Shown here in pieces: positions 1 to 64,000 of a stretch of DNA of 64,000 bases. The translations under genes were made by a program, and so were the position numbers. Within the stretch, counting starts at the first letter, position 1; the number at the start of each line of letters is the position of its first letter. The notes beneath the pieces are model-generated. The model was not told the origin of the DNA, did no database searches, and saw only the letters and a program-made list of their open reading frames with translations. The stretch comes from Rhizomicrobium electricum (lineage in GTDB: Bacteria; Pseudomonadota; Alphaproteobacteria; Micropepsales; Micropepsaceae): contig NZ_JAASQS010000007.1 in NCBI RefSeq assembly GCF_011762045.1, positions 186,001 to 250,000 of the forward strand, in the 5' to 3' direction.

Positions 1-636
1 CTGATGCGGGGCGCCTTGCATGAGGTATTTGCGAGCCCGTCGCATGAGGCGTCGGCCGCGGGGTTCGTGGCGGGGCTTTGCGGGCGTCTGGGCGGGCCGC
101 TCCTTTGGATCCGCCAGGATTATGCCGGTCTCGAATGCGGCGAGCTGACCGCCACCGGGCTGTTCGAATTGGGTCTCGATCCCGCCCGGCTCCTTTTATT
201 GCGGGTACCGGATGCGGCGGATGCTCTCAAAGCGGCGTCCGATGCGCTCACATGCGCCGCTCTCGGGGCGGTGGTGATCGAAGTGATGGGATCGCCCAAG
301 CAGCTCGATCTGGTTGCCTATCGGCGGCTGGCGCTGGCGGCGGGTGAGAGTGGGGTGACGGCCGTTTTGCTGCGCCAGGCCGCGACTTCGTCCGGCATCG
401 GTGGTGCCGAAACCCGCTGGCTGGTCCGCGCCGCATCGTCGGAAGACGACATCAATTGGGGCCAGCCGGCCTTCGATGTGGATTTGCAGCGGAACCGGCA
501 TGGGCCGGCGGGGCATTGGGTCATCCAGTGGAGTTGTGACGATGGTGTCTTCCGCCCGACGGATCGCGGCGCTGTGGTTTCCGCGCCTTCCGACCGACCG
601 TTTGCGGCGCCGGTGGCTGAGGCATCCGCCGCCTGA
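1..636 (+). CDS. imuA: ImuA-like SOS mutagenesis protein (5' end outside window)
   Basis: ImuA is a RecA-like accessory protein of the damage-inducible ImuA-ImuB-DnaE2 translesion mutasome. About 211 codons are visible, reading from base 1 into an ATG at 4. The family is normally longer and starts upstream of the LHEVFA stretch, so I treat the gene as cut by the window edge. The visible part carries the degenerate RecA-like core (GPLLWIRQD, ALGAVVIEVMG) typical of ImuA. It overlaps the start of imuB by about 95 bp and is followed by imuB and dnaE2, which is the main support for the name. Any LexA-controlled promoter would lie upstream of the window. Confidence 0.8.
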   Translation: MMRGALHEVFASPSHEASAAGFVAGLCGRLGGPLLWIRQDYAGLECGELTATGLFELGLDPARLLLLRVPDAADALKAASDALTCAALGAVVIEVMGSPKQLDLVAYRRLALAAGESGVTAVLLRQAATSSGIGGAETRWLVRAASSEDDINWGQPAFDVDLQRNRHGPAGHWVIQWSCDDGVFRPTDRGAVVSAPSDRPFAAPVAEASAA

Positions 637-2050
637 TTGGGGGCTGCCTCTCGTCATCGTCGCCAAACAAGACAACGCGATGCGGCTCACCGCGGTGGAC
701 CGCAGGGCGGCGGACCTCGGGCTTGCTCCGGGGATGGCGCTTGCCAGCGCACGGGCCATGGTGCCTGCCGTGAAGGTGATGGCGGCCAATGCGCCGGCGG
801 ATCTGCGGCTCTTGGAAAAGATCGCCGACTGGTGCGACAGCTTCACCCCGCTGGTGGCGCTCGATGCGCCCTGCGGTCTTTTGCTCGACGTCACCGGTGC
901 ATCCCACCTGTTCGATGGTGAACAGGCGATGCTGGACCGGTTGCGTCGGGCTCTGAAGAAGCAGGGCTTTGCCGTCGCTGGGGCGCTCGCCGGAACCGCA
1001 TTGGCAGCGCGGGCCTTGGCCCGGTATCGCGATGGGACGGTAGTGCCGCCGGGCCGGGACAGCGAAGCCGTATCCACGTTACCGGTCGAAGCGCTGGACC
1101 TCGATCCCGTCACCGTTCACGCCTTCCGCCGTGCCGGTTTGAAGACCGTGGGGCAGGTGGCCGGCCGCCGCCGTGCCGAACTCACGGCCCGGTTCGGCTC
1201 CGGCATGGTGTTCGCGCTCGATACCGCTCTCGGCCGTGCCGACCTGCCGATCTCGCCGCGTCTGCCGCTGCCCGATTACCGCGCCGAACGCCGCTTTGCC
1301 GAGCCGGTCACGGACGAAAAGACGATGCTCGCCACGTTGAATCTGCTGGCGGGCCGGCTGGGGAAAAATCTCGAGGAACGCGGTGAAGGCGCTCGCGCCT
1401 TGCAGGCGGTGTTTTTCCGCGCCGACGGCAGCATCCGCCGGTTGGCTGTCCAGACCGGTGCGCCCACCCGCGAACCGGCGCTGATCGAACGACTGTTCCG
1501 GGAAAAGCTGGATGCGTTGGCCGATCCGCTCGATCCCGGTTTCGGCTTCGACCTCATCCGCCTGGAAGCGGATCGCACCGAACCGTGCCGGGACGAAGCC
1601 GCCGCGCTCGGCAGTGAGACGGTGCCGCAAAAGGAAATCCGCGCCCTGGTGGATCGCCTGACGGCCCGCTTCGGGGCTCATCGGGTGCTGTCGTTCGAAC
1701 CGCGGGATACCCATATTCCCGAGAACGCGTTCGCTGCGGTTCCGGCGCAATATGCGAGGGCGGGCCGGCTCGGCTGGGAGAAGATGCGATCTGCCGGCGA
1801 AGCGCCGTGCCGGCCATTACGGCTTCTGGCGCCCGAGCCGGTCAGTCTGATCGGCGGCGAAGCCTTCCGCTGGCGCCATGTCACCCACAGGATCCGCAAA
1901 CTCGAAGGCCCCGAGCGCATCGCCATGGAATGGTGGCGCGATGCGGCTCCGGATCGCGATTATTACCGCGCCGAAGACGAGAATGGCCGTCGCTTCTGGC
2001 TTTATCGCGAGCAGGGTTTGCACTGGTTCCTGCATGGAGTGTTCGCATGA
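542..2050 (+). CDS. imuB: ImuB, inactive Y-family polymerase homologue of the DnaE2 mutasome
   Basis: ImuB is a Y-family polymerase-like protein that is thought to lack catalysis and to bridge the beta clamp to DnaE2 during mutagenic lesion bypass. The reading frame is open from 401, but I place the start at ATG 542. The protein then begins MVSSARRIAALWFPRLPTDR, the usual ImuB N terminus, and a GGAG lies 8 bases upstream. That gives 502 residues, close to family length. The fingers/palm region (about residues 1-200) and the little-finger region (about 230-350) are recognisable, followed by the ImuB C-terminal tail. It overlaps imuA at its 5' end and shares an ATGA overlap with dnaE2, so the three genes are translationally coupled. 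Confidence 0.93.
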   Translation: MVSSARRIAALWFPRLPTDRLRRRWLRHPPPDWGLPLVIVAKQDNAMRLTAVDRRAADLGLAPGMALASARAMVPAVKVMAANAPADLRLLEKIADWCDSFTPLVALDAPCGLLLDVTGASHLFDGEQAMLDRLRRALKKQGFAVAGALAGTALAARALARYRDGTVVPPGRDSEAVSTLPVEALDLDPVTVHAFRRAGLKTVGQVAGRRRAELTARFGSGMVFALDTALGRADLPISPRLPLPDYRAERRFAEPVTDEKTMLATLNLLAGRLGKNLEERGEGARALQAVFFRADGSIRRLAVQTGAPTREPALIERLFREKLDALADPLDPGFGFDLIRLEADRTEPCRDEAAALGSETVPQKEIRALVDRLTARFGAHRVLSFEPRDTHIPENAFAAVPAQYARAGRLGWEKMRSAGEAPCRPLRLLAPEPVSLIGGEAFRWRHVTHRIRKLEGPERIAMEWWRDAAPDRDYYRAEDENGRRFWLYREQGLHWFLHGVFA

Positions 2051-5000
2051 CCGGAGCGTTTTCCCGAAAAGTGGGTAGCGGTTTTCGGCCGGAAAACGCG
2101 ACCACCAGATATGCGGAAATCGCTGCGGCGACGAATTTCTCTTTTCTGCATGGGGCATCGCATCCCAAGGAGGTGATCGCGGCGGCGACGCTTCTCGGTT
2201 ATGCCGCGATCGGGATCGCCGACCGTAATTCGCTCGCCGGGGTGGTACGGGCCTATGCTGCCTGGGAGCAGATTGAAGGCGACAAGCCGAAGCTTCTGGT
2301 CGGCGCCCGCTTGGTGTTCGCCGACGGCACGCCGGATATTCTGGCGTATCCTTCCGACCGCGCCGCTTATGGCCGGCTCTGCCGGCTGTTGAGCCAGGGC
2401 AAACTGCGTGCCCCCAAAGGCGATTGCATTCTGACGCTGAAAGACCTGCAGGAATGGCAGGGTGGGATGCTTCTCACGGTCATGGCCCCGCGGCCGGGCC
2501 GCCGCAGCGAGCCCGTCTCTTTCAAACCTGCCTGGAACACCGAGACCGACGCGGTTCTTCCGGCTCCCGTTGCAACGGACGAGGCCGCCATCCGAGACCT
2601 GTTGGCGATGCTCGCGGACATGGCGCCGGGGCGGGTCTGGCTCGGTGTCTCGATGCCGCTTCATGGCGATGACTTTCGCCGGTTGCGCCGCTGGCAGACT
2701 GTGGCGCAGGACGCTGGCGTGCCGCTGATTGCCACCAACGATGCTCTTTATCACGCGCCCGACCGCCACCCTTTGCAGGATGTGATCACTTGCATTCGCG
2801 AGCATGTGACGCTGGATACGGCAGGACGCCTTCTCGAAGCCAATGCCGAACGGCATCTGAAAGACCCGGAAGAAATGGCGGAGTTGTTTGCCGCCGCGCC
2901 CGAGGCCGTGGCCGAAACGCTCCGCTTTGCCGATCGCGTCGGCTTCACGCTCGATCAGATCAAGTACAATTATCCCGCCGATCCGGTCCCGGCCGGCAAG
3001 ACGGCGCAGCAGCATCTGGAAGATCTCACCTGGGCCGGTGCGCACGCGCATTACCACGGCAACATTCCGGATAAGGTGCGGGCGGTCCTCGAAAAAGAAC
3101 TGCATCTTATCGGCAAGATGCAGATCGCGCCGTATTTCCTGACGGTCTATGACATCGTCAGTTTTGCCAAAAGCGAAGATATTCTTTGTCAGGGGCGTGG
3201 CTCTGCCGCCAATTCCGCCGTCTGTTTCGTGCTCGGCATTACTGCCGTCGATCCCACCGAGGTCGATCTGTTGTTCGAACGCTTTGTTTCGGAGGAGCGC
3301 AAGGAACCGCCCGACATCGATGTCGATTTCGAACACGAACGCCGGGAAGAGGTGATCCAGAACGTTTACGACCGTTACGGCCGTCATCGCGCGGCATTGA
3401 CGGGCACCGTCATCTGCTATCGCCCGCGCAGTGCAATCCGCGAAGTCGGCAAGGTCTTTGGGCTCACGGAAGACGTCACCACCGCGCTGGCCTCCGGTGT
3501 CTGGGGCAGTTGGGGCTCCCGCCTCAAAGACAGCGAGGTGCGGCAGGGACTGCTCGATCCGCAAAACTTGGTCATCGCCCAAGCGGTCCGGCTCGCCAAT
3601 GTCCTGATCGGATTTCCGCGTCATCTGTCTCAGCACGTCGGCGGCTTCGTGCTGACGGAGGATCGTCTCGACGAAATCGTGCCGGTCGGTCCTGCCACCA
3701 TGAAGGACCGCTGGTTCATCGAATGGGACAAAGACGATCTCGATACCTTGCGGATGATGAAGGTCGACGTTCTCGCGCTCGGCATGCTGACCTGCATCCG
3801 CAAGGCGTTCGATCTCATCCGGGTGCACGAGCGAAAGCCATACAGGCTCGCCACCATTCCGCGCGAGGACCCGGCCGTCTACGCGATGCTGCAAAACGCC
3901 GATGCCATCGGTGTGTTCCAGGTGGAAAGCCGGGCGCAGATGAACATGCTGCCGCGGCTGAGGCCGAAGAAATTCTACGACCTCGTCATCGAGGTGGCGA
4001 TCGTCCGCCCCGGCCCGATCCAGGGCGACATGGTTCATCCCTACCTCAGACGGCGCAATCACCAGGAGGACGTCACTTATCCCTCGCCATCTCCCGAGCA
4101 CGGCCCGCCCGATGAACTCCATCAGGTTCTCAGCAAGACGATGGGTGTGCCGCTGTTTCAGGAGCAGGCGATGAAGCTTGCCATCGTCGCCGCCAAGTTC
4201 TCGGCCGAAGAAGCCAACGGCTTGCGGCGGGCCATGGCGACCTTCCGCAATGTCGGCACCATCGACACCTTCAAAGCCAAATTTGTCGGCCGCATGGTCG
4301 AGCGCGGTTACGACCCCGACTATGCCGAACGCTGCTTCCGCCAGATCGAAGGGTTCGGGTCCTACGGCTTTCCCGAAAGCCATGCCGCCAGCTTTGCCCA
4401 CCTTGTCTATGTGTCGGCCTACATCAAGAAGCATCATCCCGCCGCGTTCTGCTGCGCATTGCTCAATTCACAGCCGATGGGCTTCTACGCTCCGGCCGAG
4501 ATCGTGCGGGATGCCCGCGAGCATGGGGTGGAGGTCCGCCCCATCGACGTGAATTTTTCCGAATGGGACAACATCCTCGAGCCGGGGCCGGACGGCCCGG
4601 CGGTCCGGCTTGGCCTGCGGCAGGTCGAAGGTTTTCGTCAAGATTGGGCCGGAACGCTGGTCTCGCGCCGCGGCAATGGCTATCGGGCGGTCGAAAGCTT
4701 GGCCAAACGGACCGATTTGCCGCGGCGAGCTTTGATTATCCTGGCCGAGGCCGATTCCTTCCAGTCGATCGCCATCGACCGCCGCGAAATCCTCTGGGCG
4801 GTCCGCCGGATCGCCGACCCCGCCGGCCTGCCGTTATTCGATGCCCAATACGTAGATATCCAGGAACCCGAAGAGATCGCGCCCCTGCCGGTCATGCCGC
4901 AGTCGGAGCATGTCCTGGCCGATTACCAGATGTTGCGGCTGTCACTGCGCGCCCACCTGATGCAATTCCTGCGCGATGTATTCCGCGGCGAAGGCGTGAA

Positions 5001-5397
5001 GAGCTGTGCCGAGATCGCTGCGGGCCGGGACGGGGAGGCGGTTTCGGTCGCCGGTATCGTCCTAGTCCGCCAGATGCCGGGCGAGGCGGGCGTTGTCTTC
5101 ATTACCCTGAGCGATGAGACCGGTATCGCCAACGTCGTGGTATGGCCGCGGCTGGTCGAGACGTTCCGGCGCGAGATCATGGGCGCCCGCCTCCTGCTCG
5201 TGCAGGGCCGGATCCAGCGCAGCCCTGAGAATGTGATCCATCTTGTCGCAGAACGTGTGATAGACCGTAGCACCGAGCTGGAGCGCCTCTCCGAGGATTC
5301 GGCCGAGGCTCCCCCGTTCCGCTCCCAGGCGGCGGTGCACTTGCACCGGCATCCGCGCAACGTGCGTATTGTGCCGAAATCGCGCGATTTCCATTAA
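2047..5397 (+). CDS. dnaE2: Error-prone DNA polymerase DnaE2
   Basis: This is the catalytic C-family alpha subunit for SOS-induced translesion synthesis, working with ImuA/ImuB and the beta clamp. It is 1116 residues. The N-terminal PHP domain starts around residue 24 (YAEIAAATNFSFLHGASHP), the polymerase palm motif is seen at PPDIDVDFEHERR, and helix-hairpin-helix and OB-fold regions occupy the C terminus. The start is ATG 2047 in an ATGA overlap with imuB; no other in-frame ATG precedes the PHP domain. The first roughly 20 residues are unlike other DnaE2 proteins because they are encoded by a palindromic repeat (see 2056-2099). A 16-bp palindrome, GAAATCGCGCGATTTC at 5376-5391, lies just before the stop. 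Confidence 0.96.
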   Translation: MTGAFSRKVGSGFRPENATTRYAEIAAATNFSFLHGASHPKEVIAAATLLGYAAIGIADRNSLAGVVRAYAAWEQIEGDKPKLLVGARLVFADGTPDILAYPSDRAAYGRLCRLLSQGKLRAPKGDCILTLKDLQEWQGGMLLTVMAPRPGRRSEPVSFKPAWNTETDAVLPAPVATDEAAIRDLLAMLADMAPGRVWLGVSMPLHGDDFRRLRRWQTVAQDAGVPLIATNDALYHAPDRHPLQDVITCIREHVTLDTAGRLLEANAERHLKDPEEMAELFAAAPEAVAETLRFADRVGFTLDQIKYNYPADPVPAGKTAQQHLEDLTWAGAHAHYHGNIPDKVRAVLEKELHLIGKMQIAPYFLTVYDIVSFAKSEDILCQGRGSAANSAVCFVLGITAVDPTEVDLLFERFVSEERKEPPDIDVDFEHERREEVIQNVYDRYGRHRAALTGTVICYRPRSAIREVGKVFGLTEDVTTALASGVWGSWGSRLKDSEVRQGLLDPQNLVIAQAVRLANVLIGFPRHLSQHVGGFVLTEDRLDEIVPVGPATMKDRWFIEWDKDDLDTLRMMKVDVLALGMLTCIRKAFDLIRVHERKPYRLATIPREDPAVYAMLQNADAIGVFQVESRAQMNMLPRLRPKKFYDLVIEVAIVRPGPIQGDMVHPYLRRRNHQEDVTYPSPSPEHGPPDELHQVLSKTMGVPLFQEQAMKLAIVAAKFSAEEANGLRRAMATFRNVGTIDTFKAKFVGRMVERGYDPDYAERCFRQIEGFGSYGFPESHAASFAHLVYVSAYIKKHHPAAFCCALLNSQPMGFYAPAEIVRDAREHGVEVRPIDVNFSEWDNILEPGPDGPAVRLGLRQVEGFRQDWAGTLVSRRGNGYRAVESLAKRTDLPRRALIILAEADSFQSIAIDRREILWAVRRIADPAGLPLFDAQYVDIQEPEEIAPLPVMPQSEHVLADYQMLRLSLRAHLMQFLRDVFRGEGVKSCAEIAAGRDGEAVSVAGIVLVRQMPGEAGVVFITLSDETGIANVVVWPRLVETFRREIMGARLLLVQGRIQRSPENVIHLVAERVIDRSTELERLSEDSAEAPPFRSQAAVHLHRHPRNVRIVPKSRDFH
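2056..2099. repeat. Palindromic repeat inserted in-frame at the 5' end of dnaE2
   Basis: There are nested inverted repeats: outer arms GCGTTTTCC (2056-2064) and GGAAAACGC (2091-2099), inner arms CGAAAA (2065-2070) and TTTTCG (2082-2087). The central part CGAAAAGTGGGTAGCGG plus TTTTCGG recurs at 60879-60902 with 3 differences in 24 bases. From memory, similar GAAAAGTGGG...CCGGTTTTCGG palindromes are common dispersed intergenic repeats in several alphaproteobacterial genomes. This copy is translated as part of DnaE2. Confidence 0.75.
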
Positions 5398-5409
5398 ATG
5401 TGCCATCAA

Positions 5410-5427
5410 AATGTCGAATTTGACATT
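5410..5427. promoter_or_regulatory. Inverted repeat AATGTC-N6-GACATT, possible Crp/Fnr-type operator
   Basis: Perfect 6-bp arms (AATGTC 5410-5415, GACATT 5422-5427) around GAATTT lie in the 203-bp gap between dnaE2 and the first hydrogenase gene. The inner TGTCG-N4-TGACA layout resembles a Crp/Fnr-family half-site pair. Its centre would be about 71 bases upstream of the start site implied by the candidate promoter at 5455-5483. Assignment to any regulator is inference. Confidence 0.35.
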
Positions 5428-5454
5428 CCGCAAAAGAAGGGCTGTTTGTCGCGA

Positions 5455-5483
5455 TTGGCCGAATCCGGGCAATTCCCTATGTA
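5455..5483 (+). promoter_or_regulatory. Candidate sigma70-type promoter for the first hydrogenase operon
   Basis: A -35-like TTGGCC (5455-5460) and a -10-like TATGTA (5478-5483) are separated by 17 bases, upstream of the gene at 5601. The same -10 and spacing appear before the RND operon (17549-17577). Called by eye only. Confidence 0.35.
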
Positions 5484-5600
5484 TCCGGCCGCGCTCCAAC
5501 GCTAAGCAGCAGCCGTTAAAAAGAGAGGCCCACCGGTGCGGGCACCCGGGTTCGCGTCCGGCGAGAGGTCTCCTGCCTTTCACGAGCAGGGAACTGAAAT

Positions 5601-7598
5601 ATGGCACATATCGTCTACGGCGTCTGGAACGGAGCCGTTCACGACTACCGCGATCCGAGCAAGCCCAATCCTGAGAACGCCGTTGCCCTTCGCGGCCTCG
5701 ACGTCTTCAACGAGGGCAACCCGATCAGGGCCTTCGTCGGTGATCGCGGCTTCTTCGTCCTCGACAAGGGCGTAAGCCTCATCGACACCTTCTGGCGCTA
5801 CATGGACAAGGCCGCCGAGCAATCGTGCGGCAAGTGTACGCCGTGCCGGATGGGCACCGTCCTGGTCCGCGATGCGCTCAACGATCTGCGTCAAGGCAAG
5901 CAGTCGGCGCTCGATCTCGACGACATCACCGCGCTGGCGCGCCAGATGACCGACACCTCGCTGTGCGGTCTCGGCATGACCTGCGGCCGTGCGCTGCTCG
6001 ATGCGCTCGAGAACTTCCGCGACGAGTTCGAAGCGGAAATCGAAGAAGGCAAGCAGCCCGAGCAGGAAGGCATGATCTACGTGACCGCCCCCTGTATCGA
6101 GGCCTGCCCGTCCAAGATCAACGTGCCGCAGTACATCGATTACATCCGCGACGGCAAACCCTCGCACTCCCTCGGCGTGATCCTGCAGAAATACCCGATG
6201 GCCGCCACGTGCGGCCGCGTCTGCGTGCGGTTCTGCGAAATGGCTTGCCGCCGCAACCTCGTCGACGAAGCCGTCGGCATCAAAACCCTGAAGCGCTACG
6301 TCGCCGACTACCAGAACCAGACCGGCGCGCTGACCTTCTCCAAGAGCATGATCAGCGAGCCGCTGCCGCCGTCGATGCGCGTAGCGGTCGTCGGTGCCGG
6401 CCCGGCCGGCGTTTCCTGCGCCTACCACCTCTTGCTGCATGGGTATCACGTCGATATCTACGAAGCTCAGGAACAAGCTGGCGGCATGGCTGCCATCGGC
6501 ATCCCGAGCTATCGCCTGCCGAAAGACGTGCTGCAGTCCGAAATGGACATCATCACCCAGCTCGGCGGCCGCTTCCTGTTCAACCAGAAGCTCGGTCGCG
6601 ACTATTCGGTCAACGACCTGTTCGGCAAAGGCTACCGCGCGGTGTTCCTCGGCCTCGGCTGCCAGGAAGGCACCAAGATGGGTGTCGCCAACGAAGACAC
6701 CAGCCTGGTCGGCTACGAATCCGGCATCGGTTTCCTGCTCAAGGTCCATGACCATGTCGCAGGCACCAAGCCGGTCAAGCTCGATGGCGATGTGGTCGTC
6801 GTCGGTGGCGGCAACGTGGCGATGGACTGCGTCCGGTCGGCGATCCGCATGGGCGCCCGCACGGTGCACTTGGTCTACCGCCGTACCCGCGAGGATATGC
6901 CGGCCGACAAGGAAGAAATCACGGCGGCGGAAGCCGAAGGCATCGTGATGCACTTCCTGACCAACCCGACCGAGATCATTTCGAAGGACGGCAAGGTCGT
7001 CGGCGTCAAGCTGGTGCACATGCGCCAGACCGAAAAGGACGCGCGCGGCCGCCGCAATGTCGAACCGATCCCCGGTTCCGAGCGTGAATTGCACTGCACG
7101 ACGATCATCGCGGCCATCGGTCAGCAGGTTCAGTCGGGCGCCATCACCGAACCCGACGGCGTCAAGCTCAACAAGTGGAAGACCATCGAGGTCAACAAGG
7201 CGACGCTGGAAACCTCGCGCGAAGGCGTGTTTGCCGGCGGCGATGCCGAGACCGGTCCCGCCACGCTGATCCATGCCATGGCGGCCGGCCTCAAGGCGGC
7301 GCGCGCCATCGACGACTGGGTGCGGCTCGGCGAAGTGCGGTTCTTCCCGCGTTCGCGCATGCGTCAGATCCTGCGCGAGAACAAGCTGCTCGCTTCCGAT
7401 GTGGCCGAAATCCCGGTCAAGTCGGAATACCGCGTCCATCACCCCGAGCTCGATCCCAACATCCGCCGTCAGATGTTCGAGGAAGTCGAGCGGCCGATCA
7501 GCCAGGAGGCGGCCTATCACGAGGCCAAGCGTTGCCTCAGGTGCTATCGCGTCTATTCGGTCATCACGGCTCAGGCCGTGCCTGAATCCCACAATTAA
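5601..7598 (+). CDS. Hydrogenase-linked NuoF iron-sulfur domain / GltD-type flavin oxidoreductase fusion
   Basis: This is probably the NAD(P)H-oxidising partner of the adjacent [FeFe] hydrogenase. The 665 residues contain, in order: a NuoF C-terminal 4Fe-4S domain (about 40-150; SCGKCTPCRMG with a later SLCGLGMTCG) without the FMN/NADH fold of NuoF; a GltD-type N-terminal double-cluster domain (about 160-230; CIEACPSKINVPQY, CGRVCVRFCEMACRRN); then the GltD FAD and NAD(P) Rossmann folds (VVGAGPAG near 265; VVGGGNVAMD near 400). The C terminus ends with a further CLRC pair. The gene has a GGGA ribosome site and lies 14 bp before hydA1, whose ribosome site overlaps this stop codon. The pairing matches the class that HydDB calls glutamate-synthase-linked group A2. 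No glutamate synthase large subunit is in the window, so a role in glutamate synthesis is not supported here. Confidence 0.82.
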   Translation: MAHIVYGVWNGAVHDYRDPSKPNPENAVALRGLDVFNEGNPIRAFVGDRGFFVLDKGVSLIDTFWRYMDKAAEQSCGKCTPCRMGTVLVRDALNDLRQGKQSALDLDDITALARQMTDTSLCGLGMTCGRALLDALENFRDEFEAEIEEGKQPEQEGMIYVTAPCIEACPSKINVPQYIDYIRDGKPSHSLGVILQKYPMAATCGRVCVRFCEMACRRNLVDEAVGIKTLKRYVADYQNQTGALTFSKSMISEPLPPSMRVAVVGAGPAGVSCAYHLLLHGYHVDIYEAQEQAGGMAAIGIPSYRLPKDVLQSEMDIITQLGGRFLFNQKLGRDYSVNDLFGKGYRAVFLGLGCQEGTKMGVANEDTSLVGYESGIGFLLKVHDHVAGTKPVKLDGDVVVVGGGNVAMDCVRSAIRMGARTVHLVYRRTREDMPADKEEITAAEAEGIVMHFLTNPTEIISKDGKVVGVKLVHMRQTEKDARGRRNVEPIPGSERELHCTTIIAAIGQQVQSGAITEPDGVKLNKWKTIEVNKATLETSREGVFAGGDAETGPATLIHAMAAGLKAARAIDDWVRLGEVRFFPRSRMRQILRENKLLASDVAEIPVKSEYRVHHPELDPNIRRQMFEEVERPISQEAAYHEAKRCLRCYRVYSVITAQAVPESHN

Positions 7599-7612
7599 GG
7601 AGCGCCCCCAAC

Positions 7613-9457
7613 ATGGAAAATGAACTTCCCGAGGGCGAAGAGAAGAAGATCGTCCACGCCACCATCAACGGCATGGCCATTGAGGCGGAAGAGAACGAAA
7701 CCATCCTGCATGCGGCCCGCCGCTACGGCATCTACATTCCGACGCTGTGCGAGCTGGATGACATCGACCACACGCCCGGTACCTGCCGCGTCTGTCTGGT
7801 CGAGTTCCAGCTTCCCGGCGCGGCCTCGCCGAAGCTTGCCACCTCCTGCAATACGCCGGTGGTGGAAGGCATGACCGTGCAGACCCGCTCCCCGCGGGCC
7901 CGCGAGTCGCAGCGGCTCCAGGTCGAACTCCTGCTCGCCGATCACGATCAGGATTGCGCCACCTGCGTGCGTCACGGCAATTGCGAACTGCAAGACGTCG
8001 CCCAGTTCGTCGGCCTGCGCGAGAACCGTTTCTACGATCCCAAGTTCATCGAAGAGCGCGAGATCGACGATTCCTCGCCGGCGATGATCCGCGACATGAC
8101 CAAGTGCATTCGCTGCCAGCGTTGCATCGCGATCTGCCGCGACGGGCAGGGCGTTGACGCCCTGGTCCAGGTCGGCATCGGCCAGGACAAGGCGGTCGGC
8201 CTCAAGTACGGCCTGTCGCAAAAGGAATCGACCTGCGTCACCTGCGGCCAGTGCGTGCTGGTCTGCCCGACGGGTGCGCTCGGCGAACGCGACGAGACCG
8301 ACAAGGTCCTCGAGATGATCTACGATCCCGAGATCGTCACCGTGTTCCAGTTCGCTCCGGCCGTGCGCGTTGCGTTCGGCGAGGAGTTCGGTCTGCCGCC
8401 GGGCGCCAACGTCCAGGGCCAGATCATCACCGCCCTGAAGCGCATCGGTGCCGACATCGTGCTCGACACCAACTTCGCCGCCGACCTCGTCATCATGGAG
8501 GAAAGCGCCGAACTCCTGAAGCGCCTCGGCGCCGGCAAACGGCCGACCTTCACGTCGTGCTGCCCGGCCTGGATCAACTTCGCCGAAATCCACTATCCGC
8601 AGATCCTGCCCTATCTCAGCTCGACCAAATCGCCGATGCAGTCGATGGGCGTGATCTGCAAGACCTATCTGCCGGAGAAGATGGGCATCGATCCGAAGAA
8701 GATCCGCACCATCGCCATCATGCCGTGCACGGCCAAAAAGGACGAAGCCTCGCGCAAGCAGCTCGAACTGGAAGGCATGGCGGAAATCGACGTCGTGCTG
8801 ACCACCCGCGAACTCGCCCGACTCCTGCGCCGCGAAGGCATCAACCTCGCCAAGCTCGAGCCGTCGGGATTCGATAATCCGTATGCGTCCGAGTTCTCCG
8901 GCGCCGGCGCCATCTTCGGCACCACCGGCGGCGTCATGGAAGCGGCCGTGCGCACCATGTACTACGTCGCCAATGGCACCGAATACGATCGTATCGAGTT
9001 CGAGCAGCTCCGCGGCTTCGAAGGCGTGCGTTCGGCGACCGTCGACATGGGCGGCAAGATCGGCGTCGTGAAGGTCGCCATGTGCCACGGCCTCAAGCCG
9101 GCGCGCGCGATCGTCGAGCAGGTTCTGGCCGGCCAAGCGGATTTCGATTTCATCGAAATCATGGCTTGCCCCGGCGGCTGCGTCGACGGCGGCGGCAACC
9201 TTCGCTCCAAGAAGGCCTATATGCCGAACGCTCTCAAGCGCCGCGCCACGCTGTACAACGTGGACCGCGCTCAGAAGGTGCGCCAGTCGCACAACAATGA
9301 GCAGATCCAGGCGCTTTACCGCGACTTCCTCGAGAAGCCGTATTCGGACAAGGCCCACCACCTCCTGCACACCATGTACAACGACCGCAAGCTGACGCTG
9401 ACGCGGACGGTCAAGGAGATCTGGCAGGACCTGACCATGAGTACGTTGGTCTACTGA
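7613..9457 (+). CDS. [FeFe] hydrogenase catalytic subunit, GltD-linked (group A2-like)
   Basis: Catalyses reversible proton reduction to H2 at the H-cluster. It is 614 residues. The N-terminal 2Fe-2S domain has cysteines at about 46, 58, 61 and 79, followed by a His/Cys 4Fe-4S motif (HDQDCATCVRHGNC) and two ferredoxin-type 4Fe-4S motifs (CIRCQRCIAIC, CVTCGQCVLVC). The H-domain has L1 FTSCCPAW (C316/C317), L2 MPCTAKKDE (C372) and L3 MACPGGCVDGGGN (C519, C523), so all expected H-cluster cysteines are present. L3 continues GGGNLR rather than the common GGGQP. No signal peptide is present, so it is cytoplasmic. The ribosome site is AAGGAG at 7596-7601, overlapping the previous stop. It presumably takes electrons from the upstream NuoF/GltD fusion. 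Maturation would depend on hydE and hydF downstream plus a hydG outside the window. Confidence 0.93.
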   Translation: MENELPEGEEKKIVHATINGMAIEAEENETILHAARRYGIYIPTLCELDDIDHTPGTCRVCLVEFQLPGAASPKLATSCNTPVVEGMTVQTRSPRARESQRLQVELLLADHDQDCATCVRHGNCELQDVAQFVGLRENRFYDPKFIEEREIDDSSPAMIRDMTKCIRCQRCIAICRDGQGVDALVQVGIGQDKAVGLKYGLSQKESTCVTCGQCVLVCPTGALGERDETDKVLEMIYDPEIVTVFQFAPAVRVAFGEEFGLPPGANVQGQIITALKRIGADIVLDTNFAADLVIMEESAELLKRLGAGKRPTFTSCCPAWINFAEIHYPQILPYLSSTKSPMQSMGVICKTYLPEKMGIDPKKIRTIAIMPCTAKKDEASRKQLELEGMAEIDVVLTTRELARLLRREGINLAKLEPSGFDNPYASEFSGAGAIFGTTGGVMEAAVRTMYYVANGTEYDRIEFEQLRGFEGVRSATVDMGGKIGVVKVAMCHGLKPARAIVEQVLAGQADFDFIEIMACPGGCVDGGGNLRSKKAYMPNALKRRATLYNVDRAQKVRQSHNNEQIQALYRDFLEKPYSDKAHHLLHTMYNDRKLTLTRTVKEIWQDLTMSTLVY

Positions 9458-9466
9458 TCGGGCAAA

Positions 9467-9486
9467 AGGGGCGCGACGGCGCCCCT
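9467..9486 (+). other. Perfect 8-bp hairpin after the first hydrogenase gene
   Basis: AGGGGCGC (9467-9474) and GCGCCCCT (9479-9486) form a perfect stem with a GACG loop 10 bases after the hydA1 stop. There is no T-run, so on its own it is not an intrinsic terminator. It may protect the 3' end or assist the true terminator at 9511. Confidence 0.5.
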
Positions 9487-9510
9487 AAGCTCTTGTGAAT
9501 CTTAATCGCG

Positions 9511-9557
9511 ATCCGGGCTGCAGGCTCTTCCAATGGGCCGGCAGCCCGGATTTTTTG
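9511..9557 (+). terminator. Intrinsic terminator of the first hydrogenase operon
   Basis: An 11-bp stem ATCCGGGCTGC (9511-9521) / GCAGCCCGGAT (9541-9551) has a 19-base loop and runs directly into TTTTTTGTTT. This splits the two hydrogenase gene sets into separate transcription units. Confidence 0.85.
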
Positions 9558-9977
9558 TTTGTTGATCTTTCACAATGAAACAGCCCGCTTTCCGGCCTTT
9601 ATGGACGCTAAGTCGTGAGTATTCAGTCGCGGAGGTGTGTTGTGCATCACGTCCGTCCGGCGAACGTGAATGCCAAGCTTGAACCTGCCGGATGCAGCGG
9701 AATTCCGGCTTTCTTCGACGACGCTTCGCTGCTCAAACTGAAATCTTCTGAATTGTTTCGTGAACGTTCGATTGGCCATTCGCCGTCGAGCGATGTGTGG
9801 AGGTGCGTACGCGTATAAATGTCGCAAGTGCGACGATCGCAAATCAACGGCGCCCCGGAAGAGGAGGGCGCCGTGATGCAACAACAAAACGGGGCCGGTT
9901 CTTTCGAATGTGTGCCCGAGTTTGTGTGAAGGGCATGTGTTCGTAAGCCGCTCGTCCCCGGCAGGGAGGAGATCGGA
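9558..9977. promoter_or_regulatory. 420-bp leader of the hydCBA operon with inverted repeats
   Basis: I see no convincing gene here. Structure present: GAACGTTC (9762-9769); a 14-bp inverted repeat GTCGCA-AG-TGCGAC (9821-9834) preceded by a TATAAA; and a strong hairpin ACGGCGCCC (9847-9855) / GGGCGCCGT (9866-9874). The last has no T-run and would lie in the 5' leader of hydC. A promoter must be in this stretch because a terminator lies just upstream, but I could not place it confidently. Confidence 0.4.
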
Positions 9978-10478
9978 ATGGATGCTCAACAAACCTTACG
10001 GACGGAGGTGGAACAACTCGTCCGCGTTCACGGCCGCACGCGAACGGCCCTTATGCCCATCCTTCAGGATCTCAACCGGGCACACAGCTATATCTCCGAA
10101 GACGCCATGCTGGCGGTTTCCGATGCGCTGAACGTGCCGCGTGCCGAAGTCTACGGCGTCGCCACCTTCTACAGCTATTTCTCGGTCAAGCCGCGCGGCA
10201 CCTATGTGATCCGCATCTGTCGTACGATTTCCTGCGCCAAGCAGGGCGACTATCACCCGGCCATCGCCGCGTTGTTCGACGAACTCGGGATCGGCATGGG
10301 TGAAACCACGTCCGACGGCATGTTCACCATCGAGCAGACCAACTGCATCGGCATGTGTGACCAGGGCCCGGCGATGATGGTCAACGAGATTCCCCATATC
10401 AAGCTCACCGAGGCGTCCGTCCGCTCCATTCTCAACGAATACCGTCACGCCGCCTTGGCGGCGAAAAAAGCGCAGTAG
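9978..10478 (+). CDS. hydC: NuoE-like 2Fe-2S subunit of trimeric [FeFe] hydrogenase (HydC)
   Basis: Small electron-transfer subunit of an NAD(H)-linked hydrogenase, homologous to the complex I 24-kDa subunit. It is 166 residues, with the N-terminal helical bundle (about 1-70) and thioredoxin-like 2Fe-2S domain (about 75-166) of the family. The four cluster cysteines are visible as CRTISC and CIGMC. A strong GGGAGGAG ribosome site precedes ATG 9978. It is the first gene of the second hydrogenase operon, 13 bp before hydB. Confidence 0.93.
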   Translation: MDAQQTLRTEVEQLVRVHGRTRTALMPILQDLNRAHSYISEDAMLAVSDALNVPRAEVYGVATFYSYFSVKPRGTYVIRICRTISCAKQGDYHPAIAALFDELGIGMGETTSDGMFTIEQTNCIGMCDQGPAMMVNEIPHIKLTEASVRSILNEYRHAALAAKKAQ

Positions 10479-10491
10479 GGGGAGAAAACAC

Positions 10492-11685
10492 ATGGACCCG
10501 AAAGCAGTACACGGCTTCGTCGGCAACAAGCTCTCCTTCTCCGAAGTGACGCCGAGGGACGGCATCCGCATGGCGGCCGAAATGGCGCCCGAGGACGTCG
10601 TCGCGATCATCGGTGCGTCCGGCCTCAGAGGCCGCGGCGGCGCGGGATTTCCGACCGGCAAGAAATGGGAATTCGCCCGCGGCCAGGAAGGTTCGCCGAA
10701 ATACATCATCTGCAACGCCGACGAAGGCGAACCGGGCACGTTCAAGGATCGTCTGATCCTTACCGACTTCCCGGAACTGGTGTTCGCCGGCATGGCGATC
10801 GCCGGCCGCGCGGTCGGCGCCGAGTTCGGCATTCTGTATCTGCGCGCCGAATACGGCTGGCTGCGCGAGCATCTCGATGCCGCCCTGGAGCGCTGCCGAG
10901 TCGCCAATACCCTCGGCAACAACATTCTGGGCGCCAGCGACTTCTCGTTCGACATCTCGATCCGCATGGGCTCCGGCGCCTATGTTTGCGGCGAGGAAAC
11001 CGCACTGCTCGAATCGCTCGAAGGCCGTCGCGGCGACGCCCGCAACCGCATTCCGTTCCCGGTGCAGGCCGGCTATCTCGGCAAGCCGACCGTCGTGAAC
11101 AACGTCGAGACGCTCGCTTGGGTGCCGTGCATCATGGTCAAGGGCCCGTCGTGGTTCGCCGCCATGGGCACGCGCAAAGCGCCGGGCGCCTGGTTGTTCT
11201 GCGTCTCGGGCGACTGCAAACGCCCCGGCATCTACGAATATCCGTTCGGCACGTCGCTGCGCCAGATCCTGTCCGATGTCGGCGCCGAGAACGCCAAGGC
11301 GGTGCAGGTTGGCGGCGCTTCCGGCACCTGCGTGCCACCGGCCCAGTTCGATCGCACCATGACCCCTGGCGATCTCGCCACCGGCGGTTCGATCATTGTG
11401 TTCGGGCCTGGGCAGGACATGTTCGCGGTGGCCGAGAACTTCCAGCACTTCTTCTGCGATGAATCCTGCGGCCAGTGCATTCCCTGCCGGCTCGGCAATC
11501 AGCGGATGCTGGAGGCGATCGGCAGGATGCGCAAGGACGGGCTCACCGTCGACGGCGAACGCAATGTCCGCCAGTTGGCGCAGACCATGACGGTGGCGTC
11601 GAAGTGCGGCCTCGGCCAGATGAGCGCACGCGCGTTCCTGTCGATCCTGAACAATTTCTCCGGCGAATTGCCCGGCCACGTCTGA
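10492..11685 (+). CDS. hydB: NuoF-like NADH-binding subunit of trimeric [FeFe] hydrogenase (HydB)
   Basis: Flavoprotein subunit that exchanges electrons with NAD(H). It is 397 residues. The FMN/NADH fold begins near residue 43 (GLRGRGGAGFPTGKKWEF) and continues through CNADEGEPGTFKDR. An SLBB region follows, and then the N3-type 4Fe-4S motif ESCGQCIPCRLG with a later cysteine near the C terminus. The protein is short: it lacks both the N-terminal thioredoxin-like 2Fe-2S domain and the C-terminal 2x4Fe-4S domain found in classical electron-bifurcating HydB proteins, and ends soon after the N3 cluster. It lies 13 bp after hydC and 43 bp before the second hydA. Confidence 0.92.
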   Translation: MDPKAVHGFVGNKLSFSEVTPRDGIRMAAEMAPEDVVAIIGASGLRGRGGAGFPTGKKWEFARGQEGSPKYIICNADEGEPGTFKDRLILTDFPELVFAGMAIAGRAVGAEFGILYLRAEYGWLREHLDAALERCRVANTLGNNILGASDFSFDISIRMGSGAYVCGEETALLESLEGRRGDARNRIPFPVQAGYLGKPTVVNNVETLAWVPCIMVKGPSWFAAMGTRKAPGAWLFCVSGDCKRPGIYEYPFGTSLRQILSDVGAENAKAVQVGGASGTCVPPAQFDRTMTPGDLATGGSIIVFGPGQDMFAVAENFQHFFCDESCGQCIPCRLGNQRMLEAIGRMRKDGLTVDGERNVRQLAQTMTVASKCGLGQMSARAFLSILNNFSGELPGHV

Positions 11686-11728
11686 GCCCGGCAACTCGAG
11701 GGAACAACAGAACATTAAGGGGCACGTT

Positions 11729-13642
11729 ATGGACTCCGAATTGATCACCGTCACCATCGATGGCAAGGAAGTTAAAGTCATCCCCGGCACGACGGTTCTT
11801 GAGGCGGCTCGTACCGCCGGCATCCACATTCCGACACTCTGTCATCACGACGATCTTTGCTCCGAGGCGCTGTACCAGCAGACCGCCTCGACCCCGCACC
11901 AGGGCGAGCACAGCCACCAGCACGAGGAAAGCGCCATGCTGTCGACGCCCTCGAGCTGCCGCATCTGCCTCGTTGAGGTGGAAGGCCTGCCCAAACTGCA
12001 CGCCTCCTGCGCGCTGCCGATCCACAACGCCATGACCGTTCGCACCACGTCGACGGCCATCCGGCATGCGCGTCGCGACATCCTCGAACTGATGATGAGC
12101 GAGCACTACGGCGACTGCTTCGCCTGTGCCCGCAACGGTACCTGCGAATTGCAGAAGCTATGCGCCGATTACGGCGTCACGTCCGAACGGTTCGGGCGTC
12201 CGCACGAGCCGTTGTTCGAGAAAGCCGAGATCGGCAACATCATCGTCCGCGACCAGAACAAGTGCATCTTGTGCCGGCGCTGCGTGCGCATGTGCGCTCT
12301 CTATCAAGGTGTCTACGCGCTCACTACCGAAGGCCGTGGCGATCACAGCCGTATCGCGACCTTCATGGGCAAGGAGATGAAGGACGCCACTTGCATCAAC
12401 TGCGGCCAGTGCATCAACCGTTGCCCGACGGGTGCCTTGACCGAACGCGACGACACCGATGCGGTCTGGCATGCGATCGAAGATCCCGACAAGATGGTGG
12501 TGATCCAGACCGCACCGGCGCCGCGCGCGGCGATCGGCGAAATGTTCGGCTGCGAGCCCGGCACTCCGCTGACCTTCCAGATGAACACGGCCTTGAAGCG
12601 CGTCGGCTTCGACAAGGTGTTCGACACCAACTTCTCCGCCGACCTCACCATCCTCGAGGAAGGTTCGGAGCTGATCTCGCGTCTCTACAAGGCGCTTGTT
12701 CTCAAGGACAACACCGCGGCGCTGCCGCAGTTCACTTCCTGCTCGCCGGGCTGGATCAAGTTCATCGAGCATTTCTACCCGAAATACCTGCCCAACCTTT
12801 CCTCGGCCAAGAGCCCGCAACAGATGATGGGCGCGGTCCTGAAGACCTACTTCGCCGAGAAGAACGGCTGGGATCCGAGCAAAATCGTTTCGGTTTCGCT
12901 GATGCCGTGCACCGCCAAGAAGTTCGAGGCGGCGCGGCCGGAAATGGACGCCTCCGGCTATCGTGACGTCGATTACGCGCTGACGACCCGCGAACTGGGC
13001 CGCATGTTCAAGCAGGCCGGCATCGAACTGCCCAAGCTGGACAAGACCCCGTTCGACGATCCGTTCGGCACGCCCACGGGTTCGGGCGTCATCTTCGGCG
13101 CCACCGGCGGCGTCATGGAGGCGGCGCTGCGGACGGTGTTCGAAATCGTCACCGGCGAAAAGGTGGAGAGCGTGTTCGATCACGCCGACATCAAACCGGT
13201 GCGCGGCTTCGACGGCGTGCGCATGGCCGAATTGACGATTTCCAAGGTGGGACCGGTTCCGGAAATCCTGTCGCACCTGGTTCCCGACTTCGAATGGCTG
13301 AAGGGCGCCACGCTGCGCGTCGGATTGGCACACGGGACCGTCAACGCCATCCGGGTGATGAAGGACATCGAGGAAGGCGGCCCGCTTTCCCAGTGCCATT
13401 TCATCGAATTCATGGCCTGTCCGGGCGGATGCCTGGGCGGCGGCGGCCAGCCGATCCCGACCGACCGGGAAATCCGGGCGGCCCGTGCGAAAGCCATCTA
13501 TAGCGAGGACGCGACGTACGTGGTACGGAAGTCCCACGAAAACGAGGATGTCTTGCGCATCTATCGCGAGTTCTTCAAGGAAGGGCCCTGCAGCCACAAG
13601 AGCCATGAACTCTTGCACACCCACTACAAGGAACGGGTCTAG
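11729..13642 (+). CDS. hydA: [FeFe] hydrogenase catalytic subunit of the HydABC complex
   Basis: H-cluster subunit of the second hydrogenase, 637 residues. The N-terminal 2Fe-2S domain has cysteines at 38, 77, 80 and 94, with an unusual His-rich stretch between the first two. It is followed by a His/Cys 4Fe-4S motif (HYGDCFACARNGTC), two ferredoxin-type motifs (CILCRRCVRMC, CINCGQCINRC) and the H-domain. L1 reads FTSCSPGW (C338, S339) instead of TSCCP, L2 is MPCTAKKFE (C394), and L3 is MACPGGCLGGGGQP (C564, C568). There is no C-terminal extra 2Fe-2S domain and no signal peptide. HydC and HydB directly upstream make an NAD(H)-linked cytoplasmic complex the best reading. I judge it from group A3 architecture, but true electron bifurcation is doubtful given the short HydB. 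Confidence 0.93.
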   Translation: MDSELITVTIDGKEVKVIPGTTVLEAARTAGIHIPTLCHHDDLCSEALYQQTASTPHQGEHSHQHEESAMLSTPSSCRICLVEVEGLPKLHASCALPIHNAMTVRTTSTAIRHARRDILELMMSEHYGDCFACARNGTCELQKLCADYGVTSERFGRPHEPLFEKAEIGNIIVRDQNKCILCRRCVRMCALYQGVYALTTEGRGDHSRIATFMGKEMKDATCINCGQCINRCPTGALTERDDTDAVWHAIEDPDKMVVIQTAPAPRAAIGEMFGCEPGTPLTFQMNTALKRVGFDKVFDTNFSADLTILEEGSELISRLYKALVLKDNTAALPQFTSCSPGWIKFIEHFYPKYLPNLSSAKSPQQMMGAVLKTYFAEKNGWDPSKIVSVSLMPCTAKKFEAARPEMDASGYRDVDYALTTRELGRMFKQAGIELPKLDKTPFDDPFGTPTGSGVIFGATGGVMEAALRTVFEIVTGEKVESVFDHADIKPVRGFDGVRMAELTISKVGPVPEILSHLVPDFEWLKGATLRVGLAHGTVNAIRVMKDIEEGGPLSQCHFIEFMACPGGCLGGGGQPIPTDREIRAARAKAIYSEDATYVVRKSHENEDVLRIYREFFKEGPCSHKSHELLHTHYKERV

Positions 13643-14756
13643 GCCGTTCGACGAAGAATACGCCCGTCTGGCGGCTCAGAAGGAACTGGGCCGCCGAGAC
13701 CTCGTAAAACTACTGAGTGCGAGTACACCGGAACAAATCGAAGCCGTCCGCGCCGAGGCCGAGCGGGTCCTGCTCGCCCATTGCGGGGACGGCGTTTTTT
13801 TGCGCGGACTGGTGGAAGCCTCCAACGCCTGCGCCTGCGATTGCCTCTATTGCGGCATCCGCAAGTCCAACCGCGACGTCAACCGCTACACGCTTTCGCT
13901 CGAGGACATTCTCGCCTGCGCCCGCCAGTGCGCCGATTACGGCTACGGCTCGATGGTGATCCAGTCGGGCGAGCGCGCCGATAAGAAATTCGTCGACCTG
14001 GTGGCCGAAGCGGTCGCCCGCATCAAGACCGAGACCCGCACCGACAAGCAGCCCGACGGGCTCGGCATCACGCTGTGCATCGGCCAGCAGTCCTATGAGA
14101 CCTACAAGCGGCTCTACGACGCCGGGGCGCACCGGTATCTCCTTCGGATCGAGACCACCAATCCCGCGTTGTTCGCCAAAATCCACCCGGCCGACCAGAC
14201 CTTCGAATCGCGCGTCGCGTGCCTGAAGATGCTGCGCGATATCGGCTATCAGGTCGGCACCGGCGTGATGATCGGCTTGCCGGGCCAGACGCTCGAAGAT
14301 CTCGCCGACGACATCCTGTTCTTCTCCAAAATGGACATCGACATGATCGGCATGGGGCCGTTCATCCCCCATCCCGACACCCCCTTGTGGGGCGAGCCGG
14401 TGGCCGATGTGCCCGCGCGCGTCCAACTGGCGCTGTTGATGATCGCGGCGACCCGGTTGAAGCTGAGGGACGTGAATATCGCTTCAACCACAGCTTTGCA
14501 GGCCCTCGACCCGGTCGGACGCGAGAAGGGCTTGAAATTCGGCGCCAATGTCATCATGCCTCAGATGTCGCCGACCGACGTGCGGGCCGATTACCAGCTT
14601 TATCCCGGCAAGCCGTGTCTCGACGAGAACGCCAAGGAATGCCAATCCTGCCTCAACATGCGGATCGAATTTGCCGGACGGAAGATCGGCCTTTACGCCT
14701 GGGGCGATTCCCAACACGCCGTGAAGCGGCTGAAGAGTGATGAACAACCCGATTGA
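13605..14756 (+). CDS. hydE: [FeFe] hydrogenase maturase HydE (radical SAM)
   Basis: Radical SAM enzyme required for assembly of the H-cluster 2Fe subcluster. The radical SAM motif CxxxCxxC is seen in NACACDCLYCG, with one extra cysteine inside it. A C-terminal CX7CX2C (PCLDENAKECQSC) matches the accessory cluster site known from HydE and, with the overall length, separates it from HydG. The start is uncertain. The frame is open from 13485, but the only plausible ATG near the end of hydA is 13605, giving 383 residues and a 38-bp overlap with hydA; its ribosome site is weak. The 3' end overlaps the next gene by 17 bp, so the maturation genes are coupled. Confidence 0.9.
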   Translation: MNSCTPTTRNGSRPFDEEYARLAAQKELGRRDLVKLLSASTPEQIEAVRAEAERVLLAHCGDGVFLRGLVEASNACACDCLYCGIRKSNRDVNRYTLSLEDILACARQCADYGYGSMVIQSGERADKKFVDLVAEAVARIKTETRTDKQPDGLGITLCIGQQSYETYKRLYDAGAHRYLLRIETTNPALFAKIHPADQTFESRVACLKMLRDIGYQVGTGVMIGLPGQTLEDLADDILFFSKMDIDMIGMGPFIPHPDTPLWGEPVADVPARVQLALLMIAATRLKLRDVNIASTTALQALDPVGREKGLKFGANVIMPQMSPTDVRADYQLYPGKPCLDENAKECQSCLNMRIEFAGRKIGLYAWGDSQHAVKRLKSDEQPD

Positions 14757-16149
14757 ACGATCCCGCCGCGAACGTGACGGCCTTGGCGAACTCGACATCC
14801 AGGCCGGCGCGCTGTGGGGCATCCATACCCAGCGGGCGCTCGCCAATTTTCCGGCGACCGGCCGGCGCGTGCCGCCTCTGCTGATCGGCTCGATCGCGGT
14901 CGTCAAGCATGCCGCGGCGGTGACCAATGCCGAACTCGGCTTTCTGGCGCCCGATCTCGCCAAGGCGATCGTCAGGGGCTGCGCCAAGATCTGCGAAGGT
15001 GGGCCGCAGATCGACCAGCATTTCCCGCTCGATGCCTTGCAGGGCGGGGCCGGCACCTCGACCAACATGAACGTCAACGAGGTGATCGCCAACTTGGCGC
15101 TGATCGAGCTCGGACTGAAGCCGGGCGACTATGCCCACGTCCATCCGCTGCATCACGTCAATCTGCACCAGTCGACCAACGACGTTTATCCGACGGCACT
15201 GCGCATTGCGGCGATCGCGGGCGTGCGCAATCTCGCCGATTCCTTCGCCAAGCTGCAGGGCGCCTTCCAGGCCAAGGAAACCGAGTTCCAAGCCATCGCC
15301 AAAATGGGCCGCACCGAGCTGCAGGCCGCGGTGCCGATGACCTTGGGCCAGGAATTTTCCGCGTTCGCCGAAGCCATCGCCCGCGACCGCTGGCGCACCT
15401 TCAAATGCGAGGAGCGTCTCAGGCTCTGCAATATCGGCGGCACCGCCATCGGTACCGGCCTGACGGCGCCGCGCGCCTTCATCTTCCGCATCATCGAAGT
15501 CTTGCGCGGACTGACCGGCATGGGTCTGTCGCGCAATGAGAACGTGATCGACGCCACCGCCAATGCCGACGCCTTCGTCGAGGTCTCCGGCATCCTGAAG
15601 GCGTCCGCCGCCAATCTCGCCAAGATCGCCGGCGATCTGCGGCTGCTGCATTTCCTCGGCGAAATCCGTCTGCCGCCGCTCCAGGCCGGCTCGTCGATCA
15701 TGCCGGGCAAGATCAATCCGGTGATGACCGAGGCGGTGATGCAGGTGGCGATGACCGCCCGCGCCAATGACGGCATCGTTACCGAGTGCGCCGCGCATGG
15801 CACGTTGCAGATCAACGAATTCATGCCGTTGATCGCCTATGCGCTGCTCGACACCATCGCCATGCTGGAGACAACCGCCCGCGCCTTGATGCGCCACATC
15901 GAAGGCATCACGGCCAACGCGACCCGCTGCGCCGAGTATATGGCGGACAGCCCGACGCTGCTCACGGCCTTCCTGCCGAAGATCGGCTATGAGCGCGCCG
16001 AACAGCTCTCCAAGGAATTCGCTGTCGCCCGCGAGCAGAACGCCGCGCTTACCTTGCGCGCCTTCCTGGTGCTGAAGCTCGGCGAGGCGATGGTGGCCGA
16101 GGTGCTGGCAGCGCCCAATCTGATCAAGCTGGGCCATACGGAATCCTGA
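14740..16149 (+). CDS. aspA: Aspartate ammonia-lyase-like protein in hydrogenase maturation operon
   Basis: Fumarase/aspartase superfamily enzyme of 469 residues that would release ammonia from aspartate to give fumarate. The superfamily signature GSSIMPGKINPV is present, as are the TSTNMNVNEV and HVNLHQSTNDVYPTA regions. Start is ATG 14740; a GTG at 14737 in the same frame is equally possible. It sits between hydE and hydF, with a 1-base gap to hydF. Aspartase-like genes have been noted in [FeFe] hydrogenase maturation clusters of other bacteria, and a role in supplying nitrogen for the bridging dithiolate amine is a reasonable hypothesis but not shown here. The substrate could be something other than aspartate. 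Confidence 0.85.
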   Translation: MNNPIERSRRERDGLGELDIQAGALWGIHTQRALANFPATGRRVPPLLIGSIAVVKHAAAVTNAELGFLAPDLAKAIVRGCAKICEGGPQIDQHFPLDALQGGAGTSTNMNVNEVIANLALIELGLKPGDYAHVHPLHHVNLHQSTNDVYPTALRIAAIAGVRNLADSFAKLQGAFQAKETEFQAIAKMGRTELQAAVPMTLGQEFSAFAEAIARDRWRTFKCEERLRLCNIGGTAIGTGLTAPRAFIFRIIEVLRGLTGMGLSRNENVIDATANADAFVEVSGILKASAANLAKIAGDLRLLHFLGEIRLPPLQAGSSIMPGKINPVMTEAVMQVAMTARANDGIVTECAAHGTLQINEFMPLIAYALLDTIAMLETTARALMRHIEGITANATRCAEYMADSPTLLTAFLPKIGYERAEQLSKEFAVAREQNAALTLRAFLVLKLGEAMVAEVLAAPNLIKLGHTES

Positions 16150-16150
16150 C

Positions 16151-17398
16151 ATGTCCGATCTTCCTTCCGCTCCTAAAGCATCACGCCTCCACATCGGCAT
16201 TGCCGGGCGGGTCAATGTCGGCAAGTCGTCGTTCCTCAACACGCTGGCGGGGCAGGACGTCGCCATCACCTCGGCGGTGCCCGGCACCACCACCGACGTG
16301 GTCGAAAAGACCATGGAACTCTTGCCGCTCGGGCCGGTGACGCTGATCGACACCGCCGGCATCGACGACGCGTCCGCGCTCGGCGCACAGCGCATCGAGA
16401 TGACAAAAAAGGCGCTGCGCCGCGCCGACATCCTTGCCATCGTGGTGACCGCCGACGCCTGGAGCGAATACGAGGACGGACTCATCAACGCCGCCCATGA
16501 TGCGCATGTGCCGGTGCTGATCGTCATCAACAAGACCGATCTGAAGGAACCGTCCGCCGATTTCCTGTCGCTGATCGACGTCAAGCGGCTCAGTTGGATT
16601 TCCGGATCCGCAATCGGCGGGGCCGGCGAACGCGAAACGTTCCGCGACGCCTTCAAGGATGCCGTGCGCGGTCTGCTGCCGAAACTCTTCACCGCGCCGC
16701 CGACGCTGCTCGGCGATCTGATGCCGGCCGGCGGCATGGCGGTAATGGTGGTGCCGATCGATCTCGGCGCTCCGGCCGGCCGCCTGATCGTGCCGCAAGT
16801 GCAATCGCTTCGCGATCTCCTCGACAACGACGCCAGCGCCCTGGTGGTCAAGGATCGCGAATACGCCGCCACGCTGCAGCGGCTGGCGACGCCGCCCGAT
16901 CTCGTGGTGTGCGACAGCCAGGTCGTGGCCCGCGTCGTCGCCGATACGCCGCCGAACGTTGCGCTCACCACATTCTCCATCCTGTTTGCCCGATTCAAAG
17001 GCGAACTCAACGCATTGGCGCGCGGCGCCGGCGTGCTCAATCGCCTCAAGCCGGGCGACCGCATCCTGATCGCCGAAGGCTGTTCCCATCATCCGCTCGA
17101 AGACGATATCGGCCGGGTGAAGATCCCGCGCTGGCTCAGGCAGTTCGCCGGTTGCGAACTCGATATCGCGTCCTGCGCCGGCCACGATCTTCCGGCCGAT
17201 CTCGGCGCCTACCGGCTGGTGATCCATTGCGGCGGCTGTGTCATGACCCGCCAGGAAATGCTGTCGCGCATGGGCGAGGCCGAGCGGCACGCAACGCCGA
17301 TGACCAATTACGGACTGGCGATCTCGGTTCTTCAGGGTGTTCTGGAGCGGGCGTTGTCGCCGTTCCCGGATGCGCTCGCTGCCTATCGCCAGGGTTAA
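16151..17398 (+). CDS. hydF: [FeFe] hydrogenase maturation GTPase HydF
   Basis: Scaffold GTPase that carries the 2Fe precursor and delivers it to apo-HydA. It is 415 residues. The N-terminal G domain shows G1 (GRVNVGKSS), G2 around PGTTTD, G3 (DTAGID) and G4 (NKTD). The C-terminal cluster-binding domain shows EGCSHH followed by HCGGC, the expected Cys-x-His...HCxxC pattern. It is the last gene of the hydrogenase operon. No convincing T-run terminator follows, only a short CGGTT-CAGT-AACCG hairpin at 17423-17436. Confidence 0.94.
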   Translation: MSDLPSAPKASRLHIGIAGRVNVGKSSFLNTLAGQDVAITSAVPGTTTDVVEKTMELLPLGPVTLIDTAGIDDASALGAQRIEMTKKALRRADILAIVVTADAWSEYEDGLINAAHDAHVPVLIVINKTDLKEPSADFLSLIDVKRLSWISGSAIGGAGERETFRDAFKDAVRGLLPKLFTAPPTLLGDLMPAGGMAVMVVPIDLGAPAGRLIVPQVQSLRDLLDNDASALVVKDREYAATLQRLATPPDLVVCDSQVVARVVADTPPNVALTTFSILFARFKGELNALARGAGVLNRLKPGDRILIAEGCSHHPLEDDIGRVKIPRWLRQFAGCELDIASCAGHDLPADLGAYRLVIHCGGCVMTRQEMLSRMGEAERHATPMTNYGLAISVLQGVLERALSPFPDALAAYRQG

Positions 17399-17479
17399 GG
17401 TGCGGTAAGTATTTTGGTAATTCGGTTCAGTAACCGGGTCAGTTAAGCTGGCGAGCCGGTCGGGAAGGCTATTTTTCGC

Positions 17480-17515
17480 CGGACTGTCGCGAAAATATTC
17501 CGGAGTGTCGCGAAA
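17480..17515. promoter_or_regulatory. Two 15-bp direct repeats upstream of the RND efflux operon
   Basis: CGGA(C/G)TGTCGCGAAA occurs at 17480-17494 and 17501-17515, one mismatch apart and 21 bp start to start, or two helical turns. This looks like a tandem site for an activator or response regulator. No regulator gene lies in the neighbourhood. Confidence 0.45.
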
Positions 17516-17528
17516 GCAGACGAAAATT

Positions 17529-17577
17529 GATTGCTCCCAACAGATTGATTGGCAATTGGCGGGAACAATCCTATGTA
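17529..17577 (+). promoter_or_regulatory. Candidate promoter and overlapping inverted repeat for the RND operon
   Basis: A -35-like TTGGCA (17549-17554) and a -10-like TATGTA (17572-17577) are spaced by 17 bases. A near-perfect inverted repeat GATTGCTCCC (17529-17538) / GGGAACAATC (17561-17570, one mismatch) brackets the -35, as a repressor operator would. Confidence 0.45.
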
Positions 17578-17685
17578 AGCGCCAATCCATGAGCCGGGTG
17601 GCGATTGCCGCCTAGTTTTTTTATGTCCTCCACCTTTCCGGCGTTGTCGTCGGAAACTTGCCGACGCCCCTGCACGAGACTGACG

Positions 17686-18894
17686 ATGAACCAGCAAAAC
17701 GACAATTCGAGATGGCAGCGGGCCAGCGTGGCGGCCCAGCGGGCGATGCCCGGCTCCGTCGGACGCTTCTTCACCAAGCGCATGATCATCATGTTGTCGA
17801 TCGTGCTCGGCCTTTTGGTGCTGGTGTTCGGCTACATCATCGGCATGCAGATGATCGTGGCGGGCTTCATGGCCAACATGAAGCAGGTCACGACCGTGGC
17901 GACGACCCACGCCCAGCCGACGGTGTGGCAGTCCCAACTGAAGGCGGTCGGCACGCTCCATGCGATCGAAGGCGCCGACCTGTCGTCCGAACTGGCGGGC
18001 ATCGTCACCAAAGTCAATTTCGAGCCCGGCCAGGACATCAAGAAAGGCATGGTGCTGGTTCAGCTGCGCGACGACTCCGACCGTGCCACGCTGGCGGCCA
18101 ATCGCGCCTCTGCCGATCAGGCGCTGCGCACCTACAAGCGGTACGTCGAACTGATCAAGACCCAGGCCATCAGCCAGACCAACTACGATCAGGCTTTGGC
18201 GTCGATGCTCTCGACCAAGGCCGCGGTGGAAGCCCAGGCGGCGACCGTCGACAAGAAGGCGATCCGCGCTCCGTTCGACGGCCGCGTCGGCATCCGCCAG
18301 GTCGATGTCGGCCAGTATGTCGGCGCCGGCACCACGGTGGTGACGCTGCAGCGGCTCGATCCGATCTATGTCGATTTCTCCATTGCCCAGCAGCAGATTC
18401 CCAGCGTGAAGGCGGGCGATCGCGTGGTCCTTACCAGCGACACCTTCCCCGGACGGACTTTCAGCGGCAAAATCACCGCGCTCGATCCCAAGGTCGACAC
18501 CGCGACCCGCACCGTGCGGGTGCGCGCCGAAGTCGCCAATCCCGAAAAGCTTCTTCTGCCCGGCATGTTCGCCTCGGTGATGATCGATACCGGCGCGCCG
18601 CAGAAGCCGCTGACCCTGCCGCAGACCGCCATCACCTACAACACCTACGGCAACATCGTGTTCGTGGTGCAGCACGGCAAAGACAAGGACGGCAAGGACC
18701 AGCTGATCGCCCAGCAACGTTTCGTCACCACCGGCGAAGCACGCGGCAACCAGGTCATCGTGCTCGGCGGCATCACGTCTCGGGACGAAGTGGTCTCCGC
18801 AGGCGCCAACAAGCTGAAGAACGGTACGGTGATTACGATCAACAACCAGATCACCCTGCCCAACGACGCCAATTCGCATCCGACGGAGCAATAG
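17686..18894 (+). CDS. RND efflux periplasmic adaptor (membrane fusion protein)
   Basis: HlyD/AcrA-family adaptor linking an inner-membrane RND pump to an outer-membrane channel. The start is ATG 17686 (MNQQNDNSRWQR); an upstream ATG at 17605 would add an unlikely 27-residue leader. The protein is 402 residues, with a single N-terminal membrane anchor (about 25-50), lipoyl-like halves around IEGADLSSELAGIV and APFDGRVGIRQVDVGQYV, a short coiled-coil between them, and a beta-barrel region. It is followed 10 bp later by the pump. No outer-membrane factor is in the window. Confidence 0.88.
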   Translation: MNQQNDNSRWQRASVAAQRAMPGSVGRFFTKRMIIMLSIVLGLLVLVFGYIIGMQMIVAGFMANMKQVTTVATTHAQPTVWQSQLKAVGTLHAIEGADLSSELAGIVTKVNFEPGQDIKKGMVLVQLRDDSDRATLAANRASADQALRTYKRYVELIKTQAISQTNYDQALASMLSTKAAVEAQAATVDKKAIRAPFDGRVGIRQVDVGQYVGAGTTVVTLQRLDPIYVDFSIAQQQIPSVKAGDRVVLTSDTFPGRTFSGKITALDPKVDTATRTVRVRAEVANPEKLLLPGMFASVMIDTGAPQKPLTLPQTAITYNTYGNIVFVVQHGKDKDGKDQLIAQQRFVTTGEARGNQVIVLGGITSRDEVVSAGANKLKNGTVITINNQITLPNDANSHPTEQ

Positions 18895-18904
18895 GCCCAA
18901 GGCC

Positions 18905-21900
18905 ATGAGCTTTACCGACATCTTCATTCGGCGGCCGGTTCTGGCCATCGTCGTGAGCCTCGTCATTCTGGTGCTGGGCCTCAAGGCCTTCACCTCGATG
19001 ACGGTGCGCCAGTACCCGTTGACGCAGAACGCGGTGGTCACCATCACCACCGCGTATCCCGGCGCCTCGCCGGAAACCATTGCCGGCTTCATCACCACGC
19101 CGATCGAGAAGGCCGTGGCCCAGGCCAGCGGCATCGACTACATGACCTCGTCGAGTTCGCTCGGCGTGTCGCAGATCTTCGCCAACCTGCGCCTCAACCA
19201 GGACACCTCCAAGTCGCTGGCCGAAATCATCACCCAGGTGAACTCGGTCCGTAACCAGATGCCGACGGAATCGCAGGCCTCGGTGATCAGCCTGTCGGTG
19301 GGCGAGACCTTCGGCTCGGTGATCATCGCCTTCACCTCGAAGGACCTTCCGGCCAACAAGATCAGCGATTACCTGATCCGCGTGGTGCAGCCGCAGATCC
19401 AGGCGGTGGAAGGCGTCCAGCAGGCCCAGATCATGGGCGAGAAGCGTTTCGCCGTCCGCGTCTGGCTGAAGCCCGAAAAGCTCGCCGCCTACGGACTGTC
19501 GGCGCGCGACGTCTCGTCGGTTCTGGTCGCCAACAACTACCTTTCCGCCCTCGGCCAGACCAAGGGCGAGATGGTGCAGCTCAACCTGCTCGCCTCCACC
19601 AATATGGAGTCGATCGACGAGTTCAAGCGGCTCATCATCCGCGAGAGCAAGGGCGGCTATGTGCGTCTGTCGGATGTCGCCGACGTCGAACTCGGGGCCG
19701 AGAACTATACGGCCCGCGTGCTCTACGACGGCGAATACGCCGTCATCGTCAGCGTTCAGGTGGCGCCGTCGGCCAACGTGCTCGATGTCGCCAACCGCGT
19801 CAAAGCGTTGTTGCCGCAGCTCCAGAAGCAGCTGCCCGAGGGTCTCTCGGCCAACATCGCCTACGACGCCTCCAAGTACATCAACAATTCGATCGAGGAA
19901 GTCGAATCCACCCTGGCGGAATCGATCCTGATCGTGGTGCTGGTGATCTTCGCCTTCCTGGGATCGCCGCGGGCCGTGTTCATTCCGGTCATCACCATTC
20001 CGTTGTCGCTGATCGGTACCGGCATCTTCATGCTGATGTTCGGCTTCACCATCAACATCCTGACCCTGCTGGCCCTGGTGCTGGCCATCGGCCTGGTGGT
20101 CGACGACGCCATTATCGTGGTCGAAAACGTCAGCCGCCACTTGGAGGAGGGCAAGACGCCCTTGGAGGCGGCGCTGCAAGGCGCCCGCGAACTCGCCAAT
20201 CCGATCATCGCCATGACGCTGGTGCTGGTCGCCGTGTTCGTGCCGATCGGGTTCATGGGCGGTCTCACCGGTGCGCTGTTTACCGAATTCGCCTTCACCC
20301 TGGTGGGTGCGGTGGTGATCTCGGCCATCAACGCCTTGACCCTTTCGCCGATGATGGCGAGCCGCATGCTGCGCTCGCATCACGACACCAAGGCGAACTG
20401 GGAACGCAAGGTCGTCTCCTATATCGACGAGAAATTCGACTGGCTCCACTCCCGCTACCAGCGGGTGCTGCATGCGACGTTGAACGAACTCGCCGTCGTG
20501 GTGGTGTTTGCGGCCATCATTCTCGGCTCCATCTACGGCCTGTTCGTCTACTCCAAGTCGGAATTGGCGCCCCAAGAGGACCAGGGCTTCATCATCGGCG
20601 TGTTCACGCCGTCGCCGACCGCGACCCTCGACCAGAACCTGTTGTGGCTGAACCAGGCCTACGGCATCGCCCGGACCTTCCCGGAAGTGGAGCACATCTT
20701 CCAGGTCGCTTCGCCGGGCCAGACCTTCGCCGGCATGGTGTTGAAGCCGTGGGCGGATCGCTCCAAGACCGCCACCCAACTGCAGCAGCCGCTGCAGCAG
20801 AAGTTCGCCGGAATCGCGGGCGTCAAGGGCGCCGCCTTCCAGCCGTCCTCGCTGCCGGGTCCGCGCGGCCTTGGCGTGCAGTTCGCGGTGCTCACCACCG
20901 AGCCGTTCGAGAAGCTGAACGTCGTGCAGCAGCAGATCATGGACGAAGCGCTGAAGTCGGGTCTGTTCATGTTCATGGACTCCGACCTCAAGTTCGACCA
21001 GCCGCAGGTCCGCATGAAGCTCGATCGCGACAAGATCGCGAGCTACGGCCTCACCATGAGCGACGTCGGCGGCGCCATGTCGTCGATGCTCGGCGGCGGC
21101 TATGTCAACTACTTCAGTCTGTCCGGCCGCGCCTATCAGGTGGTGCCGCAGGTCGAGCGCGACGCGCGCCAGAACTTCGGCCAGCTCAGCGACTTCTACA
21201 TCAAGAACGCGAGCGGAACCGCCATCCCGCTGTCGGCGGTCGCCACCTTCAAGACCGAAGTGGTGCCGGAATCCCTCAACCACTTCCAGCAGCAGAATGC
21301 GGCGACCATCAACGCCATTCCGCGGCCCGGCGTCACCTCGGGCGAGGCGCTGACCAAGCTGCAGCAAATCGCCACCAAAGTGATGCCGTCCGGCTATCGC
21401 CTCGACTACGGCGGCATGACGCGCCAGCAGGTGCAGGAGTCCTCGTCGCTGACGCAGACCTTCTTCTTCGCGCTCATCATCATCTTCCTGACGCTGGCGG
21501 CGCTGTTCGAGAGCTTCCGCGATCCTCTGACCATTCTCATCTCCGTGCCGATGTCGATCTTCGGCGCGCTTCTGTTCATCACCCTCGGGGTGGGCGGGGC
21601 GTCGCTCAACATCTACACCGAGGTGGGCCTCGTCACCCTGATCGGCCTGATCTCCAAGCACGGCATTCTGATCGTGCGGTTTGCCAACGATCTTCAGGCG
21701 CAAGGCCTTGCCAAGCGCCAGGCGATCGAAGAGGCCGCCGCGATCCGCTTGCGCCCGATCCTGATGACCACCGCCGCCATGGTCTTGGGCGTGGTGCCGC
21801 TGATCATGGCCTCGGGCGCCGGCGCCGCCGCGCGCTTCAACCTCGGCCTCGTGATCGCTTCCGGCTTGTCGATCGGCACGCTGTTCACGCTGTTCGTGGT

Positions 21901-21970
21901 GCCGTCGGTCTATCTGTTGATCGGTCAGGACCACAACAAGGCGCCGGTGGTGGACGAACCGCCGGGCTGA
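18905..21970 (+). CDS. RND multidrug efflux inner-membrane transporter
   Basis: AcrB/MexB-like proton-driven exporter of 1021 residues with the standard 12-helix, duplicated architecture. The start MSFTDIFIRRPVLAIV is the classic N terminus. The paired aspartates of the proton relay are in GLVVDDAIIVVEN in TM4. Large periplasmic loops follow TM1 and TM7. It pairs with the adaptor upstream. Substrates cannot be told from sequence; export of aromatic compounds from plant biomass is one possibility given the neighbourhood. Confidence 0.93.
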   Translation: MSFTDIFIRRPVLAIVVSLVILVLGLKAFTSMTVRQYPLTQNAVVTITTAYPGASPETIAGFITTPIEKAVAQASGIDYMTSSSSLGVSQIFANLRLNQDTSKSLAEIITQVNSVRNQMPTESQASVISLSVGETFGSVIIAFTSKDLPANKISDYLIRVVQPQIQAVEGVQQAQIMGEKRFAVRVWLKPEKLAAYGLSARDVSSVLVANNYLSALGQTKGEMVQLNLLASTNMESIDEFKRLIIRESKGGYVRLSDVADVELGAENYTARVLYDGEYAVIVSVQVAPSANVLDVANRVKALLPQLQKQLPEGLSANIAYDASKYINNSIEEVESTLAESILIVVLVIFAFLGSPRAVFIPVITIPLSLIGTGIFMLMFGFTINILTLLALVLAIGLVVDDAIIVVENVSRHLEEGKTPLEAALQGARELANPIIAMTLVLVAVFVPIGFMGGLTGALFTEFAFTLVGAVVISAINALTLSPMMASRMLRSHHDTKANWERKVVSYIDEKFDWLHSRYQRVLHATLNELAVVVVFAAIILGSIYGLFVYSKSELAPQEDQGFIIGVFTPSPTATLDQNLLWLNQAYGIARTFPEVEHIFQVASPGQTFAGMVLKPWADRSKTATQLQQPLQQKFAGIAGVKGAAFQPSSLPGPRGLGVQFAVLTTEPFEKLNVVQQQIMDEALKSGLFMFMDSDLKFDQPQVRMKLDRDKIASYGLTMSDVGGAMSSMLGGGYVNYFSLSGRAYQVVPQVERDARQNFGQLSDFYIKNASGTAIPLSAVATFKTEVVPESLNHFQQQNAATINAIPRPGVTSGEALTKLQQIATKVMPSGYRLDYGGMTRQQVQESSSLTQTFFFALIIIFLTLAALFESFRDPLTILISVPMSIFGALLFITLGVGGASLNIYTEVGLVTLIGLISKHGILIVRFANDLQAQGLAKRQAIEEAAAIRLRPILMTTAAMVLGVVPLIMASGAGAAARFNLGLVIASGLSIGTLFTLFVVPSVYLLIGQDHNKAPVVDEPPG

Positions 21971-21994
21971 GTTAGTCTCCCCGTTAGAAATGCG

Positions 21995-22023
21995 AAAGGC
22001 CGCCTTCATGGGCGGCCTTTTTC
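21995..22023 (+). terminator. Intrinsic terminator after the RND operon
   Basis: AAAGGCCGCC (21995-22004) pairs with GGCGGCCTTT (22011-22020) and is followed by more T residues, 24 bases after the stop. The stem is almost the same as that of the minus-strand terminator at 22561-22585. Confidence 0.85.
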
Positions 22024-22040
22024 GTATGATGTGAAGCCCT

Positions 22041-22060
22041 GGGCAGACGCGCATCTGCCC
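22041..22060. other. Perfect 7-bp hairpin between RND operon and small immunity gene
   Basis: GGGCAGA (22041-22047) / TCTGCCC (22054-22060) with a 6-base loop and no T-run. Function unknown; the remaining bases up to 22290 show no other clear signal. Confidence 0.4.
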
Positions 22061-22297
22061 CGGCGGGGGTTCGCTTACAAATATTCGGATATAGAAGAAA
22101 TGGGGAAACTACCCGCCTTCTTCAAGGGGAGTTTTTGGGGGTGCGGCACAAACGCATTCGCGCAGGCGGCACCACGACTTAGATCGTGAAAGTTCGGCGG
22201 ATGCCTGCGAACGCTTCGCGTTTGCTCCACTCTGCCACAATGACGCATGTGGAGCTTGAGGTAACACTACGTACGGAAAGAGGCGGGGGATTTGAAG

Positions 22298-22522
22298 ATG
22301 GGAAGCCTGAGCATCTGGCACTTGGCAATTGTCTCTGTGTTTTTGGTCGCTCTGCTTGGCGTCTATCTGCTTCCGACGTGGATTGCGTTCGGGCAAAAGC
22401 ACCATAGCCGCGGAGCTATCCTCGCTCTGAATCTGCTGTTGGGCTGGACGTTGTTAGGGTGGATTGGCGCGCTCGTTTGGTCGCTGACACCGCCGCGGAG
22501 ACCAGCAATTCATCCGAATTGA
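22298..22522 (+). CDS. Superinfection immunity-like small membrane protein
   Basis: A 74-residue protein with two hydrophobic segments (about 6-26 and 38-60) and the ILALNLLLGWTLLGWIGALVW block typical of the T4-type superinfection immunity family (Pfam Imm_superinfect). The start is ATG 22298 with a GGGGGA ribosome site 8 bases upstream; a TTG at 22292 is an alternative. In phage T4 the family blocks DNA entry by a second phage, but chromosomal copies are widespread and their role is mostly unknown. It stands alone between two terminators. Confidence 0.75.
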   Translation: MGSLSIWHLAIVSVFLVALLGVYLLPTWIAFGQKHHSRGAILALNLLLGWTLLGWIGALVWSLTPPRRPAIHPN

Positions 22523-22554
22523 GCGACCATTTCCACGTCGACTTCGGTTGCTCA

Positions 22555-22585
22555 AAGAAAAAGGCCGCCGAGGGGTGGCGGCCTT
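22555..22585 (-). terminator. Intrinsic terminator of manD
   Basis: On the minus strand AAGGCCGCC (22585-22577) and GGCGGCCTT (22569-22561) form a 9-bp stem with a 7-base loop, followed by TTTTTC. It lies 28 bases beyond the manD stop. Confidence 0.85.
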
Positions 22586-22612
22586 CGAGTTGGCAGGGAA
22601 AGGTACTAGTTC

Positions 22613-23827
22613 TTACCAATTAGTCATGGCGCCGCCTTGTTCGAGCCGGTTCACCGGCAGATAGGCGCGCTTGTAGGGATATTTGGCGGCTTCCTTTTCG
22701 TCGATGTCGACGCCGTGGCCGGGCGCTTCGCCGGGATGCATGAAGCCGTCTTCGAAGGTGTAGCCAATCTTGAAGATGCTCTCCATCAACTCGGAATGGG
22801 GCATGTGCTCCTGGATGCCGAAATTGTGGATCGCCATGTCGAAGTGCAGGGCGCATGCCATGGTGATCGGCGACAGGTCGGTGGCGCCGTGGAAGCCGGT
22901 CTTGACGTTGAACAAGTCGGCGAAGTGCGCGATCTGGCGCAAATGGGTGATGCCGCCGGTGTGCACGATGGTCGAGCGGATGTAGTCGATCAACTGCTCC
23001 TGGATCAGGGTCTTCATGTCCCACACCGAATTGAAGATCTCGCCGATGGCGAGCGGGGTGGTGGTGTGCCGGCGGATGATGCGGAAGTTTTCCTGATTGT
23101 CGTCGTCGACCGAGTCTTCCAGCCAGAACAGGCGATAAGGCTCGAGATCCTTGCCGAGGCGCGCCGCCTCGATCGGGGTCAAGCGATGATGGACGTCATG
23201 CAAGAGGTGAATGTCGTCGCCGAGCGCCTGGCGGCCCGCTTCGAACAGCTTGGGGCAGGAGCGCATGTATTTTTCGGTCGACCATAGATTCTCGGTCGGA
23301 ATGTCGGCATCGGCCGGTTCGTAGGCTTCCTTGCCTTTGGGCACGCCATAAGTCGATTTCAGTCCCGGCACGCCGGCTTGCAGGCGGATCGCCTTGTAGC
23401 CCATCTCCTTGTGCTTCAAGGCATCTTCGATGGTTTCTTCGACCGTCTTGCCGTTGGCGTGGCAATAGACCAGCACGTTGTCGCGGGCGGCGCCGCCGAG
23501 CAGCTGGTAGAGCGGCAAGCCCGCCACCTTGGCTTTGATGTCCCACAGCGCCATGTCGACGGCGGCGATGGCGCTCATCGTCACCGGCCCGCGCCGCCAA
23601 TAGGCGCCGCGATAGAAGAACTGCCAGATGTCCTCGATGCGATGGGCGTCACGGCCGATCAGGCAGGGGACGATGTGATCTTGCAGATAGCTCGCGACCG
23701 CCAGTTCGCGGCCGTTGAGGGTGGCGTCGCCGATGCCATAGACGCCCTCATTGGTCTCGATCTTGAGGGTAACGAAGTTGCGCCCTGGGCTCGAGACGAT
23801 GACGCGCGCGGATTCGATCTTCAGCAT
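22613..23827 (-). CDS. manD: D-mannonate dehydratase, enolase superfamily (ManD)
   Basis: Converts D-mannonate to 2-keto-3-deoxy-D-gluconate in hexuronate breakdown. It is 404 residues and recalls the Novosphingobium ManD throughout: [55 protein letters not shown] with the metal-binding Asp and catalytic His, and GHGVDIDE near the C terminus ending in TNW. Some ManD-type proteins are low-activity or gluconate-specific, so substrate is inferred from context: alpha-glucuronidases release (methyl)glucuronate, and a fructuronate-reductase-like gene lies at 47125. It is divergent from the symporter, with operator-like palindromes between. Confidence 0.88.
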
Positions 23828-24147
23828 GGGGGCCCTCTTCCTTTAATGAGACCGTTTTGCATGCTGAGCCGAGCCTTGCGGACATGCGAGGGGGCCGCCT
23901 CAGCGGTACCGGTACCACTTTATGATACCGGTACCACAAAGCCGCGGTCGCCACAACTGGGTTCAAGCCTTAGCCTGCGGCTTGGTTGCCAGGGGCGGGG
24001 TCATGGCGCAGGGTTCAAGACGCTGATATGGTAGCGCAACCATTGCAGGGGGCTCGAGGCCAGCGGCCTCGATACGCCGGCAGCCGCGATGTCGCGTCGC
24101 ATCGAACACAGCCCGGCACCAAGCCGGCACCAGGGAGGAGAATAACA
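23828..24147. promoter_or_regulatory. Divergent manD / symporter control region with two operator palindromes
   Basis: Two 14-bp palindromes lie 5 bases apart: CGGTACCGGTACCA (23904-23917) and TGATACCGGTACCA (23923-23936), 19 bp centre to centre. The second is the exact reverse complement of the site at 30404-30417. The pattern suits a LacI- or GntR-type repressor responding to a hexuronate or xylo-oligosaccharide. No other gene is seen in this 320-bp gap. Confidence 0.7.
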
Positions 24148-25515
24148 ATGGCTCACAAGTTGGCCTTTAGTGAGAAGGTCGGGTACGCGCTCGGCGACCT
24201 TGCCGCGAATTTCGTCTTCCAGTTCATGATCACCCTGCAGGTGACGTTCTACGTCGACGTGTTCGGGCTGCCCCCCGATAAGGCGGCATTCATGTTCCTG
24301 GTGATCGGCATCGCGGTCGCCTTCATCAATCCGATCATGGGCGTGATCGCGGACCGCACCGTCACCAAGTGGGGCAAGTTCCGTCCCTGGCTGATCTGGA
24401 CCGCGCTGCCGTTCGGCATCATCGGCGTCTTGACCTTCACCACGCCGGAAATCTCTCCCGCCGCCAAGCTGATCTACGCCTGGGTCACCTACGCCCTGCT
24501 GCGCACGATCTACACCGTGAACAACGTGCCGTATGCCTCGATCAACGCGGTGATGACCGACGATCCCGACGAGCGCAACAGCGCGGCGCAGTACCGTCAG
24601 ATCGCCGCCAACTCGGCCGGCTTCATCGTCGCTTCGCTGGTGGTGCCGCTGATCAACATCTTCGCGCACGGCTCCAAGGACCCGGCCGATCTCGCCCGCG
24701 GCTACCAGTACACCATGGGCATCCTGATGCTGGTCGCGATGGTGATGTTCGTGATCTGCTTCCTCTCGACCAAGGAACGCATCCTGCCCGATCCCAAGCA
24801 GAAGAGTTCGCTGTCGCAGGACCTCGGCGATCTGTTCCGCAACCGGCCGTGGGCGATCCTGTTCCTGGTGACGCTGTTCTATTTCGCCGCGCTCTGCATC
24901 CGCGGCAACGCCATGCTGCCCTACTGCAAACTGTTCCAGGGCGACGAGAACCTGTTCTCGTGGATGAACGGCTTCGGCCTCGCTTCGCTGATCATCGGCG
25001 TAGCCTGCTCCAACGCCATCTCGGTCCGCATCGGCAAGCGCCTCTTGTTCCTCATCAGCATGGTCCTGACCGGCGTGTTCACGCTAGGCCTGATCGTCAT
25101 TCCGGTGCACAGCAACTATGTCGTGATCGGCACCGAAGTGCTGCGCCAGTTCTCGTTCGGCATCTCCGGCCCGGTGTTGTGGTCGATGATGGGCGACGTC
25201 GCCGACTTCGGCGAATGGAAGACCGGCCGTCGCGCCTCCGGCATCATCACCTCGGCGGTGGTGTTCGCGCTGTGGATCGGCCTCACGCTCGGCCAGGCGG
25301 CGGTCGGCGGCCTGTTCTCGGCCTACGGCTATGTCGCCAAGGCGACCACCCAGACGCCGGAAGCCATTCATGGCGTGGTGCTGACCGGCGGTCTTTATGC
25401 CGGTGTCTGCTTCCTGATCGCGGCGGCGCTGCTTCTGATCTATCCGCTCAATCGCGCGGAGAACAAGAAGATCGCCGACGAACTGATCGCCCGCCGCCAG
25501 GCGCGTCAGGCCTGA
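24148..25515 (+). CDS. GPH-family glycoside/pentoside/hexuronide:cation symporter
   Basis: Inner-membrane transporter of the MelB/XynB-like group, 455 residues with about 12 predicted membrane spans. Typical family stretches are LAFSEKVGYALGDLAANF at the N terminus, GVIADRTVTKWGKFRPW in the first half, and GEWKTGRRASGII in the second. Start is ATG 24148 with AGGAG upstream; the frame is open earlier but that part is not protein-like. It is transcribed with the intracellular GH52 beta-xylosidase, so xylo-oligosaccharides, possibly glucuronylated, are the likely cargo. Confidence 0.88.
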   Translation: MAHKLAFSEKVGYALGDLAANFVFQFMITLQVTFYVDVFGLPPDKAAFMFLVIGIAVAFINPIMGVIADRTVTKWGKFRPWLIWTALPFGIIGVLTFTTPEISPAAKLIYAWVTYALLRTIYTVNNVPYASINAVMTDDPDERNSAAQYRQIAANSAGFIVASLVVPLINIFAHGSKDPADLARGYQYTMGILMLVAMVMFVICFLSTKERILPDPKQKSSLSQDLGDLFRNRPWAILFLVTLFYFAALCIRGNAMLPYCKLFQGDENLFSWMNGFGLASLIIGVACSNAISVRIGKRLLFLISMVLTGVFTLGLIVIPVHSNYVVIGTEVLRQFSFGISGPVLWSMMGDVADFGEWKTGRRASGIITSAVVFALWIGLTLGQAAVGGLFSAYGYVAKATTQTPEAIHGVVLTGGLYAGVCFLIAAALLLIYPLNRAENKKIADELIARRQARQA

Positions 25516-25533
25516 TCGGCGCAGTAATAAGGT

Positions 25534-25574
25534 CGCGGGACTTGGCAGGATTATCCAATCGTGCCGGTCCCGCG
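25534..25574. other. 8-bp inverted repeat between symporter and GH52 genes
   Basis: CGCGGGAC (25534-25541) and GTCCCGCG (25567-25574) are perfect arms around a 25-base loop in the 104-bp gap. No T-run follows, so it is a possible RNA structure or operator of unknown role. Confidence 0.35.
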
Positions 25575-25619
25575 CCCGCCATACTTGAGCAAGAACAATA
25601 ACTCTCCCGCGAGGAACCC

Positions 25620-27881
25620 ATGACCCCGATGTCCGGTCCCATTACGTTCAACGCCCAGCATTCTCCGATGGGCGCCTTCATGAGCTTCACCTGCGGCAAT
25701 CCCGGCACGCGCGGCGGTATCGGCCTGCAGATCGGATCGCCCGGCGACCAGGAAGTCTTCATCGGCGTGATCGACGGCGACCGTTATGCCGACGCCCCCT
25801 TGAAGTGCCTGCCGTTCTATATCGGCGCCGCCTCCACCGCGATGGAAGCCTTCACCGCCGAAACCGCCGGCCCGTCGGAAGCCAATGTGCGCCCCGACGC
25901 CGTGACCTTCAGCCCCGACGAAATCAAGCGCTTCTATTCCTGGGCGACGGACTCCTGGGTTGCCGACGACATGGCCTTCACGGTCTATACCCCGTTCGGC
26001 GCCATTCCCGATCCGGCCAAGGCCTCGGACAAAGAGATGCGTGACGCCCTGCGTCCGGCGGTGGTCGCGCGCCTCGTCGTCGACAACACCAAGGGCACCA
26101 AGCCGAAGACGGGCATCTTCGCCCTCAACCATGCCCGCACCGGTCCGCGCATGATCGTCGACGATCTCGGCGGCAAGACCCGCGTCGGCTTCGCGTTCCG
26201 CCGTGAGGCGGGCGTGGCCGCGGAAGTGGTCGACATCACCGGCGCCGGCAAGGCCGATCATCCCGAAGCGTTCGGTTTCATGCGCTGGTCGGCGACCGAC
26301 GGCATCCGCGAGAAATACAATCCGGTGCACCTGTTGGGTTCGTGCCCCGGCATCGGTTTCGAAGTGCCGGCCGGCAAGAAGTATTGCCTCGTGCTGGCGA
26401 TCGGCTCCTATCTCGAAGCTCCGGTCACCACCGGCATTTCCGGCAAATATCTCTACACCCGCTATTTCACCGATCTGACCGACGTGCTGAAGTCGACACT
26501 CGATTCCGCCGGCAAGATGGCGGACGAGGCCGAGGCTCTTTCGGCCAAGCTGGAAGCGACGGCGCTCTCCGCCGACCAGAAGTTCCTCATCAGCCACGCC
26601 ACGCATTCCTATTACGGTTCGACCCAGCTCCTGGACGTCGACAAGCAGCCGTTCTGGGTGGTGAACGAAGGCGAGTACTGCATGATGAACACCCTCGACC
26701 TTTCGGTCGACCATGTGTTCTGGGAACTCGACCGCAATCCGTGGGTGGTCAAGAACCTCCTGGACAACTTCGTCGCCCATTACAGCTACACCGACGAGGT
26801 CAAGGTCTATAAGGACGAGTTCAAGGGCGCGCACGGATTCGATCACGATCCGAGCCAGCCGCCGCCGCCGCCGGATGCCGCGCAGCTTGCGCGTCCCTAT
26901 GACAAGAAGCCGGGCGGCATTTCCTTCTGTCACGACATGGGCGCCCACAACAACTTCGCGCCCAAGGGCCGTTCGTCCTACGAACTCGCCAACCTCACTT
27001 CGACCTTCAGCTATATGACGGTCGAACAGCTGTGCAACTGGACGCTGACGGCGGGCTGCTATGTCGCCAAGACGCGCGACACCGCCTGGCTCAAGAAGAG
27101 CAAGAAGATCGTCGCCGAAATTCTCGAATCGATGATCAACCGCGGCGGCGAGGTCGGTTTCGCGCAATACGACTCGACCAAGACCGCAGGCGGCCAGGAA
27201 ATCACCACCTACGACAGTCTCGACCACAGCCTCGCCCAGACGCGCAACAACGTCTACATGGCGGTCAAGAGCTGGGCGACCTATCGCACCTTGGCGTTGT
27301 TGTTCCGCGATCTCGGCGACAAGAAGTCGGCCGAAAAGTCGCTCGAACTGGCCAAGAAGGTGGCGGGCTTCGTTGCCGATCAGGCGGTCGACGGCGTCTT
27401 GCCGGCGATCTTCGAGAAGGACAATCCCGGCTATGCTTCGCGCATTCTGCCGGCGACCGAAGGCTGCGCCTATCCGCTCTACTATGTGAAGACCGGCTAT
27501 GCCGGCGAGACTCTCGAGCAGGTTTTTGCGAGCCCCTCCGAGAAGCGCATGTACGACGCGCTCAAGGAGCATACCCGCAAATTGCTGACCGATCCGCAGG
27601 GGCGCAACACCTTTGCCGACGGCGGCATCAAGCTCTCGTCGACGTCGAACAATTCGTGGATGAGCAAGATCTCGATCTTCATGCACGTCACCCGCAAGGT
27701 GTTCGGTCTCGACAAGGACCCGGCCGTGGCCGAGGTCTTCAAGAAGGCCGATGCCGCGCATACGAAGTGGCAGACCGTCGGCAGCGCTTATTGGGCCTGC
27801 TGCGATCAGATCGTGTCGGGCGAAGGCAAGGCCAGCCGCTATTATCCGAGAATCATCACTTCGGCACTCTGGATCGACTGA
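25620..27881 (+). CDS. GH52 beta-xylosidase
   Basis: Retaining exo-beta-1,4-xylosidase that trims xylose from xylo-oligosaccharides. It is 753 residues, a little longer than the roughly 705-residue Geobacillus enzyme. Family signature NAQHSPMGAFMSFTCGNPGT is at the N terminus. By analogy to the Geobacillus catalytic pair, the nucleophile is a Glu in NEGEYCMMNT (E350 or E352) and the acid/base is D532 in TTYDSLDHSL. No signal peptide, so it is cytoplasmic, matching the upstream symporter. Start ATG 25620 follows GAGG. GH52 is a small family known to me mainly from Bacillales, so its presence here is notable. Confidence 0.88.
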   Translation: MTPMSGPITFNAQHSPMGAFMSFTCGNPGTRGGIGLQIGSPGDQEVFIGVIDGDRYADAPLKCLPFYIGAASTAMEAFTAETAGPSEANVRPDAVTFSPDEIKRFYSWATDSWVADDMAFTVYTPFGAIPDPAKASDKEMRDALRPAVVARLVVDNTKGTKPKTGIFALNHARTGPRMIVDDLGGKTRVGFAFRREAGVAAEVVDITGAGKADHPEAFGFMRWSATDGIREKYNPVHLLGSCPGIGFEVPAGKKYCLVLAIGSYLEAPVTTGISGKYLYTRYFTDLTDVLKSTLDSAGKMADEAEALSAKLEATALSADQKFLISHATHSYYGSTQLLDVDKQPFWVVNEGEYCMMNTLDLSVDHVFWELDRNPWVVKNLLDNFVAHYSYTDEVKVYKDEFKGAHGFDHDPSQPPPPPDAAQLARPYDKKPGGISFCHDMGAHNNFAPKGRSSYELANLTSTFSYMTVEQLCNWTLTAGCYVAKTRDTAWLKKSKKIVAEILESMINRGGEVGFAQYDSTKTAGGQEITTYDSLDHSLAQTRNNVYMAVKSWATYRTLALLFRDLGDKKSAEKSLELAKKVAGFVADQAVDGVLPAIFEKDNPGYASRILPATEGCAYPLYYVKTGYAGETLEQVFASPSEKRMYDALKEHTRKLLTDPQGRNTFADGGIKLSSTSNNSWMSKISIFMHVTRKVFGLDKDPAVAEVFKKADAAHTKWQTVGSAYWACCDQIVSGEGKASRYYPRIITSALWID

Positions 27882-27910
27882 TCTCGTACGTCATCTAGAC
27901 AACGGTAGAG

Positions 27911-27935
27911 AACGGCCGGGTCAACCCCGGCCGTT
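27911..27935. other. 10-bp hairpin in GH52-GH10 intergenic gap
   Basis: AACGGCCGGG (27911-27920) and CCCGGCCGTT (27926-27935) form a perfect stem with a TCAAC loop, 22 bases before the GH10 start and without a T-run. It could stabilise the upstream message end or temper translation of the xylanase. Confidence 0.5.
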
Positions 27936-27957
27936 CGCACAAGAGGGAGGAAGTGGC

Positions 27958-29070
27958 ATGACCTATACGAAAGCTCTGGCGCTCGCCGCCGTGCTGGCTG
28001 CGACGACCGCGGCCGCATCCGCCGATCCGGCATTGAAGGACGCCTACAAAGGCGCCTTCGTGATCGGCGCGGCGATGGATACGGCCCAGATCACCGGCCG
28101 CGACGCCAAGGCCCAGGACGTGGTGCTGGCGAACTTCAGCTCGATCACGCCGGGCAACGATCTCAAATGGGAACGCGTGCATCCGCGCTTGGGCGAATAC
28201 GATTTCCGTCTCGGCGACGAATACGTCGCGTTCGGCCAGAAGCACAATCTCTTCACCGTCGGCCATGTGCTGGTCTGGCATCAGCAGACCCCGGCCTGGG
28301 TGTTCGCGCACCCCAACGGCACGCCGCTTTCGAAGGACGAACTGTTGGCGCGTCTCAAGGATCACATCTTCACCGTGGTCGGCCGCTACAAAGGCAAGAT
28401 CAAGGCCTGGGACGTGGTCAACGAAGCGGTGGGCGACGACGGCCAGATGCGCCAGACGCCGTGGTACCAGATCTGCGGCGAGGAGTTCATCGTCAAGGCG
28501 TTCCAATGGGCGCACGAGGCCGATCCCAATGCGGAACTGCTCTACAACGACTACAATATCGAATATCCGCAGAAGCGGGCCGGGGCGCTGGCGCTGCTCA
28601 AGCGGCTGAAGGCGGCGGGCGCGCCGGTCACCACGGTCGGCATCCAGGCGCATTACATGATCGGCGAGCCCGATCTGCAGCTCCTTGACGACGCCATCGC
28701 CGACTACGCCAAGCTGGGCTTCAAGATTGCGCTGACCGAACTCGATGTCGACGTGCTGCCGCGTCCGGGTGCGGGCGTCACTGCCGATATCGCTCTCAGC
28801 CTCGCGGCCGATCCCAAGTACAATCCCTATGTGAAGGGCTTGCCGGACGACGTGCAGCAGAAGCTCACCGAGCGCTATGCGCGGGTCTTCGCCATCGCTC
28901 TGAAGCACAAGGATGTGGTCGATCGCGTCACCCTGTGGGGCGTCACCGACAACGACACCTGGCACAACGGCTGGCCGATCCGCGGCCGCACCGCCTATTC
29001 GCTGCTGTTCGACCGCGCTTATCAGCCGAAGCCCGCGGTCGCGGCGATCATCAAGGAAGCGGTGCAGTAA
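27958..29070 (+). CDS. GH10 endo-beta-1,4-xylanase, Sec-exported
   Basis: Cleaves internal beta-1,4 bonds of xylan. It is 370 residues: a Sec signal peptide (about 1-22, ending AAASA) followed by one GH10 barrel with no carbohydrate-binding module. The acid/base is E156 in WDVVNEAVGD and the nucleophile E261 in ALTELDVDV; substrate-binding ITPGNDLKWE and HVLVWHQQTP are present. Start ATG 27958 follows GAGGGAGG. It is the third gene of the symporter-GH52-GH10 unit. Its 3' end overlaps that of the convergent CE15 gene by 20 bp. Confidence 0.94.
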   Translation: MTYTKALALAAVLAATTAAASADPALKDAYKGAFVIGAAMDTAQITGRDAKAQDVVLANFSSITPGNDLKWERVHPRLGEYDFRLGDEYVAFGQKHNLFTVGHVLVWHQQTPAWVFAHPNGTPLSKDELLARLKDHIFTVVGRYKGKIKAWDVVNEAVGDDGQMRQTPWYQICGEEFIVKAFQWAHEADPNAELLYNDYNIEYPQKRAGALALLKRLKAAGAPVTTVGIQAHYMIGEPDLQLLDDAIADYAKLGFKIALTELDVDVLPRPGAGVTADIALSLAADPKYNPYVKGLPDDVQQKLTERYARVFAIALKHKDVVDRVTLWGVTDNDTWHNGWPIRGRTAYSLLFDRAYQPKPAVAAIIKEAVQ

Positions 29071-30367
29071 GCCGCGCCTTGGCGAAGGCGAGAAACGCGG
29101 TCCAATTGGGCTGCATGGTATGACCGAAGGGGTGTTGGCGCCACGCCAGCGCCCCTTTTGTCACTTCGGTGCCGACCGGCGGCATGGTCTCGGTGCCGAG
29201 ATCGCTGGCGCCGAGCAAGCGATAGACCGGTCCGGCCGCAACGGTCGCGAGGAACATGCCGCGCTGATCGGTCCAGCCGTCTTCCATCGGCTTGGTGCCG
29301 TCGCCGATCCCCGCGCTGAGAAACAGCGGCCGCGGCGCGGCCAGCGCGATCAATTCGTGGGCATCGACCGGCAGATCGTTTGCCGTGAGCGGCCCGGCGT
29401 AGCGGACGAAGTTGCCTGCCATCCAATGATGTTCGCCTTCGCCGGCGAGGTTTTCGAGTTGCTCGCCGTAATTGCGCCGGAGCAGTTTGGCCCCGCCCGC
29501 GCCCGACGACGAGATGTAACCGATGGCGAGCCGCGGCTCGAACGCCATCGCCACCAGCGCCGCCTTGCCATAGCGCGAATGCCCGGCGACGCCGATCCGG
29601 TGGGCGTCGATGCGTTTGTCGGCGGCCAAGAGATCGATGACCCGGCTGACGCCCCAAGCCCAGGCGCGCAAGGCGCCCCATTGATCGAGCGGCCGCGGCG
29701 CGCCGTTGTTGACGAGGCCGATGATGCCTTCGTTGAGCTTCTTGGGATCGTCCGGCTGCACGGTGGTCGGCACGTATTCGGCATAGCCCCATCCGGCCGC
29801 GAGCACCTGGTCGCGCCAGTCCGCGCCTTGGCCCGGCGGCACCGGGGCATTGTCCCAAGGCCCATGCCAGGTCAGCACGATCATCACCGGCACCGGTTTG
29901 TCGCGGCCCGCGGGCAGGGTCAGGTCCATCGCGATATCGACCTTGCGGGTGGGATCGCTCCGATTGTCGACATGGCCGACAAAATGGGTGGTGACCGCTT
30001 GGACGGCGCGGTTCGAAGGCACCTCGGCGCCCGTCGCCTCCCAGCGCACCGCCGGAATGTTGGCGGGCAGGCGGCCGTAGACTTCGGATTCGAACTCAGC
30101 GGCGATTTCCGGCCGCCGTTTGGTCCACCAACTATCGGGCGTTGTAACCGCCGTGCCGTTCGCCAAACGGAGCGGATCGGGCAGGGTGTAGCGGCCGACG
30201 CGCGCTTCGTCGAAATTGGCGAAGTTGGGGGCCTTGGGATTCATCCCGTCGGCGCCACCTCGCAAAGATGTGATATGAAGTCGGGCCAGCAGATTTTGGT
30301 ATTCGTCGTCGGCTTGCGTGGCACCCATCAGCAAAACGGCCAGTGCTGCGACGGCAAATCGTTTCAT
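29051..30367 (-). CDS. CE15 glucuronoyl esterase
   Basis: Predicted to cleave ester bonds between 4-O-methyl-glucuronate on xylan and lignin alcohols. It is 438 residues with a Sec signal peptide (MKRFAVAALAVLLMGATQA) and an alpha/beta-hydrolase core. The nucleophile is S264 in GVAGHSRYGKAAL, matching the CE15 GxSRxGK pattern, with a histidine in HPFGHTMQ near the C terminus. Start is ATG at 30367 (minus strand) with GGGGGAAGG upstream. It is divergent from the GH115 gene, and one operator palindrome (30404-30417) lies between them. Confidence 0.85.
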   Translation of the reverse strand: MKRFAVAALAVLLMGATQADDEYQNLLARLHITSLRGGADGMNPKAPNFANFDEARVGRYTLPDPLRLANGTAVTTPDSWWTKRRPEIAAEFESEVYGRLPANIPAVRWEATGAEVPSNRAVQAVTTHFVGHVDNRSDPTRKVDIAMDLTLPAGRDKPVPVMIVLTWHGPWDNAPVPPGQGADWRDQVLAAGWGYAEYVPTTVQPDDPKKLNEGIIGLVNNGAPRPLDQWGALRAWAWGVSRVIDLLAADKRIDAHRIGVAGHSRYGKAALVAMAFEPRLAIGYISSSGAGGAKLLRRNYGEQLENLAGEGEHHWMAGNFVRYAGPLTANDLPVDAHELIALAAPRPLFLSAGIGDGTKPMEDGWTDQRGMFLATVAAGPVYRLLGASDLGTETMPPVGTEVTKGALAWRQHPFGHTMQPNWTAFLAFAKARLTAPLP

Positions 30368-30403
30368 GGTCAGCCTTCCCCCGTTGTCGGCCTTCGGCTT
30401 CAG

Positions 30404-30417
30404 TGGTACCGGTATCA
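30404..30417. promoter_or_regulatory. Operator palindrome TGGTACCGGTATCA in the CE15/GH115 divergent promoter
   Basis: The exact reverse complement of the site at 23923-23936, in the 98-bp gap between two divergent xylan genes. This is strong evidence for a shared regulator, probably LacI- or GntR-type. Confidence 0.75.
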
Positions 30418-30465
30418 CCCGCGACTATGCCCGAAGAGGCAGGCGCGTTTCCAGGAGAGGTTGCC

Positions 30466-33381
30466 ATGAAAACGGTGGTTCTGTCGCTCGTTATTGCCGG
30501 TCTGGCGGTTGCGGCACCGGCCGAGGCCGAACTGGCGTTGTACGAGGGCGGCTCCACCGCGACCATCGTCCATGCCGAGGGCACACCGCTCACCAAAGCC
30601 GCCGAACTTCTGGCGCACGATCTCGGCGCGCTGTCCGGGCACAAAGTGACGGTCGCCGCGGCGCTTCCCGCCAAGGGACCTGCGGTTCTGATCGGCCGGA
30701 TCGACCAGCCCGAAATCGCCGCGCTGCTCAAAGCGAACAACATCGATACCGCTGCGGTGGCGGGCAAATGGGAGACCTATGGCCGTGCCGTCGTCGACCA
30801 CAACGGCCGCAAAGTGCTGGTGATTTTTGGCTCCGATACTCGCGGCGCGGTCTGGGGCGCGATCGATCTTTCCCGCGAAATGGGTGTGTCGCCGTGGGAA
30901 TGGTGGGCCGACGTCAAGATCGCCAAGAAAACGCGCGTCGCGGTCAACGATGCGCCGTTCACCTCCAAGGAGCCGACCGTCAAATATCGCGGCATTTTCC
31001 TCAACGACGAGGAATACGGCCTGTTCCCGTGGGCGGCGAAAACCTACGACAAGAAATTCGGCAATCTCGGTCCCAAGACCTACGCCCGCATCTACGAACT
31101 GATGTGGCGGCTCAGGGCCAACACGATCTGGCCTGCGATGCACACCGTCAGCGAAGCCTTCAACAAGGTTCCCGGCAATCCCGAAATGGCGGGCGATTAC
31201 GCCATCGTCCACGGCACATCCCATGTCGAGATGATGCTGCGCTCGAACCCGCACGAGTGGGATTCGAAGACCATGGGCGACTACAATTTCGTCGCCAACC
31301 GCCAGCGCATGATCGATTACTGGGATGGCGCGGTGAAGGATTTCGGCAAGTACGACAACGTCTATACCGTCGGCCTGCGCGGCGCCGACGATTATCCCAT
31401 GGCGGGGGCCGACACGCCGCAAGGCATGGCGAAAATCCTCGAAGACGTGTTCGCGGCGCAGCGCGAGATTCTGGAAAAGCGCCTCGGCAAACCGGCGAAC
31501 CAGATTCCGCAGGTATTCACGCCGTACAAGGAAGTGCTGCCCGCCTATGACGCCGGACTGAAAGTGTCGGACGATGTCACGCTGGTCTGGCCCGACGACA
31601 ATTTCGGCTACATCCGCCGCCTTTCCAATGCCGAGGAGCGGGCGCGCTCGGGCGGAGCGGGCGTCTATTACCACATCTCCTATTGGGGCGGGCCGATGAG
31701 CTATTTGTGGCTTGCCTCGACCCATCCGGCGCTGATGTGGGAAGAGATGGACAAGGCGGTCAAATTCAACGCCCGCAATTACTGGATCTTGAATGTCGGC
31801 GACATCAAGCCGGGCGAGTATCTGACCCAGCTCTTCATGGACATCGGTTTCGATGCCGGCCGCTTCCCCGATGTCGCGTCGGTCAAGGCGCATCTGAAGG
31901 CGTTCGCGGCGGAGAATTTCGGTGCCGCCAAAGCCGATGCTGTCGCCGACATCCTGTGGGGCTATTACAATCTCGCCTTCGTCCGCAATCCCGAATTCAT
32001 GGCGTGGTCGAACGCGTTCCCCGAAACGGCGGTCAGCCAGACCGAATTCAACATGCTGGCCTACGGCGACGAGAACGCCCGCCGCATGGACGCTTATCGC
32101 GCTCTGATGGCCAAGGCCAAGAAACTGATGGCGACCATGCCGGCGGACCAGAAGCCGGCGTTCTTCCAGTTGGTGCAGTATCCGGTCAATGCCGCGGCGC
32201 TGACCAATATCCGCCAGCTTTCGATCGACAAGACCATCACCTACGGCCTGCAGCGCCGGATCAGCGCCAATCAGTATTCCGCCGATGCCCGCGCCGCGCA
32301 GAAGCAGATCGATGCCGATGCCCGCACTTACAACGACACCATGCTGAACGGAAAATGGCGCGGCATGATGGGCATTCATCCGCACGACCTGCCGGCCTAC
32401 GACGCCCCGCATCTGCCGAAATGGGATCACGCGGCAGACAAGGGCTGCGGCTGGCAGACCGAGGACGGCGGTTATTTCGCGGGCGGCGGCTGGCCGCAGC
32501 GGCTGACCAATTTCCAGCGCGTGCTGCCGCGCCAGCGCTATCTCGACTTCTTCCTCACTGGCCCCACCACCGCCACATGGAGTCTCAAACCGACCAAGCC
32601 GTGGATTACGCTCAGCGCCACCTCCGGCACGCTCGATGCCAAGCATCCCGAACAGCGCGTCTGGATCGGCATCGACTGGTCGAAGGCGCCGGACGGCGCC
32701 ACGGCCGGAATCCTGGCGCAGTGCGGATCGATTTCCGCCGACAGCGCCAAGTCTGGTGCGAAGCTGGAAGGCAAGGCGATGCCGATCACCATCCGCACCG
32801 CACCCGCCAATCCGGCGGTCAAGGATGTGTCGTTCGTCGAGGACGACAATGTGGTGTCGATCTATGCCAGCCATGCCGACGAGAAGTCGCCCGGCTGGGA
32901 AGTGCTCGACGGTCTCGGTCACACCGGCGCTTCGCTGAGGAGCCTTATCACCCAGGAGACGATCACGCCGGAAGCGGCGCTCGCGCGCGCCCCGCACGCC
33001 AGCTACCGTTTCGCCACCGCGACCAAGCGCGGCTACGATCTGGTGCAGGACGAGGGCGCAACGCTGAAAGTCATCGCTCTGCCGGTGCAGCCGCTCACCT
33101 CGAAGAACGGCATGCGGGCGGCGGTGTCGATCGACGGCGGGCCGCTGACGGTGATCGATTTCTTCGCCGCCGAGTTCACCGAAAGCTGGCGCCAGCATGT
33201 CCTCTCCAACACCGCTGTCGCCAAGATTCACGGCCTGAAACTCAAGCCTGGTGCCCATACGCTGACGGTTTACGCTCTCGATCCGGGCCTGATTCTCGAT
33301 CGCTTCGAGATCGCGTTCGACGAGGCGCCGAAGAGCTATGGTCCTATTCCTGAGACCCGCATCGAAAGGACTTCGCCATGA
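30466..33381 (+). CDS. GH115 xylan alpha-1,2-glucuronidase
   Basis: Removes (4-O-methyl)glucuronate from internal and terminal xylose units of polymeric xylan. It is 971 residues, the normal size for the family, with a Sec signal peptide (about 1-22). GH115 signatures include WGAIDLSREMGVSPWEWWADV, KYRGIFLNDEEYGLFPWA, NTIWPAMH, VGLRGADDYPM and YWGGPMSYLWL, then a C-terminal beta-sandwich region from about 700. Start ATG 30466 follows AGGAGAGG; the frame is open from 30343 but the upstream residues are not signal-like. It is the first gene of a seven-gene operon-like run up to 43033. Confidence 0.93.
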   Translation: MKTVVLSLVIAGLAVAAPAEAELALYEGGSTATIVHAEGTPLTKAAELLAHDLGALSGHKVTVAAALPAKGPAVLIGRIDQPEIAALLKANNIDTAAVAGKWETYGRAVVDHNGRKVLVIFGSDTRGAVWGAIDLSREMGVSPWEWWADVKIAKKTRVAVNDAPFTSKEPTVKYRGIFLNDEEYGLFPWAAKTYDKKFGNLGPKTYARIYELMWRLRANTIWPAMHTVSEAFNKVPGNPEMAGDYAIVHGTSHVEMMLRSNPHEWDSKTMGDYNFVANRQRMIDYWDGAVKDFGKYDNVYTVGLRGADDYPMAGADTPQGMAKILEDVFAAQREILEKRLGKPANQIPQVFTPYKEVLPAYDAGLKVSDDVTLVWPDDNFGYIRRLSNAEERARSGGAGVYYHISYWGGPMSYLWLASTHPALMWEEMDKAVKFNARNYWILNVGDIKPGEYLTQLFMDIGFDAGRFPDVASVKAHLKAFAAENFGAAKADAVADILWGYYNLAFVRNPEFMAWSNAFPETAVSQTEFNMLAYGDENARRMDAYRALMAKAKKLMATMPADQKPAFFQLVQYPVNAAALTNIRQLSIDKTITYGLQRRISANQYSADARAAQKQIDADARTYNDTMLNGKWRGMMGIHPHDLPAYDAPHLPKWDHAADKGCGWQTEDGGYFAGGGWPQRLTNFQRVLPRQRYLDFFLTGPTTATWSLKPTKPWITLSATSGTLDAKHPEQRVWIGIDWSKAPDGATAGILAQCGSISADSAKSGAKLEGKAMPITIRTAPANPAVKDVSFVEDDNVVSIYASHADEKSPGWEVLDGLGHTGASLRSLITQETITPEAALARAPHASYRFATATKRGYDLVQDEGATLKVIALPVQPLTSKNGMRAAVSIDGGPLTVIDFFAAEFTESWRQHVLSNTAVAKIHGLKLKPGAHTLTVYALDPGLILDRFEIAFDEAPKSYGPIPETRIERTSP

Positions 33382-34598
33382 CGAAATTCTCCCGGCGTGA
33401 TTGCATGGCTCTCGGTATGGCCGCGGCCTTGCCGCTCGATCCGGCGTTCGCCGCCAAATCTGCTGCCAAGTCTGCAGCCAAGGCGGGCAGCGCGCCCGGC
33501 ACCCTCAATGCGCTGGCGGCGTCGAAAGGCATGATGTTCGGCAGCGCCATCGGTCTCGATTCGACCAAGGAGGGCCTCGCCCTGTTGCCGCCCGAAGTGC
33601 TGGCACGGCCGCGGCGGCCGATCTCGTTCGACGATCCCGACAATCGCGCCCTCATCATTCGCGAGTGCGGGGCGGTGGTGCACGAGAACGAACTCAAATG
33701 GTATGTCGTGCGCCCCGACGCCAAAACCTTCGATTTCACCCGCGCCGACAAGATCGTGCGCTGGGCCCGCGCCAACGGGCTCAAGGTGCGCGGCCATAAT
33801 CTGCTCTGGAATGCGATGCGCTGGACGCCGCGCTGGGTCTCGACCCTCGATTTCGGTTCGCGCCCGGCCACGGCCGCCGAGAAGATGCTGAAGGAGCACA
33901 TCTTCAAGGTGTGCAAGCGCTACGGCAAAGACATATTCAGTTACGACGTCATCAACGAGACCATCGATCCCAAGACCGGTCAGTTCGAGGATACGCCGTT
34001 CACGAAATACCTCGGCTGGAATGTGGTCGACATCTGCTACCACGCCGCCAAGGAGGCCGCGCCGCACGCCGAGCTGGTCTACAACGATTTTCCGAGCTGG
34101 AACCCCGACGGCACCCATCGCGCCGCGATCCTCAAGCTCTTGGAATACTGCAAGAAGAAAAACCTGCCGGTCGACGCGCTGGGCGTGCAGGCCCATATCG
34201 GTTTTCCCAATACCGGCGGCATCGCCGCTTCGCGCGACGAGAAGGCCTGGGTGAAGTTCCTCGACGATGTGGCGGGGATGGGCTACGGCCTGATGATCAC
34301 CGAGTTCGATATCAACGACAAGCCGCTGCCGACCGACATCAAAGAGCGCGACCGCGCTGTGGCCGATCTCGGCAAGGCCTTTTTCGACATCATGCTGGCC
34401 AACAAGGCGACCCGGTACGTTATGGCCTGGGGTCTGGTCGACAAGCATTCCTGGCTGCAGGAATTCGTGCTGCGCGCCGACGGCCTGCCGCAGCGCTGCG
34501 CGCCTTACGACGATCACTACCTTGCCAAGCCGTTGCGCGAGGCCTTTGCGGCGGCGTTTGCGGCGGCTCCCAACCGCCCTGCCGCGACGCCGTCATAA
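33378..34598 (+). CDS. GH10 endo-xylanase with Tat-like signal (second copy)
   Basis: GH10 barrel of 406 residues. The N terminus has a Tat-like SRRDCMALG motif and a hydrophobic stretch ending PAFA, followed by an Ala/Lys/Ser-rich linker. The acid/base is E194 in DVINETID and the nucleophile E309 in MITEFDIND. The start overlaps the GH115 stop (ATGA), so translation is coupled. It resembles the next gene more than the GH10 at 27958, including a TRYVMAWGLVDKHSWLQ segment, so the two are likely paralogues by duplication. Confidence 0.92.
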   Translation: MTKFSRRDCMALGMAAALPLDPAFAAKSAAKSAAKAGSAPGTLNALAASKGMMFGSAIGLDSTKEGLALLPPEVLARPRRPISFDDPDNRALIIRECGAVVHENELKWYVVRPDAKTFDFTRADKIVRWARANGLKVRGHNLLWNAMRWTPRWVSTLDFGSRPATAAEKMLKEHIFKVCKRYGKDIFSYDVINETIDPKTGQFEDTPFTKYLGWNVVDICYHAAKEAAPHAELVYNDFPSWNPDGTHRAAILKLLEYCKKKNLPVDALGVQAHIGFPNTGGIAASRDEKAWVKFLDDVAGMGYGLMITEFDINDKPLPTDIKERDRAVADLGKAFFDIMLANKATRYVMAWGLVDKHSWLQEFVLRADGLPQRCAPYDDHYLAKPLREAFAAAFAAAPNRPAATPS

Positions 34599-34679
34599 TC
34601 GTCCCATACTTAAGTCGCGGGTCGCGGGCTTGGACGGAACAGGGTTGCGGCGTTACCGTTGGCGGGGAGGACGAATGCC

Positions 34680-35960
34680 ATGAGTCGATTGTCGCGCCGG
34701 GATTGGATGAGCCAGAGCCTTGCTTGGGCCGCGGTGGGAGCGCTCGCCGCAGACGGCGCCTTTGCCGGTGCGCCCAAGCGCGACAAGAAGCATGGCCGCG
34801 GCCGGATCCACCATCATCGCAACTACCCCAAGGCGGGGACGGCGCCGGATTCGCTCAACGGCCTCGCCTACGAGAAAGGCCTGGCGTTCGGCTCCTGCCT
34901 CGGCACCGGCCCCGGCAAGTCGGCATCGACGGCGCCGGGCATGAAGCAATTCGCCAAGCTCAAGGCCGGCTTCGACGATCCGCAGATGCGCGCGCTCCTG
35001 GTGGCGCAGTGCGGCATTCTGGTGCCGGAAAACGAACTCAAGCTCTACGCCCTGCGGCCGACGCCGAAGGGGTTCGATTTCTCCCGCGCCGATCTCCTGA
35101 TGCATTTCGCCGAGCAGTATGCGTTGCCGGTGCGCGGTCACACGCTGTTGTGGAACCGCGGCCGCTGGCTGCCCGAATGGGTGAACAAGCTCGATTTCGG
35201 TTCCAAGCCCGCCGCGGCGGCGGAAAAGTTCCTGCGCGAGCACATCAAGACGGTGTGCAGCCGCTATGCCGAGCGGATTTTCTCCTACGACGTGGTCAAC
35301 GAGTCGATCGCGCCCGCCACCGGCGAAATGGAAGAGTCGCCTTTCACCAAGGCGATGGGCCCGGAAGTGATCGACTTCTGCTTCCGCGCCGCGCGCGAGG
35401 CCGCGCCCAAGGCCCAGCTCGTCTACAACGACTACATGAGCTGGTCGCCCAAGGACGCCACCCACCGCGCCGGCGTGCTGAAACTGCTCGAGCGGCTCAA
35501 GAAAGCGAACGTGCCGGTCGACGCGCTCGGCATCCAGGCCCATATCGGTTCCAACGGCATGGGCGCCTCCACCGGATTGCTCGGTGACGCCGATGTCGTC
35601 GAGTGGCGGAAGTTCCTCGACGCCGTGACGGGCATGGGGCTCGATCTGGTCGTCACCGAATTCGACGTCAACGACAAGACCGTTCCCGGCACGCTCGTCG
35701 AGCGCGACAAGGTCGTGGCCGAGTATGCCAAGGCCTATCTCGACATCGTGCTCAGCTATCCGCAGACGCGCTACGTCATGGCCTGGGGGCTTTGCGACAA
35801 GTACTCCTGGCTCCAGAACACTTCGCCGCGGCCGGACGGACTGCCTAAGCGGCCGCTGCCATACGACGACGAGTTCCAGCCGAAGCCGCTGCGTCGGGCC
35901 ATCGTCGATGCCATCGCCGCGGCGCCGTCCCGACCGTTATTGCCGATGACCCCTGCCTAG
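34680..35960 (+). CDS. GH10 endo-xylanase with Tat-like signal (third copy)
   Basis: GH10 barrel of 426 residues with a Tat-like N terminus (LSRRDWMSQSL) ending near GAFAGAP and a basic His-rich spacer (KRDKKHGRGRIHHHR). The acid/base is E208 in DVVNESIA and the nucleophile E327 in VVTEFDVND. Start ATG 34680 has GGGGAGG 9 bases upstream; a TTG at 34659 is in frame but lies before that site. It is paralogous to the preceding xylanase, separated by 81 bp. Confidence 0.92.
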   Translation: MSRLSRRDWMSQSLAWAAVGALAADGAFAGAPKRDKKHGRGRIHHHRNYPKAGTAPDSLNGLAYEKGLAFGSCLGTGPGKSASTAPGMKQFAKLKAGFDDPQMRALLVAQCGILVPENELKLYALRPTPKGFDFSRADLLMHFAEQYALPVRGHTLLWNRGRWLPEWVNKLDFGSKPAAAAEKFLREHIKTVCSRYAERIFSYDVVNESIAPATGEMEESPFTKAMGPEVIDFCFRAAREAAPKAQLVYNDYMSWSPKDATHRAGVLKLLERLKKANVPVDALGIQAHIGSNGMGASTGLLGDADVVEWRKFLDAVTGMGLDLVVTEFDVNDKTVPGTLVERDKVVAEYAKAYLDIVLSYPQTRYVMAWGLCDKYSWLQNTSPRPDGLPKRPLPYDDEFQPKPLRRAIVDAIAAAPSRPLLPMTPA

Positions 35961-35971
35961 GAGACCATCCC

Positions 35972-37324
35972 ATGACCAGCCGGCGTGAAGTTCTTGGCGG
36001 CGCGGCCGCCGCAACCTTCCTCAGTTCCGGCTGGAGCGCCTATGCGGCACCGAAACCCTGGCGCGTCGGCCTGATCGGTTCGGCCTGGATGGGGCGCTGC
36101 AACCTGTTCGCGCTGATGCAGGTCGCCCCGGTCGACGTGGTGGCGTTGTGCGACGTCGATCGCCTGATGCTCGCGGATATGGCCGCCCGCATCGCAGCGT
36201 TCCCGGATTCGATGGTGCGCCAGACCCGCAAGCCCGAGTTCTACGGCGACTATCGCCAGATGCTGAAAAAGCATCAGTTCGACATCGTGATCGTCGCCAC
36301 GCCCGATCACTGGCATGCGCTTCCGGCCATCGCCGCGCTCAAAGCAGGCGCGCACGTTTATCTCGAAAAGCCGGTGACGGTCGATGTCGCCGAAGGCAAG
36401 GCGGTGCTCGAAGCCGCGCGGGCTGCCAATAGAGTGGTGCAGGTCGGTACCCAGCGTCGCGCTTCGCCGCCGCACATCGAAGCGCGCGACCGTATCGTCA
36501 AAGAGGGACGGCTGGGCAAGATCGGCCATGTCGAACTTTACGGGCTCTATCACCAGCGCCAAGCCTCATTCCCGCCGGTGACGATCCCGCCCAAGACGCT
36601 CGACTGGAACACGTATGTCGGCCCGGCGCCGTTCGTGGACTACCGGCCCAACATCCATCCCATCAACTGGCGGTCCTTCCGCGAATTCGGCAACGGCTAT
36701 ATCGCCGATCTCGGCGTGCATTTCATGGATACGGTGCGCTGGATGCTGGATCTGCGCTGGCCGAAACGGATTTCCTCGGTCGGCGGCACCTATGTCGACA
36801 AGAATTCCCCGGCCACGGTGGTCGATACCCAGACGGCGCAATGGGAATTCGACGATCTCTTGATGAGCTGGACCAATCGCGAATGGGCGGAGATTCCGGA
36901 CGGTCCCGCCGGAGCCTGGGGCGCCAAGCTTTACGGCGACAAAGGCACGCTGACGCTCGGCTCGGTGAACTACGAATTCGTGCCGGTCGGCGGCGGCGAC
37001 AAGCTCAGCGGCGATCTCACGGCCGAGATGAAGAAGTTCCCCAACGACGCCAAACTCCTGCCGATGGACCGTCAGCTCGTGCCGCTGACCCGGCCAAACA
37101 TGCGCGACTTCATTGCCGCGATCGAACAGAAGCGCCGCCCGGTCGCCGATATCGAAGAGGGCTACATCTCCACCTCCAGCGTCATTCTCGCCAACATGGC
37201 GATGGATCTCGGCCGCCCGATCCGCTGGGACGGCAAAGCCGAACGCGTTATCGGCGACGAAGAAGCGCAAAGGCGGTTGGCGCGGCCCTATCGGGGGCCG
37301 TGGAAGCACCCGGCGTTGGTTTGA
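35972..37324 (+). CDS. Gfo/Idh/MocA-family oxidoreductase, Tat-exported
   Basis: NAD(P)-dependent sugar oxidoreductase-like protein of 450 residues. A Tat-type signal (TSRREVLGGAAAATFLSS) precedes the Rossmann fold (WRVGLIGSAWMGRCNL), with the family motif YLEKPVTVDVAEG. Tat export with bound cofactor is known for relatives such as glucose-fructose oxidoreductase and GH109-type glycosidases. It lies 11 bp after a GH10 and 11 bp before a serine hydrolase. The substrate is unknown; a sugar or uronate released from glucuronoxylan in the periplasm is a reasonable guess. Confidence 0.85.
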   Translation: MTSRREVLGGAAAATFLSSGWSAYAAPKPWRVGLIGSAWMGRCNLFALMQVAPVDVVALCDVDRLMLADMAARIAAFPDSMVRQTRKPEFYGDYRQMLKKHQFDIVIVATPDHWHALPAIAALKAGAHVYLEKPVTVDVAEGKAVLEAARAANRVVQVGTQRRASPPHIEARDRIVKEGRLGKIGHVELYGLYHQRQASFPPVTIPPKTLDWNTYVGPAPFVDYRPNIHPINWRSFREFGNGYIADLGVHFMDTVRWMLDLRWPKRISSVGGTYVDKNSPATVVDTQTAQWEFDDLLMSWTNREWAEIPDGPAGAWGAKLYGDKGTLTLGSVNYEFVPVGGGDKLSGDLTAEMKKFPNDAKLLPMDRQLVPLTRPNMRDFIAAIEQKRRPVADIEEGYISTSSVILANMAMDLGRPIRWDGKAERVIGDEEAQRRLARPYRGPWKHPALV

Positions 37325-37335
37325 AGGAAGCTCTC

Positions 37336-38622
37336 ATGTCGTTGCGCAAACTGCTGATGGCAGCCACGGCCTTGGTTGTGCTTTCGGGGTGCGCCTCGCT
37401 GCAGGAGCCGCGGGCCGCCGCGCCGGGAGTGCCTAATCCCGCGCATGTCGATCAGGTCCTGAAAGGCTTCACCGACACCGGCAAGCTGGTCGGCGTCTCG
37501 GCGTTGGTCACCGAAAACGGCAAGGAAGTCTATTTCGGAGCCTTCGGTGCCGCCGACCGCGAAGCCGGGCGCAAGATGGCGCGCGATACCATCGTGTCGA
37601 TCTATTCGATGACCAAGCCGATCACCGGCGTGGCGCTGATGTCATTGTGGGAAGAGGGCAAGTTCCGCCTCGACGATCCGGTCGCCAAATACATTCCGGA
37701 ACTCGCCAACGTGAAAGTCTATGCCGGCACCGATGCGTCGGGCGCTCCCATTCTGACGGCGCCGAACCGGCCGATGACCATCCGCGATGTCGCCCGCCAC
37801 ACCGCCGGGCTCACCTATTGCAGCAAGGACAATCTGCCGGAACTGAAGGCCGGATGCGACGCCGCCAATCCCTTGGCGCTCAGCCATTCGCTTGACGACT
37901 TCGCCAAAGCGCTCGGCTCGCTGCCGCTCGAATATCAGCCCGGCGAGAAATGGCGTTACAGTTTCGGCGTCGATGTCCAGGCTTTGCTGGTGCAGCGCAT
38001 TTCCGGCAAGCCGTTCGCGCAATATGTACAGGAGAAAATCCTCACGCCGTTGCACATGACCGACACCGGCTTCTTCGTGCCGCCGGAAAAGCGCGACCGC
38101 CTCGCGGCGATCTACGAACGCGACGAAGACGGCACCTTCACGCGCAAGATTGACGATACTTCGATCACGCTCAACACCGGGCACTGGGCGATGACGCCGG
38201 GCGGCTTCGGCCTGACCTCGACGCTCGACGATTACTCCCGCTTCGCCCGCATGCTGGCGGGGGGCGGCGAACTCGACGGCGTGCGCATTCTGAAGCCCGC
38301 CACCGTCAAGCTGATGAGCACCAGCGTGCTCGATCCGGCGGTCACCGAGCGGTCGTGGCTGCCGTCGAAAGGCACGGTCGGCTTCGGCATCGACTTCGCC
38401 GTGCGCACCGATCCGCCCCAGACCGCTGACGAAGCGGCGGGCGAAGTCGGCGAGTTTTTCTGGGATGGCGCCGCCTATACGCTGTTCTGGGTCGATCCCA
38501 AGAACAAGCTGACGGCCGTTTTCTTCACCCAATACCAGCCGTTCGGCAAAGTGCCGGCGCACAAAGCCTTCCGCGATGCGGTTTATGCAGGCGTCGATCC
38601 GTCCGCCCTGCCGCCCCAATGA
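37336..38622 (+). CDS. Lipoprotein serine hydrolase, class C beta-lactamase/esterase fold
   Basis: A 428-residue protein with a lipoprotein signal (lipobox LSGC, Cys about residue 21) and a class C beta-lactamase-related domain. The catalytic SxxK motif is S91-M-T-K94 and the second-motif Tyr is Y208 in RYSFG. Sequence order and the MTPGGFGLTSTLDDYSRFARM region resemble family VIII esterases rather than true beta-lactamases. Its place between a periplasmic oxidoreductase and two alpha-glucuronidases suggests an ester-cleaving role on xylan side groups (acetyl or feruloyl), but that is inference. Confidence 0.8.
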   Translation: MSLRKLLMAATALVVLSGCASLQEPRAAAPGVPNPAHVDQVLKGFTDTGKLVGVSALVTENGKEVYFGAFGAADREAGRKMARDTIVSIYSMTKPITGVALMSLWEEGKFRLDDPVAKYIPELANVKVYAGTDASGAPILTAPNRPMTIRDVARHTAGLTYCSKDNLPELKAGCDAANPLALSHSLDDFAKALGSLPLEYQPGEKWRYSFGVDVQALLVQRISGKPFAQYVQEKILTPLHMTDTGFFVPPEKRDRLAAIYERDEDGTFTRKIDDTSITLNTGHWAMTPGGFGLTSTLDDYSRFARMLAGGGELDGVRILKPATVKLMSTSVLDPAVTERSWLPSKGTVGFGIDFAVRTDPPQTADEAAGEVGEFFWDGAAYTLFWVDPKNKLTAVFFTQYQPFGKVPAHKAFRDAVYAGVDPSALPPQ

Positions 38623-38638
38623 CGACAAGAGGAATGTT

Positions 38639-40825
38639 ATGAGATTTCTGTCCCTGATAGCGCTCGCTGCCGCCACGATGATTTCCGCAGCGCATGCGGA
38701 AGACGGTTACGATTTGTGGCTGCGTTACCGTCCGGTCGAGAAGCAGGCGCTGGTGCGCTATCGCGCGGCGGCGACCGAAGTGGTGAGCGCCAGCCATTCG
38801 GCGACCGCCAAGGTTACCTCCGACGAACTCGTGCGCGGCCTGTCGGGTCTTTTGGCGAAAAAAATTGCGACCGGTACCACAATCCACGGCAACGGCGCGG
38901 TGCTGTTCGGCACGCCGGCGAACTCGAAGACCATCGCCGGCCTCAAGCTGCCGCTCGCCGGTCTCGGCCCCGAAGGCTATGTCATCAAGAGCGCGACCGC
39001 GAACGGTCGCAAGATCACCGTCATCGCCGGCAATTCCGATGTCGGCGCTCTCTACGGCGCCTTCCGCTTCCTGAAAGAGATTCAGGCGCGTGCGCCGGTC
39101 GACCGGCTCGCCATCGTGTCGGCGCCCAAAGTGAAACTGCGCTTGCTCAACCATTGGGACAATCTCGACGCCACCATCGAGCGCGGTTATGCCGGCGGCT
39201 CGATCTTCAATTGGTGGACGCTGCCCGAGCATGTGCCGCCGCGGCTCGTCGATTACGCCCGCGCCAATGCCTCGCTCGGCATCAACGGCACCGTACTCAT
39301 CAACGTGAACGCGTCGTCGCTGATCCTGACGCCCGGCTATATCGCCAAGGTCGCCCGCATTGCCGATACGTTCCGGCCTTACGGCATCAAGGTCTATCTG
39401 GTGGCGCGGTTCTCCGCCCCGATGGAGATCGGCCGCCTGACCACCGCCGATCCACTCGATCCCAAAGTGCGCGCCTGGTGGCGCAACAAAGCGGACGAGA
39501 TCTATCACGCCATCCCCGATTTCGGCGGCTTCCTGGTCAAGGCCAATTCCGAAGGCCAGCCCGGTCCGCAGGATTACGGCCGCAACCACGCCGACGGCGC
39601 CAATATGCTGGCCGAAGCGCTGGCGCCGCACGGCGGCGTCGTGATGTGGCGTGCTTTCGTCTACAGCCACGAGGTGCCCGACGACCGCATCAAGCAGGCC
39701 TACAACGAGTTCAAGCCGTTCGACGGCAAGTTCGCCGACAACGTCATCCTGCAGGTGAAGAACGGCGCCCTCGACTTCCAGCCGCGCGAACCGTTCTCCG
39801 CGCTGTTCGGCGCCACGCCCAGGACCAACACCGGCATGGAGCTGCAGATCACCAAGGAATATCTCGGCTTCAACACCCATCTCGTCTATCTCGGTTCGAT
39901 GTGGCAGGAAGTGTTCCAGTCCGACACCTATGCCAAGGGCGCCGGATCGACGGTCGCCAAGGTGATCGTGTTCAACAACAAACTGACTTTGATGGCGGGC
40001 GTCTCCAATATCGGCGCTGATCGGAACTGGTGCGGCTCGATCTTCGATCAAGCCAACTGGTATGCCTTCGGGCGGTTGGCTTGGGACCCGGACGCCAAGG
40101 CCGATGCCATCGCCGCCGATTGGGTCAAGCTGACCTTCAATGCCAACCCGGCGTTCGACCAGCCGGTCGTCGCCATGATGATGGGTTCGCGCGAGACAGC
40201 GGTGAACTATATGACCCCGCTCGGGCTGGCGCATCAGATGGGAACCTCGGGCCATTACGGTCCGGGGCCGTGGGTCGACGATGCCGGACGGCAGGATTGG
40301 AACCCGGTTTATTATCATCGCGCCGGCAAGGACGGCATCGGCTTCGACCGCACCGCCACGGGCTCGAATGCGGTGGCGCAGTATTTCCCGCCTGTGGCGG
40401 AGAAATTCTCGCGCGTCGAAACGACGCCGGAAAATCTCTTGCTGTGGTTCCACCATCTGCCGTGGGACTACAAAATGGCCTCCGGCCGCACGCTGTGGGA
40501 TGAGCTCGTCACCCGCTACGGCGAGGGCGAAGACGCCGTGCATGCGATGGGCGCCGAATGGGCGAAGCTGAAGCCGTATGTCGACGACGAACGCTTTGCG
40601 ATCACCGCCGATTATCTGCGCATTCAGGCGCGCGATGCCAAGCTGTGGCGCGACGCTTCGGTCGCCTATTTCCAGAGCATGTCGGGCTTGCCGTTGCCGT
40701 CCGGCATGCGGGCGCCGGCGCATAGCCTTTCCTATTACAAGCAGCTGTCGTGGCCGTATGCGCCGGGGCAGGGCTCGCCGGGACGCAAGGTGACGCCGCC
40801 GCCGGAGGAAGAAACGCAACCCTGA
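38639..40825 (+). CDS. GH67 alpha-glucuronidase (first copy)
   Basis: Removes (4-O-methyl)glucuronate from the non-reducing end of short xylo-oligosaccharides. It is 728 residues with a Sec signal peptide (about 1-20, ending AAHA). By comparison with Cellvibrio GlcA67A, the catalytic acid is E305 (KANSEGQPGP) and the base pair D379 (LDFQPRE) and E407 (ITKEYLG). Start ATG 38639 follows AGAGGA; the upstream open frame overlaps the serine hydrolase and is not used. It is 30 bp from a second GH67. Confidence 0.94.
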   Translation: MRFLSLIALAAATMISAAHAEDGYDLWLRYRPVEKQALVRYRAAATEVVSASHSATAKVTSDELVRGLSGLLAKKIATGTTIHGNGAVLFGTPANSKTIAGLKLPLAGLGPEGYVIKSATANGRKITVIAGNSDVGALYGAFRFLKEIQARAPVDRLAIVSAPKVKLRLLNHWDNLDATIERGYAGGSIFNWWTLPEHVPPRLVDYARANASLGINGTVLINVNASSLILTPGYIAKVARIADTFRPYGIKVYLVARFSAPMEIGRLTTADPLDPKVRAWWRNKADEIYHAIPDFGGFLVKANSEGQPGPQDYGRNHADGANMLAEALAPHGGVVMWRAFVYSHEVPDDRIKQAYNEFKPFDGKFADNVILQVKNGALDFQPREPFSALFGATPRTNTGMELQITKEYLGFNTHLVYLGSMWQEVFQSDTYAKGAGSTVAKVIVFNNKLTLMAGVSNIGADRNWCGSIFDQANWYAFGRLAWDPDAKADAIAADWVKLTFNANPAFDQPVVAMMMGSRETAVNYMTPLGLAHQMGTSGHYGPGPWVDDAGRQDWNPVYYHRAGKDGIGFDRTATGSNAVAQYFPPVAEKFSRVETTPENLLLWFHHLPWDYKMASGRTLWDELVTRYGEGEDAVHAMGAEWAKLKPYVDDERFAITADYLRIQARDAKLWRDASVAYFQSMSGLPLPSGMRAPAHSLSYYKQLSWPYAPGQGSPGRKVTPPPEEETQP

Positions 40826-40855
40826 GCTTCGCGCCGGGCTGTCGAGGAGGGAACG

Positions 40856-43033
40856 ATGAAGTGGGCATTGCTAGCTTTGTGCGCCGCGATGGTGCTGACG
40901 CCCGCGCGCGCCGATGATGGCTATCAGCTGTGGCTGCGCTATGCACCCCTCGACAAGGCGGCTTCGGCCCGCGCTGGCGATATCGGCAGCGAGGTCGTTA
41001 CGGCCAGCCGTTCGCCCACCGCAAAAATCACCGCCGAGGAATTGACGCGCGGCCTCTCCGGCCTGTTGGCGAAGAAGGTTGCAAGCGGCGATGCGATCCG
41101 CAGCAATGGCGCGGTGCTGTTCGGTACGCCCAAAGACTCGCCCTCCATCGCGGGGCTGGCTCTGCCGCTCGAGCGCGTCGGCAGCGACGGCTTTGTCATC
41201 AAAAGCGCTGTCGTCAAGGGCAAGCGCGTGACCGTCATCGCCGGCAACACCGATGTCGGCGCGCTGCACGGCGCGTTTGCCTTCCTGCGCCTCGTTCAGA
41301 CCGGCGCGGCGCTCGACGCGCTCGATGTGGTCGAGGCGCCCAAGGTCAAGCTCCGGATGATCGACCATTGGGACAATCTCGACCGCACCATGGAGCGCGG
41401 CTTTTCGGGATTTTCGATCTTCAACTGGTGGGAGTTGCCCGGCCATGTCGATCCGCAGCTGGTCGATTACGCCCGTGCCGAAGCCTCGCTCGGCATCAAC
41501 GGCATCGTGCTGACCAATCCTTCGGGATTGACGACGGCGGTGAGTCTGACCGAGCCGTGGCTGAAGAAAGCTGCTGCGCTCGCCGATCTGTTCCGGCCCT
41601 ACGGCATCAAGATTTATCTGTCGGCGCGCTTTTCCTGTCCGCAGGAACTCGGCGGGCTCAAGACCGGCGATCCGCTTGATCCGCAAGTGCGCGCCTGGTG
41701 GAAAGCCAAGGCCGACGAGATCTATCGCATCATTCCCGATTTCGGCGGCTTCCTGGTGAAAGCCAATTCCGAAGGCCAGCCCGGCCCGCAGGACTTCGGC
41801 CGCAGCCATGCCGACGGCGCCAATATGATGGCCGAAGCGCTCGCCCCGCACGGCGGCATCGTGATCTGGCGCGCTTTCGTCTATTCGCCCAAGCCCGAGG
41901 ACCGGGTCAAACAGGCCTATAACGAATTTAAGCCGTTCGACGGCCAGTTCGCCGACAATGTGGTGATCCAGGTCAAGAATGGGCCGCTCGATTTTCAGCC
42001 GCGCGAGCCGTTCAGTCCTTTGTTCGGCGGCCTGGAGAAAACGCCGGCCGGAATCGAACTGCAGATCACCAAGGAATATCTCGGCTTCGAAATCCATCTC
42101 GTCTATCTCGGCACGCTGTGGCAGGAGGTGCTGCAAAGCGACACCTATGCCAAAGGTTCCGGCTCGACGGTGGCGCACGCCATCGATGGTTCGCTGTTCC
42201 ATAACAAACTGAGCCTGATCGCCGGCGCGTCCAACGTCGGTACCGCGCGCAACTGGTCGGGTTCGATCTTCGATCAGGCCAATTGGAACGCTTACGGGCG
42301 GCTGGCATGGAATCCCGACGCTGATGCGCGCGCGATTGCCGAGGACTGGGTACGCATGACCTTCACGTCCGATCCGGCCTTCGTAAAGCCGGTGATCGAC
42401 ATGATGATGCAAAGCCGCGAAACCGCGGTCGATACCATGACGCCGCTGGGCCTCGCCCATCAGATGGCGACCGGCCATCATTACGGTCCCGGTCCGTGGA
42501 TCGACAATGTCGGGCGTCCCGATTGGAACCCGACCTATTACAACGGCGCCGACAAGAGCGGCATCGGCTTCGACCGCACGCCGACCGGCTCGAACGCCGT
42601 GGCGCAATATCATGCCCCGCTCGCCGCCATCTTCGCCGATCCGAACAAGACACCCGAGCCGCTGCTGTTGTGGTTCCACCATCTGCCGTGGGATCACAAA
42701 ATGGTCTCGGGCCGGACGCTATGGGACGAACTCGCGCTGCATTACGCGCGCGGCGTCGAGAACGTGAAGGCGATGCAGGCGACTTGGGCCAGGATGAAGC
42801 CTTACGTCGATGCGGAGCGCTGGCAGATCACCGCCGACTTCCTCGCCATGCAGTACGACAGCGCGGTGGAATGGCGCGATGCCTCGATCGCTTATTTCCA
42901 ATCGCTTTCCGGCCGGCCGTTGCCGCACGGCGTTCCCGCACCGGCGCACGACCTCGATTGGTACAAGGCCAAAAGGCTGCCGTTTGCACCGGGCAATCCG
43001 GGCAAAACCGCATCGCCGTTCCGCGAGGATTGA
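40856..43033 (+). CDS. GH67 alpha-glucuronidase (second copy)
   Basis: Tandem paralogue of the preceding GH67, 725 residues with a Sec signal (MKWALLALCAAMVLTPARA). The catalytic residues are conserved: E306 (KANSEGQPGP), D379 (LDFQPRE) and E407 (ITKEYLG). Start ATG 40856 has GAGGAGGG just upstream. The two copies align end to end with near-equal length but differ at many positions, so the duplication is not recent. They may differ in substrate length or in tolerance of the 4-O-methyl group. Confidence 0.94.
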   Translation: MKWALLALCAAMVLTPARADDGYQLWLRYAPLDKAASARAGDIGSEVVTASRSPTAKITAEELTRGLSGLLAKKVASGDAIRSNGAVLFGTPKDSPSIAGLALPLERVGSDGFVIKSAVVKGKRVTVIAGNTDVGALHGAFAFLRLVQTGAALDALDVVEAPKVKLRMIDHWDNLDRTMERGFSGFSIFNWWELPGHVDPQLVDYARAEASLGINGIVLTNPSGLTTAVSLTEPWLKKAAALADLFRPYGIKIYLSARFSCPQELGGLKTGDPLDPQVRAWWKAKADEIYRIIPDFGGFLVKANSEGQPGPQDFGRSHADGANMMAEALAPHGGIVIWRAFVYSPKPEDRVKQAYNEFKPFDGQFADNVVIQVKNGPLDFQPREPFSPLFGGLEKTPAGIELQITKEYLGFEIHLVYLGTLWQEVLQSDTYAKGSGSTVAHAIDGSLFHNKLSLIAGASNVGTARNWSGSIFDQANWNAYGRLAWNPDADARAIAEDWVRMTFTSDPAFVKPVIDMMMQSRETAVDTMTPLGLAHQMATGHHYGPGPWIDNVGRPDWNPTYYNGADKSGIGFDRTPTGSNAVAQYHAPLAAIFADPNKTPEPLLLWFHHLPWDHKMVSGRTLWDELALHYARGVENVKAMQATWARMKPYVDAERWQITADFLAMQYDSAVEWRDASIAYFQSLSGRPLPHGVPAPAHDLDWYKAKRLPFAPGNPGKTASPFRED

Positions 43034-43309
43034 GCCTGCGGGGTGATGGTAAGTAGCAACAACCATGTGCCCTCCTTCCACGGCCGGAGGAGAGGTTGCC
43101 ATGATTTTGCCTTATTAGTTTAGATTACGATACCGATAACAAATATATAGCGAAAGCGACGGGTTAGGACAGAAGTTAGAGTTGTTCCACATTAGCGATG
43201 AATAATTTTGATGCTTAGCACATCATTTTGTTTGTTATTTCCGTCACTTAGGTTGGTGTTGTACCAGCAACACCCAAAATCATTCGTAGCGGTAATGTCC
43301 ATTGTTACC

Positions 43310-43336
43310 TTGACGGTACATATGGCCTAGCATAAT
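43310..43336 (+). promoter_or_regulatory. Candidate promoter of the TonB-dependent receptor
   Basis: -35-like TTGACG (43310-43315) and -10-like CATAAT (43331-43336), with a short 15-base spacer. The operator at 43345-43358 would overlap the start of transcription. Confidence 0.35.
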
Positions 43337-43344
43337 CCTATGCG

Positions 43345-43358
43345 TGTTACCGCTAACA
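43345..43358. promoter_or_regulatory. XylR-like operator TGTTACCGCTAACA
   Basis: A 14-bp near-palindrome one base from TGTTAGCGCTAACA, the type of site described for LacI-family XylR in Caulobacter and the xyl-box of Xanthomonas. It sits just downstream of the candidate receptor promoter. Related sites lie at 47055-47068 and 48674-48687. Confidence 0.6.
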
Positions 43359-43488
43359 TCAACTGCTTAGTATGTGAGCCGGTGTGTGTGAAACGAGAAG
43401 GGGATCTGTCTTAGCGCAATCCAAGTGATCACATCCGGCGATCGGGTCATCGAACCCTAGAAAACGACGCCCAAAGGGGAGGAAAAGC

Positions 43489-46400
43489 ATGAAGTCGAAT
43501 TTGCACAACCGTGCCCGACTGCTCGGCACGACGGTTCTCGCAGGTGTAGGCCTGCTGCTCGCAACGGCACCTGCCGTTGCACAAGAAATGGAAACCGTGA
43601 CGGTCACTGGCTATCGCGCCAGCTTGGCCTCATCGACAAACGCCAAGCGCGAGTCGGTCAATTTCTCGGATTCGGTCTTTGCCGAAGATATCGGCAAGTT
43701 CCCGGACACCAACATCGCCGAAGCTTTTAACCGTATTCCGGGCATCACGATCAGCCGTGAAAACGACGGTTCGGGCATGCGCGTCGCCATCCGCGGTCTC
43801 GATACCAACCACGTCAAGATCACGCTGAACGGTGCGAACGTCGCGACGGCCTCGACCGGCAACACCGACGCCAACGGCGCCAACCGCGAAGTCGACCTCA
43901 ACATCTTCCCGATCGAACTGTTCTCGCAGTTGTCGGTCAGCAAGACCTCCAGCGCGGACCAGCTGGAAGGCGGCGCCTCGGGCGTGGTCGCCATGCGCAG
44001 CATCCGTCCGTTCGACAATCCGGGCATGCACCTTTCGTACAGCGCTCAGCTGAGCGATTACGAAAACAACGGCACCCCCGGCCACCGCGGCCACTTGATC
44101 GGCAGCTACACCAACGGTCCGTTCGGCGTCCTCCTCGGACTCTCCGGCCAGGTCAACCGCATCATGGTCACGGGCTATGAAGGCGCCTTCAACAACCTGA
44201 CGGTGCCGAGCCTGAGCGACAAGCAGTTCTATTCGCCTGCTCAGATTGCGGCGATGGAAGCGGCAGCCGGCGTTGCGCCGGGATATTATCCGCTCAAGAA
44301 TCCTTCTCAGCCCTACAACGCCAGCACCAATCCTTACGCGTTCACGAGCTGGTGTAATGCGCCCGCGAACGTGTCGACAGTCACGTCGCCCAACACGACT
44401 AGCACGGCCAGCATTTCGCAATGTAATCCGATCGGCGGCCTCAACGGCTGGGGTATTCCGACCGAAAGCCTCGCTATCTCCAATACGGGCGTTATCACCC
44501 GTAGCGGCGGCACTTTCCCGAATACCGGCGTGCCCAATTCCTATGTGGGCTTGCCGATCAATCAAGCCAATCTGCTGGCTCTCAACCCCGGCCTGAGCAT
44601 TGCCCAGATCGGCAGCGCGATCATTCCGCGTACCGGCCGTCCGATGTTCGAACGCGGCACGCGTGACCGTTACAACGGCATCCTGTCGTTTGAATATCGT
44701 CCGACCGACGAAATGCACTTCTACTTCGACAGCATTCTCGGCGTGATCGAGAACAATCTCGACCGCGAAGACCTCATGATGATCGGCCGCAGCGGTAACG
44801 CCATCCCGATGAACATGACGGTCGACAAGAACAACGTCGTCACGTCGGCCGACTTCGCCAATGCCCAGATGGCTCTGGAAGCCCGTCCCTACAAGGAAAA
44901 GTCGGACTACATCAGCCTCAATCCGGGCATGGATTGGCAGGTCACGGATCTGTTGAACGTCAAGGCGCAGATCAACTACAGCCGCGCCCACTTCTTCCGC
45001 GACTCGCCGACCTTCATGCCTTCGACGCCGCTTTCCGTCGTCCACATGGACAACACTGGCGCCACCCCGGTCTATTCGATGCCGACTCTGCCGGGTGCCG
45101 GCCTGCAGGATCCGAACAACTACGGCTGGTATTCTCAGTCGGCGGTGCGTCTGCAGCAGGAACGCCGCTACGTCTACACCAAGGGCGCCCACCTCGACGC
45201 GTCCTATGGCGGCGACAAGTTCAAGGTCTCGGCCGGCTTGGCGTGGGACGAATGGTATCGTCTGGTGCGCGGCTACGACAACGGCACCTGGTTCGCCGAA
45301 GCGGCTTGCGGCTTCAACCCGTCGACCTTCCTGCCCGGACCCAACACGACCTCTGGCTGTTCGAACGCTTCGAGCTTCAGCATTCCGTCGGCGTGGACGA
45401 CCAACTGGGGTACCGGTTATTCGGCCGGTCTCGGCTCCGTGCCGACCGCGCAAGGGCCGCTGGTTCCGAGTTCGGCGGTGCCGGGTTACCTCTCGGCGGG
45501 CCCGAACGGCTTCGTGAAGGTGAACTACAACGGCCTGAAGGCAGCCACGAATTACGACTTCTTCGCCACGCATCCGGCGAACGGCGCTGCTGAAAATCTC
45601 CAGGATCCCGGCCGTACCGGCTTCAGCGCCGGCACGAACACCAATATCTCGTCGAGCATCATCCACGAGAAGACCTGGGGCATCTACGGCAAGATCGAAG
45701 GCACGCTGCATCGCGGCGAGCAGAAGATCCGCTACAACCTCGGCGCCCGCTTCATTCGTACCCAGCAGGCGGTCACCGGCTACACCTCGGTTGTCGATGC
45801 GCGTAACGCCGGTGCGACCAGCGCTTCGTCCGACGATCTGCCGGATGGTGCGCGGTATCCGAACTACATCGTTCCGGCGACCATGACCGGCTCGTATTCG
45901 GCCTTCCTGCCGTCGGCGAACGTGGTGTGGGAAATCTACGACGACTTCCAGCTCCGCGGCGCGGTCTCGCGCACGATGACCCGGCCGAATCCGAACAGCA
46001 TGCTGCCGCAGCTCGGTGGCGGCGGCTCGGGCGCCGATGCCTACACGCTCGGCAATCCGCAGTTGAAGCCGTTCTACTCGACCAATATCGACCTCGGCGC
46101 CGAACTGTTCACCGGCGGCGAAGGTTATCTCAGCCTCGGCGTCTTCAAGAAGATGATCACGGGCTTCCCGAGCAACTACACCTCGGTGCAGAAGTTCCCG
46201 TGGCTGGCGCAGTTCGGCACCGTGTTTGCCAACTTTGCCAACGGCTCGTCGCAGTACACGAACCTCTATAATTTGGCGAACGCTGGCGGTTGCTGGAATG
46301 CCACCGGGCCCCAGACGCTTGATTGCGTCAACGTCAACATCACCCAGCAGCGCAATGCCACTGGTCTGCAGACGATCAAGGGCATGGAGTTCAACTGGGT

Positions 46401-46878
46401 CCAGCCGTTCGACTTCGCGCTCGAGGAATACGGTCTGAAGGGCTTCGGTTTGGTGGCCAACGTCACGGCCATCAGCACCAAGACGACGCCCAACAGCGCC
46501 GCTCCGTCGGTCGTGCTGAACGTGTCGCCGCTGCAGTACAACGGTACCGTCTACTACGATAACGACGGCATCATGGTGAAGGTGTCGTACGCGTTCACTC
46601 GCGGCACGATCACCAACTCGAACGTCTATGGCATCATCTCGGGTATCCCGGCCTTCACCGAAGAGCGTTCGATGGACTATGCCCAGGTCGACCTGTCGTC
46701 GAGCCTGAAGCTGTCCAAGATCTTCGGCGAACTGCCGAGCGATCCGGAACTGACCTTCGACGTCCAGAACCTGTTCCATGCGCTCAATGGGCGTTCGTAC
46801 AAGCAGTACAAGAACCTGATGAACTACTCGTACAACGGCGGCTCGATGTTCCTCATCGGCATCCGCGGTAGTCTGTAA
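43489..46878 (+). CDS. TonB-dependent outer-membrane receptor, probably for xylo-oligosaccharides
   Basis: Large receptor of 1129 residues: Sec signal (about 1-31), TonB-box-like METVTVTGYRAS, plug domain (about 55-180; FPDTNIAEAFNRIPGITI) and a long beta-barrel. The layout matches the Caulobacter-type carbohydrate receptors. The last residue is Leu (GIRGSL) rather than the usual aromatic residue of outer-membrane barrels. Start ATG 43489 follows GGGGAGGA. The XylR-like operator upstream and the flanking xylan genes point to import of xylan fragments, possibly glucuronylated. No TonB/ExbBD genes are in the window. Confidence 0.88.
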   Translation: MKSNLHNRARLLGTTVLAGVGLLLATAPAVAQEMETVTVTGYRASLASSTNAKRESVNFSDSVFAEDIGKFPDTNIAEAFNRIPGITISRENDGSGMRVAIRGLDTNHVKITLNGANVATASTGNTDANGANREVDLNIFPIELFSQLSVSKTSSADQLEGGASGVVAMRSIRPFDNPGMHLSYSAQLSDYENNGTPGHRGHLIGSYTNGPFGVLLGLSGQVNRIMVTGYEGAFNNLTVPSLSDKQFYSPAQIAAMEAAAGVAPGYYPLKNPSQPYNASTNPYAFTSWCNAPANVSTVTSPNTTSTASISQCNPIGGLNGWGIPTESLAISNTGVITRSGGTFPNTGVPNSYVGLPINQANLLALNPGLSIAQIGSAIIPRTGRPMFERGTRDRYNGILSFEYRPTDEMHFYFDSILGVIENNLDREDLMMIGRSGNAIPMNMTVDKNNVVTSADFANAQMALEARPYKEKSDYISLNPGMDWQVTDLLNVKAQINYSRAHFFRDSPTFMPSTPLSVVHMDNTGATPVYSMPTLPGAGLQDPNNYGWYSQSAVRLQQERRYVYTKGAHLDASYGGDKFKVSAGLAWDEWYRLVRGYDNGTWFAEAACGFNPSTFLPGPNTTSGCSNASSFSIPSAWTTNWGTGYSAGLGSVPTAQGPLVPSSAVPGYLSAGPNGFVKVNYNGLKAATNYDFFATHPANGAAENLQDPGRTGFSAGTNTNISSSIIHEKTWGIYGKIEGTLHRGEQKIRYNLGARFIRTQQAVTGYTSVVDARNAGATSASSDDLPDGARYPNYIVPATMTGSYSAFLPSANVVWEIYDDFQLRGAVSRTMTRPNPNSMLPQLGGGGSGADAYTLGNPQLKPFYSTNIDLGAELFTGGEGYLSLGVFKKMITGFPSNYTSVQKFPWLAQFGTVFANFANGSSQYTNLYNLANAGGCWNATGPQTLDCVNVNITQQRNATGLQTIKGMEFNWVQPFDFALEEYGLKGFGLVANVTAISTKTTPNSAAPSVVLNVSPLQYNGTVYYDNDGIMVKVSYAFTRGTITNSNVYGIISGIPAFTEERSMDYAQVDLSSSLKLSKIFGELPSDPELTFDVQNLFHALNGRSYKQYKNLMNYSYNGGSMFLIGIRGSL

Positions 46879-46941
46879 GTCTCCCTCCCTTCGCCGGCCC
46901 TCTCTTCCGGGGGCCGGCGGCTTTGGGCGAAACAAGGCTTG

Positions 46942-46971
46942 GCGGCGCATCTCACGGTGCGCCGCTTTTTT
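46942..46971 (+). terminator. Intrinsic terminator after the TonB receptor
   Basis: GCGGCGCA (46942-46949) / TGCGCCGC (46958-46965) with an 8-base loop, then TTTTTT. A second GC hairpin GCCGGCCC / GGGCCGGC at 46893-46918 lies closer to the stop but lacks a clean T-run. Confidence 0.85.
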
Positions 46972-47025
46972 ATGGCCCCGGCCTATCGGCGTGAAACAAT
47001 CCGTCGCACCGGACTGAATGCTTGG

Positions 47026-47047
47026 TTTTGAGCGGTTTCGCTCAAAA
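47026..47047. other. Inverted repeat TTTTGAGCG-GTTT-CGCTCAAAA
   Basis: Perfect 9-bp arms with a 4-base loop, immediately before the XylR-like operator. Its T-rich side is 5' and A-rich side 3', so it is not an intrinsic terminator on either strand. It may be a second regulatory site. Confidence 0.4.
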
Positions 47048-47054
47048 AAAATCA

Positions 47055-47068
47055 TGTTAGCGGCACCA
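47055..47068. promoter_or_regulatory. XylR-like operator TGTTAGCGGCACCA
   Basis: Two mismatches from TGTTAGCGCTACCA, located 57 bases upstream of the fructuronate-reductase-like gene. Confidence 0.45.
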
Positions 47069-47093
47069 GGCCGCTGCCCTAAGGCGTGGCCGC

Positions 47094-47124
47094 GGGCGGT
47101 GCTGCTGGTGTAAAAGAACCGCCC
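47094..47124 (+). promoter_or_regulatory. Hairpin abutting the start codon of the fructuronate-reductase-like gene
   Basis: GGGCGGT (47094-47100) pairs with ACCGCCC (47118-47124), whose last base touches ATG 47125. The weak ribosome site AAAAGAA is in the 17-base loop. It could limit ribosome access. Confidence 0.35.
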
Positions 47125-48582
47125 ATGAGCCCGAATCCCGCCTCCGCGCCCCGCCTTTCGACCCAGACCCTGTCCCAAGCCAAGCCCGGCGTCGTTCTGC
47201 CCAAGTACGACCGCAGCAAGGTAACCGTCGGAATCGTGCATTTTGGCCCCGGCGCGTTCCACCGCGGCCATCAGGCTTGCTATTACGACTCGCTCTTGCC
47301 CAAGGACCCACGCTGGGGCGTTTGCGGCGCCGAGCTGATGCCGAACGGCCTGATGGAAAACGCGGCGGTTCAGGACAATCTCTATATGGTCGCCGAGCTC
47401 GACGCGCAGATCCGCTACCGGGTCGTCGGCTCGCACATCGAATATCTGAAGGCCCACGGTCAGGCCGACAAGATCTTCGCCCGTCTCAACGATCCGCGGG
47501 TCAAGCTCGTCACCTCGACGGTGACCGAGAAGGGCTATTACCTCGACGGCAAAGGCGAACTCGATCTCGACAACCCGGCGATCAAGGCCGACCTCGAACA
47601 TCCCACCACGCCGGGCACGCTGATCGGCTGGATCACCGAAGGTCTCGCCCGCCGCAAGGCCGCCGGCATGGTCCCGTTCGTACCGGTCTCCTGCGATAAT
47701 ATGGTGATGAACGGCCACAAGCTGCACGGCGCCGTCCTCAAGTTCGCCGCCGCGCGCGGCGACAAGGACCTGCTCGCCTGGATCACCGACAAGGTCACCT
47801 TCCCCTCGACCATGGTGGATTCGATCACCCCGGCGGCGACGCCGGAACTGGTCGAGCGCATCGAACGCGAAACCGGTCTGCGCTGCGAAGCGCCGGTGCA
47901 GCGCGAGGCCTTCCTGCAATGGGTGGTCGAAGACGCGCTGGGCGAAGGTGCGCCCGATCTGGCCTCGGTCGGCGTTCAGCTGACCAAGGACGTTGCGGCG
48001 TACGAATTCGCCAAGCTGCGCCTCTTGAACGGCGCCCATTCGACGCTCGCGTATGCCGGTCTGATGCGCGGCCGCGATTCGGTCGGCGAAGCGATGGCCG
48101 ACGCCAAGCTCAGCCATGCCGTCGAACTGATGATGCGCGAAGACATCGTGCCGACGCTGCACAAGACGCCGGGCCTCAATTTCAATGCCTACATCTCCGA
48201 TCTGCTCGACCGCTTCCGCAATCCGGCGCTGACCCACAAGTTGATCCAGATCGCATCCGACGGCTCGCAGAAGCTGCCCTATCGCATCCTCGGCTCGCTG
48301 CAGGATGCGCTGAAGGGTGGCCGTCCGATCCGCCGCTTCACCATTTCGCTGGGCGCCTGGATGCGCTTCATCGAGCGTCAGGCCAAGGCCGGCATTGCCT
48401 TGCAGGACCCGCTCAACGACAAGCTGTCGGCGATCGGCCGCGAATGCACCGGCGATGCGGCGGCGGATCTGCCGAAGTTCCTCGCGGTGCGCGAGGTGTT
48501 CCCGGCGGACCTCGTCGAGAACCCCACGTTCAAGGCCGCGATGCTCGCCGCCTACGCGAATTTCGAAGCCCAGCTCGACTGA
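47125..48582 (+). CDS. Mannitol dehydrogenase-family oxidoreductase, probable fructuronate reductase
   Basis: A 485-residue long-chain polyol/hexuronate dehydrogenase with the NAD-binding start VGIVHFGPGAFHRGHQ, the central VSCDNMVMNG motif and KLRLLNGAHSTLAY, which contains the catalytic-Lys region. The family includes mannitol dehydrogenase and fructuronate reductase (UxuB). Fructuronate reductase is favoured because mannonate dehydratase and three alpha-glucuronidases are encoded nearby, but mannitol or arabinitol dehydrogenase cannot be excluded. Start ATG 47125; the frame is open from 47086. Confidence 0.82.
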   Translation: MSPNPASAPRLSTQTLSQAKPGVVLPKYDRSKVTVGIVHFGPGAFHRGHQACYYDSLLPKDPRWGVCGAELMPNGLMENAAVQDNLYMVAELDAQIRYRVVGSHIEYLKAHGQADKIFARLNDPRVKLVTSTVTEKGYYLDGKGELDLDNPAIKADLEHPTTPGTLIGWITEGLARRKAAGMVPFVPVSCDNMVMNGHKLHGAVLKFAAARGDKDLLAWITDKVTFPSTMVDSITPAATPELVERIERETGLRCEAPVQREAFLQWVVEDALGEGAPDLASVGVQLTKDVAAYEFAKLRLLNGAHSTLAYAGLMRGRDSVGEAMADAKLSHAVELMMREDIVPTLHKTPGLNFNAYISDLLDRFRNPALTHKLIQIASDGSQKLPYRILGSLQDALKGGRPIRRFTISLGAWMRFIERQAKAGIALQDPLNDKLSAIGRECTGDAAADLPKFLAVREVFPADLVENPTFKAAMLAAYANFEAQLD

Positions 48583-48616
48583 AAAACCGGGGACTTTCGC
48601 CTTCCGGCGTTGATAT

Positions 48617-48647
48617 GACAAAATAGGGCAGGGAGCGCTATTTTGTC
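48617..48647. promoter_or_regulatory. Perfect 10-bp inverted repeat upstream of xylB
   Basis: GACAAAATAG (48617-48626) and CTATTTTGTC (48638-48647) flank an 11-base spacer. It starts 34 bases after the previous stop and ends 2 bases before the xylB -35. It could be a regulator site, or an AT-rich transcript-end hairpin without a T-run. Confidence 0.45.
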
Positions 48648-48649
48648 TG

Positions 48650-48687
48650 TTGGCGTTGGCGTGTTCCGGTGTATGATAACGCTACCA
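48650..48687 (+). promoter_or_regulatory. xylBA promoter with overlapping XylR-like operator
   Basis: -35-like TTGGCG (48650-48655) and -10-like TATGAT (48672-48677), spacer 16. The operator TGATAACGCTACCA (48674-48687) overlaps the -10, as expected for a LacI-type repressor; it differs from TGTTAGCGCTACCA at two positions. Confidence 0.55.
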
Positions 48688-48758
48688 AGTAATCCGACAA
48701 GCGTACTCAGATAATCCCGACGGGACAAACCGGTCGGCATGGAGGAGCAACAGGAACG

Positions 48759-50219
48759 ATGTATCTTGGCATCGACATAGGCACATCGAGTGTCAAAGCC
48801 GTCCTGATGGACGATGAGGGCCAGCTTTTTGCGCAAGGCTCGGCGCCGCTGACGGTCGAACGGCCGCAGCCGCTGTGGTCGGAGCAGAACCCCGATGCAT
48901 GGTGGCGCGCCACCGTCGCAGCCGTGCGGGCATTGCCCGAAAAGGGCCGTCAGGCGGTGAAAGGTATCGGCCTTTCCGGCCAGATGCACGGCGCCACGCT
49001 GCTCGATGCGGCCGACAAGCCGCTGCGTCCCGCGATTTTGTGGAACGACGGCCGTTCTGAAGCCGAATGCGCCGAGCTCGAAAAGCTCCAGCCGCGTTCG
49101 CGCGCCATCACCGGCAATATCGCGATGCCGGGCTTCACGGCGCCGAAGCTGCTCTGGGTCAAGCATCATGAACCCGACGTCTTCGCCAAGGTGAAGACGG
49201 TGCTGCTGCCGAAGGATTATGTCCGCTTGAAGCTGACCGGCGAGAAGGCCGGCGACATGAGCGACAATGCCGGCACGCTCTGGCTCGACGTGGCCAAGCG
49301 CGACTGGTCCGACGACATGCTGAAGGCGACCGATCTCACGCGCGAGAACATGCCGAAAGCGGTCGAAGGCACTGCCCCGACCGGCAAGCTCACGGCGGAA
49401 GCCGCCGAAGAACTCGGGCTGCCCCAGGTCGTAGTGGCCGGCGGCGGCGGCGACAATGCCGCCAGCGCGGTCGGCGTCGGCGTTGTGGCGCCGGGGCAGG
49501 CGTTCCTGTCGCTCGGCACCTCGGGCGTGCTGTTCGTCGTCAACGACAAGTTCCGTCCCAATCCGGAGAAGGCGGCGCACGCGTTCTGCCACTGCATTCC
49601 GGGCGTCTGGCACCAGATGGCGGTGATCCTGACGGCGGCGTCGGCGATCGACTGGATCGCCAATCTCACCGGCATCAATGACGTGGTCGAGACCGTGGCC
49701 GGCGCCGAGAAGCGCGGCCTTAGGAAACAGACCCCGATCTTCCTGCCGTATCTCTCCGGCGAGCGCACCCCGCACAACGATCCCTATGCGCGCGGCGTGT
49801 TCTTCGGCCTCGGCGCCGATACCACCCAGGCCGATCTCGCTTATGCGGTGCTCGAAGGCGTCGCGTTTGCCTTCGCCGACGGTATCGACGTTTTGCGCGA
49901 AGCCGGCTCGACCATCGGTGACACCACCGTCGTCGGCGGCGCCTCGCGTCTGAAGTTCTGGGGCCCGATGCTCGCATCGGCGCTCGATATTCCGCTCACC
50001 TACCGCGAAGGCGGCGAAGTGGGCGGTGCCTTCGGTGCAGCCCGCCTTGGCAGGCTCGCCGATACCGGAGAAGATCCGGTGAAAGTGTGTACGGCACCGA
50101 AGGTGTCGCGTGTCGTTGAACCTGTGGCCGCGTTGAAGGAGCAGATGGCACCTCGGCGGGCCCAGTTCGTGGACCTGTACAAAAACCTCAAATCCTCTTT
50201 CAGGGAGTTTGGAAGATGA
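48759..50219 (+). CDS. xylB: Xylulokinase
   Basis: Phosphorylates D-xylulose to D-xylulose 5-phosphate with ATP. It is 486 residues of the FGGY kinase family. N-terminal phosphate-binding MYLGIDIGTSSVKAVLMDD, substrate region GLSGQMHGATLLD and ILWNDGRS, and C-terminal GGASRLKFWGPMLA are all typical of XylB. Start ATG 48759 follows GGAGGAG. It overlaps xylA by 4 bp (ATGA) and is the first gene of the pair. Confidence 0.95.
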   Translation: MYLGIDIGTSSVKAVLMDDEGQLFAQGSAPLTVERPQPLWSEQNPDAWWRATVAAVRALPEKGRQAVKGIGLSGQMHGATLLDAADKPLRPAILWNDGRSEAECAELEKLQPRSRAITGNIAMPGFTAPKLLWVKHHEPDVFAKVKTVLLPKDYVRLKLTGEKAGDMSDNAGTLWLDVAKRDWSDDMLKATDLTRENMPKAVEGTAPTGKLTAEAAEELGLPQVVVAGGGGDNAASAVGVGVVAPGQAFLSLGTSGVLFVVNDKFRPNPEKAAHAFCHCIPGVWHQMAVILTAASAIDWIANLTGINDVVETVAGAEKRGLRKQTPIFLPYLSGERTPHNDPYARGVFFGLGADTTQADLAYAVLEGVAFAFADGIDVLREAGSTIGDTTVVGGASRLKFWGPMLASALDIPLTYREGGEVGGAFGAARLGRLADTGEDPVKVCTAPKVSRVVEPVAALKEQMAPRRAQFVDLYKNLKSSFREFGR

Positions 50220-51532
50220 GCATTTTCTCGGAAGTCGGGCCGATCAAATATGAAGGTCCCGATAGCACCAATCCGCTGGCGTACAAGGTCTATGACAAGG
50301 ACCGCGTCGTTCTCGGCAAGAAGCTGGGCGACTGGCTGCGTTTGACGGTTGCCTACTGGCACTCGTTCTCCTCGTTCGGCTCCGACATGTTCGGCGGCGG
50401 CACCTGGAATCGTCCGTGGTCGGGCAAGGTCACGCAGGAGCAGGCGGAAGCCCGCGCCGATGCGGCGTTCGATTTCTTCACCCGTCTCGGCACGCCCTAT
50501 TTCGCGTTCCATGATGCCGACGTGATCGCCGATGCGTCCTCGCTCCCCGAGCACATCGACAACCTCAAGAAGATGGAAGACATCTTCGCCAAGAAGATGT
50601 CCCAGACCGGCGTGAAGCTGCTGTGGGGCACGGCGAATGCCTTCTCGCATCCGCGTTATGCCGCCGGCGCCGCCACCAATCCGGATCCGGAAGTGTTCGC
50701 CTATGCCGCCGGCCAGGTCCGCGCCATCATGGAAACCACCCATCGTCTGGGCGGCGAGAACTACGTCTTGTGGGGCGGCCGTGAAGGCTACGACACCCTG
50801 CTCAACACCGACCTCAAGGCGGAACTGGCCCACTTCGGCCGCTTCCTCAACATGGTTGTCGAGCACAAGCACAAGATCGGCTTCAAGGGCACGATCCTGA
50901 TCGAGCCGAAGCCGTTCGAGCCGACCAAGCATCAGTATGACCGCGACACCGCCACCGTCTTCGGCTTCCTGCAGAAGAACGGCCTGGAAAAGGAAGTAAA
51001 GGTCAACATCGAAGTGAACCACGCCACGCTGGCGAACCTCGACTTCGAGCATGAAGTCGAGATGGCCTACGCGCTCGGCATCATGGGTTCGCTCGACATC
51101 AACCGCGGCGATCCGCGTTCGGGCTGGGATACCGACCAGTTCCCGAACAACGCCCAGGACCTGTCGGTCGCGTTCCTGCCGATCCTCGAGAACGGCGGCC
51201 TCGGCACCGGCGGCTGCAACTTCGACGCCAAGCTGCGCCGTCAGTCGGTCGACGTGAACGATCTCTATATCGCCCACGTTGCCGGCATCGACACTCTGGC
51301 CCGCGCCGTGATCTCGGCCGAAGCCATGATCAAGGACAAGCGCTTGGCCGATGCCAAGGCCGCCCGCTATGCCGGCTGGTCGACTCCGTTCGGCAAGGAC
51401 ATCATGGAGGGCAAGTACTCGCTCGCCGATCTCGCCGACGTCGCGCTCAAGAAGAACCTCAATCCGAAGCCGGTTTCCGGCAAGCAGGAACTGCTGGAGA
51501 GCGTCGTCGCTCAGTGCCAGAAGATTTCCTGA
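50216..51532 (+). CDS. xylA: Xylose isomerase
   Basis: Converts D-xylose to D-xylulose. It is 438 residues, the size of class II xylose isomerases. Hallmarks are YFAFHDADVIAD, YVLWGGREGYDTLLNTD, the metal-binding IEPKPFEPTKHQYD, VNIEVNHATLA and GSLDINRGDPRSGWDTDQF. The start ATG lies within the xylB stop (ATGA). A strong terminator follows at 51557. Confidence 0.97.
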   Translation: MSIFSEVGPIKYEGPDSTNPLAYKVYDKDRVVLGKKLGDWLRLTVAYWHSFSSFGSDMFGGGTWNRPWSGKVTQEQAEARADAAFDFFTRLGTPYFAFHDADVIADASSLPEHIDNLKKMEDIFAKKMSQTGVKLLWGTANAFSHPRYAAGAATNPDPEVFAYAAGQVRAIMETTHRLGGENYVLWGGREGYDTLLNTDLKAELAHFGRFLNMVVEHKHKIGFKGTILIEPKPFEPTKHQYDRDTATVFGFLQKNGLEKEVKVNIEVNHATLANLDFEHEVEMAYALGIMGSLDINRGDPRSGWDTDQFPNNAQDLSVAFLPILENGGLGTGGCNFDAKLRRQSVDVNDLYIAHVAGIDTLARAVISAEAMIKDKRLADAKAARYAGWSTPFGKDIMEGKYSLADLADVALKKNLNPKPVSGKQELLESVVAQCQKIS

Positions 51533-51556
51533 TCGGATTTTTACTGCGTATGAAAG

Positions 51557-51589
51557 CCTCCCTCCGCATCGCGCGGGGGGAGGTTTTTT
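51557..51589 (+). terminator. Intrinsic terminator of xylBA
   Basis: CCTCCCTCCGC (51557-51567) pairs with GCGGGGGGAGG (51573-51583, one G-T pair), then TTTTTT. Confidence 0.88.
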
Positions 51590-51620
51590 ATTGGGACGAC
51601 CGGAACGCGGGGAGGGCCGG

Positions 51621-53342
51621 TCATGACGATGTCGTTTGGTGGCTTTCGTCAGCCTCAGCGAGGAGATCGGCCGCGTCGTCCAACCCTCGCTTGCGGGCGG
51701 CATCCGCGGGCGTTTGGCCGAGCGGATTGCGAGCCCTGGGGTTGGCACCAAACGACAGCAACAACTCGGCCATCTCAAGCGCTCGTTCTTCGTCGTCGGG
51801 CAGGCAGAACAGCGCGGGTTCGCCCGGACGATCCTCGCGGTTGGCCGAGTTCGGGTCTTCCTTCAGCAACGCGCGCACCCGATCGATCGCGCCGGCAAAA
51901 CAAAGAGCCCGGAAATTCCGGCTGATCGGCGTCAGCAGCGCAACCACCTCGGAGCGCCGGTGGTAGTTGGCATGGCTCAATGGCGAGCCGCCATAGCGGG
52001 TCTCGAACGGATCGATCTCCGCGCCTTGATCGATCAAGAGCTTGGCGATTTCCACCGCGCCGCAATCGGCGGCGTGATGCAGGGCGCGATAGTTCTGGGC
52101 ATCGCCGATGTCGGGCGACATGCCGAGATCGAGCAGAAGGTTCACGACTTCCAACTGCCGGCGGTGAATCGCGGCGATCATCGCGTGCGGTTGGCGCAGG
52201 AGACCGGGATGCGTTGTGGTCCGCTCGCGAACGCCAGCGAGATCGCCTTGCGCCGCCGCTGCGACGAACGCTTCTTCATCGCTCAACCGGGGTGCGGGCG
52301 CGCCGTGGTCGATCAGAAGATCGACAATATCCTGCCGTCCTGCGATGGCGGCATGCGTGATAACGGGCAGCTTCGTGTACGCGTTCACGGTATTGGCGTC
52401 GGCGCCATGCGCCAGGAGCCATGCCGTCCGCGTCACATGCAGGTTGGCGACCGCATTGCCGAGGAGGTAATCGAGGGGCCGGCCGGTCAGGTTCGGATTG
52501 GGTTCGCTCCAGCGCACCGTTTGGCCGCGCTTTGCGGTTTCCGCCCACATGAAATCGAGCCAGACCGTGACATCGCCGCCGAGGGACGTGTTGTAGAGCG
52601 CTTGTCCGTCCAGCGGATCGGCGCCGCGGGCAACAAGGAGCCGCGCAAGACTCTCCGCCAAGGGATGCGGCGATTGTCCGGCTTCGCCTTCGCCGATCAC
52701 ACCGGTCAAGGCGGTGAAGCCCCCGGTATGATCGAAACAGCCGGCGTTCGGATCGGCCCCGGCGTCGAGCAGCAGGGTGGCAATGGCTATGGCATTGCGT
52801 TCCACGGCCTCGATCGGCAAACGGGCGTAGGCCAAGCGCAACAACGGCGTCCAGCCGTCGAACGGGTGCTGGTCATTGGCCAGCCGCGGGTCTTTGGTCA
52901 AAAAGGTATGCACCGCATCGAGATCGTGGGCCGCAACGGCCGTGTGAATATCCTGGCGCCCGATTTCGGGATGACGCGCCAGAAGGCGGGCCGCCAGCGC
53001 GCCGCGCGCCGGTCCGTCCGGCTCGTAATCGCCCCATTTGCCGGTGTTTGGATCGGTGCCGTAGCGGTGCACGGATTTCTCCAGGAACAAGCGCACCCGT
53101 TCTTCGTGACTGCGGTTTCTGTCTTCGATCTCCTGTTTCAACGCCGCCCAACTGGCAAAGCCGTATTCGCGCGCGATCGTATGCTGGGCTTGGCGCAGAC
53201 CGACCGTCGGATCGTTCTTGGGGAACGCAAGCCGAAAGCGGGTGATCGCGTCCGGCTCACCCGCGGCAACGGCTTTGCGCAAACGCTTGGCTTCCTTGCG
53301 GAGCGCTTCGAGATTTGTCTGGTGCGCGATGCTTCGGGGCAT
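51621..53342 (-). CDS. Ankyrin-repeat protein
   Basis: A 573-residue protein without signal peptide or membrane spans. The N terminus (about 1-75, with NLEALRKEAKRLRKAVAAGE and FASWAALKQEIEDR) matches the leader found in bacterial ankyrin proteins of this type. Ankyrin repeats then run from about 130 to the C terminus, for example IATLLLDAGADPN, LHHAADCGAVEIAKLLIDQGAE and MAELLLSFGANPRARNPLGQTPADAA. Start is 53342 with GGAAGGAAGG upstream on the minus strand. It is convergent with xylA and shares no operon. No function can be assigned. Confidence 0.85.
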   Translation of the reverse strand: MPRSIAHQTNLEALRKEAKRLRKAVAAGEPDAITRFRLAFPKNDPTVGLRQAQHTIAREYGFASWAALKQEIEDRNRSHEERVRLFLEKSVHRYGTDPNTGKWGDYEPDGPARGALAARLLARHPEIGRQDIHTAVAAHDLDAVHTFLTKDPRLANDQHPFDGWTPLLRLAYARLPIEAVERNAIAIATLLLDAGADPNAGCFDHTGGFTALTGVIGEGEAGQSPHPLAESLARLLVARGADPLDGQALYNTSLGGDVTVWLDFMWAETAKRGQTVRWSEPNPNLTGRPLDYLLGNAVANLHVTRTAWLLAHGADANTVNAYTKLPVITHAAIAGRQDIVDLLIDHGAPAPRLSDEEAFVAAAAQGDLAGVRERTTTHPGLLRQPHAMIAAIHRRQLEVVNLLLDLGMSPDIGDAQNYRALHHAADCGAVEIAKLLIDQGAEIDPFETRYGGSPLSHANYHRRSEVVALLTPISRNFRALCFAGAIDRVRALLKEDPNSANREDRPGEPALFCLPDDEERALEMAELLLSFGANPRARNPLGQTPADAARKRGLDDAADLLAEADESHQTTSS

Positions 53343-53920
53343 GGGACCTTCCTTCCGAAAATCGCCTGGCGTCCGCTCAGCAGGCCGGAAGAAGGGCTGA
53401 TGTGTACAACGGAAGAACCGTGTGGGTGGGAGCTTGCTCCCTTGCCGCGGACAGGTGGCGCCCCAAGCGCTCTGTAAGTGACCCTGCCGGGCTACGGGAT
53501 GTCTGTCAACTCGAACGGCCTCGGCTCTGTCATCTGTGCAATTGAACGGCGGTGTTAGCTGGAGGCCGGCCGGTTATCGCGCAAGCAGCCATCCGAGGCG
53601 GGTCCGTTAAGTCACCGTCGCTAAGCGCGCGAAGATGCCCGAACAATGTATTCTGTTCGAACACCGTTCGGATCCATTCGCTTTTCCTCCCCGCCAGGTG
53701 CTTCTCCGCGTTGTTGCGAGCAGGAGGCTGCTTTTTTGGGCATCGGGCTAGGCAGTCTGCCCGTTAACAACTCGTTTACCCTTTAAGTCCAGGTTTTCTG
53801 CGGAATTTGCCTTGTCTCGCGGATATTCTTTAACAAGAATCGGAGAGTATTCCGTCGGGGCTGGAATTGGCTCGCCCCGTTCGCCACGCTGTCGCGACAG
53901 GACCTTTCGGAAAGCTCATC
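53343..53920. other. 578-bp intergenic region between ankyrin gene and glgP
   Basis: No convincing gene or RNA is seen. The only structure noted is a weak hairpin AGCAG-GAGG-CTGCT followed by TTTTT at 53719-53737, which could end a short plus-strand transcript. The glgP promoter should lie in the last 150 bases. Confidence 0.4.
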
Positions 53921-56446
53921 ATGGTCACCATCCCTCTTCTCGAACTGCCCAGTGAAATCGCCGCGTTGCAGCAGATCGCGCTCGACCTGCGCTGGACCTG
54001 GAGTCACGAAGGCGACGCCCTGTGGGGCCACATCGACGAGAAGCTGTGGGAGCGCACGCTCAATCCCTGGACTGTCTTGCAGGGCGCCTCTCGCGAGCGC
54101 CTCAAGCAGCTGTCGCAGGATCAAAAGTTCCTCGACAAGCTCAACGGCTTCGTCAATGCCCGCAACGAATACCTCAACACGCCCGGCTGGTTCCGTGACA
54201 CCGATCGCGGCAACCAGCTTGGCGGCGTCGCCTATTTCTCGATGGAATTCGGTCTCGGCTCGGCGCTGCCGATTTATGCCGGCGGCCTCGGCATTCTGGC
54301 CGGCGACGTGCTCAAATCGGCCTCCGACCTCGACATCCCGGTGATCGGCATCGGCCTTCTTTATCAGGAAGGCTATTTCCGCCAACTGATCGACGGCCGC
54401 GGAATGCAGCAGGAGTTCTATCCCTACAACGAGCCTTCGGCGCTGCCGGTCGAGCCGGTGATCCTGCCGGAAGACGGCTGGCTCAAGATCGGTCTCGAAA
54501 TGCCGGGCCGCGTGGTGCAGTTGCGCGTCTGGAAGGCGACGGTCGGCCGCGTCACGCTCTATCTGCTCGACTCCAACGATCCCATCAACAGCCCGCTCGA
54601 TCGCGGTATCACCGCCAAGCTTTACGGCGGCGGTCCGGAACTGCGCCTGATGCAGGAAATCGTGCTCGGCGTCGGCGGCTGGCGCGTGGTGGAAGCGCTC
54701 CATCCCGAAGTCGAGATCTGCCACGTCAACGAAGGCCACGCGGCCTTCGCCATCATCGAGCGCGCCCGTCAATTGGCGCTGAAATCCAACCTCGATTTCT
54801 GGGAAGCCTTGTGGGCGACCCGCGCCGGCAACGTCTTCACCACCCATACGCCGGTCGCCGCGGGTTTCGACCGCTTCCCGGCCGAACTCTTGCGCAAGTA
54901 TTTGCCGTATGTGGAAGGCGCCTTGCATGGACGGGGCGTCAAGCTCGAACACGTGCTGGCGCTCGGCCGCGCCGACCAGAGCAATTCCGACGAGCCGTTC
55001 AACATGGCGTTCCTGGCCCAGCGCGGCTCGGCCATCACCATCGGCGTTTCGCGTCTGCACGGCGAAGTCAGCCGGCGCATCTTCCAGCCGCTGTTCGCGC
55101 GCTGGCCGTCTTGCGAAGTGCCGATCGGCTACGTCACCAACGGCGTTCATATTCCGACCTGGGATTCGGCCGGTTCCGACCGCGTCTGGAACAAGATCCT
55201 CGGCAAGGGGCGGTGGCGCACGCCGACCGGCAAGGATCGCATGCCAATTCCGGATTCCGTCAGCGACGAGGATCTGTGGGCGATGCGCGGCGAAGGCCGT
55301 CAGCGCCTGGTGCGCTATGCCCGCTATCATCTCGGCCGTCAGCTCCGGGAAGGCGGTTTCGATCTCGAACAGGTGCAGAAGGCCGAAACGGTCCTCGACC
55401 CCAACGTTCTGACGCTCGGTTTTGCCCGCCGCTTTACCGAATACAAGCGCCCGAACCTGTTGCTGCGCGATCTCGCCCGTCTCGACAAGCTGCTGCACAA
55501 TCCGATGTATCCGGTGCAGATCGTGGTCGCCGGCAAGGCCCATCCGGCCGACACCGTCGGCAAGGGCATGATCCAGGAATGGATCAACCTGGCGCGCAAT
55601 CCGCGCTATCGCAATCACGTCGTCTTCCTCGAGGACTACGACATCAGCCTCGCCCAGGAGATGACCCAGGGCGTCGACGTCTGGATCAACACCCCGCGGC
55701 GGCCATGGGAAGCGTGCGGCACGTCCGGAATGAAGGTGCTGGTCAACGGCGGCATCAACTGCTCGACGCTCGACGGCTGGTGGGACGAGGCCTACACCGA
55801 CGAAGTCGGCTGGTCGATCGGCGACGGATCGGGCGGCACGGCGGAAGGTGTCGATGCCATCGACATCCAGAGCCTCTACGACGTGCTCGAGAACAAGGTT
55901 ATCCCCGAATACTACGACCGTGACGGCCTCGGCCTGCCGCGGCGCTGGCTGCAGCGTATCCGCCATTCGATGGGACGCCTGACGCCGGAATTCTCAGGCG
56001 CCCGCATGATGACCGATTACGTCGAGATCGCTTATCTGCCGCTGGCCAAGGCGATCCGCGAGCGTATGCGCGACCGCTGCGCCCCGGCGCGCATGTTGAA
56101 CCAGTGGTCGCGGACGCTGTATTCGCGTTGGAACGGCCTGCATATCGGCAATCCGGTGGTGAACCAGTCGGAAGCGGCCACCAATGTGGTGGTGCCGGTC
56201 TATCTCGGCGAACTGACGCCCAACGCCGTGCGGGTCGAGATGTTCGCCGACCAGACGCCGGAACACGCGCCCGAAGTCATCATGCTGCACCAGGAGAATG
56301 CGATCCCCGGATCGACCAACGGCTACATCTTTGCGGGCGCCATTCCGCCGAGCCGCCGGATGGAGGACTACACGGTGCGCGTGGTGCCGTATCATCCCAA
56401 CGCGTTCCTGCCGGCCGAGTTGCCGCTCATCACCTGGCAGAAATAG
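53921..56446 (+). CDS. glgP: Alpha-glucan (glycogen) phosphorylase
   Basis: GT35 phosphorylase releasing glucose 1-phosphate from glycogen. It is 841 residues of the bacterial/archaeal type with an N-terminal DUF3417-like domain (about 10-110). The pyridoxal-phosphate lysine is K605 in ACGTSGMKVLVNGG, followed by INCSTLDGWWDE. Start ATG 53921 (MVTIPLLELP) is preferred; an in-frame ATG at 53867 adds 18 residues without a clear ribosome site. It begins the glycogen region and is convergent with glgA and the DUF2934 gene. Confidence 0.93.
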   Translation: MVTIPLLELPSEIAALQQIALDLRWTWSHEGDALWGHIDEKLWERTLNPWTVLQGASRERLKQLSQDQKFLDKLNGFVNARNEYLNTPGWFRDTDRGNQLGGVAYFSMEFGLGSALPIYAGGLGILAGDVLKSASDLDIPVIGIGLLYQEGYFRQLIDGRGMQQEFYPYNEPSALPVEPVILPEDGWLKIGLEMPGRVVQLRVWKATVGRVTLYLLDSNDPINSPLDRGITAKLYGGGPELRLMQEIVLGVGGWRVVEALHPEVEICHVNEGHAAFAIIERARQLALKSNLDFWEALWATRAGNVFTTHTPVAAGFDRFPAELLRKYLPYVEGALHGRGVKLEHVLALGRADQSNSDEPFNMAFLAQRGSAITIGVSRLHGEVSRRIFQPLFARWPSCEVPIGYVTNGVHIPTWDSAGSDRVWNKILGKGRWRTPTGKDRMPIPDSVSDEDLWAMRGEGRQRLVRYARYHLGRQLREGGFDLEQVQKAETVLDPNVLTLGFARRFTEYKRPNLLLRDLARLDKLLHNPMYPVQIVVAGKAHPADTVGKGMIQEWINLARNPRYRNHVVFLEDYDISLAQEMTQGVDVWINTPRRPWEACGTSGMKVLVNGGINCSTLDGWWDEAYTDEVGWSIGDGSGGTAEGVDAIDIQSLYDVLENKVIPEYYDRDGLGLPRRWLQRIRHSMGRLTPEFSGARMMTDYVEIAYLPLAKAIRERMRDRCAPARMLNQWSRTLYSRWNGLHIGNPVVNQSEAATNVVVPVYLGELTPNAVRVEMFADQTPEHAPEVIMLHQENAIPGSTNGYIFAGAIPPSRRMEDYTVRVVPYHPNAFLPAELPLITWQK

Positions 56447-56474
56447 CGCCGGTCCAACGATCCGGAAAAAGCAA

Positions 56475-56508
56475 AACCCCCGCGGCACCGTCGCGGGGGT
56501 TGTTTTTT
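56475..56508. terminator. Bidirectional terminator between glgP and the DUF2934 gene
   Basis: AACCCCCGCG (56475-56484) / CGCGGGGGTT (56492-56501), then GTTTTTT on the plus strand. Read from the other strand the same stem is followed by TTGCTTTTT. Confidence 0.88.
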
Positions 56509-56555
56509 AGGCGTTCGGAAACGGCAAGAGCCCGTCCGTCGCGGCCGGGACCAGA

Positions 56556-56837
56556 TCAGCTCGCCGCTTTCAATTCGGCATCTTCGTCGCGCAGTTTGCC
56601 CGATACGGTTTTGACCGGCGGTGTCGCGATCGGCAGCACCGGCAATACGAAGGCGGTGGTTTCGCCTTCCATCGAGGCGGCCGTCCAATTGGCTTCGAGT
56701 TCGGCCTCGAGTTCGGCTTTGGCGCGCAGCCAGTATTCGTGCGATTTGCCGTCCTGGCAGCCTTCGCGCTCCCAGAGCAGATAGCTGCGGGTGCGGATTT
56801 CGTCTTCGGAAGGGGTGGGCTTCGGGTCGTTGGGCAT
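56556..56837 (-). CDS. DUF2934 small protein
   Basis: A 93-residue acidic protein with the DUF2934 block (SEDEIRTRSYLLWEREGCQDGKSHEYWLRAKAELE, split here only by description). Start at 56837 has GGAGAGAA upstream. It follows glgA by 91 bp in the same direction. DUF2934 proteins often neighbour glycogen or trehalose genes, but their role is unknown to me. Confidence 0.78.
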   Translation of the reverse strand: MPNDPKPTPSEDEIRTRSYLLWEREGCQDGKSHEYWLRAKAELEAELEANWTAASMEGETTAFVLPVLPIATPPVKTVSGKLRDEDAELKAAS

Positions 56838-56928
56838 GACGTTCTCTCCTGCCCGTCCATCGTCATTCGCTGGTCCGGCTGTCGCGCCCGGGCGGTGCGA
56901 CGCAGCCGGTTCGAAGCATATTACGCGC

Positions 56929-58446
56929 TCAACTCGCGGCTTGTCTTGTCGTTTGTACCGCGGATCGATCCGCAATCTGAACGCCGAAGTCGATGGGCAT
57001 GCCGCTGGCGGCGCTGTAGAGGGCGGCATACTGCATGGCGCTCGAGGTCCAGGAATAATCTTGCGCCATGGCCTGAAGCTGTAACCGGCGCCAGATCAAA
57101 GGCTCGCGATAGAGCGACAGGGCGCGGGTCACTGCGTCGGTCAGATGCTCGGTGGTCGGATCGTCGAACACGAAGCCCGTGGCGCTGCGGTCGGCGATCG
57201 AGGTTGCGGTGGCGTCGACCACGGTGTCGGCCAATCCGCCGGTGCGCCGGACCACCGGCAAGGTGCCGTAGCGCAGGGCGTAGAGCTGAGTCAGGCCGCA
57301 CGGCTCGAACCGGGCCGGGGCCAGAAGGATGTCGCATCCGGCCTGGAGTTTGTGGGCGAGCGGCTCGTCGTAGCCGACGATCACCGCGATGTTGCCGGCG
57401 AAGCGCTCGCGCGCCTCTTCGAAGGCTGCTTCCATGGCCGGATCGCCTTCGCCGACGGCCACGAACTGGGCGCCTTGGTCGACCAGCCACGGCAGCAGCT
57501 CGAGGACGGTATCGGCCATCTTCTGATGGGTGAGGCGGCTGACGAAGCCCAACACCGGGGTTTCGGGACTGGCGTTCAGTCCGAACTCGGCCTGCAGGGC
57601 CGCTTTGCAGGCGCGCTTTCCCGAAATGTCGGTTTCGCGGTAAGGGCGCGGCAGCACCGGGTCGGCGGACGGATTCCACAGGGTCTCGTCGATGCCGTTG
57701 AGGATACCGCTGAAATCTTCGCCACGTTCGGTCAACACGCCTTCCATGCCGCAACCGAAAGCCGGGGTGAGTATTTCTCTCGCATAGGTCGGGCTGACCG
57801 TCGTCACCCGGTCGGCATATCTGAGGCCTGCCTTGAGGAAAGAAATGTGACCATAGAACTCCACGCCGCCCGGACAAAACAATGCCGGCGGTATTTCGAG
57901 CTGCCGCAGCCGATCGGCCGGGAAGTTGCCCTGGAAGGCCATGTTGTGGGTCGTGAAGACGGTCGCCGGACGCGGCTCGCGTTCCAGCGACAGATAGAGC
58001 GGCAACAGCCCGGCATGCCAGTCGTTGGCGTGCACGAGGTCGGGCTTGAAATCGAGGCCGAGGCGGCCCATCGCGATTTCGCGGCCGACATGGGCGAGGA
58101 AGGCGAACCGCAATGGATTGTCGGGCCATTCCTTACCGGTTTCGTCTTGATAAAGGCCGCCGTTGCGGCGGAACAGGCTGGGGCTGTCGATCAGATAGAC
58201 CGGCAGATCGGCATCGGGAAATTTGCCCGCGATCAGGGTCGCGTCGTCCACGCCCAAGGCCGGCGCGATCGGGGCCACAAACCGGGCATTCTCGACCCTG
58301 AGAAGGGCTCTGGGATAGGCCGGCATCAACAGGCGGACGTCGACACCGAGGCGGCGGAGGGCTACCGGAAGGGCACGGGAAACGTCGGCGAGGCCTCCGG
58401 TTTTGGCCAGAGGATAAGCTTCTGCCGTCGCAAATAGGACCTGCAT
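56929..58446 (-). CDS. glgA: Glycogen synthase (ADP-glucose type)
   Basis: GT5 synthase extending alpha-1,4-glucan from ADP-glucose. It is 505 residues with the N-terminal KTGGL motif (residues 15-19) that contacts ADP-glucose, HANDWHAGLLPLYL, and the C-terminal catalytic ARFEPCGLTQLYALRYG region including RTGGLADTV. It is divergent from glgB across 187 bp. ADP-glucose pyrophosphorylase (glgC) is not in the window. Confidence 0.96.
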   Translation of the reverse strand: MQVLFATAEAYPLAKTGGLADVSRALPVALRRLGVDVRLLMPAYPRALLRVENARFVAPIAPALGVDDATLIAGKFPDADLPVYLIDSPSLFRRNGGLYQDETGKEWPDNPLRFAFLAHVGREIAMGRLGLDFKPDLVHANDWHAGLLPLYLSLEREPRPATVFTTHNMAFQGNFPADRLRQLEIPPALFCPGGVEFYGHISFLKAGLRYADRVTTVSPTYAREILTPAFGCGMEGVLTERGEDFSGILNGIDETLWNPSADPVLPRPYRETDISGKRACKAALQAEFGLNASPETPVLGFVSRLTHQKMADTVLELLPWLVDQGAQFVAVGEGDPAMEAAFEEARERFAGNIAVIVGYDEPLAHKLQAGCDILLAPARFEPCGLTQLYALRYGTLPVVRRTGGLADTVVDATATSIADRSATGFVFDDPTTEHLTDAVTRALSLYREPLIWRRLQLQAMAQDYSWTSSAMQYAALYSAASGMPIDFGVQIADRSAVQTTRQAAS

Positions 58447-58633
58447 CTATGCCCCTCGCGGCCGGAATTCTTAAAGCCTGCCGCCCGCCGTATTGGTTCG
58501 GAAACCATAAAACTCTAATCTGGTAAAAGTCTTATTACCGTAGCGAATCAAATGCCCCAAATAGGGTACCTCCAATCCCACAAATTTCCGCACAAAAACG
58601 ATGGATATCGGATAACTCAGACCGGAACGGACG

Positions 58634-60868
58634 ATGGTAAACCCAGTAAAAGTTGCACCAGGTGAGAAGATGAATCGCTCTGAGCGTTTCGGGCAGTCCG
58701 ATAGGCGTATGCAAGCCGTTGTCGCCGGCGACGATCGCGACCCCTTCTCGTATCTGGGCATGCACAAAGAGGGCGGAGCCGTCGTCGTTCGGGTTTTCCA
58801 TCCCGGCGCAACATCCGTCGAAGTCTTGCAGTATGCGAGCGGAGAGGTGCTTGCGGGCCTTACGCGCGTACACGAGGCCGGCCTTTTCGCCGGCACGGTG
58901 GGGACGGAGATGCAAGCCTATCGCTTGCGGGTCACGGGCAACGGCTGGAGCTTCGATATCGAGGACCCTTATCGTTTCGGTCCGGTGCTGGGCGAGCTTG
59001 ATCTCTACCTTCATGCCGAAGGCAATTTCCTCAGAAGCTTCGAGAAGATGGGCGCCCATCCGACCGTCAAGGACGGGGTGGACGGAACCAACTTCGCCGT
59101 TTGGGCTCCAAGCGCGCGGCGCGTTTCGGTGGTTGGCGACTTCAACGGATGGGACGGGCGCTTCCATGTCATGCGCCTCAATCCGGGCGCGGGCATCTGG
59201 GAGATTTTTCTGCCCAATGTCGGTCCCGGCGCCGCCTACAAGTTCGAGATCAAGACCCAGAGCGGTGCCATCCTGTTGAAGGCCGATCCGTTCGCCTTCC
59301 AGGCCGAGTTGCCGCCCAAGACCGCTTCGGTCGTCGCCGCCGATGCGCGTCTCGGCATCGAACGGGAAGCCGTGGGCAAGGGTCCGCATGCCGACCGCCG
59401 CTCGCCGGTTTCCGTCTACGAGGTGCATCTCGGCTCATGGCGGCGCGTGACGGAAGACGGCAACCGGTCGCTGTCCTATCGCGAACTGGCCGAGACCCTG
59501 GTGCCGTACGTCAAGGACATGGGCTTCACCCATATCGAGTTGATGCCGATCAATGAGCATCCGTTCGGCGGCTCGTGGGGTTATCAGCCCACCGCGTTGT
59601 TCGCCCCCACATCCCGCTACGGTTCGCCGGAGGACTTCCGCCATTTCATCAAGGCCTGCCATGAGGCCGGCATCGGCGTGCTGCTCGATTGGGCGGCGGG
59701 GCATTTTCCTTCCGATGCCCACGGCCTGCACACCTTCGACGGCACCCATCTTTACGAGCACGCCGATCCGAAAGAGGGCTATCACCCCGATTGGAACAGC
59801 TACATCTACAATTTCGGCCGCAACGAAGTGCGCGGCTTCCTGCTCTCCAACGCGCTGTTCTGGCTGGCCCGTTACGGCATCGACGGCTTGCGTGTCGATG
59901 CGGTGGCCTCGATGCTCTATCGCAACTACTCGCGTAAGGACGGTGAGTGGGTGCCCAACATTCACGGCGGCGTCGAGAATCTCGAAGCGGTCGACTTCCT
60001 CAGGCGGATGAACGAACTCGTCTACGGCAATCACCCGGATGCCATCACGGTGGCCGAGGAATCGACCTCGTGGCCGATGGTGTCGCGCCCGGTCTGGCTC
60101 GGCGGTCTCGGTTTCGGTTTCAAGTGGAACATGGGCTGGATGCACGACACCCTGCAATACATGTCGAAGGAGCCGATCCACCGCAAGTTCCACCACAACA
60201 ACCTGACCTTCGGCCTGCTCTATGCGTTCAGCGAGAACTTCATCCTGCCTCTGAGCCATGACGAAGTGGTCCACGGCAAAGGCTCGCTCCTCACCAAGAT
60301 GCCGGGCGATCTGTGGCAGAAGTTCGCCAACCTGCGCGCCTACTACACCTTCATGTACACGATGCCGGGCAAGAAGCTGCTCTTCATGGGCGGCGAGTTC
60401 GGCCAGTGGAACGAATGGAACCACGATACCAGCCTCGATTGGCATCTGCTCGAATACAAGGAACATGCCGGCCTCAAGAACGCGCTCAAGGATCTCAACT
60501 GGCTTTATCGTTCGCGCACGGCGCTGCACGTCCGCGATTGCGAGCCGGAAGGCTTTGCCTGGATCGACTGCAACGACACCGAAGCGAGCGTGATCTCCTA
60601 TATCCGCCGCGGCGCCGATCCGGACGATTTCGTCGTGGTGGTGTGCAATTTCACGCCGGTGGTGCGGCGCGATTATCGCATCGGCGTGCCGAAGAGCGGG
60701 CGTTACTACGAGGCGTTCAATTCCGACAGCGAGTTCTACGGCGGTAGCAATGTCGGCAACGGCGGCTGCCTTGAAACGCTGGGATGCCCGATGCACGGCC
60801 AGCCCGACAGCCTGTCGGTGACGCTGCCGCCGCTCGGTGCGTTCGTGCTGGTACCGGAAGGCAGATAG
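58634..60868 (+). CDS. glgB: 1,4-alpha-glucan branching enzyme
   Basis: GH13 branching enzyme that introduces alpha-1,6 branches. It is 744 residues: N-terminal domains including CBM48 (about 125-215; [19 protein letters not shown]), the catalytic barrel and an all-beta C terminus. The nucleophile is D422 (GLRVDAVAS), the acid/base E475 (VAEESTSWP), and the third carboxylate is in SHDEVVHG. The usual DWVPGHFP reads DWAAGHFP here. Start ATG 58634 is used; ATG 58670, with AGGTGAG just upstream, is an alternative giving 732 residues. Confidence 0.95.
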
Positions 60869-60878
60869 AGCGCGTCAC

Positions 60879-60902
60879 CGGAAAGTGGGCACCGGTTTTC
60901 GG
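60879..60902. repeat. Second, partial copy of the palindromic repeat
   Basis: CGGAAAGTGGGCACCGG plus TTTTCGG matches the core of the dnaE2 copy (2065-2088) with 3 differences in 24 bases. It lies in the 71-bp gap between glgB and glgX. The outer arms are degenerate. Confidence 0.65.
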
Positions 60903-60939
60903 CAATGAAGCACGACACGAAAGTAAGGGGCATGGGGTT

Positions 60940-63051
60940 GTGACGACTGGATTGCGGCTGAGCCAAGGTCGCCCGTTTCCCTTGGGCGCGACGTTCGACG
61001 GCGAGGGCGTGAATTTCGCCTTGTTCTCCGCCAACGCAACGCGGATCGAACTCTGCCTGTTCGACGATCAGGAGCGCGAATACGGACGCGTCGATCTGCC
61101 GGAGAAATCCGAAGACGTCTGGTTCGGCTATTTGAAGGGTGCCAAGCCCGGCCAGCTTTACGGCTATCGCGTGCACGGACCGTACGAACCGCTGGCCGGC
61201 CATCGCTTCAATCCCAACAAGCTTCTGATCGATCCGTACGCCAAGGAACTGACCCGGCCGATCGCCTACGACCAGCGCCATTGCGGTTTCGATCCCACCG
61301 ACCAGCGCTTCGACCTGTCGTTCGATACCCGCGATTCCGCCCCGGCGGTCCCCAAATGCCGCGTGCTGGCCGAGGATTTCGATTGGACCGGCGATCCGCT
61401 GCTGCGCACGCCGCGTTCGCATTCGGTCCTCTACGAGCTCAATCTGCGCGGCTACACCATGCGCCATCCCGGCATCGATGCGGGGATGCGCGGGAGCGCA
61501 GCGGCGCTCGCCTCGCCCGAGGTGATCCGCTACCTCAAAGAGCTCGGCATCACGGCGGTCGAGCTTCTGCCGATCCATCCCTTCACCACCACCTCGGTGC
61601 AGGACAAATACGGCCTCAGGGAATTCTGGGGCTACAATTCGGTCAACTTCTTCGCCGTCGAGCCGCGCTATCTCGCGTCCGGCGGCCGGGCTGAATTCCA
61701 GCGGATGGTCCGCGTCTTCCACGATGCCGGCATCGAAGTGATCCTCGATGTGGTGTTCAACCATTCCGGCGAAGGCAACGAACTGGGGCCGACGCTGTCG
61801 TTCCGCGGCATCGACAACGCCTCCTACTACTGGCTGGCCGACAACAAGTCCCGCTATCGCGATCTCACCGGCACCGGCAACACGCTCAATCTCGCCCATC
61901 CGCGCGTGTTGCAGATGGTGATGGACTCGCTTCGCTATTTCGTCGAGCACTGCCACGTCGACGGCTTCCGCTTCGATCTGGCGGTGAGCCTGGCGCGCGA
62001 CAAGGGCGAGTTCGATCCGCAATCGGCGTTCTTCGCCTGCGTGCTGCAGGATCCGGTGCTGGTCAAGACCAAGATGATTGCCGAGCCGTGGGATCTCGGT
62101 CCCGGCGGCTATCGTCTCGGTGGATTTCCGTCGCGCTGGAGCGAATGGAACGACCGCTTCCGCAACGATGTGCGCCGGTTCTGGCGCGGCGATGCGCGCA
62201 TCGGCGATCTCGCGGTGCGGCTGGCTGGATCGAGCGACGTGTTCTGTCCGCCGCGGCGCCGTCCCACCGCGGGCGTCAATTTCGTCACCGCCCACGACGG
62301 TTTCACGCTGGAAGATCTCGTCAGCTACAATTTCAAGCACAATGCCGCCAACCGCGAGAACAACCGCGACGGCACCGACGAGAACTTTTCCTGGAATTGC
62401 GGCGTCGAAGGCCCCACGACCAATCTCAATATCCAGGCCCGGCGCGAACGGCAGAAGCGCAATCTCTTGGCGACGCTGCTGCTGTCCCAGGGCATTCCGA
62501 TGCTGCTGGCCGGCGACGAGTTCGGCCGTACCCAGGGCGGCAACAACAACGCCTATTGCCAGGACAACGAAACCAGCTGGGTCGATTGGCAGAAGCTGGA
62601 GGAGAACCGCGATCTCGTCGCCTTCGTGCGGCGGCTGATCTGGCTGAGACGCGATCATCCGGTGTTCCGCCGCTCGTTCTTCTTCCTCGGCGATCCGATC
62701 GACGATTCCGGTATCAAGGACATCGTCTGGCTCAGCCCCGACGGCCGCGAAATGGCCGATGCCGACTGGCACCGTCCCCATGCCAAGGTCCTGGGCGTAC
62801 GCTTTGCCGCCACCGGCGAAATGGACGTGACGAGCTACACCCGGCGGCTCGATCCCCACTCCTTCCTGCTGCTCGTTAATGCCGGGGAAGAGCCCGTTAA
62901 CTTTGTTCTGCCTAAAGTTCCCGTCGACAAGCGCTGGCACTGGATTCTGGATACGGCGGCAAGCGACGGCGAAGCCTCGGGACGGTTCGCTGCCGGCACG
63001 ACTTTCCAACTCCAGGCGCACGCGTTGGCCCTGTTCGAAGGCGACGTGTAA
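60940..63051 (+). CDS. glgX: Glycogen debranching enzyme GlgX
   Basis: Isoamylase-type GH13 enzyme hydrolysing alpha-1,6 branches of phosphorylase-trimmed glycogen. It is 703 residues: CBM48 (about 1-100; GRPFPLGATFDGEGVNFALFSANA), then the barrel with DGFRFDLAVSLA, IAEPWDLGPGGY and NFVTAHDGFTLEDLVSYN carrying the catalytic carboxylates. The start is GTG 60940, giving the family-typical N terminus VTTGLRLSQGRPFPLG; the ATG at 60932 is blocked by a stop and earlier in-frame ATGs would extend into glgB. malQ begins directly after its stop. Confidence 0.93.
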   Translation: MTTGLRLSQGRPFPLGATFDGEGVNFALFSANATRIELCLFDDQEREYGRVDLPEKSEDVWFGYLKGAKPGQLYGYRVHGPYEPLAGHRFNPNKLLIDPYAKELTRPIAYDQRHCGFDPTDQRFDLSFDTRDSAPAVPKCRVLAEDFDWTGDPLLRTPRSHSVLYELNLRGYTMRHPGIDAGMRGSAAALASPEVIRYLKELGITAVELLPIHPFTTTSVQDKYGLREFWGYNSVNFFAVEPRYLASGGRAEFQRMVRVFHDAGIEVILDVVFNHSGEGNELGPTLSFRGIDNASYYWLADNKSRYRDLTGTGNTLNLAHPRVLQMVMDSLRYFVEHCHVDGFRFDLAVSLARDKGEFDPQSAFFACVLQDPVLVKTKMIAEPWDLGPGGYRLGGFPSRWSEWNDRFRNDVRRFWRGDARIGDLAVRLAGSSDVFCPPRRRPTAGVNFVTAHDGFTLEDLVSYNFKHNAANRENNRDGTDENFSWNCGVEGPTTNLNIQARRERQKRNLLATLLLSQGIPMLLAGDEFGRTQGGNNNAYCQDNETSWVDWQKLEENRDLVAFVRRLIWLRRDHPVFRRSFFFLGDPIDDSGIKDIVWLSPDGREMADADWHRPHAKVLGVRFAATGEMDVTSYTRRLDPHSFLLLVNAGEEPVNFVLPKVPVDKRWHWILDTAASDGEASGRFAAGTTFQLQAHALALFEGDV

Positions 63052-64000
63052 ATGGATGCGGACAACGTCCTGAAACTTGCCGATGCCGCCGGGATCGAGA
63101 CCTATTACTGGGACAATCACGGCACCCGGCACGATGCTTCGCACGAGACCATCCGCGGTCTCTTGCAGGCGTTCGGGATCGCGGCCGAAACCGATGCCGA
63201 AGTCTGGGCCAGCCTGACCCATTTCTGGCGCGCGCCGTGGATGCAGTTGCTGACGCCGGTGCTGACGCTGAAGGAAGACGAGCCCGTCGCCATTCCCTTG
63301 CGCGCCTGGGAAGAACAGAGCGGGCGCATCGTCCAATGGGAACTCGTTCTCGAAGACGGCGACAAGCGCACCGGCAGTTGCCGTCTCGGCGACCTCAAGC
63401 ACGACGACATCGCGTTTTTCGACGGCCGCCGCATCTTTCAGTATCGCCTGCCGCTCGAAGCGCTGCCGCTCGGCTATCACACCTTCCGCGTCGACGGTGA
63501 AGAAACGGCGACCCGGCTGATCGTGGCGCCGCGGCGTTGCCATATGCCCGAAGGGCTGACGCGCGCCTGGGGCTTGATGATCCAGCTCTATGCCCTCAAG
63601 TCGCGCAAGGATTGGGGCATCGGCGATTTCACGGCGCTGGAAGCGCTGGTCGATCAGGTGGCCGAGGCGGGCGGAGCGGCGATCGGGTTGAACCCGCTGC
63701 ACGCGCTGTTTCTCAACACGCCGGAAAACGCCAGCCCCTATTCGCCGTGTTCGCGCCTGTTCCGCAATCCGTTGTATCTCGATGTTGCGACGCTGCCCGA
63801 TTTCCTGGCCTGTCCGGAAGCGCAGGCGATTGCCGCCATGCCCGAGTTCCGGCATGTGCTGCAGTCGGCGCACGACAATACGTTCGTGCCGTATCGCGCC
63901 GTGGCGTCGCTGAAGCTGCCGGTGCTCGAACGCTGCTATACGCATTTCGTCGCCGAGCATCTCACGAAGAACACCGAACGGGCGCGCGCCTTCCGCAGTT
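63052..64000 (+). CDS. malQ: 4-alpha-glucanotransferase (3' end outside window)
   Basis: GH77 amylomaltase that transfers maltodextrin units, here probably recycling debranched glycogen chains. It starts at ATG 63052, directly adjacent to the glgX stop, and stays open to the last base: 316 codons of a protein that is usually 500-700 residues or more. N-terminal MDADNVLKLADAAGIETYYWD and WGLMIQLYALKSRKDWGIGDF, GLNPLHALFLNTPENASPYSP are typical of the long, proteobacterial MalQ type. The catalytic residues lie beyond the window. Confidence 0.9.
   Translation, partial: MDADNVLKLADAAGIETYYWDNHGTRHDASHETIRGLLQAFGIAAETDAEVWASLTHFWRAPWMQLLTPVLTLKEDEPVAIPLRAWEEQSGRIVQWELVLEDGDKRTGSCRLGDLKHDDIAFFDGRRIFQYRLPLEALPLGYHTFRVDGEETATRLIVAPRRCHMPEGLTRAWGLMIQLYALKSRKDWGIGDFTALEALVDQVAEAGGAAIGLNPLHALFLNTPENASPYSPCSRLFRNPLYLDVATLPDFLACPEAQAIAAMPEFRHVLQSAHDNTFVPYRAVASLKLPVLERCYTHFVAEHLTKNTERARAFRS

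Follow-up and report, generated by a model that had tools for sequence, protein, structure and literature searches.

Adjacent [FeFe] hydrogenases with predicted NADPH and NADH wiring, and a candidate common control site, in Rhizomicrobium electricum

The window, a 64,000-nucleotide stretch of Rhizomicrobium electricum DNA, carries two [FeFe] hydrogenases next to each other, a GltD-fusion protein with its HydA at 5601-9457 (unit 1) and a NuoE-NuoF-HydA complex at 9978-13642 (unit 2). The reading we prefer, with a probability of roughly 55%, is that unit 1 would be coupled to NADPH and unit 2 to NADH, that neither would bifurcate electrons, that a single HydE/HydF/HydG and AspA set would serve both, and that their expression is probably induced jointly. 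Neither enzyme type is new in itself; what is new is their tight pairing and the apparent common control site. Open frames and Pfam searches reproduce the coordinates and gene content that a sequence-only reading of this DNA had first noted, and the locus is laid out as follows.

5420..5433, + strand: CRP/FNR-like site TTGACATTCCGCAA upstream of unit 1, a perfect match to pattern TTGAYNTTNCRCAA, its position kept in relatives
5601..7598, + strand: GltD-fusion, predicted electron-input subunit of unit 1 (Pfam NADH_4Fe-4S, Fer4_20 and Pyr_redox_2)
7613..9457, + strand: HydA1, catalytic subunit of unit 1, group A [FeFe] hydrogenase (TIGR02512, 502 bits, cut-off 406)
9534..9556, + strand: terminator-like hairpin with a six-T run at the end of unit 1
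9562..9575, + strand: CRP/FNR-like site TTGATCTTTCACAA upstream of unit 2 (pattern TTGAYNTTNCRCAA)
9978..10478, + strand: HydC, NuoE-like [2Fe-2S] subunit (PF01257, 2Fe-2S_thioredx, E 4e-44)
10492..11685, + strand: HydB, NuoF-like NADH-FMN subunit of 397 aa (Pfam Complex1_51K), with a non-bifurcating residue pattern
11729..13642, + strand: HydA2, catalytic subunit of unit 2 (NF040763, 774.7 bits, cut-off 765)
13647..14756, + strand: HydE maturase (TIGR03956, 345.6 bits, cut-off 254.6)
14737..16149, + strand: AspA, aspartate ammonia-lyase (NF008909, 526 bits, cut-off 510)
16151..17398, + strand: HydF maturase GTPase (TIGR03918, 493 bits, cut-off 325.6)

The two unit 1 frames lie 14 bp apart, a 520-bp gap follows, and unit 2 is continued downstream by hydE, aspA and hydF; the start codon of hydE is uncertain, its open frame beginning at 13485 and overlapping HydA2. 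Fe_hyd_lg_C and Fe_hyd_SSU domains were detected in both HydA proteins, and these account for the only two Fe_hyd_lg_C matches in a Pfam profile search of the 4.73-Mb genome, so that they are its sole H-cluster enzymes. Such enzymes are as uncommon in the class as had been supposed (an Fe_hyd_lg_C match turned up in 24 of the 385 genomes sampled). Rfam gave no matches at the gathering threshold between 5200 and 18000 of the window.

In the catalytic-subunit phylogeny HydA1, which groups with GltD-linked HydA, and HydA2 occupy separate, supported clades, and both clades include relatives from beyond the genus. This upholds the earlier claim of two different subtypes, and a recent tandem duplication of the two HydA was rejected on the same evidence. 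The further suggestion of different redox partners fits the domain predictions from Pfam and PDB alignment, which place a GltD/StnC-like module in unit 1 versus NuoE and NuoF in unit 2. Within the family, 8 of 96 genomes have the tandem (in one of them it is split by contig ends), and all 8 belong to a single Rhizomicrobium-like genus. Outside the family it was found in one Eisenbacteria MAG, with the units in reverse order; two family genomes (G406 and G443) have unit 2 without unit 1. Relatives of unit 1 led to 27 genomes, 11 of which also encode a NuoEF-linked hydrogenase. A search of 72,556 plasmid records for the GltD-fusion gave no match at E 1e-100, and so no sign of a plasmid form.

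The GltD-fusion consists of a NuoF C-terminal [4Fe-4S] domain (residues ~44-150) followed by a GltD/StnC-like FAD-NADPH module (~162-575) and a C-terminal CxxC, and Pfam found no FMN or NuoE domain in the unit 1 proteins. Its best PDB match is 9bov_A (E 3.6e-96), StnC-type chains are those to which it aligns best, and 9bov_A and 8oh5_C also came out on top of a fold search; the AlphaFold model behind that search has a mean pLDDT of 74, falls below 50 at 164-245, where the GltD clusters lie, and served solely for fold neighbours. By an alignment to 8oh5_C, counted by hand, K231 and R305 are the equivalents of StnC K170 and R239, and both are kept in 59 of 59 rows, which is the Stn-type pattern for a GltD module: lysine rather than glutamate at the ligand position, with the conserved FAD arginine. 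The four NuoF-type cysteines are present in every row, as are seven of the eight cysteines of the GltD module, the eighth (C165) being found in 58 with one gap. YRR in the presumed NADP-binding loop is likewise invariant (59/59). From this motif, and from homology to StnC, NfnB and GltD, we infer that unit 1 uses NADPH, not NADH.

The GltD-fusion stands immediately upstream of its HydA in 62 of the 63 loci, most of which are proteobacterial. HydA1 carries the motifs TSCCPAW, MPCTAKKDE and MACPGGC, which we take to be the H-cluster motifs L1, L2 and L3. If unit 1 works as predicted, NADPH would reduce the FAD of the StnC-like module, electrons would pass through that module's two [4Fe-4S] clusters to the fused NuoF-type [4Fe-4S] domain and on to the cluster chain of HydA1, and HydA1 would reversibly convert protons to H2. 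Unit 1 does not fit a bifurcating transhydrogenase of the Stn or Nfn kind, as its proteins show neither the HydBC-like FMN core (StnAB) nor an NfnA partner; it resembles StnC of the Sporomusa-type transhydrogenase and NfnB in its GltD module, its StnC-type lysine and arginine and its best PDB and fold matches, but it differs from the Stn enzyme in that its output would be an H-cluster rather than FMN/NAD+.

A close named class is HydDB group A2, a putative glutamate-synthase-linked group that has no established role there and that "May couple H2 oxidation to NAD reduction, generating reductant for glutamate synthase" (PMC5037454). Set beside HydDB's written rule by domain content and gene order, unit 1 is similar in having a group A catalytic subunit next to a GltD-like FAD/NAD(P) protein, and HydA1 fits the catalytic criterion (TIGR02512 above cut-off, H-cluster motifs). 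The rule asks for a downstream neighbour with GltD/GltA and not NuoF, and makes no provision for the arrangement of unit 1, whose GltD-type domain is present but upstream, in a protein that also carries a NuoF-type 4Fe-4S domain. Because other authors have applied "group A2" to the clostridial CpI (PMC9431212), the label alone is ambiguous.

HydA1 also has ferredoxin-like domains, through which a ferredoxin could feed it directly. We think it rather unlikely that unit 1 is ferredoxin-linked, with ferredoxin reduced by pyruvate:ferredoxin oxidoreductase (PFOR) feeding HydA1 and the GltD module either confurcating NADPH and ferredoxin, as in Nfn, or running from H2/ferredoxin to NADP+. PFOR is above cut-off in 7 of the 8 tandem genomes, the eighth having a fragment, versus 2 of 88 others, and does not exceed it in the two species that have unit 2 alone (Fisher 3.4e-10 with the fragment counted and 2.4e-8 without, uncorrected for kinship). 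The tandem genomes are kin, however, so the association may be a single event, and PFOR of the same family occurs in just 8 of 26 other genomes bearing the GltD-linked pair. Unit 1 moreover has neither FMN nor an NfnA-like partner, and at the proximal-cluster ligand position it has the StnC-type lysine instead of the glutamate of bifurcating NfnB; the FAD of StnC is described as the non-bifurcating flavin (PMC10482914). PFOR accompaniment is not something that a model with NADPH and NADH outlets needs.

Unit 2 would be an NADH-dependent, ferredoxin-independent HydCBA of the Syntrophomonas wolfei/Syntrophus type, with electrons running from NADH through FMN and [4Fe-4S] to HydA2. HydB lacks the N-terminal thioredoxin-like domain and the C-terminal 2x[4Fe-4S] domain, ending at the B1 domain. 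The residues given as marking non-bifurcating enzymes are T/S at T. maritima HydB position 232 and K/S/A at 234 (not A/E and M), Tyr rather than Phe at the 367 equivalent, and no GGPSG in the SLBB region (PMC7311640). In an alignment whose rows do not include T. maritima itself, the window HydB reads GEPGTFKDR where 11 of 11 Firmicute, Mycoplasmatota and Spirochaete rows read GDPGAFMDR or GDPGAYMDR; it has Tyr (GSGAYVCGEE) where all 11 have F, and GGASG in place of the GGPSG of A. woodii HydB. Those 11 rows combine A/M, F and two C-terminal clusters; the two C-terminal motifs occur in the 12 Firmicute, Mycoplasmatota and Spirochaete HydB, whereas, among the HydB listed, the complete ones from proteobacteria and Eisenbacteria have motif-free tails of 0-13 aa. 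Such residue criteria are correlative. By them and by the cluster content, unit 2 is predicted to be a non-bifurcating, NADH-dependent hydrogenase; an electron-bifurcating group A3/BfuABC enzyme was rejected on the same features, and treating every NuoEF-linked [FeFe] hydrogenase as a bifurcating one is probably mistaken for this locus and related proteobacterial ones.

HydA2 agrees with this assignment, NF040763 being the NCBIfam family "NADH-dependent [FeFe] hydrogenase, group A6". Alignment to 7q4v_A reveals a His-rich insertion in its N-terminal 2Fe-2S domain. Its motif TSCSPGW is that of A. woodii HydA1, and the idea that an H-cluster ligand had been lost (TSCSP for TSCCP) was dropped because that enzyme has the identical residue. 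Unit 2 shares its NuoE/NuoF/HydA composition, the three residue criteria and the missing C-terminal clusters with S. wolfei Hyd1ABC and S. aciditrophicus HydAB (NCBIfam group A6); unlike them, it belongs to an alphaproteobacterium and its operon continues into hydE-aspA-hydF.

The view that maturases are confined to the second unit stood for hydE and hydF, which flank aspA there, and failed for hydG: the only HydG above the family cut-off lies at C2:481789-483168, on another contig and unlinked to the locus, so the maturation set is split. Among the 96 family genomes HydG tracks unit 2 exactly: the same 10 have both, and 8 of these have unit 1 as well. AspA is likely the nitrogen donor for the H-cluster dithiomethylamine, a role taken from PMC11736057, and HydE, HydF, HydG and AspA would form one set maturing both hydrogenases.

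A single CRP/FNR-family factor would probably activate both units, most likely at low oxygen. The pattern TTGAYNTTNCRCAA was built from the two sites and their counterparts at the unit promoters of five genomes. Ten family genomes have HydG, and in 8 of them the pattern finds perfect matches at unit promoters, 12 in all; 8 of the 12 are matches by construction and 4 are independent of pattern building (G406, G443, G410 and G445). The window genome has 3 perfect matches, and 49 with one mismatch allowed versus 38 for the reversed pattern; for the canonical FNR box TTGATNNNNATCAA with at most two mismatches, the window has 30 matches versus 13.5 in shuffles. The 14-mer also precedes the hydG-hydCBA operon in two related species and, in five genomes, an acyl-CoA-synthetase-like gene pair. 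Neither member of that pair passes a curated NCBIfam cut-off, and the large protein, with an acetyltransferase domain at its end, may serve regulation as an acetyltransferase instead of forming acetate, which leaves the link to fermentation soft. The 14-mer was not found upstream of hydG or PFOR in the window genome; of the hydG/PFOR upstream regions, only those of G400 and G402 have TTG-N8-CAA.

The proposal of the sequence-only reading that each unit has its own conditions or redox state is distinctly unlikely in our estimate; it would go with separate promoters and a terminator between the units. They are separate transcription units, the gap between them holds the terminator-like hairpin, with a differently spelled hairpin and T-run at the same place in L106 and L162 (a terminator scan overall found 13 versus a shuffle mean of 12.0, thus not above shuffles), and G406 and G443 keep unit 2 alone. 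Against this stands the predicted 14-bp site before both units, which favours joint expression; it is perfect at both in G000, G400, G403 and G432, has one mismatch at one or both in G408 and G445, and is absent from G402. The distance from site to start codon differs, so the responses may be graded.

The least probable alternative is that both are uptake enzymes oxidising neighbours' H2 to yield NADPH and NADH, which the reversibility of the reactions and HydDB's suggestion for A2 (PMC5037454) would favour, whereas the lack of a glutamate synthase large subunit among the ten locus proteins scanned, the association of PFOR, a fermentation-type enzyme, with the tandem, and the availability of PntB for making NADPH speak against it, none of them decisively.

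Alphaproteobacterial [FeFe] hydrogenase sets with maturases have been published before: the sets of Pleomorphomonas and Phaeospirillum combine two M3-type HydA with HydEFG in one alphaproteobacterium (PMC4967309). Our sequence searches found both the GltD-linked and the NuoEF-linked types in Pleomorphomonas and Magnetospirillum molischianum. In the records searched for the Pleomorphomonas and Phaeospirillum sets the two genes lie on different contigs, whereas the window pair is adjacent with a common predicted promoter site. In the HydB of Pleomorphomonas (L181, L189) the A/M and F residues are of the bifurcating kind, but C-terminal clusters are missing. Titles and abstract openings in the part of the literature searched describe no purified GltD-linked [FeFe] hydrogenase and no Rhizomicrobium [FeFe] hydrogenases, and the words "glutamate synthase", "GltA" and "NfnB" are absent from the text of a review of multimeric [FeFe] hydrogenases (PMC6288185).

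Under the two-outlet reading that we prefer, the co-expressed pair would vent NADPH and NADH as H2 in fermentation. PntB, a transhydrogenase subunit, turned up in all 16 of the genus genomes that were searched (in some of them as a fragment), and its presence weakens any necessity for H2-mediated transhydrogenation. More tentatively, the GltD-NuoF fusion with HydA could be a widespread two-subunit NADPH:H2 oxidoreductase that gives HydDB A2 a function. In this genus a single regulator would tie it to an NADH:H2 oxidoreductase, and H2 could then serve as a common currency of the NADPH and NADH pools, by dual outlet or by H2-mediated transhydrogenation, in a fermenting alphaproteobacterium. With a GltD-linked subtype beside, and apparently co-controlled with, an NADH-linked enzyme, the two can be compared in one cell, and the structurally known relative StnC gives a precise prediction for the GltD-fusion: NADPH in and H2 out, without ferredoxin.

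Open reading frames confirm the positions that a sequence-only reading had assigned to both gene groups, with the two frames of unit 1 spaced by 14 bp and a 520-bp gap separating them from unit 2:

5601-7598, GltD-fusion protein of unit 1 (proposed NADPH-linked [FeFe] hydrogenase)
7613-9457, HydA1 of unit 1
9978-10478, HydC/NuoE of unit 2 (proposed NADH-linked)
10492-11685, HydB/NuoF of unit 2
11729-13642, HydA2 of unit 2

The two HydA proteins score 502 and 475 bits against TIGR02512 (cut-off 406), both contain Fe_hyd_lg_C and Fe_hyd_SSU, and a whole-genome search found no other Fe_hyd_lg_C proteins. That they represent two different subtypes, as first proposed, is upheld by a quick maximum-likelihood phylogeny covering 101 HydA proteins (reduced from 146 by similarity), in which they do not share the single clade named beforehand as speaking against this: HydA1 belongs to a 51-row clade of GltD-linked enzymes (SH-aLRT 99) and HydA2 to a 12-row clade (SH-aLRT 98) whose other members are NuoEF-linked enzymes from Proteobacteria and Eisenbacteria. 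An imuA-imuB-dnaE2-like mutagenesis cassette, named from sequence reading, lies immediately 5' of unit 1 (4-5397), and tblastn finds its place kept in the relatives G400, G403, G408, G432 and G445.

The partner of HydA1 is not a plain GltD. It joins a match to the NuoF C-terminal [4Fe-4S] domain (residues ~44-150) to one to the GltD/NfnB fold (residues ~162-575); the closest PDB chain by sequence is 9bov_A (E 3.6e-96), with StnC (8oh5_C) third, and a fold search with a medium-confidence model ranks these chains first and second. By hand count on a pairwise alignment, K231, R305 and V175 are the counterparts of StnC K170, R239 and C114. Across 59 aligned rows (the window and 58 loci whose copy is nearly full-length), there is no variation at K231, R305 or cysteines 76, 79, 82, 122, 169, 204, 208, 212, 216, 645 and 648; C165 is found in 58 rows, the other having a gap, and position 175 is valine in 56 rows and isoleucine in 3. 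The lysine position is a glutamate in NfnB, whereas it is K231 in the fusion, and the flavin concerned is described for StnC as the non-bifurcating one (PMC10482914).

A survey of HydA1 relatives, encoded by 247 candidates, kept 80 loci, and 63 of these (L052-L114) have a HydA1-type catalytic subunit, with the GltD-fusion immediately 5' on the same strand in 62 and the exception beginning at a contig end. The remaining 17 (L115-L131, mainly Firmicutes) have no such upstream fusion at E 1e-15; L123, at a contig end, has a 26% fusion fragment 3' of its HydA. Hosts of the 63 are mostly Proteobacteria (Pleomorphomonas, Blastochloris, Magnetospirillum, Roseiarcus, Propionivibrio, Rhodocyclus, Thiobaca and others), the rest being a few records from Eisenbacteria, Acidobacteria, Verrucomicrobia and Desulfovibrionaceae. 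Among named organisms, HydA1 has its closest relatives in MAGs of Alphaproteobacteria, one of them a Rhizomicrobium sp. MAG whose hydrogenase coordinates are identical to those of G445, a genome of the window's genus. NCBI assigns Rhizomicrobium to Micropepsaceae (Alphaproteobacteria), and the window probably comes from this or a closely allied genus. HydDB grades the GltD-linked subtype as putative, without an assigned role (PMC5037454).

In HydB of unit 2, bifurcation can be judged by three residue criteria, the number of cluster domains alone being less diagnostic (Losey et al., PMC7311640). The window protein has the non-bifurcating pattern (T/K, Y, GGASG), and at 397 residues it ends past the B1 cluster domain and lacks the extra cluster domains. 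In a 25-row alignment, T/K and Y occur in 12 of the 14 rows formed by the window and 13 proteobacterial or Eisenbacteria proteins, and all 11 Firmicute, Mycoplasmatota and Spirochaete rows have A/M, F and C-terminal clusters. The two exceptions, both Pleomorphomonas, have A/M and F and no C-terminal clusters; this mixed pattern in the NuoEF-linked hydrogenases of L181 and L189 is useful to set against the published criteria. The S. wolfei enzyme is placed among those that lack C-terminal clusters and are non-bifurcating (PMC9304861). HydA2 lies above the NCBIfam cut-off of 765 for "NADH-dependent, group A6" (774.7) and HydA1 below it (727.6). A His-rich insertion at HydA2 residues ~44-72 splits the N-terminal 2Fe-2S domain and is missing in G406 and G443, two genomes with unit 2 only.

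Downstream of unit 2 lie HydE, AspA and HydF, a known association in which AspA can serve as nitrogen donor for the bridging ligand (PMC11736057). The sequence-only reading had placed maturases in the second unit only; this stands for HydE and HydF, but the sole HydG above cut-off is encoded on a different contig, between a short-chain dehydrogenase gene and a glycosyltransferase-like gene, and the maturation set is therefore split. An RND efflux pump pair follows directly 3' of hydF (17605-21970).

Any Fe_hyd_lg_C match is found in 24 of 385 genomes sampled from the class and in 12 of 96 family genomes, of which HydG is present in 10. G393 and G394 lack HydG and each encode one distant HydA-like protein, which for that reason is unlikely to function as a hydrogenase in these genomes; such proteins (694-716 residues) occur in G393, G394 and G183 (L043, L042, L021). 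Both units are present in 8 of the 10 HydG-bearing genomes (tandem genomes), adjacent on a single contig in G000 (the window's genome), G400, G402, G403, G408, G410 and G432; G445 has unit 1 at the end of one contig and unit 2 at the start of another (NuoE from base 86). G406 and G443 have unit 2 without unit 1, in the order hydG-hydCBA-hydE-aspA-hydF, followed by the same RND pump genes as in the window. The window HydG is 47% identical to that of G443 and 50% to that of G406, and in a HydG tree those of tandem genomes group with Roseiarcus, apart from G406 and G443 (SH-aLRT 99, long branches flagged by the program). We infer that in the history of the genus hydG was replaced and unit 1 was gained or lost. 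Beyond the genus, the units also lie together in a Candidatus Eisenbacteria MAG (L060), with the NuoEF unit first, and in Thiobaca trueperi (L074, L183) they sit on either side of the maturase genes.

When the gaps ahead of each unit were aligned for five genomes, a TTGAT-like element proved conserved, written here as TTGAYNTTNCRCAA (14 bp); its half-sites read as CRP/FNR-like. The window genome has three perfect matches, against 0.55 expected from base composition and one for the reversed pattern: ahead of unit 1, ahead of unit 2, and 64 bp 5' of a synthetase-like gene pair. With one mismatch allowed the counts are 49 and, for the reversed pattern, 38, so only perfect matches stand out. Perfect matches total 53 across 27 genus genomes (25 for the reversed pattern): the ten genomes with HydG contribute 32 (9 reversed), and 21 (16 reversed) come from the remaining 17. 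Twelve of the 32 lie at unit promoters, eight by construction of the pattern and four independent (unit 2 of G410 and G445; the hydG-hydCBA operon of G406 and G443), and five lie ahead of the synthetase-like pair (G000, G403, G408, G432, G445). One mismatch is seen at both units of G408 and at unit 1 of G445; in G402 the site is absent at both units (best two and four mismatches), and matches inspected in G402, G411, G416 and G443 have no synthetase gene nearby. The two units are apparently co-regulated, judging from this shared element.

Of the two genes behind the third site, one specifies an NAD(P)H-oxidoreductase-like protein. The other specifies an acyl-CoA-synthetase-like protein of 895 residues, combining ATP-grasp, Succ_CoA_lig and CoA-binding domains with an acetyltransferase domain at its C terminus. 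Both products stay below the curated NCBIfam cut-offs. SHTG, which we take to be the catalytic-histidine region, is kept in the synthetase part. The same architecture is seen in protein acetyltransferases of the Pat type, so forming acetate is just one of the possible roles.

Nine of the 96 family genomes have PFOR (TIGR02176) above cut-off, namely 7 of 8 tandem genomes and 2 of 88 others, figures that ignore kinship; the eighth, G410 (74% complete), has a PFOR fragment. PFOR occurs in 8 of 26 further genomes that encode the GltD-linked pair, against a class background of 29/289, and these counts tie PFOR to the tandem in the genus and not to unit 1 generally. PntB was found in all 16 genus genomes searched, some copies being fragments. 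About 5 kb beyond the window end on the same contig (L192:2025-6992, G000:C7) is a PFOR-related protein of 1655 residues that carries additional ferredoxin-like parts and, at 382 bits, stays far short of the PFOR cut-off of 911; similar places occur in several hydrogenase-bearing genus genomes and in G444, which has no hydrogenase.

Several M3 hydrogenases with all maturases were reported earlier from Pleomorphomonas, Phaeospirillum and others (PMC4967309), and a NuoEF-linked [FeFe] hydrogenase is also present in 11 of 27 genomes reached via unit 1 relatives (G476, G478, G480, G483-G488, G491, G493), G476 being counted via coordinates identical to G445. The original observation is sound. New elements are the close tandem arrangement, the division of the maturation set, the site common to both units and a concrete NADPH/NADH reading. 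The enzymes are of two known kinds; it is their apparently co-regulated pairing that is unusual.
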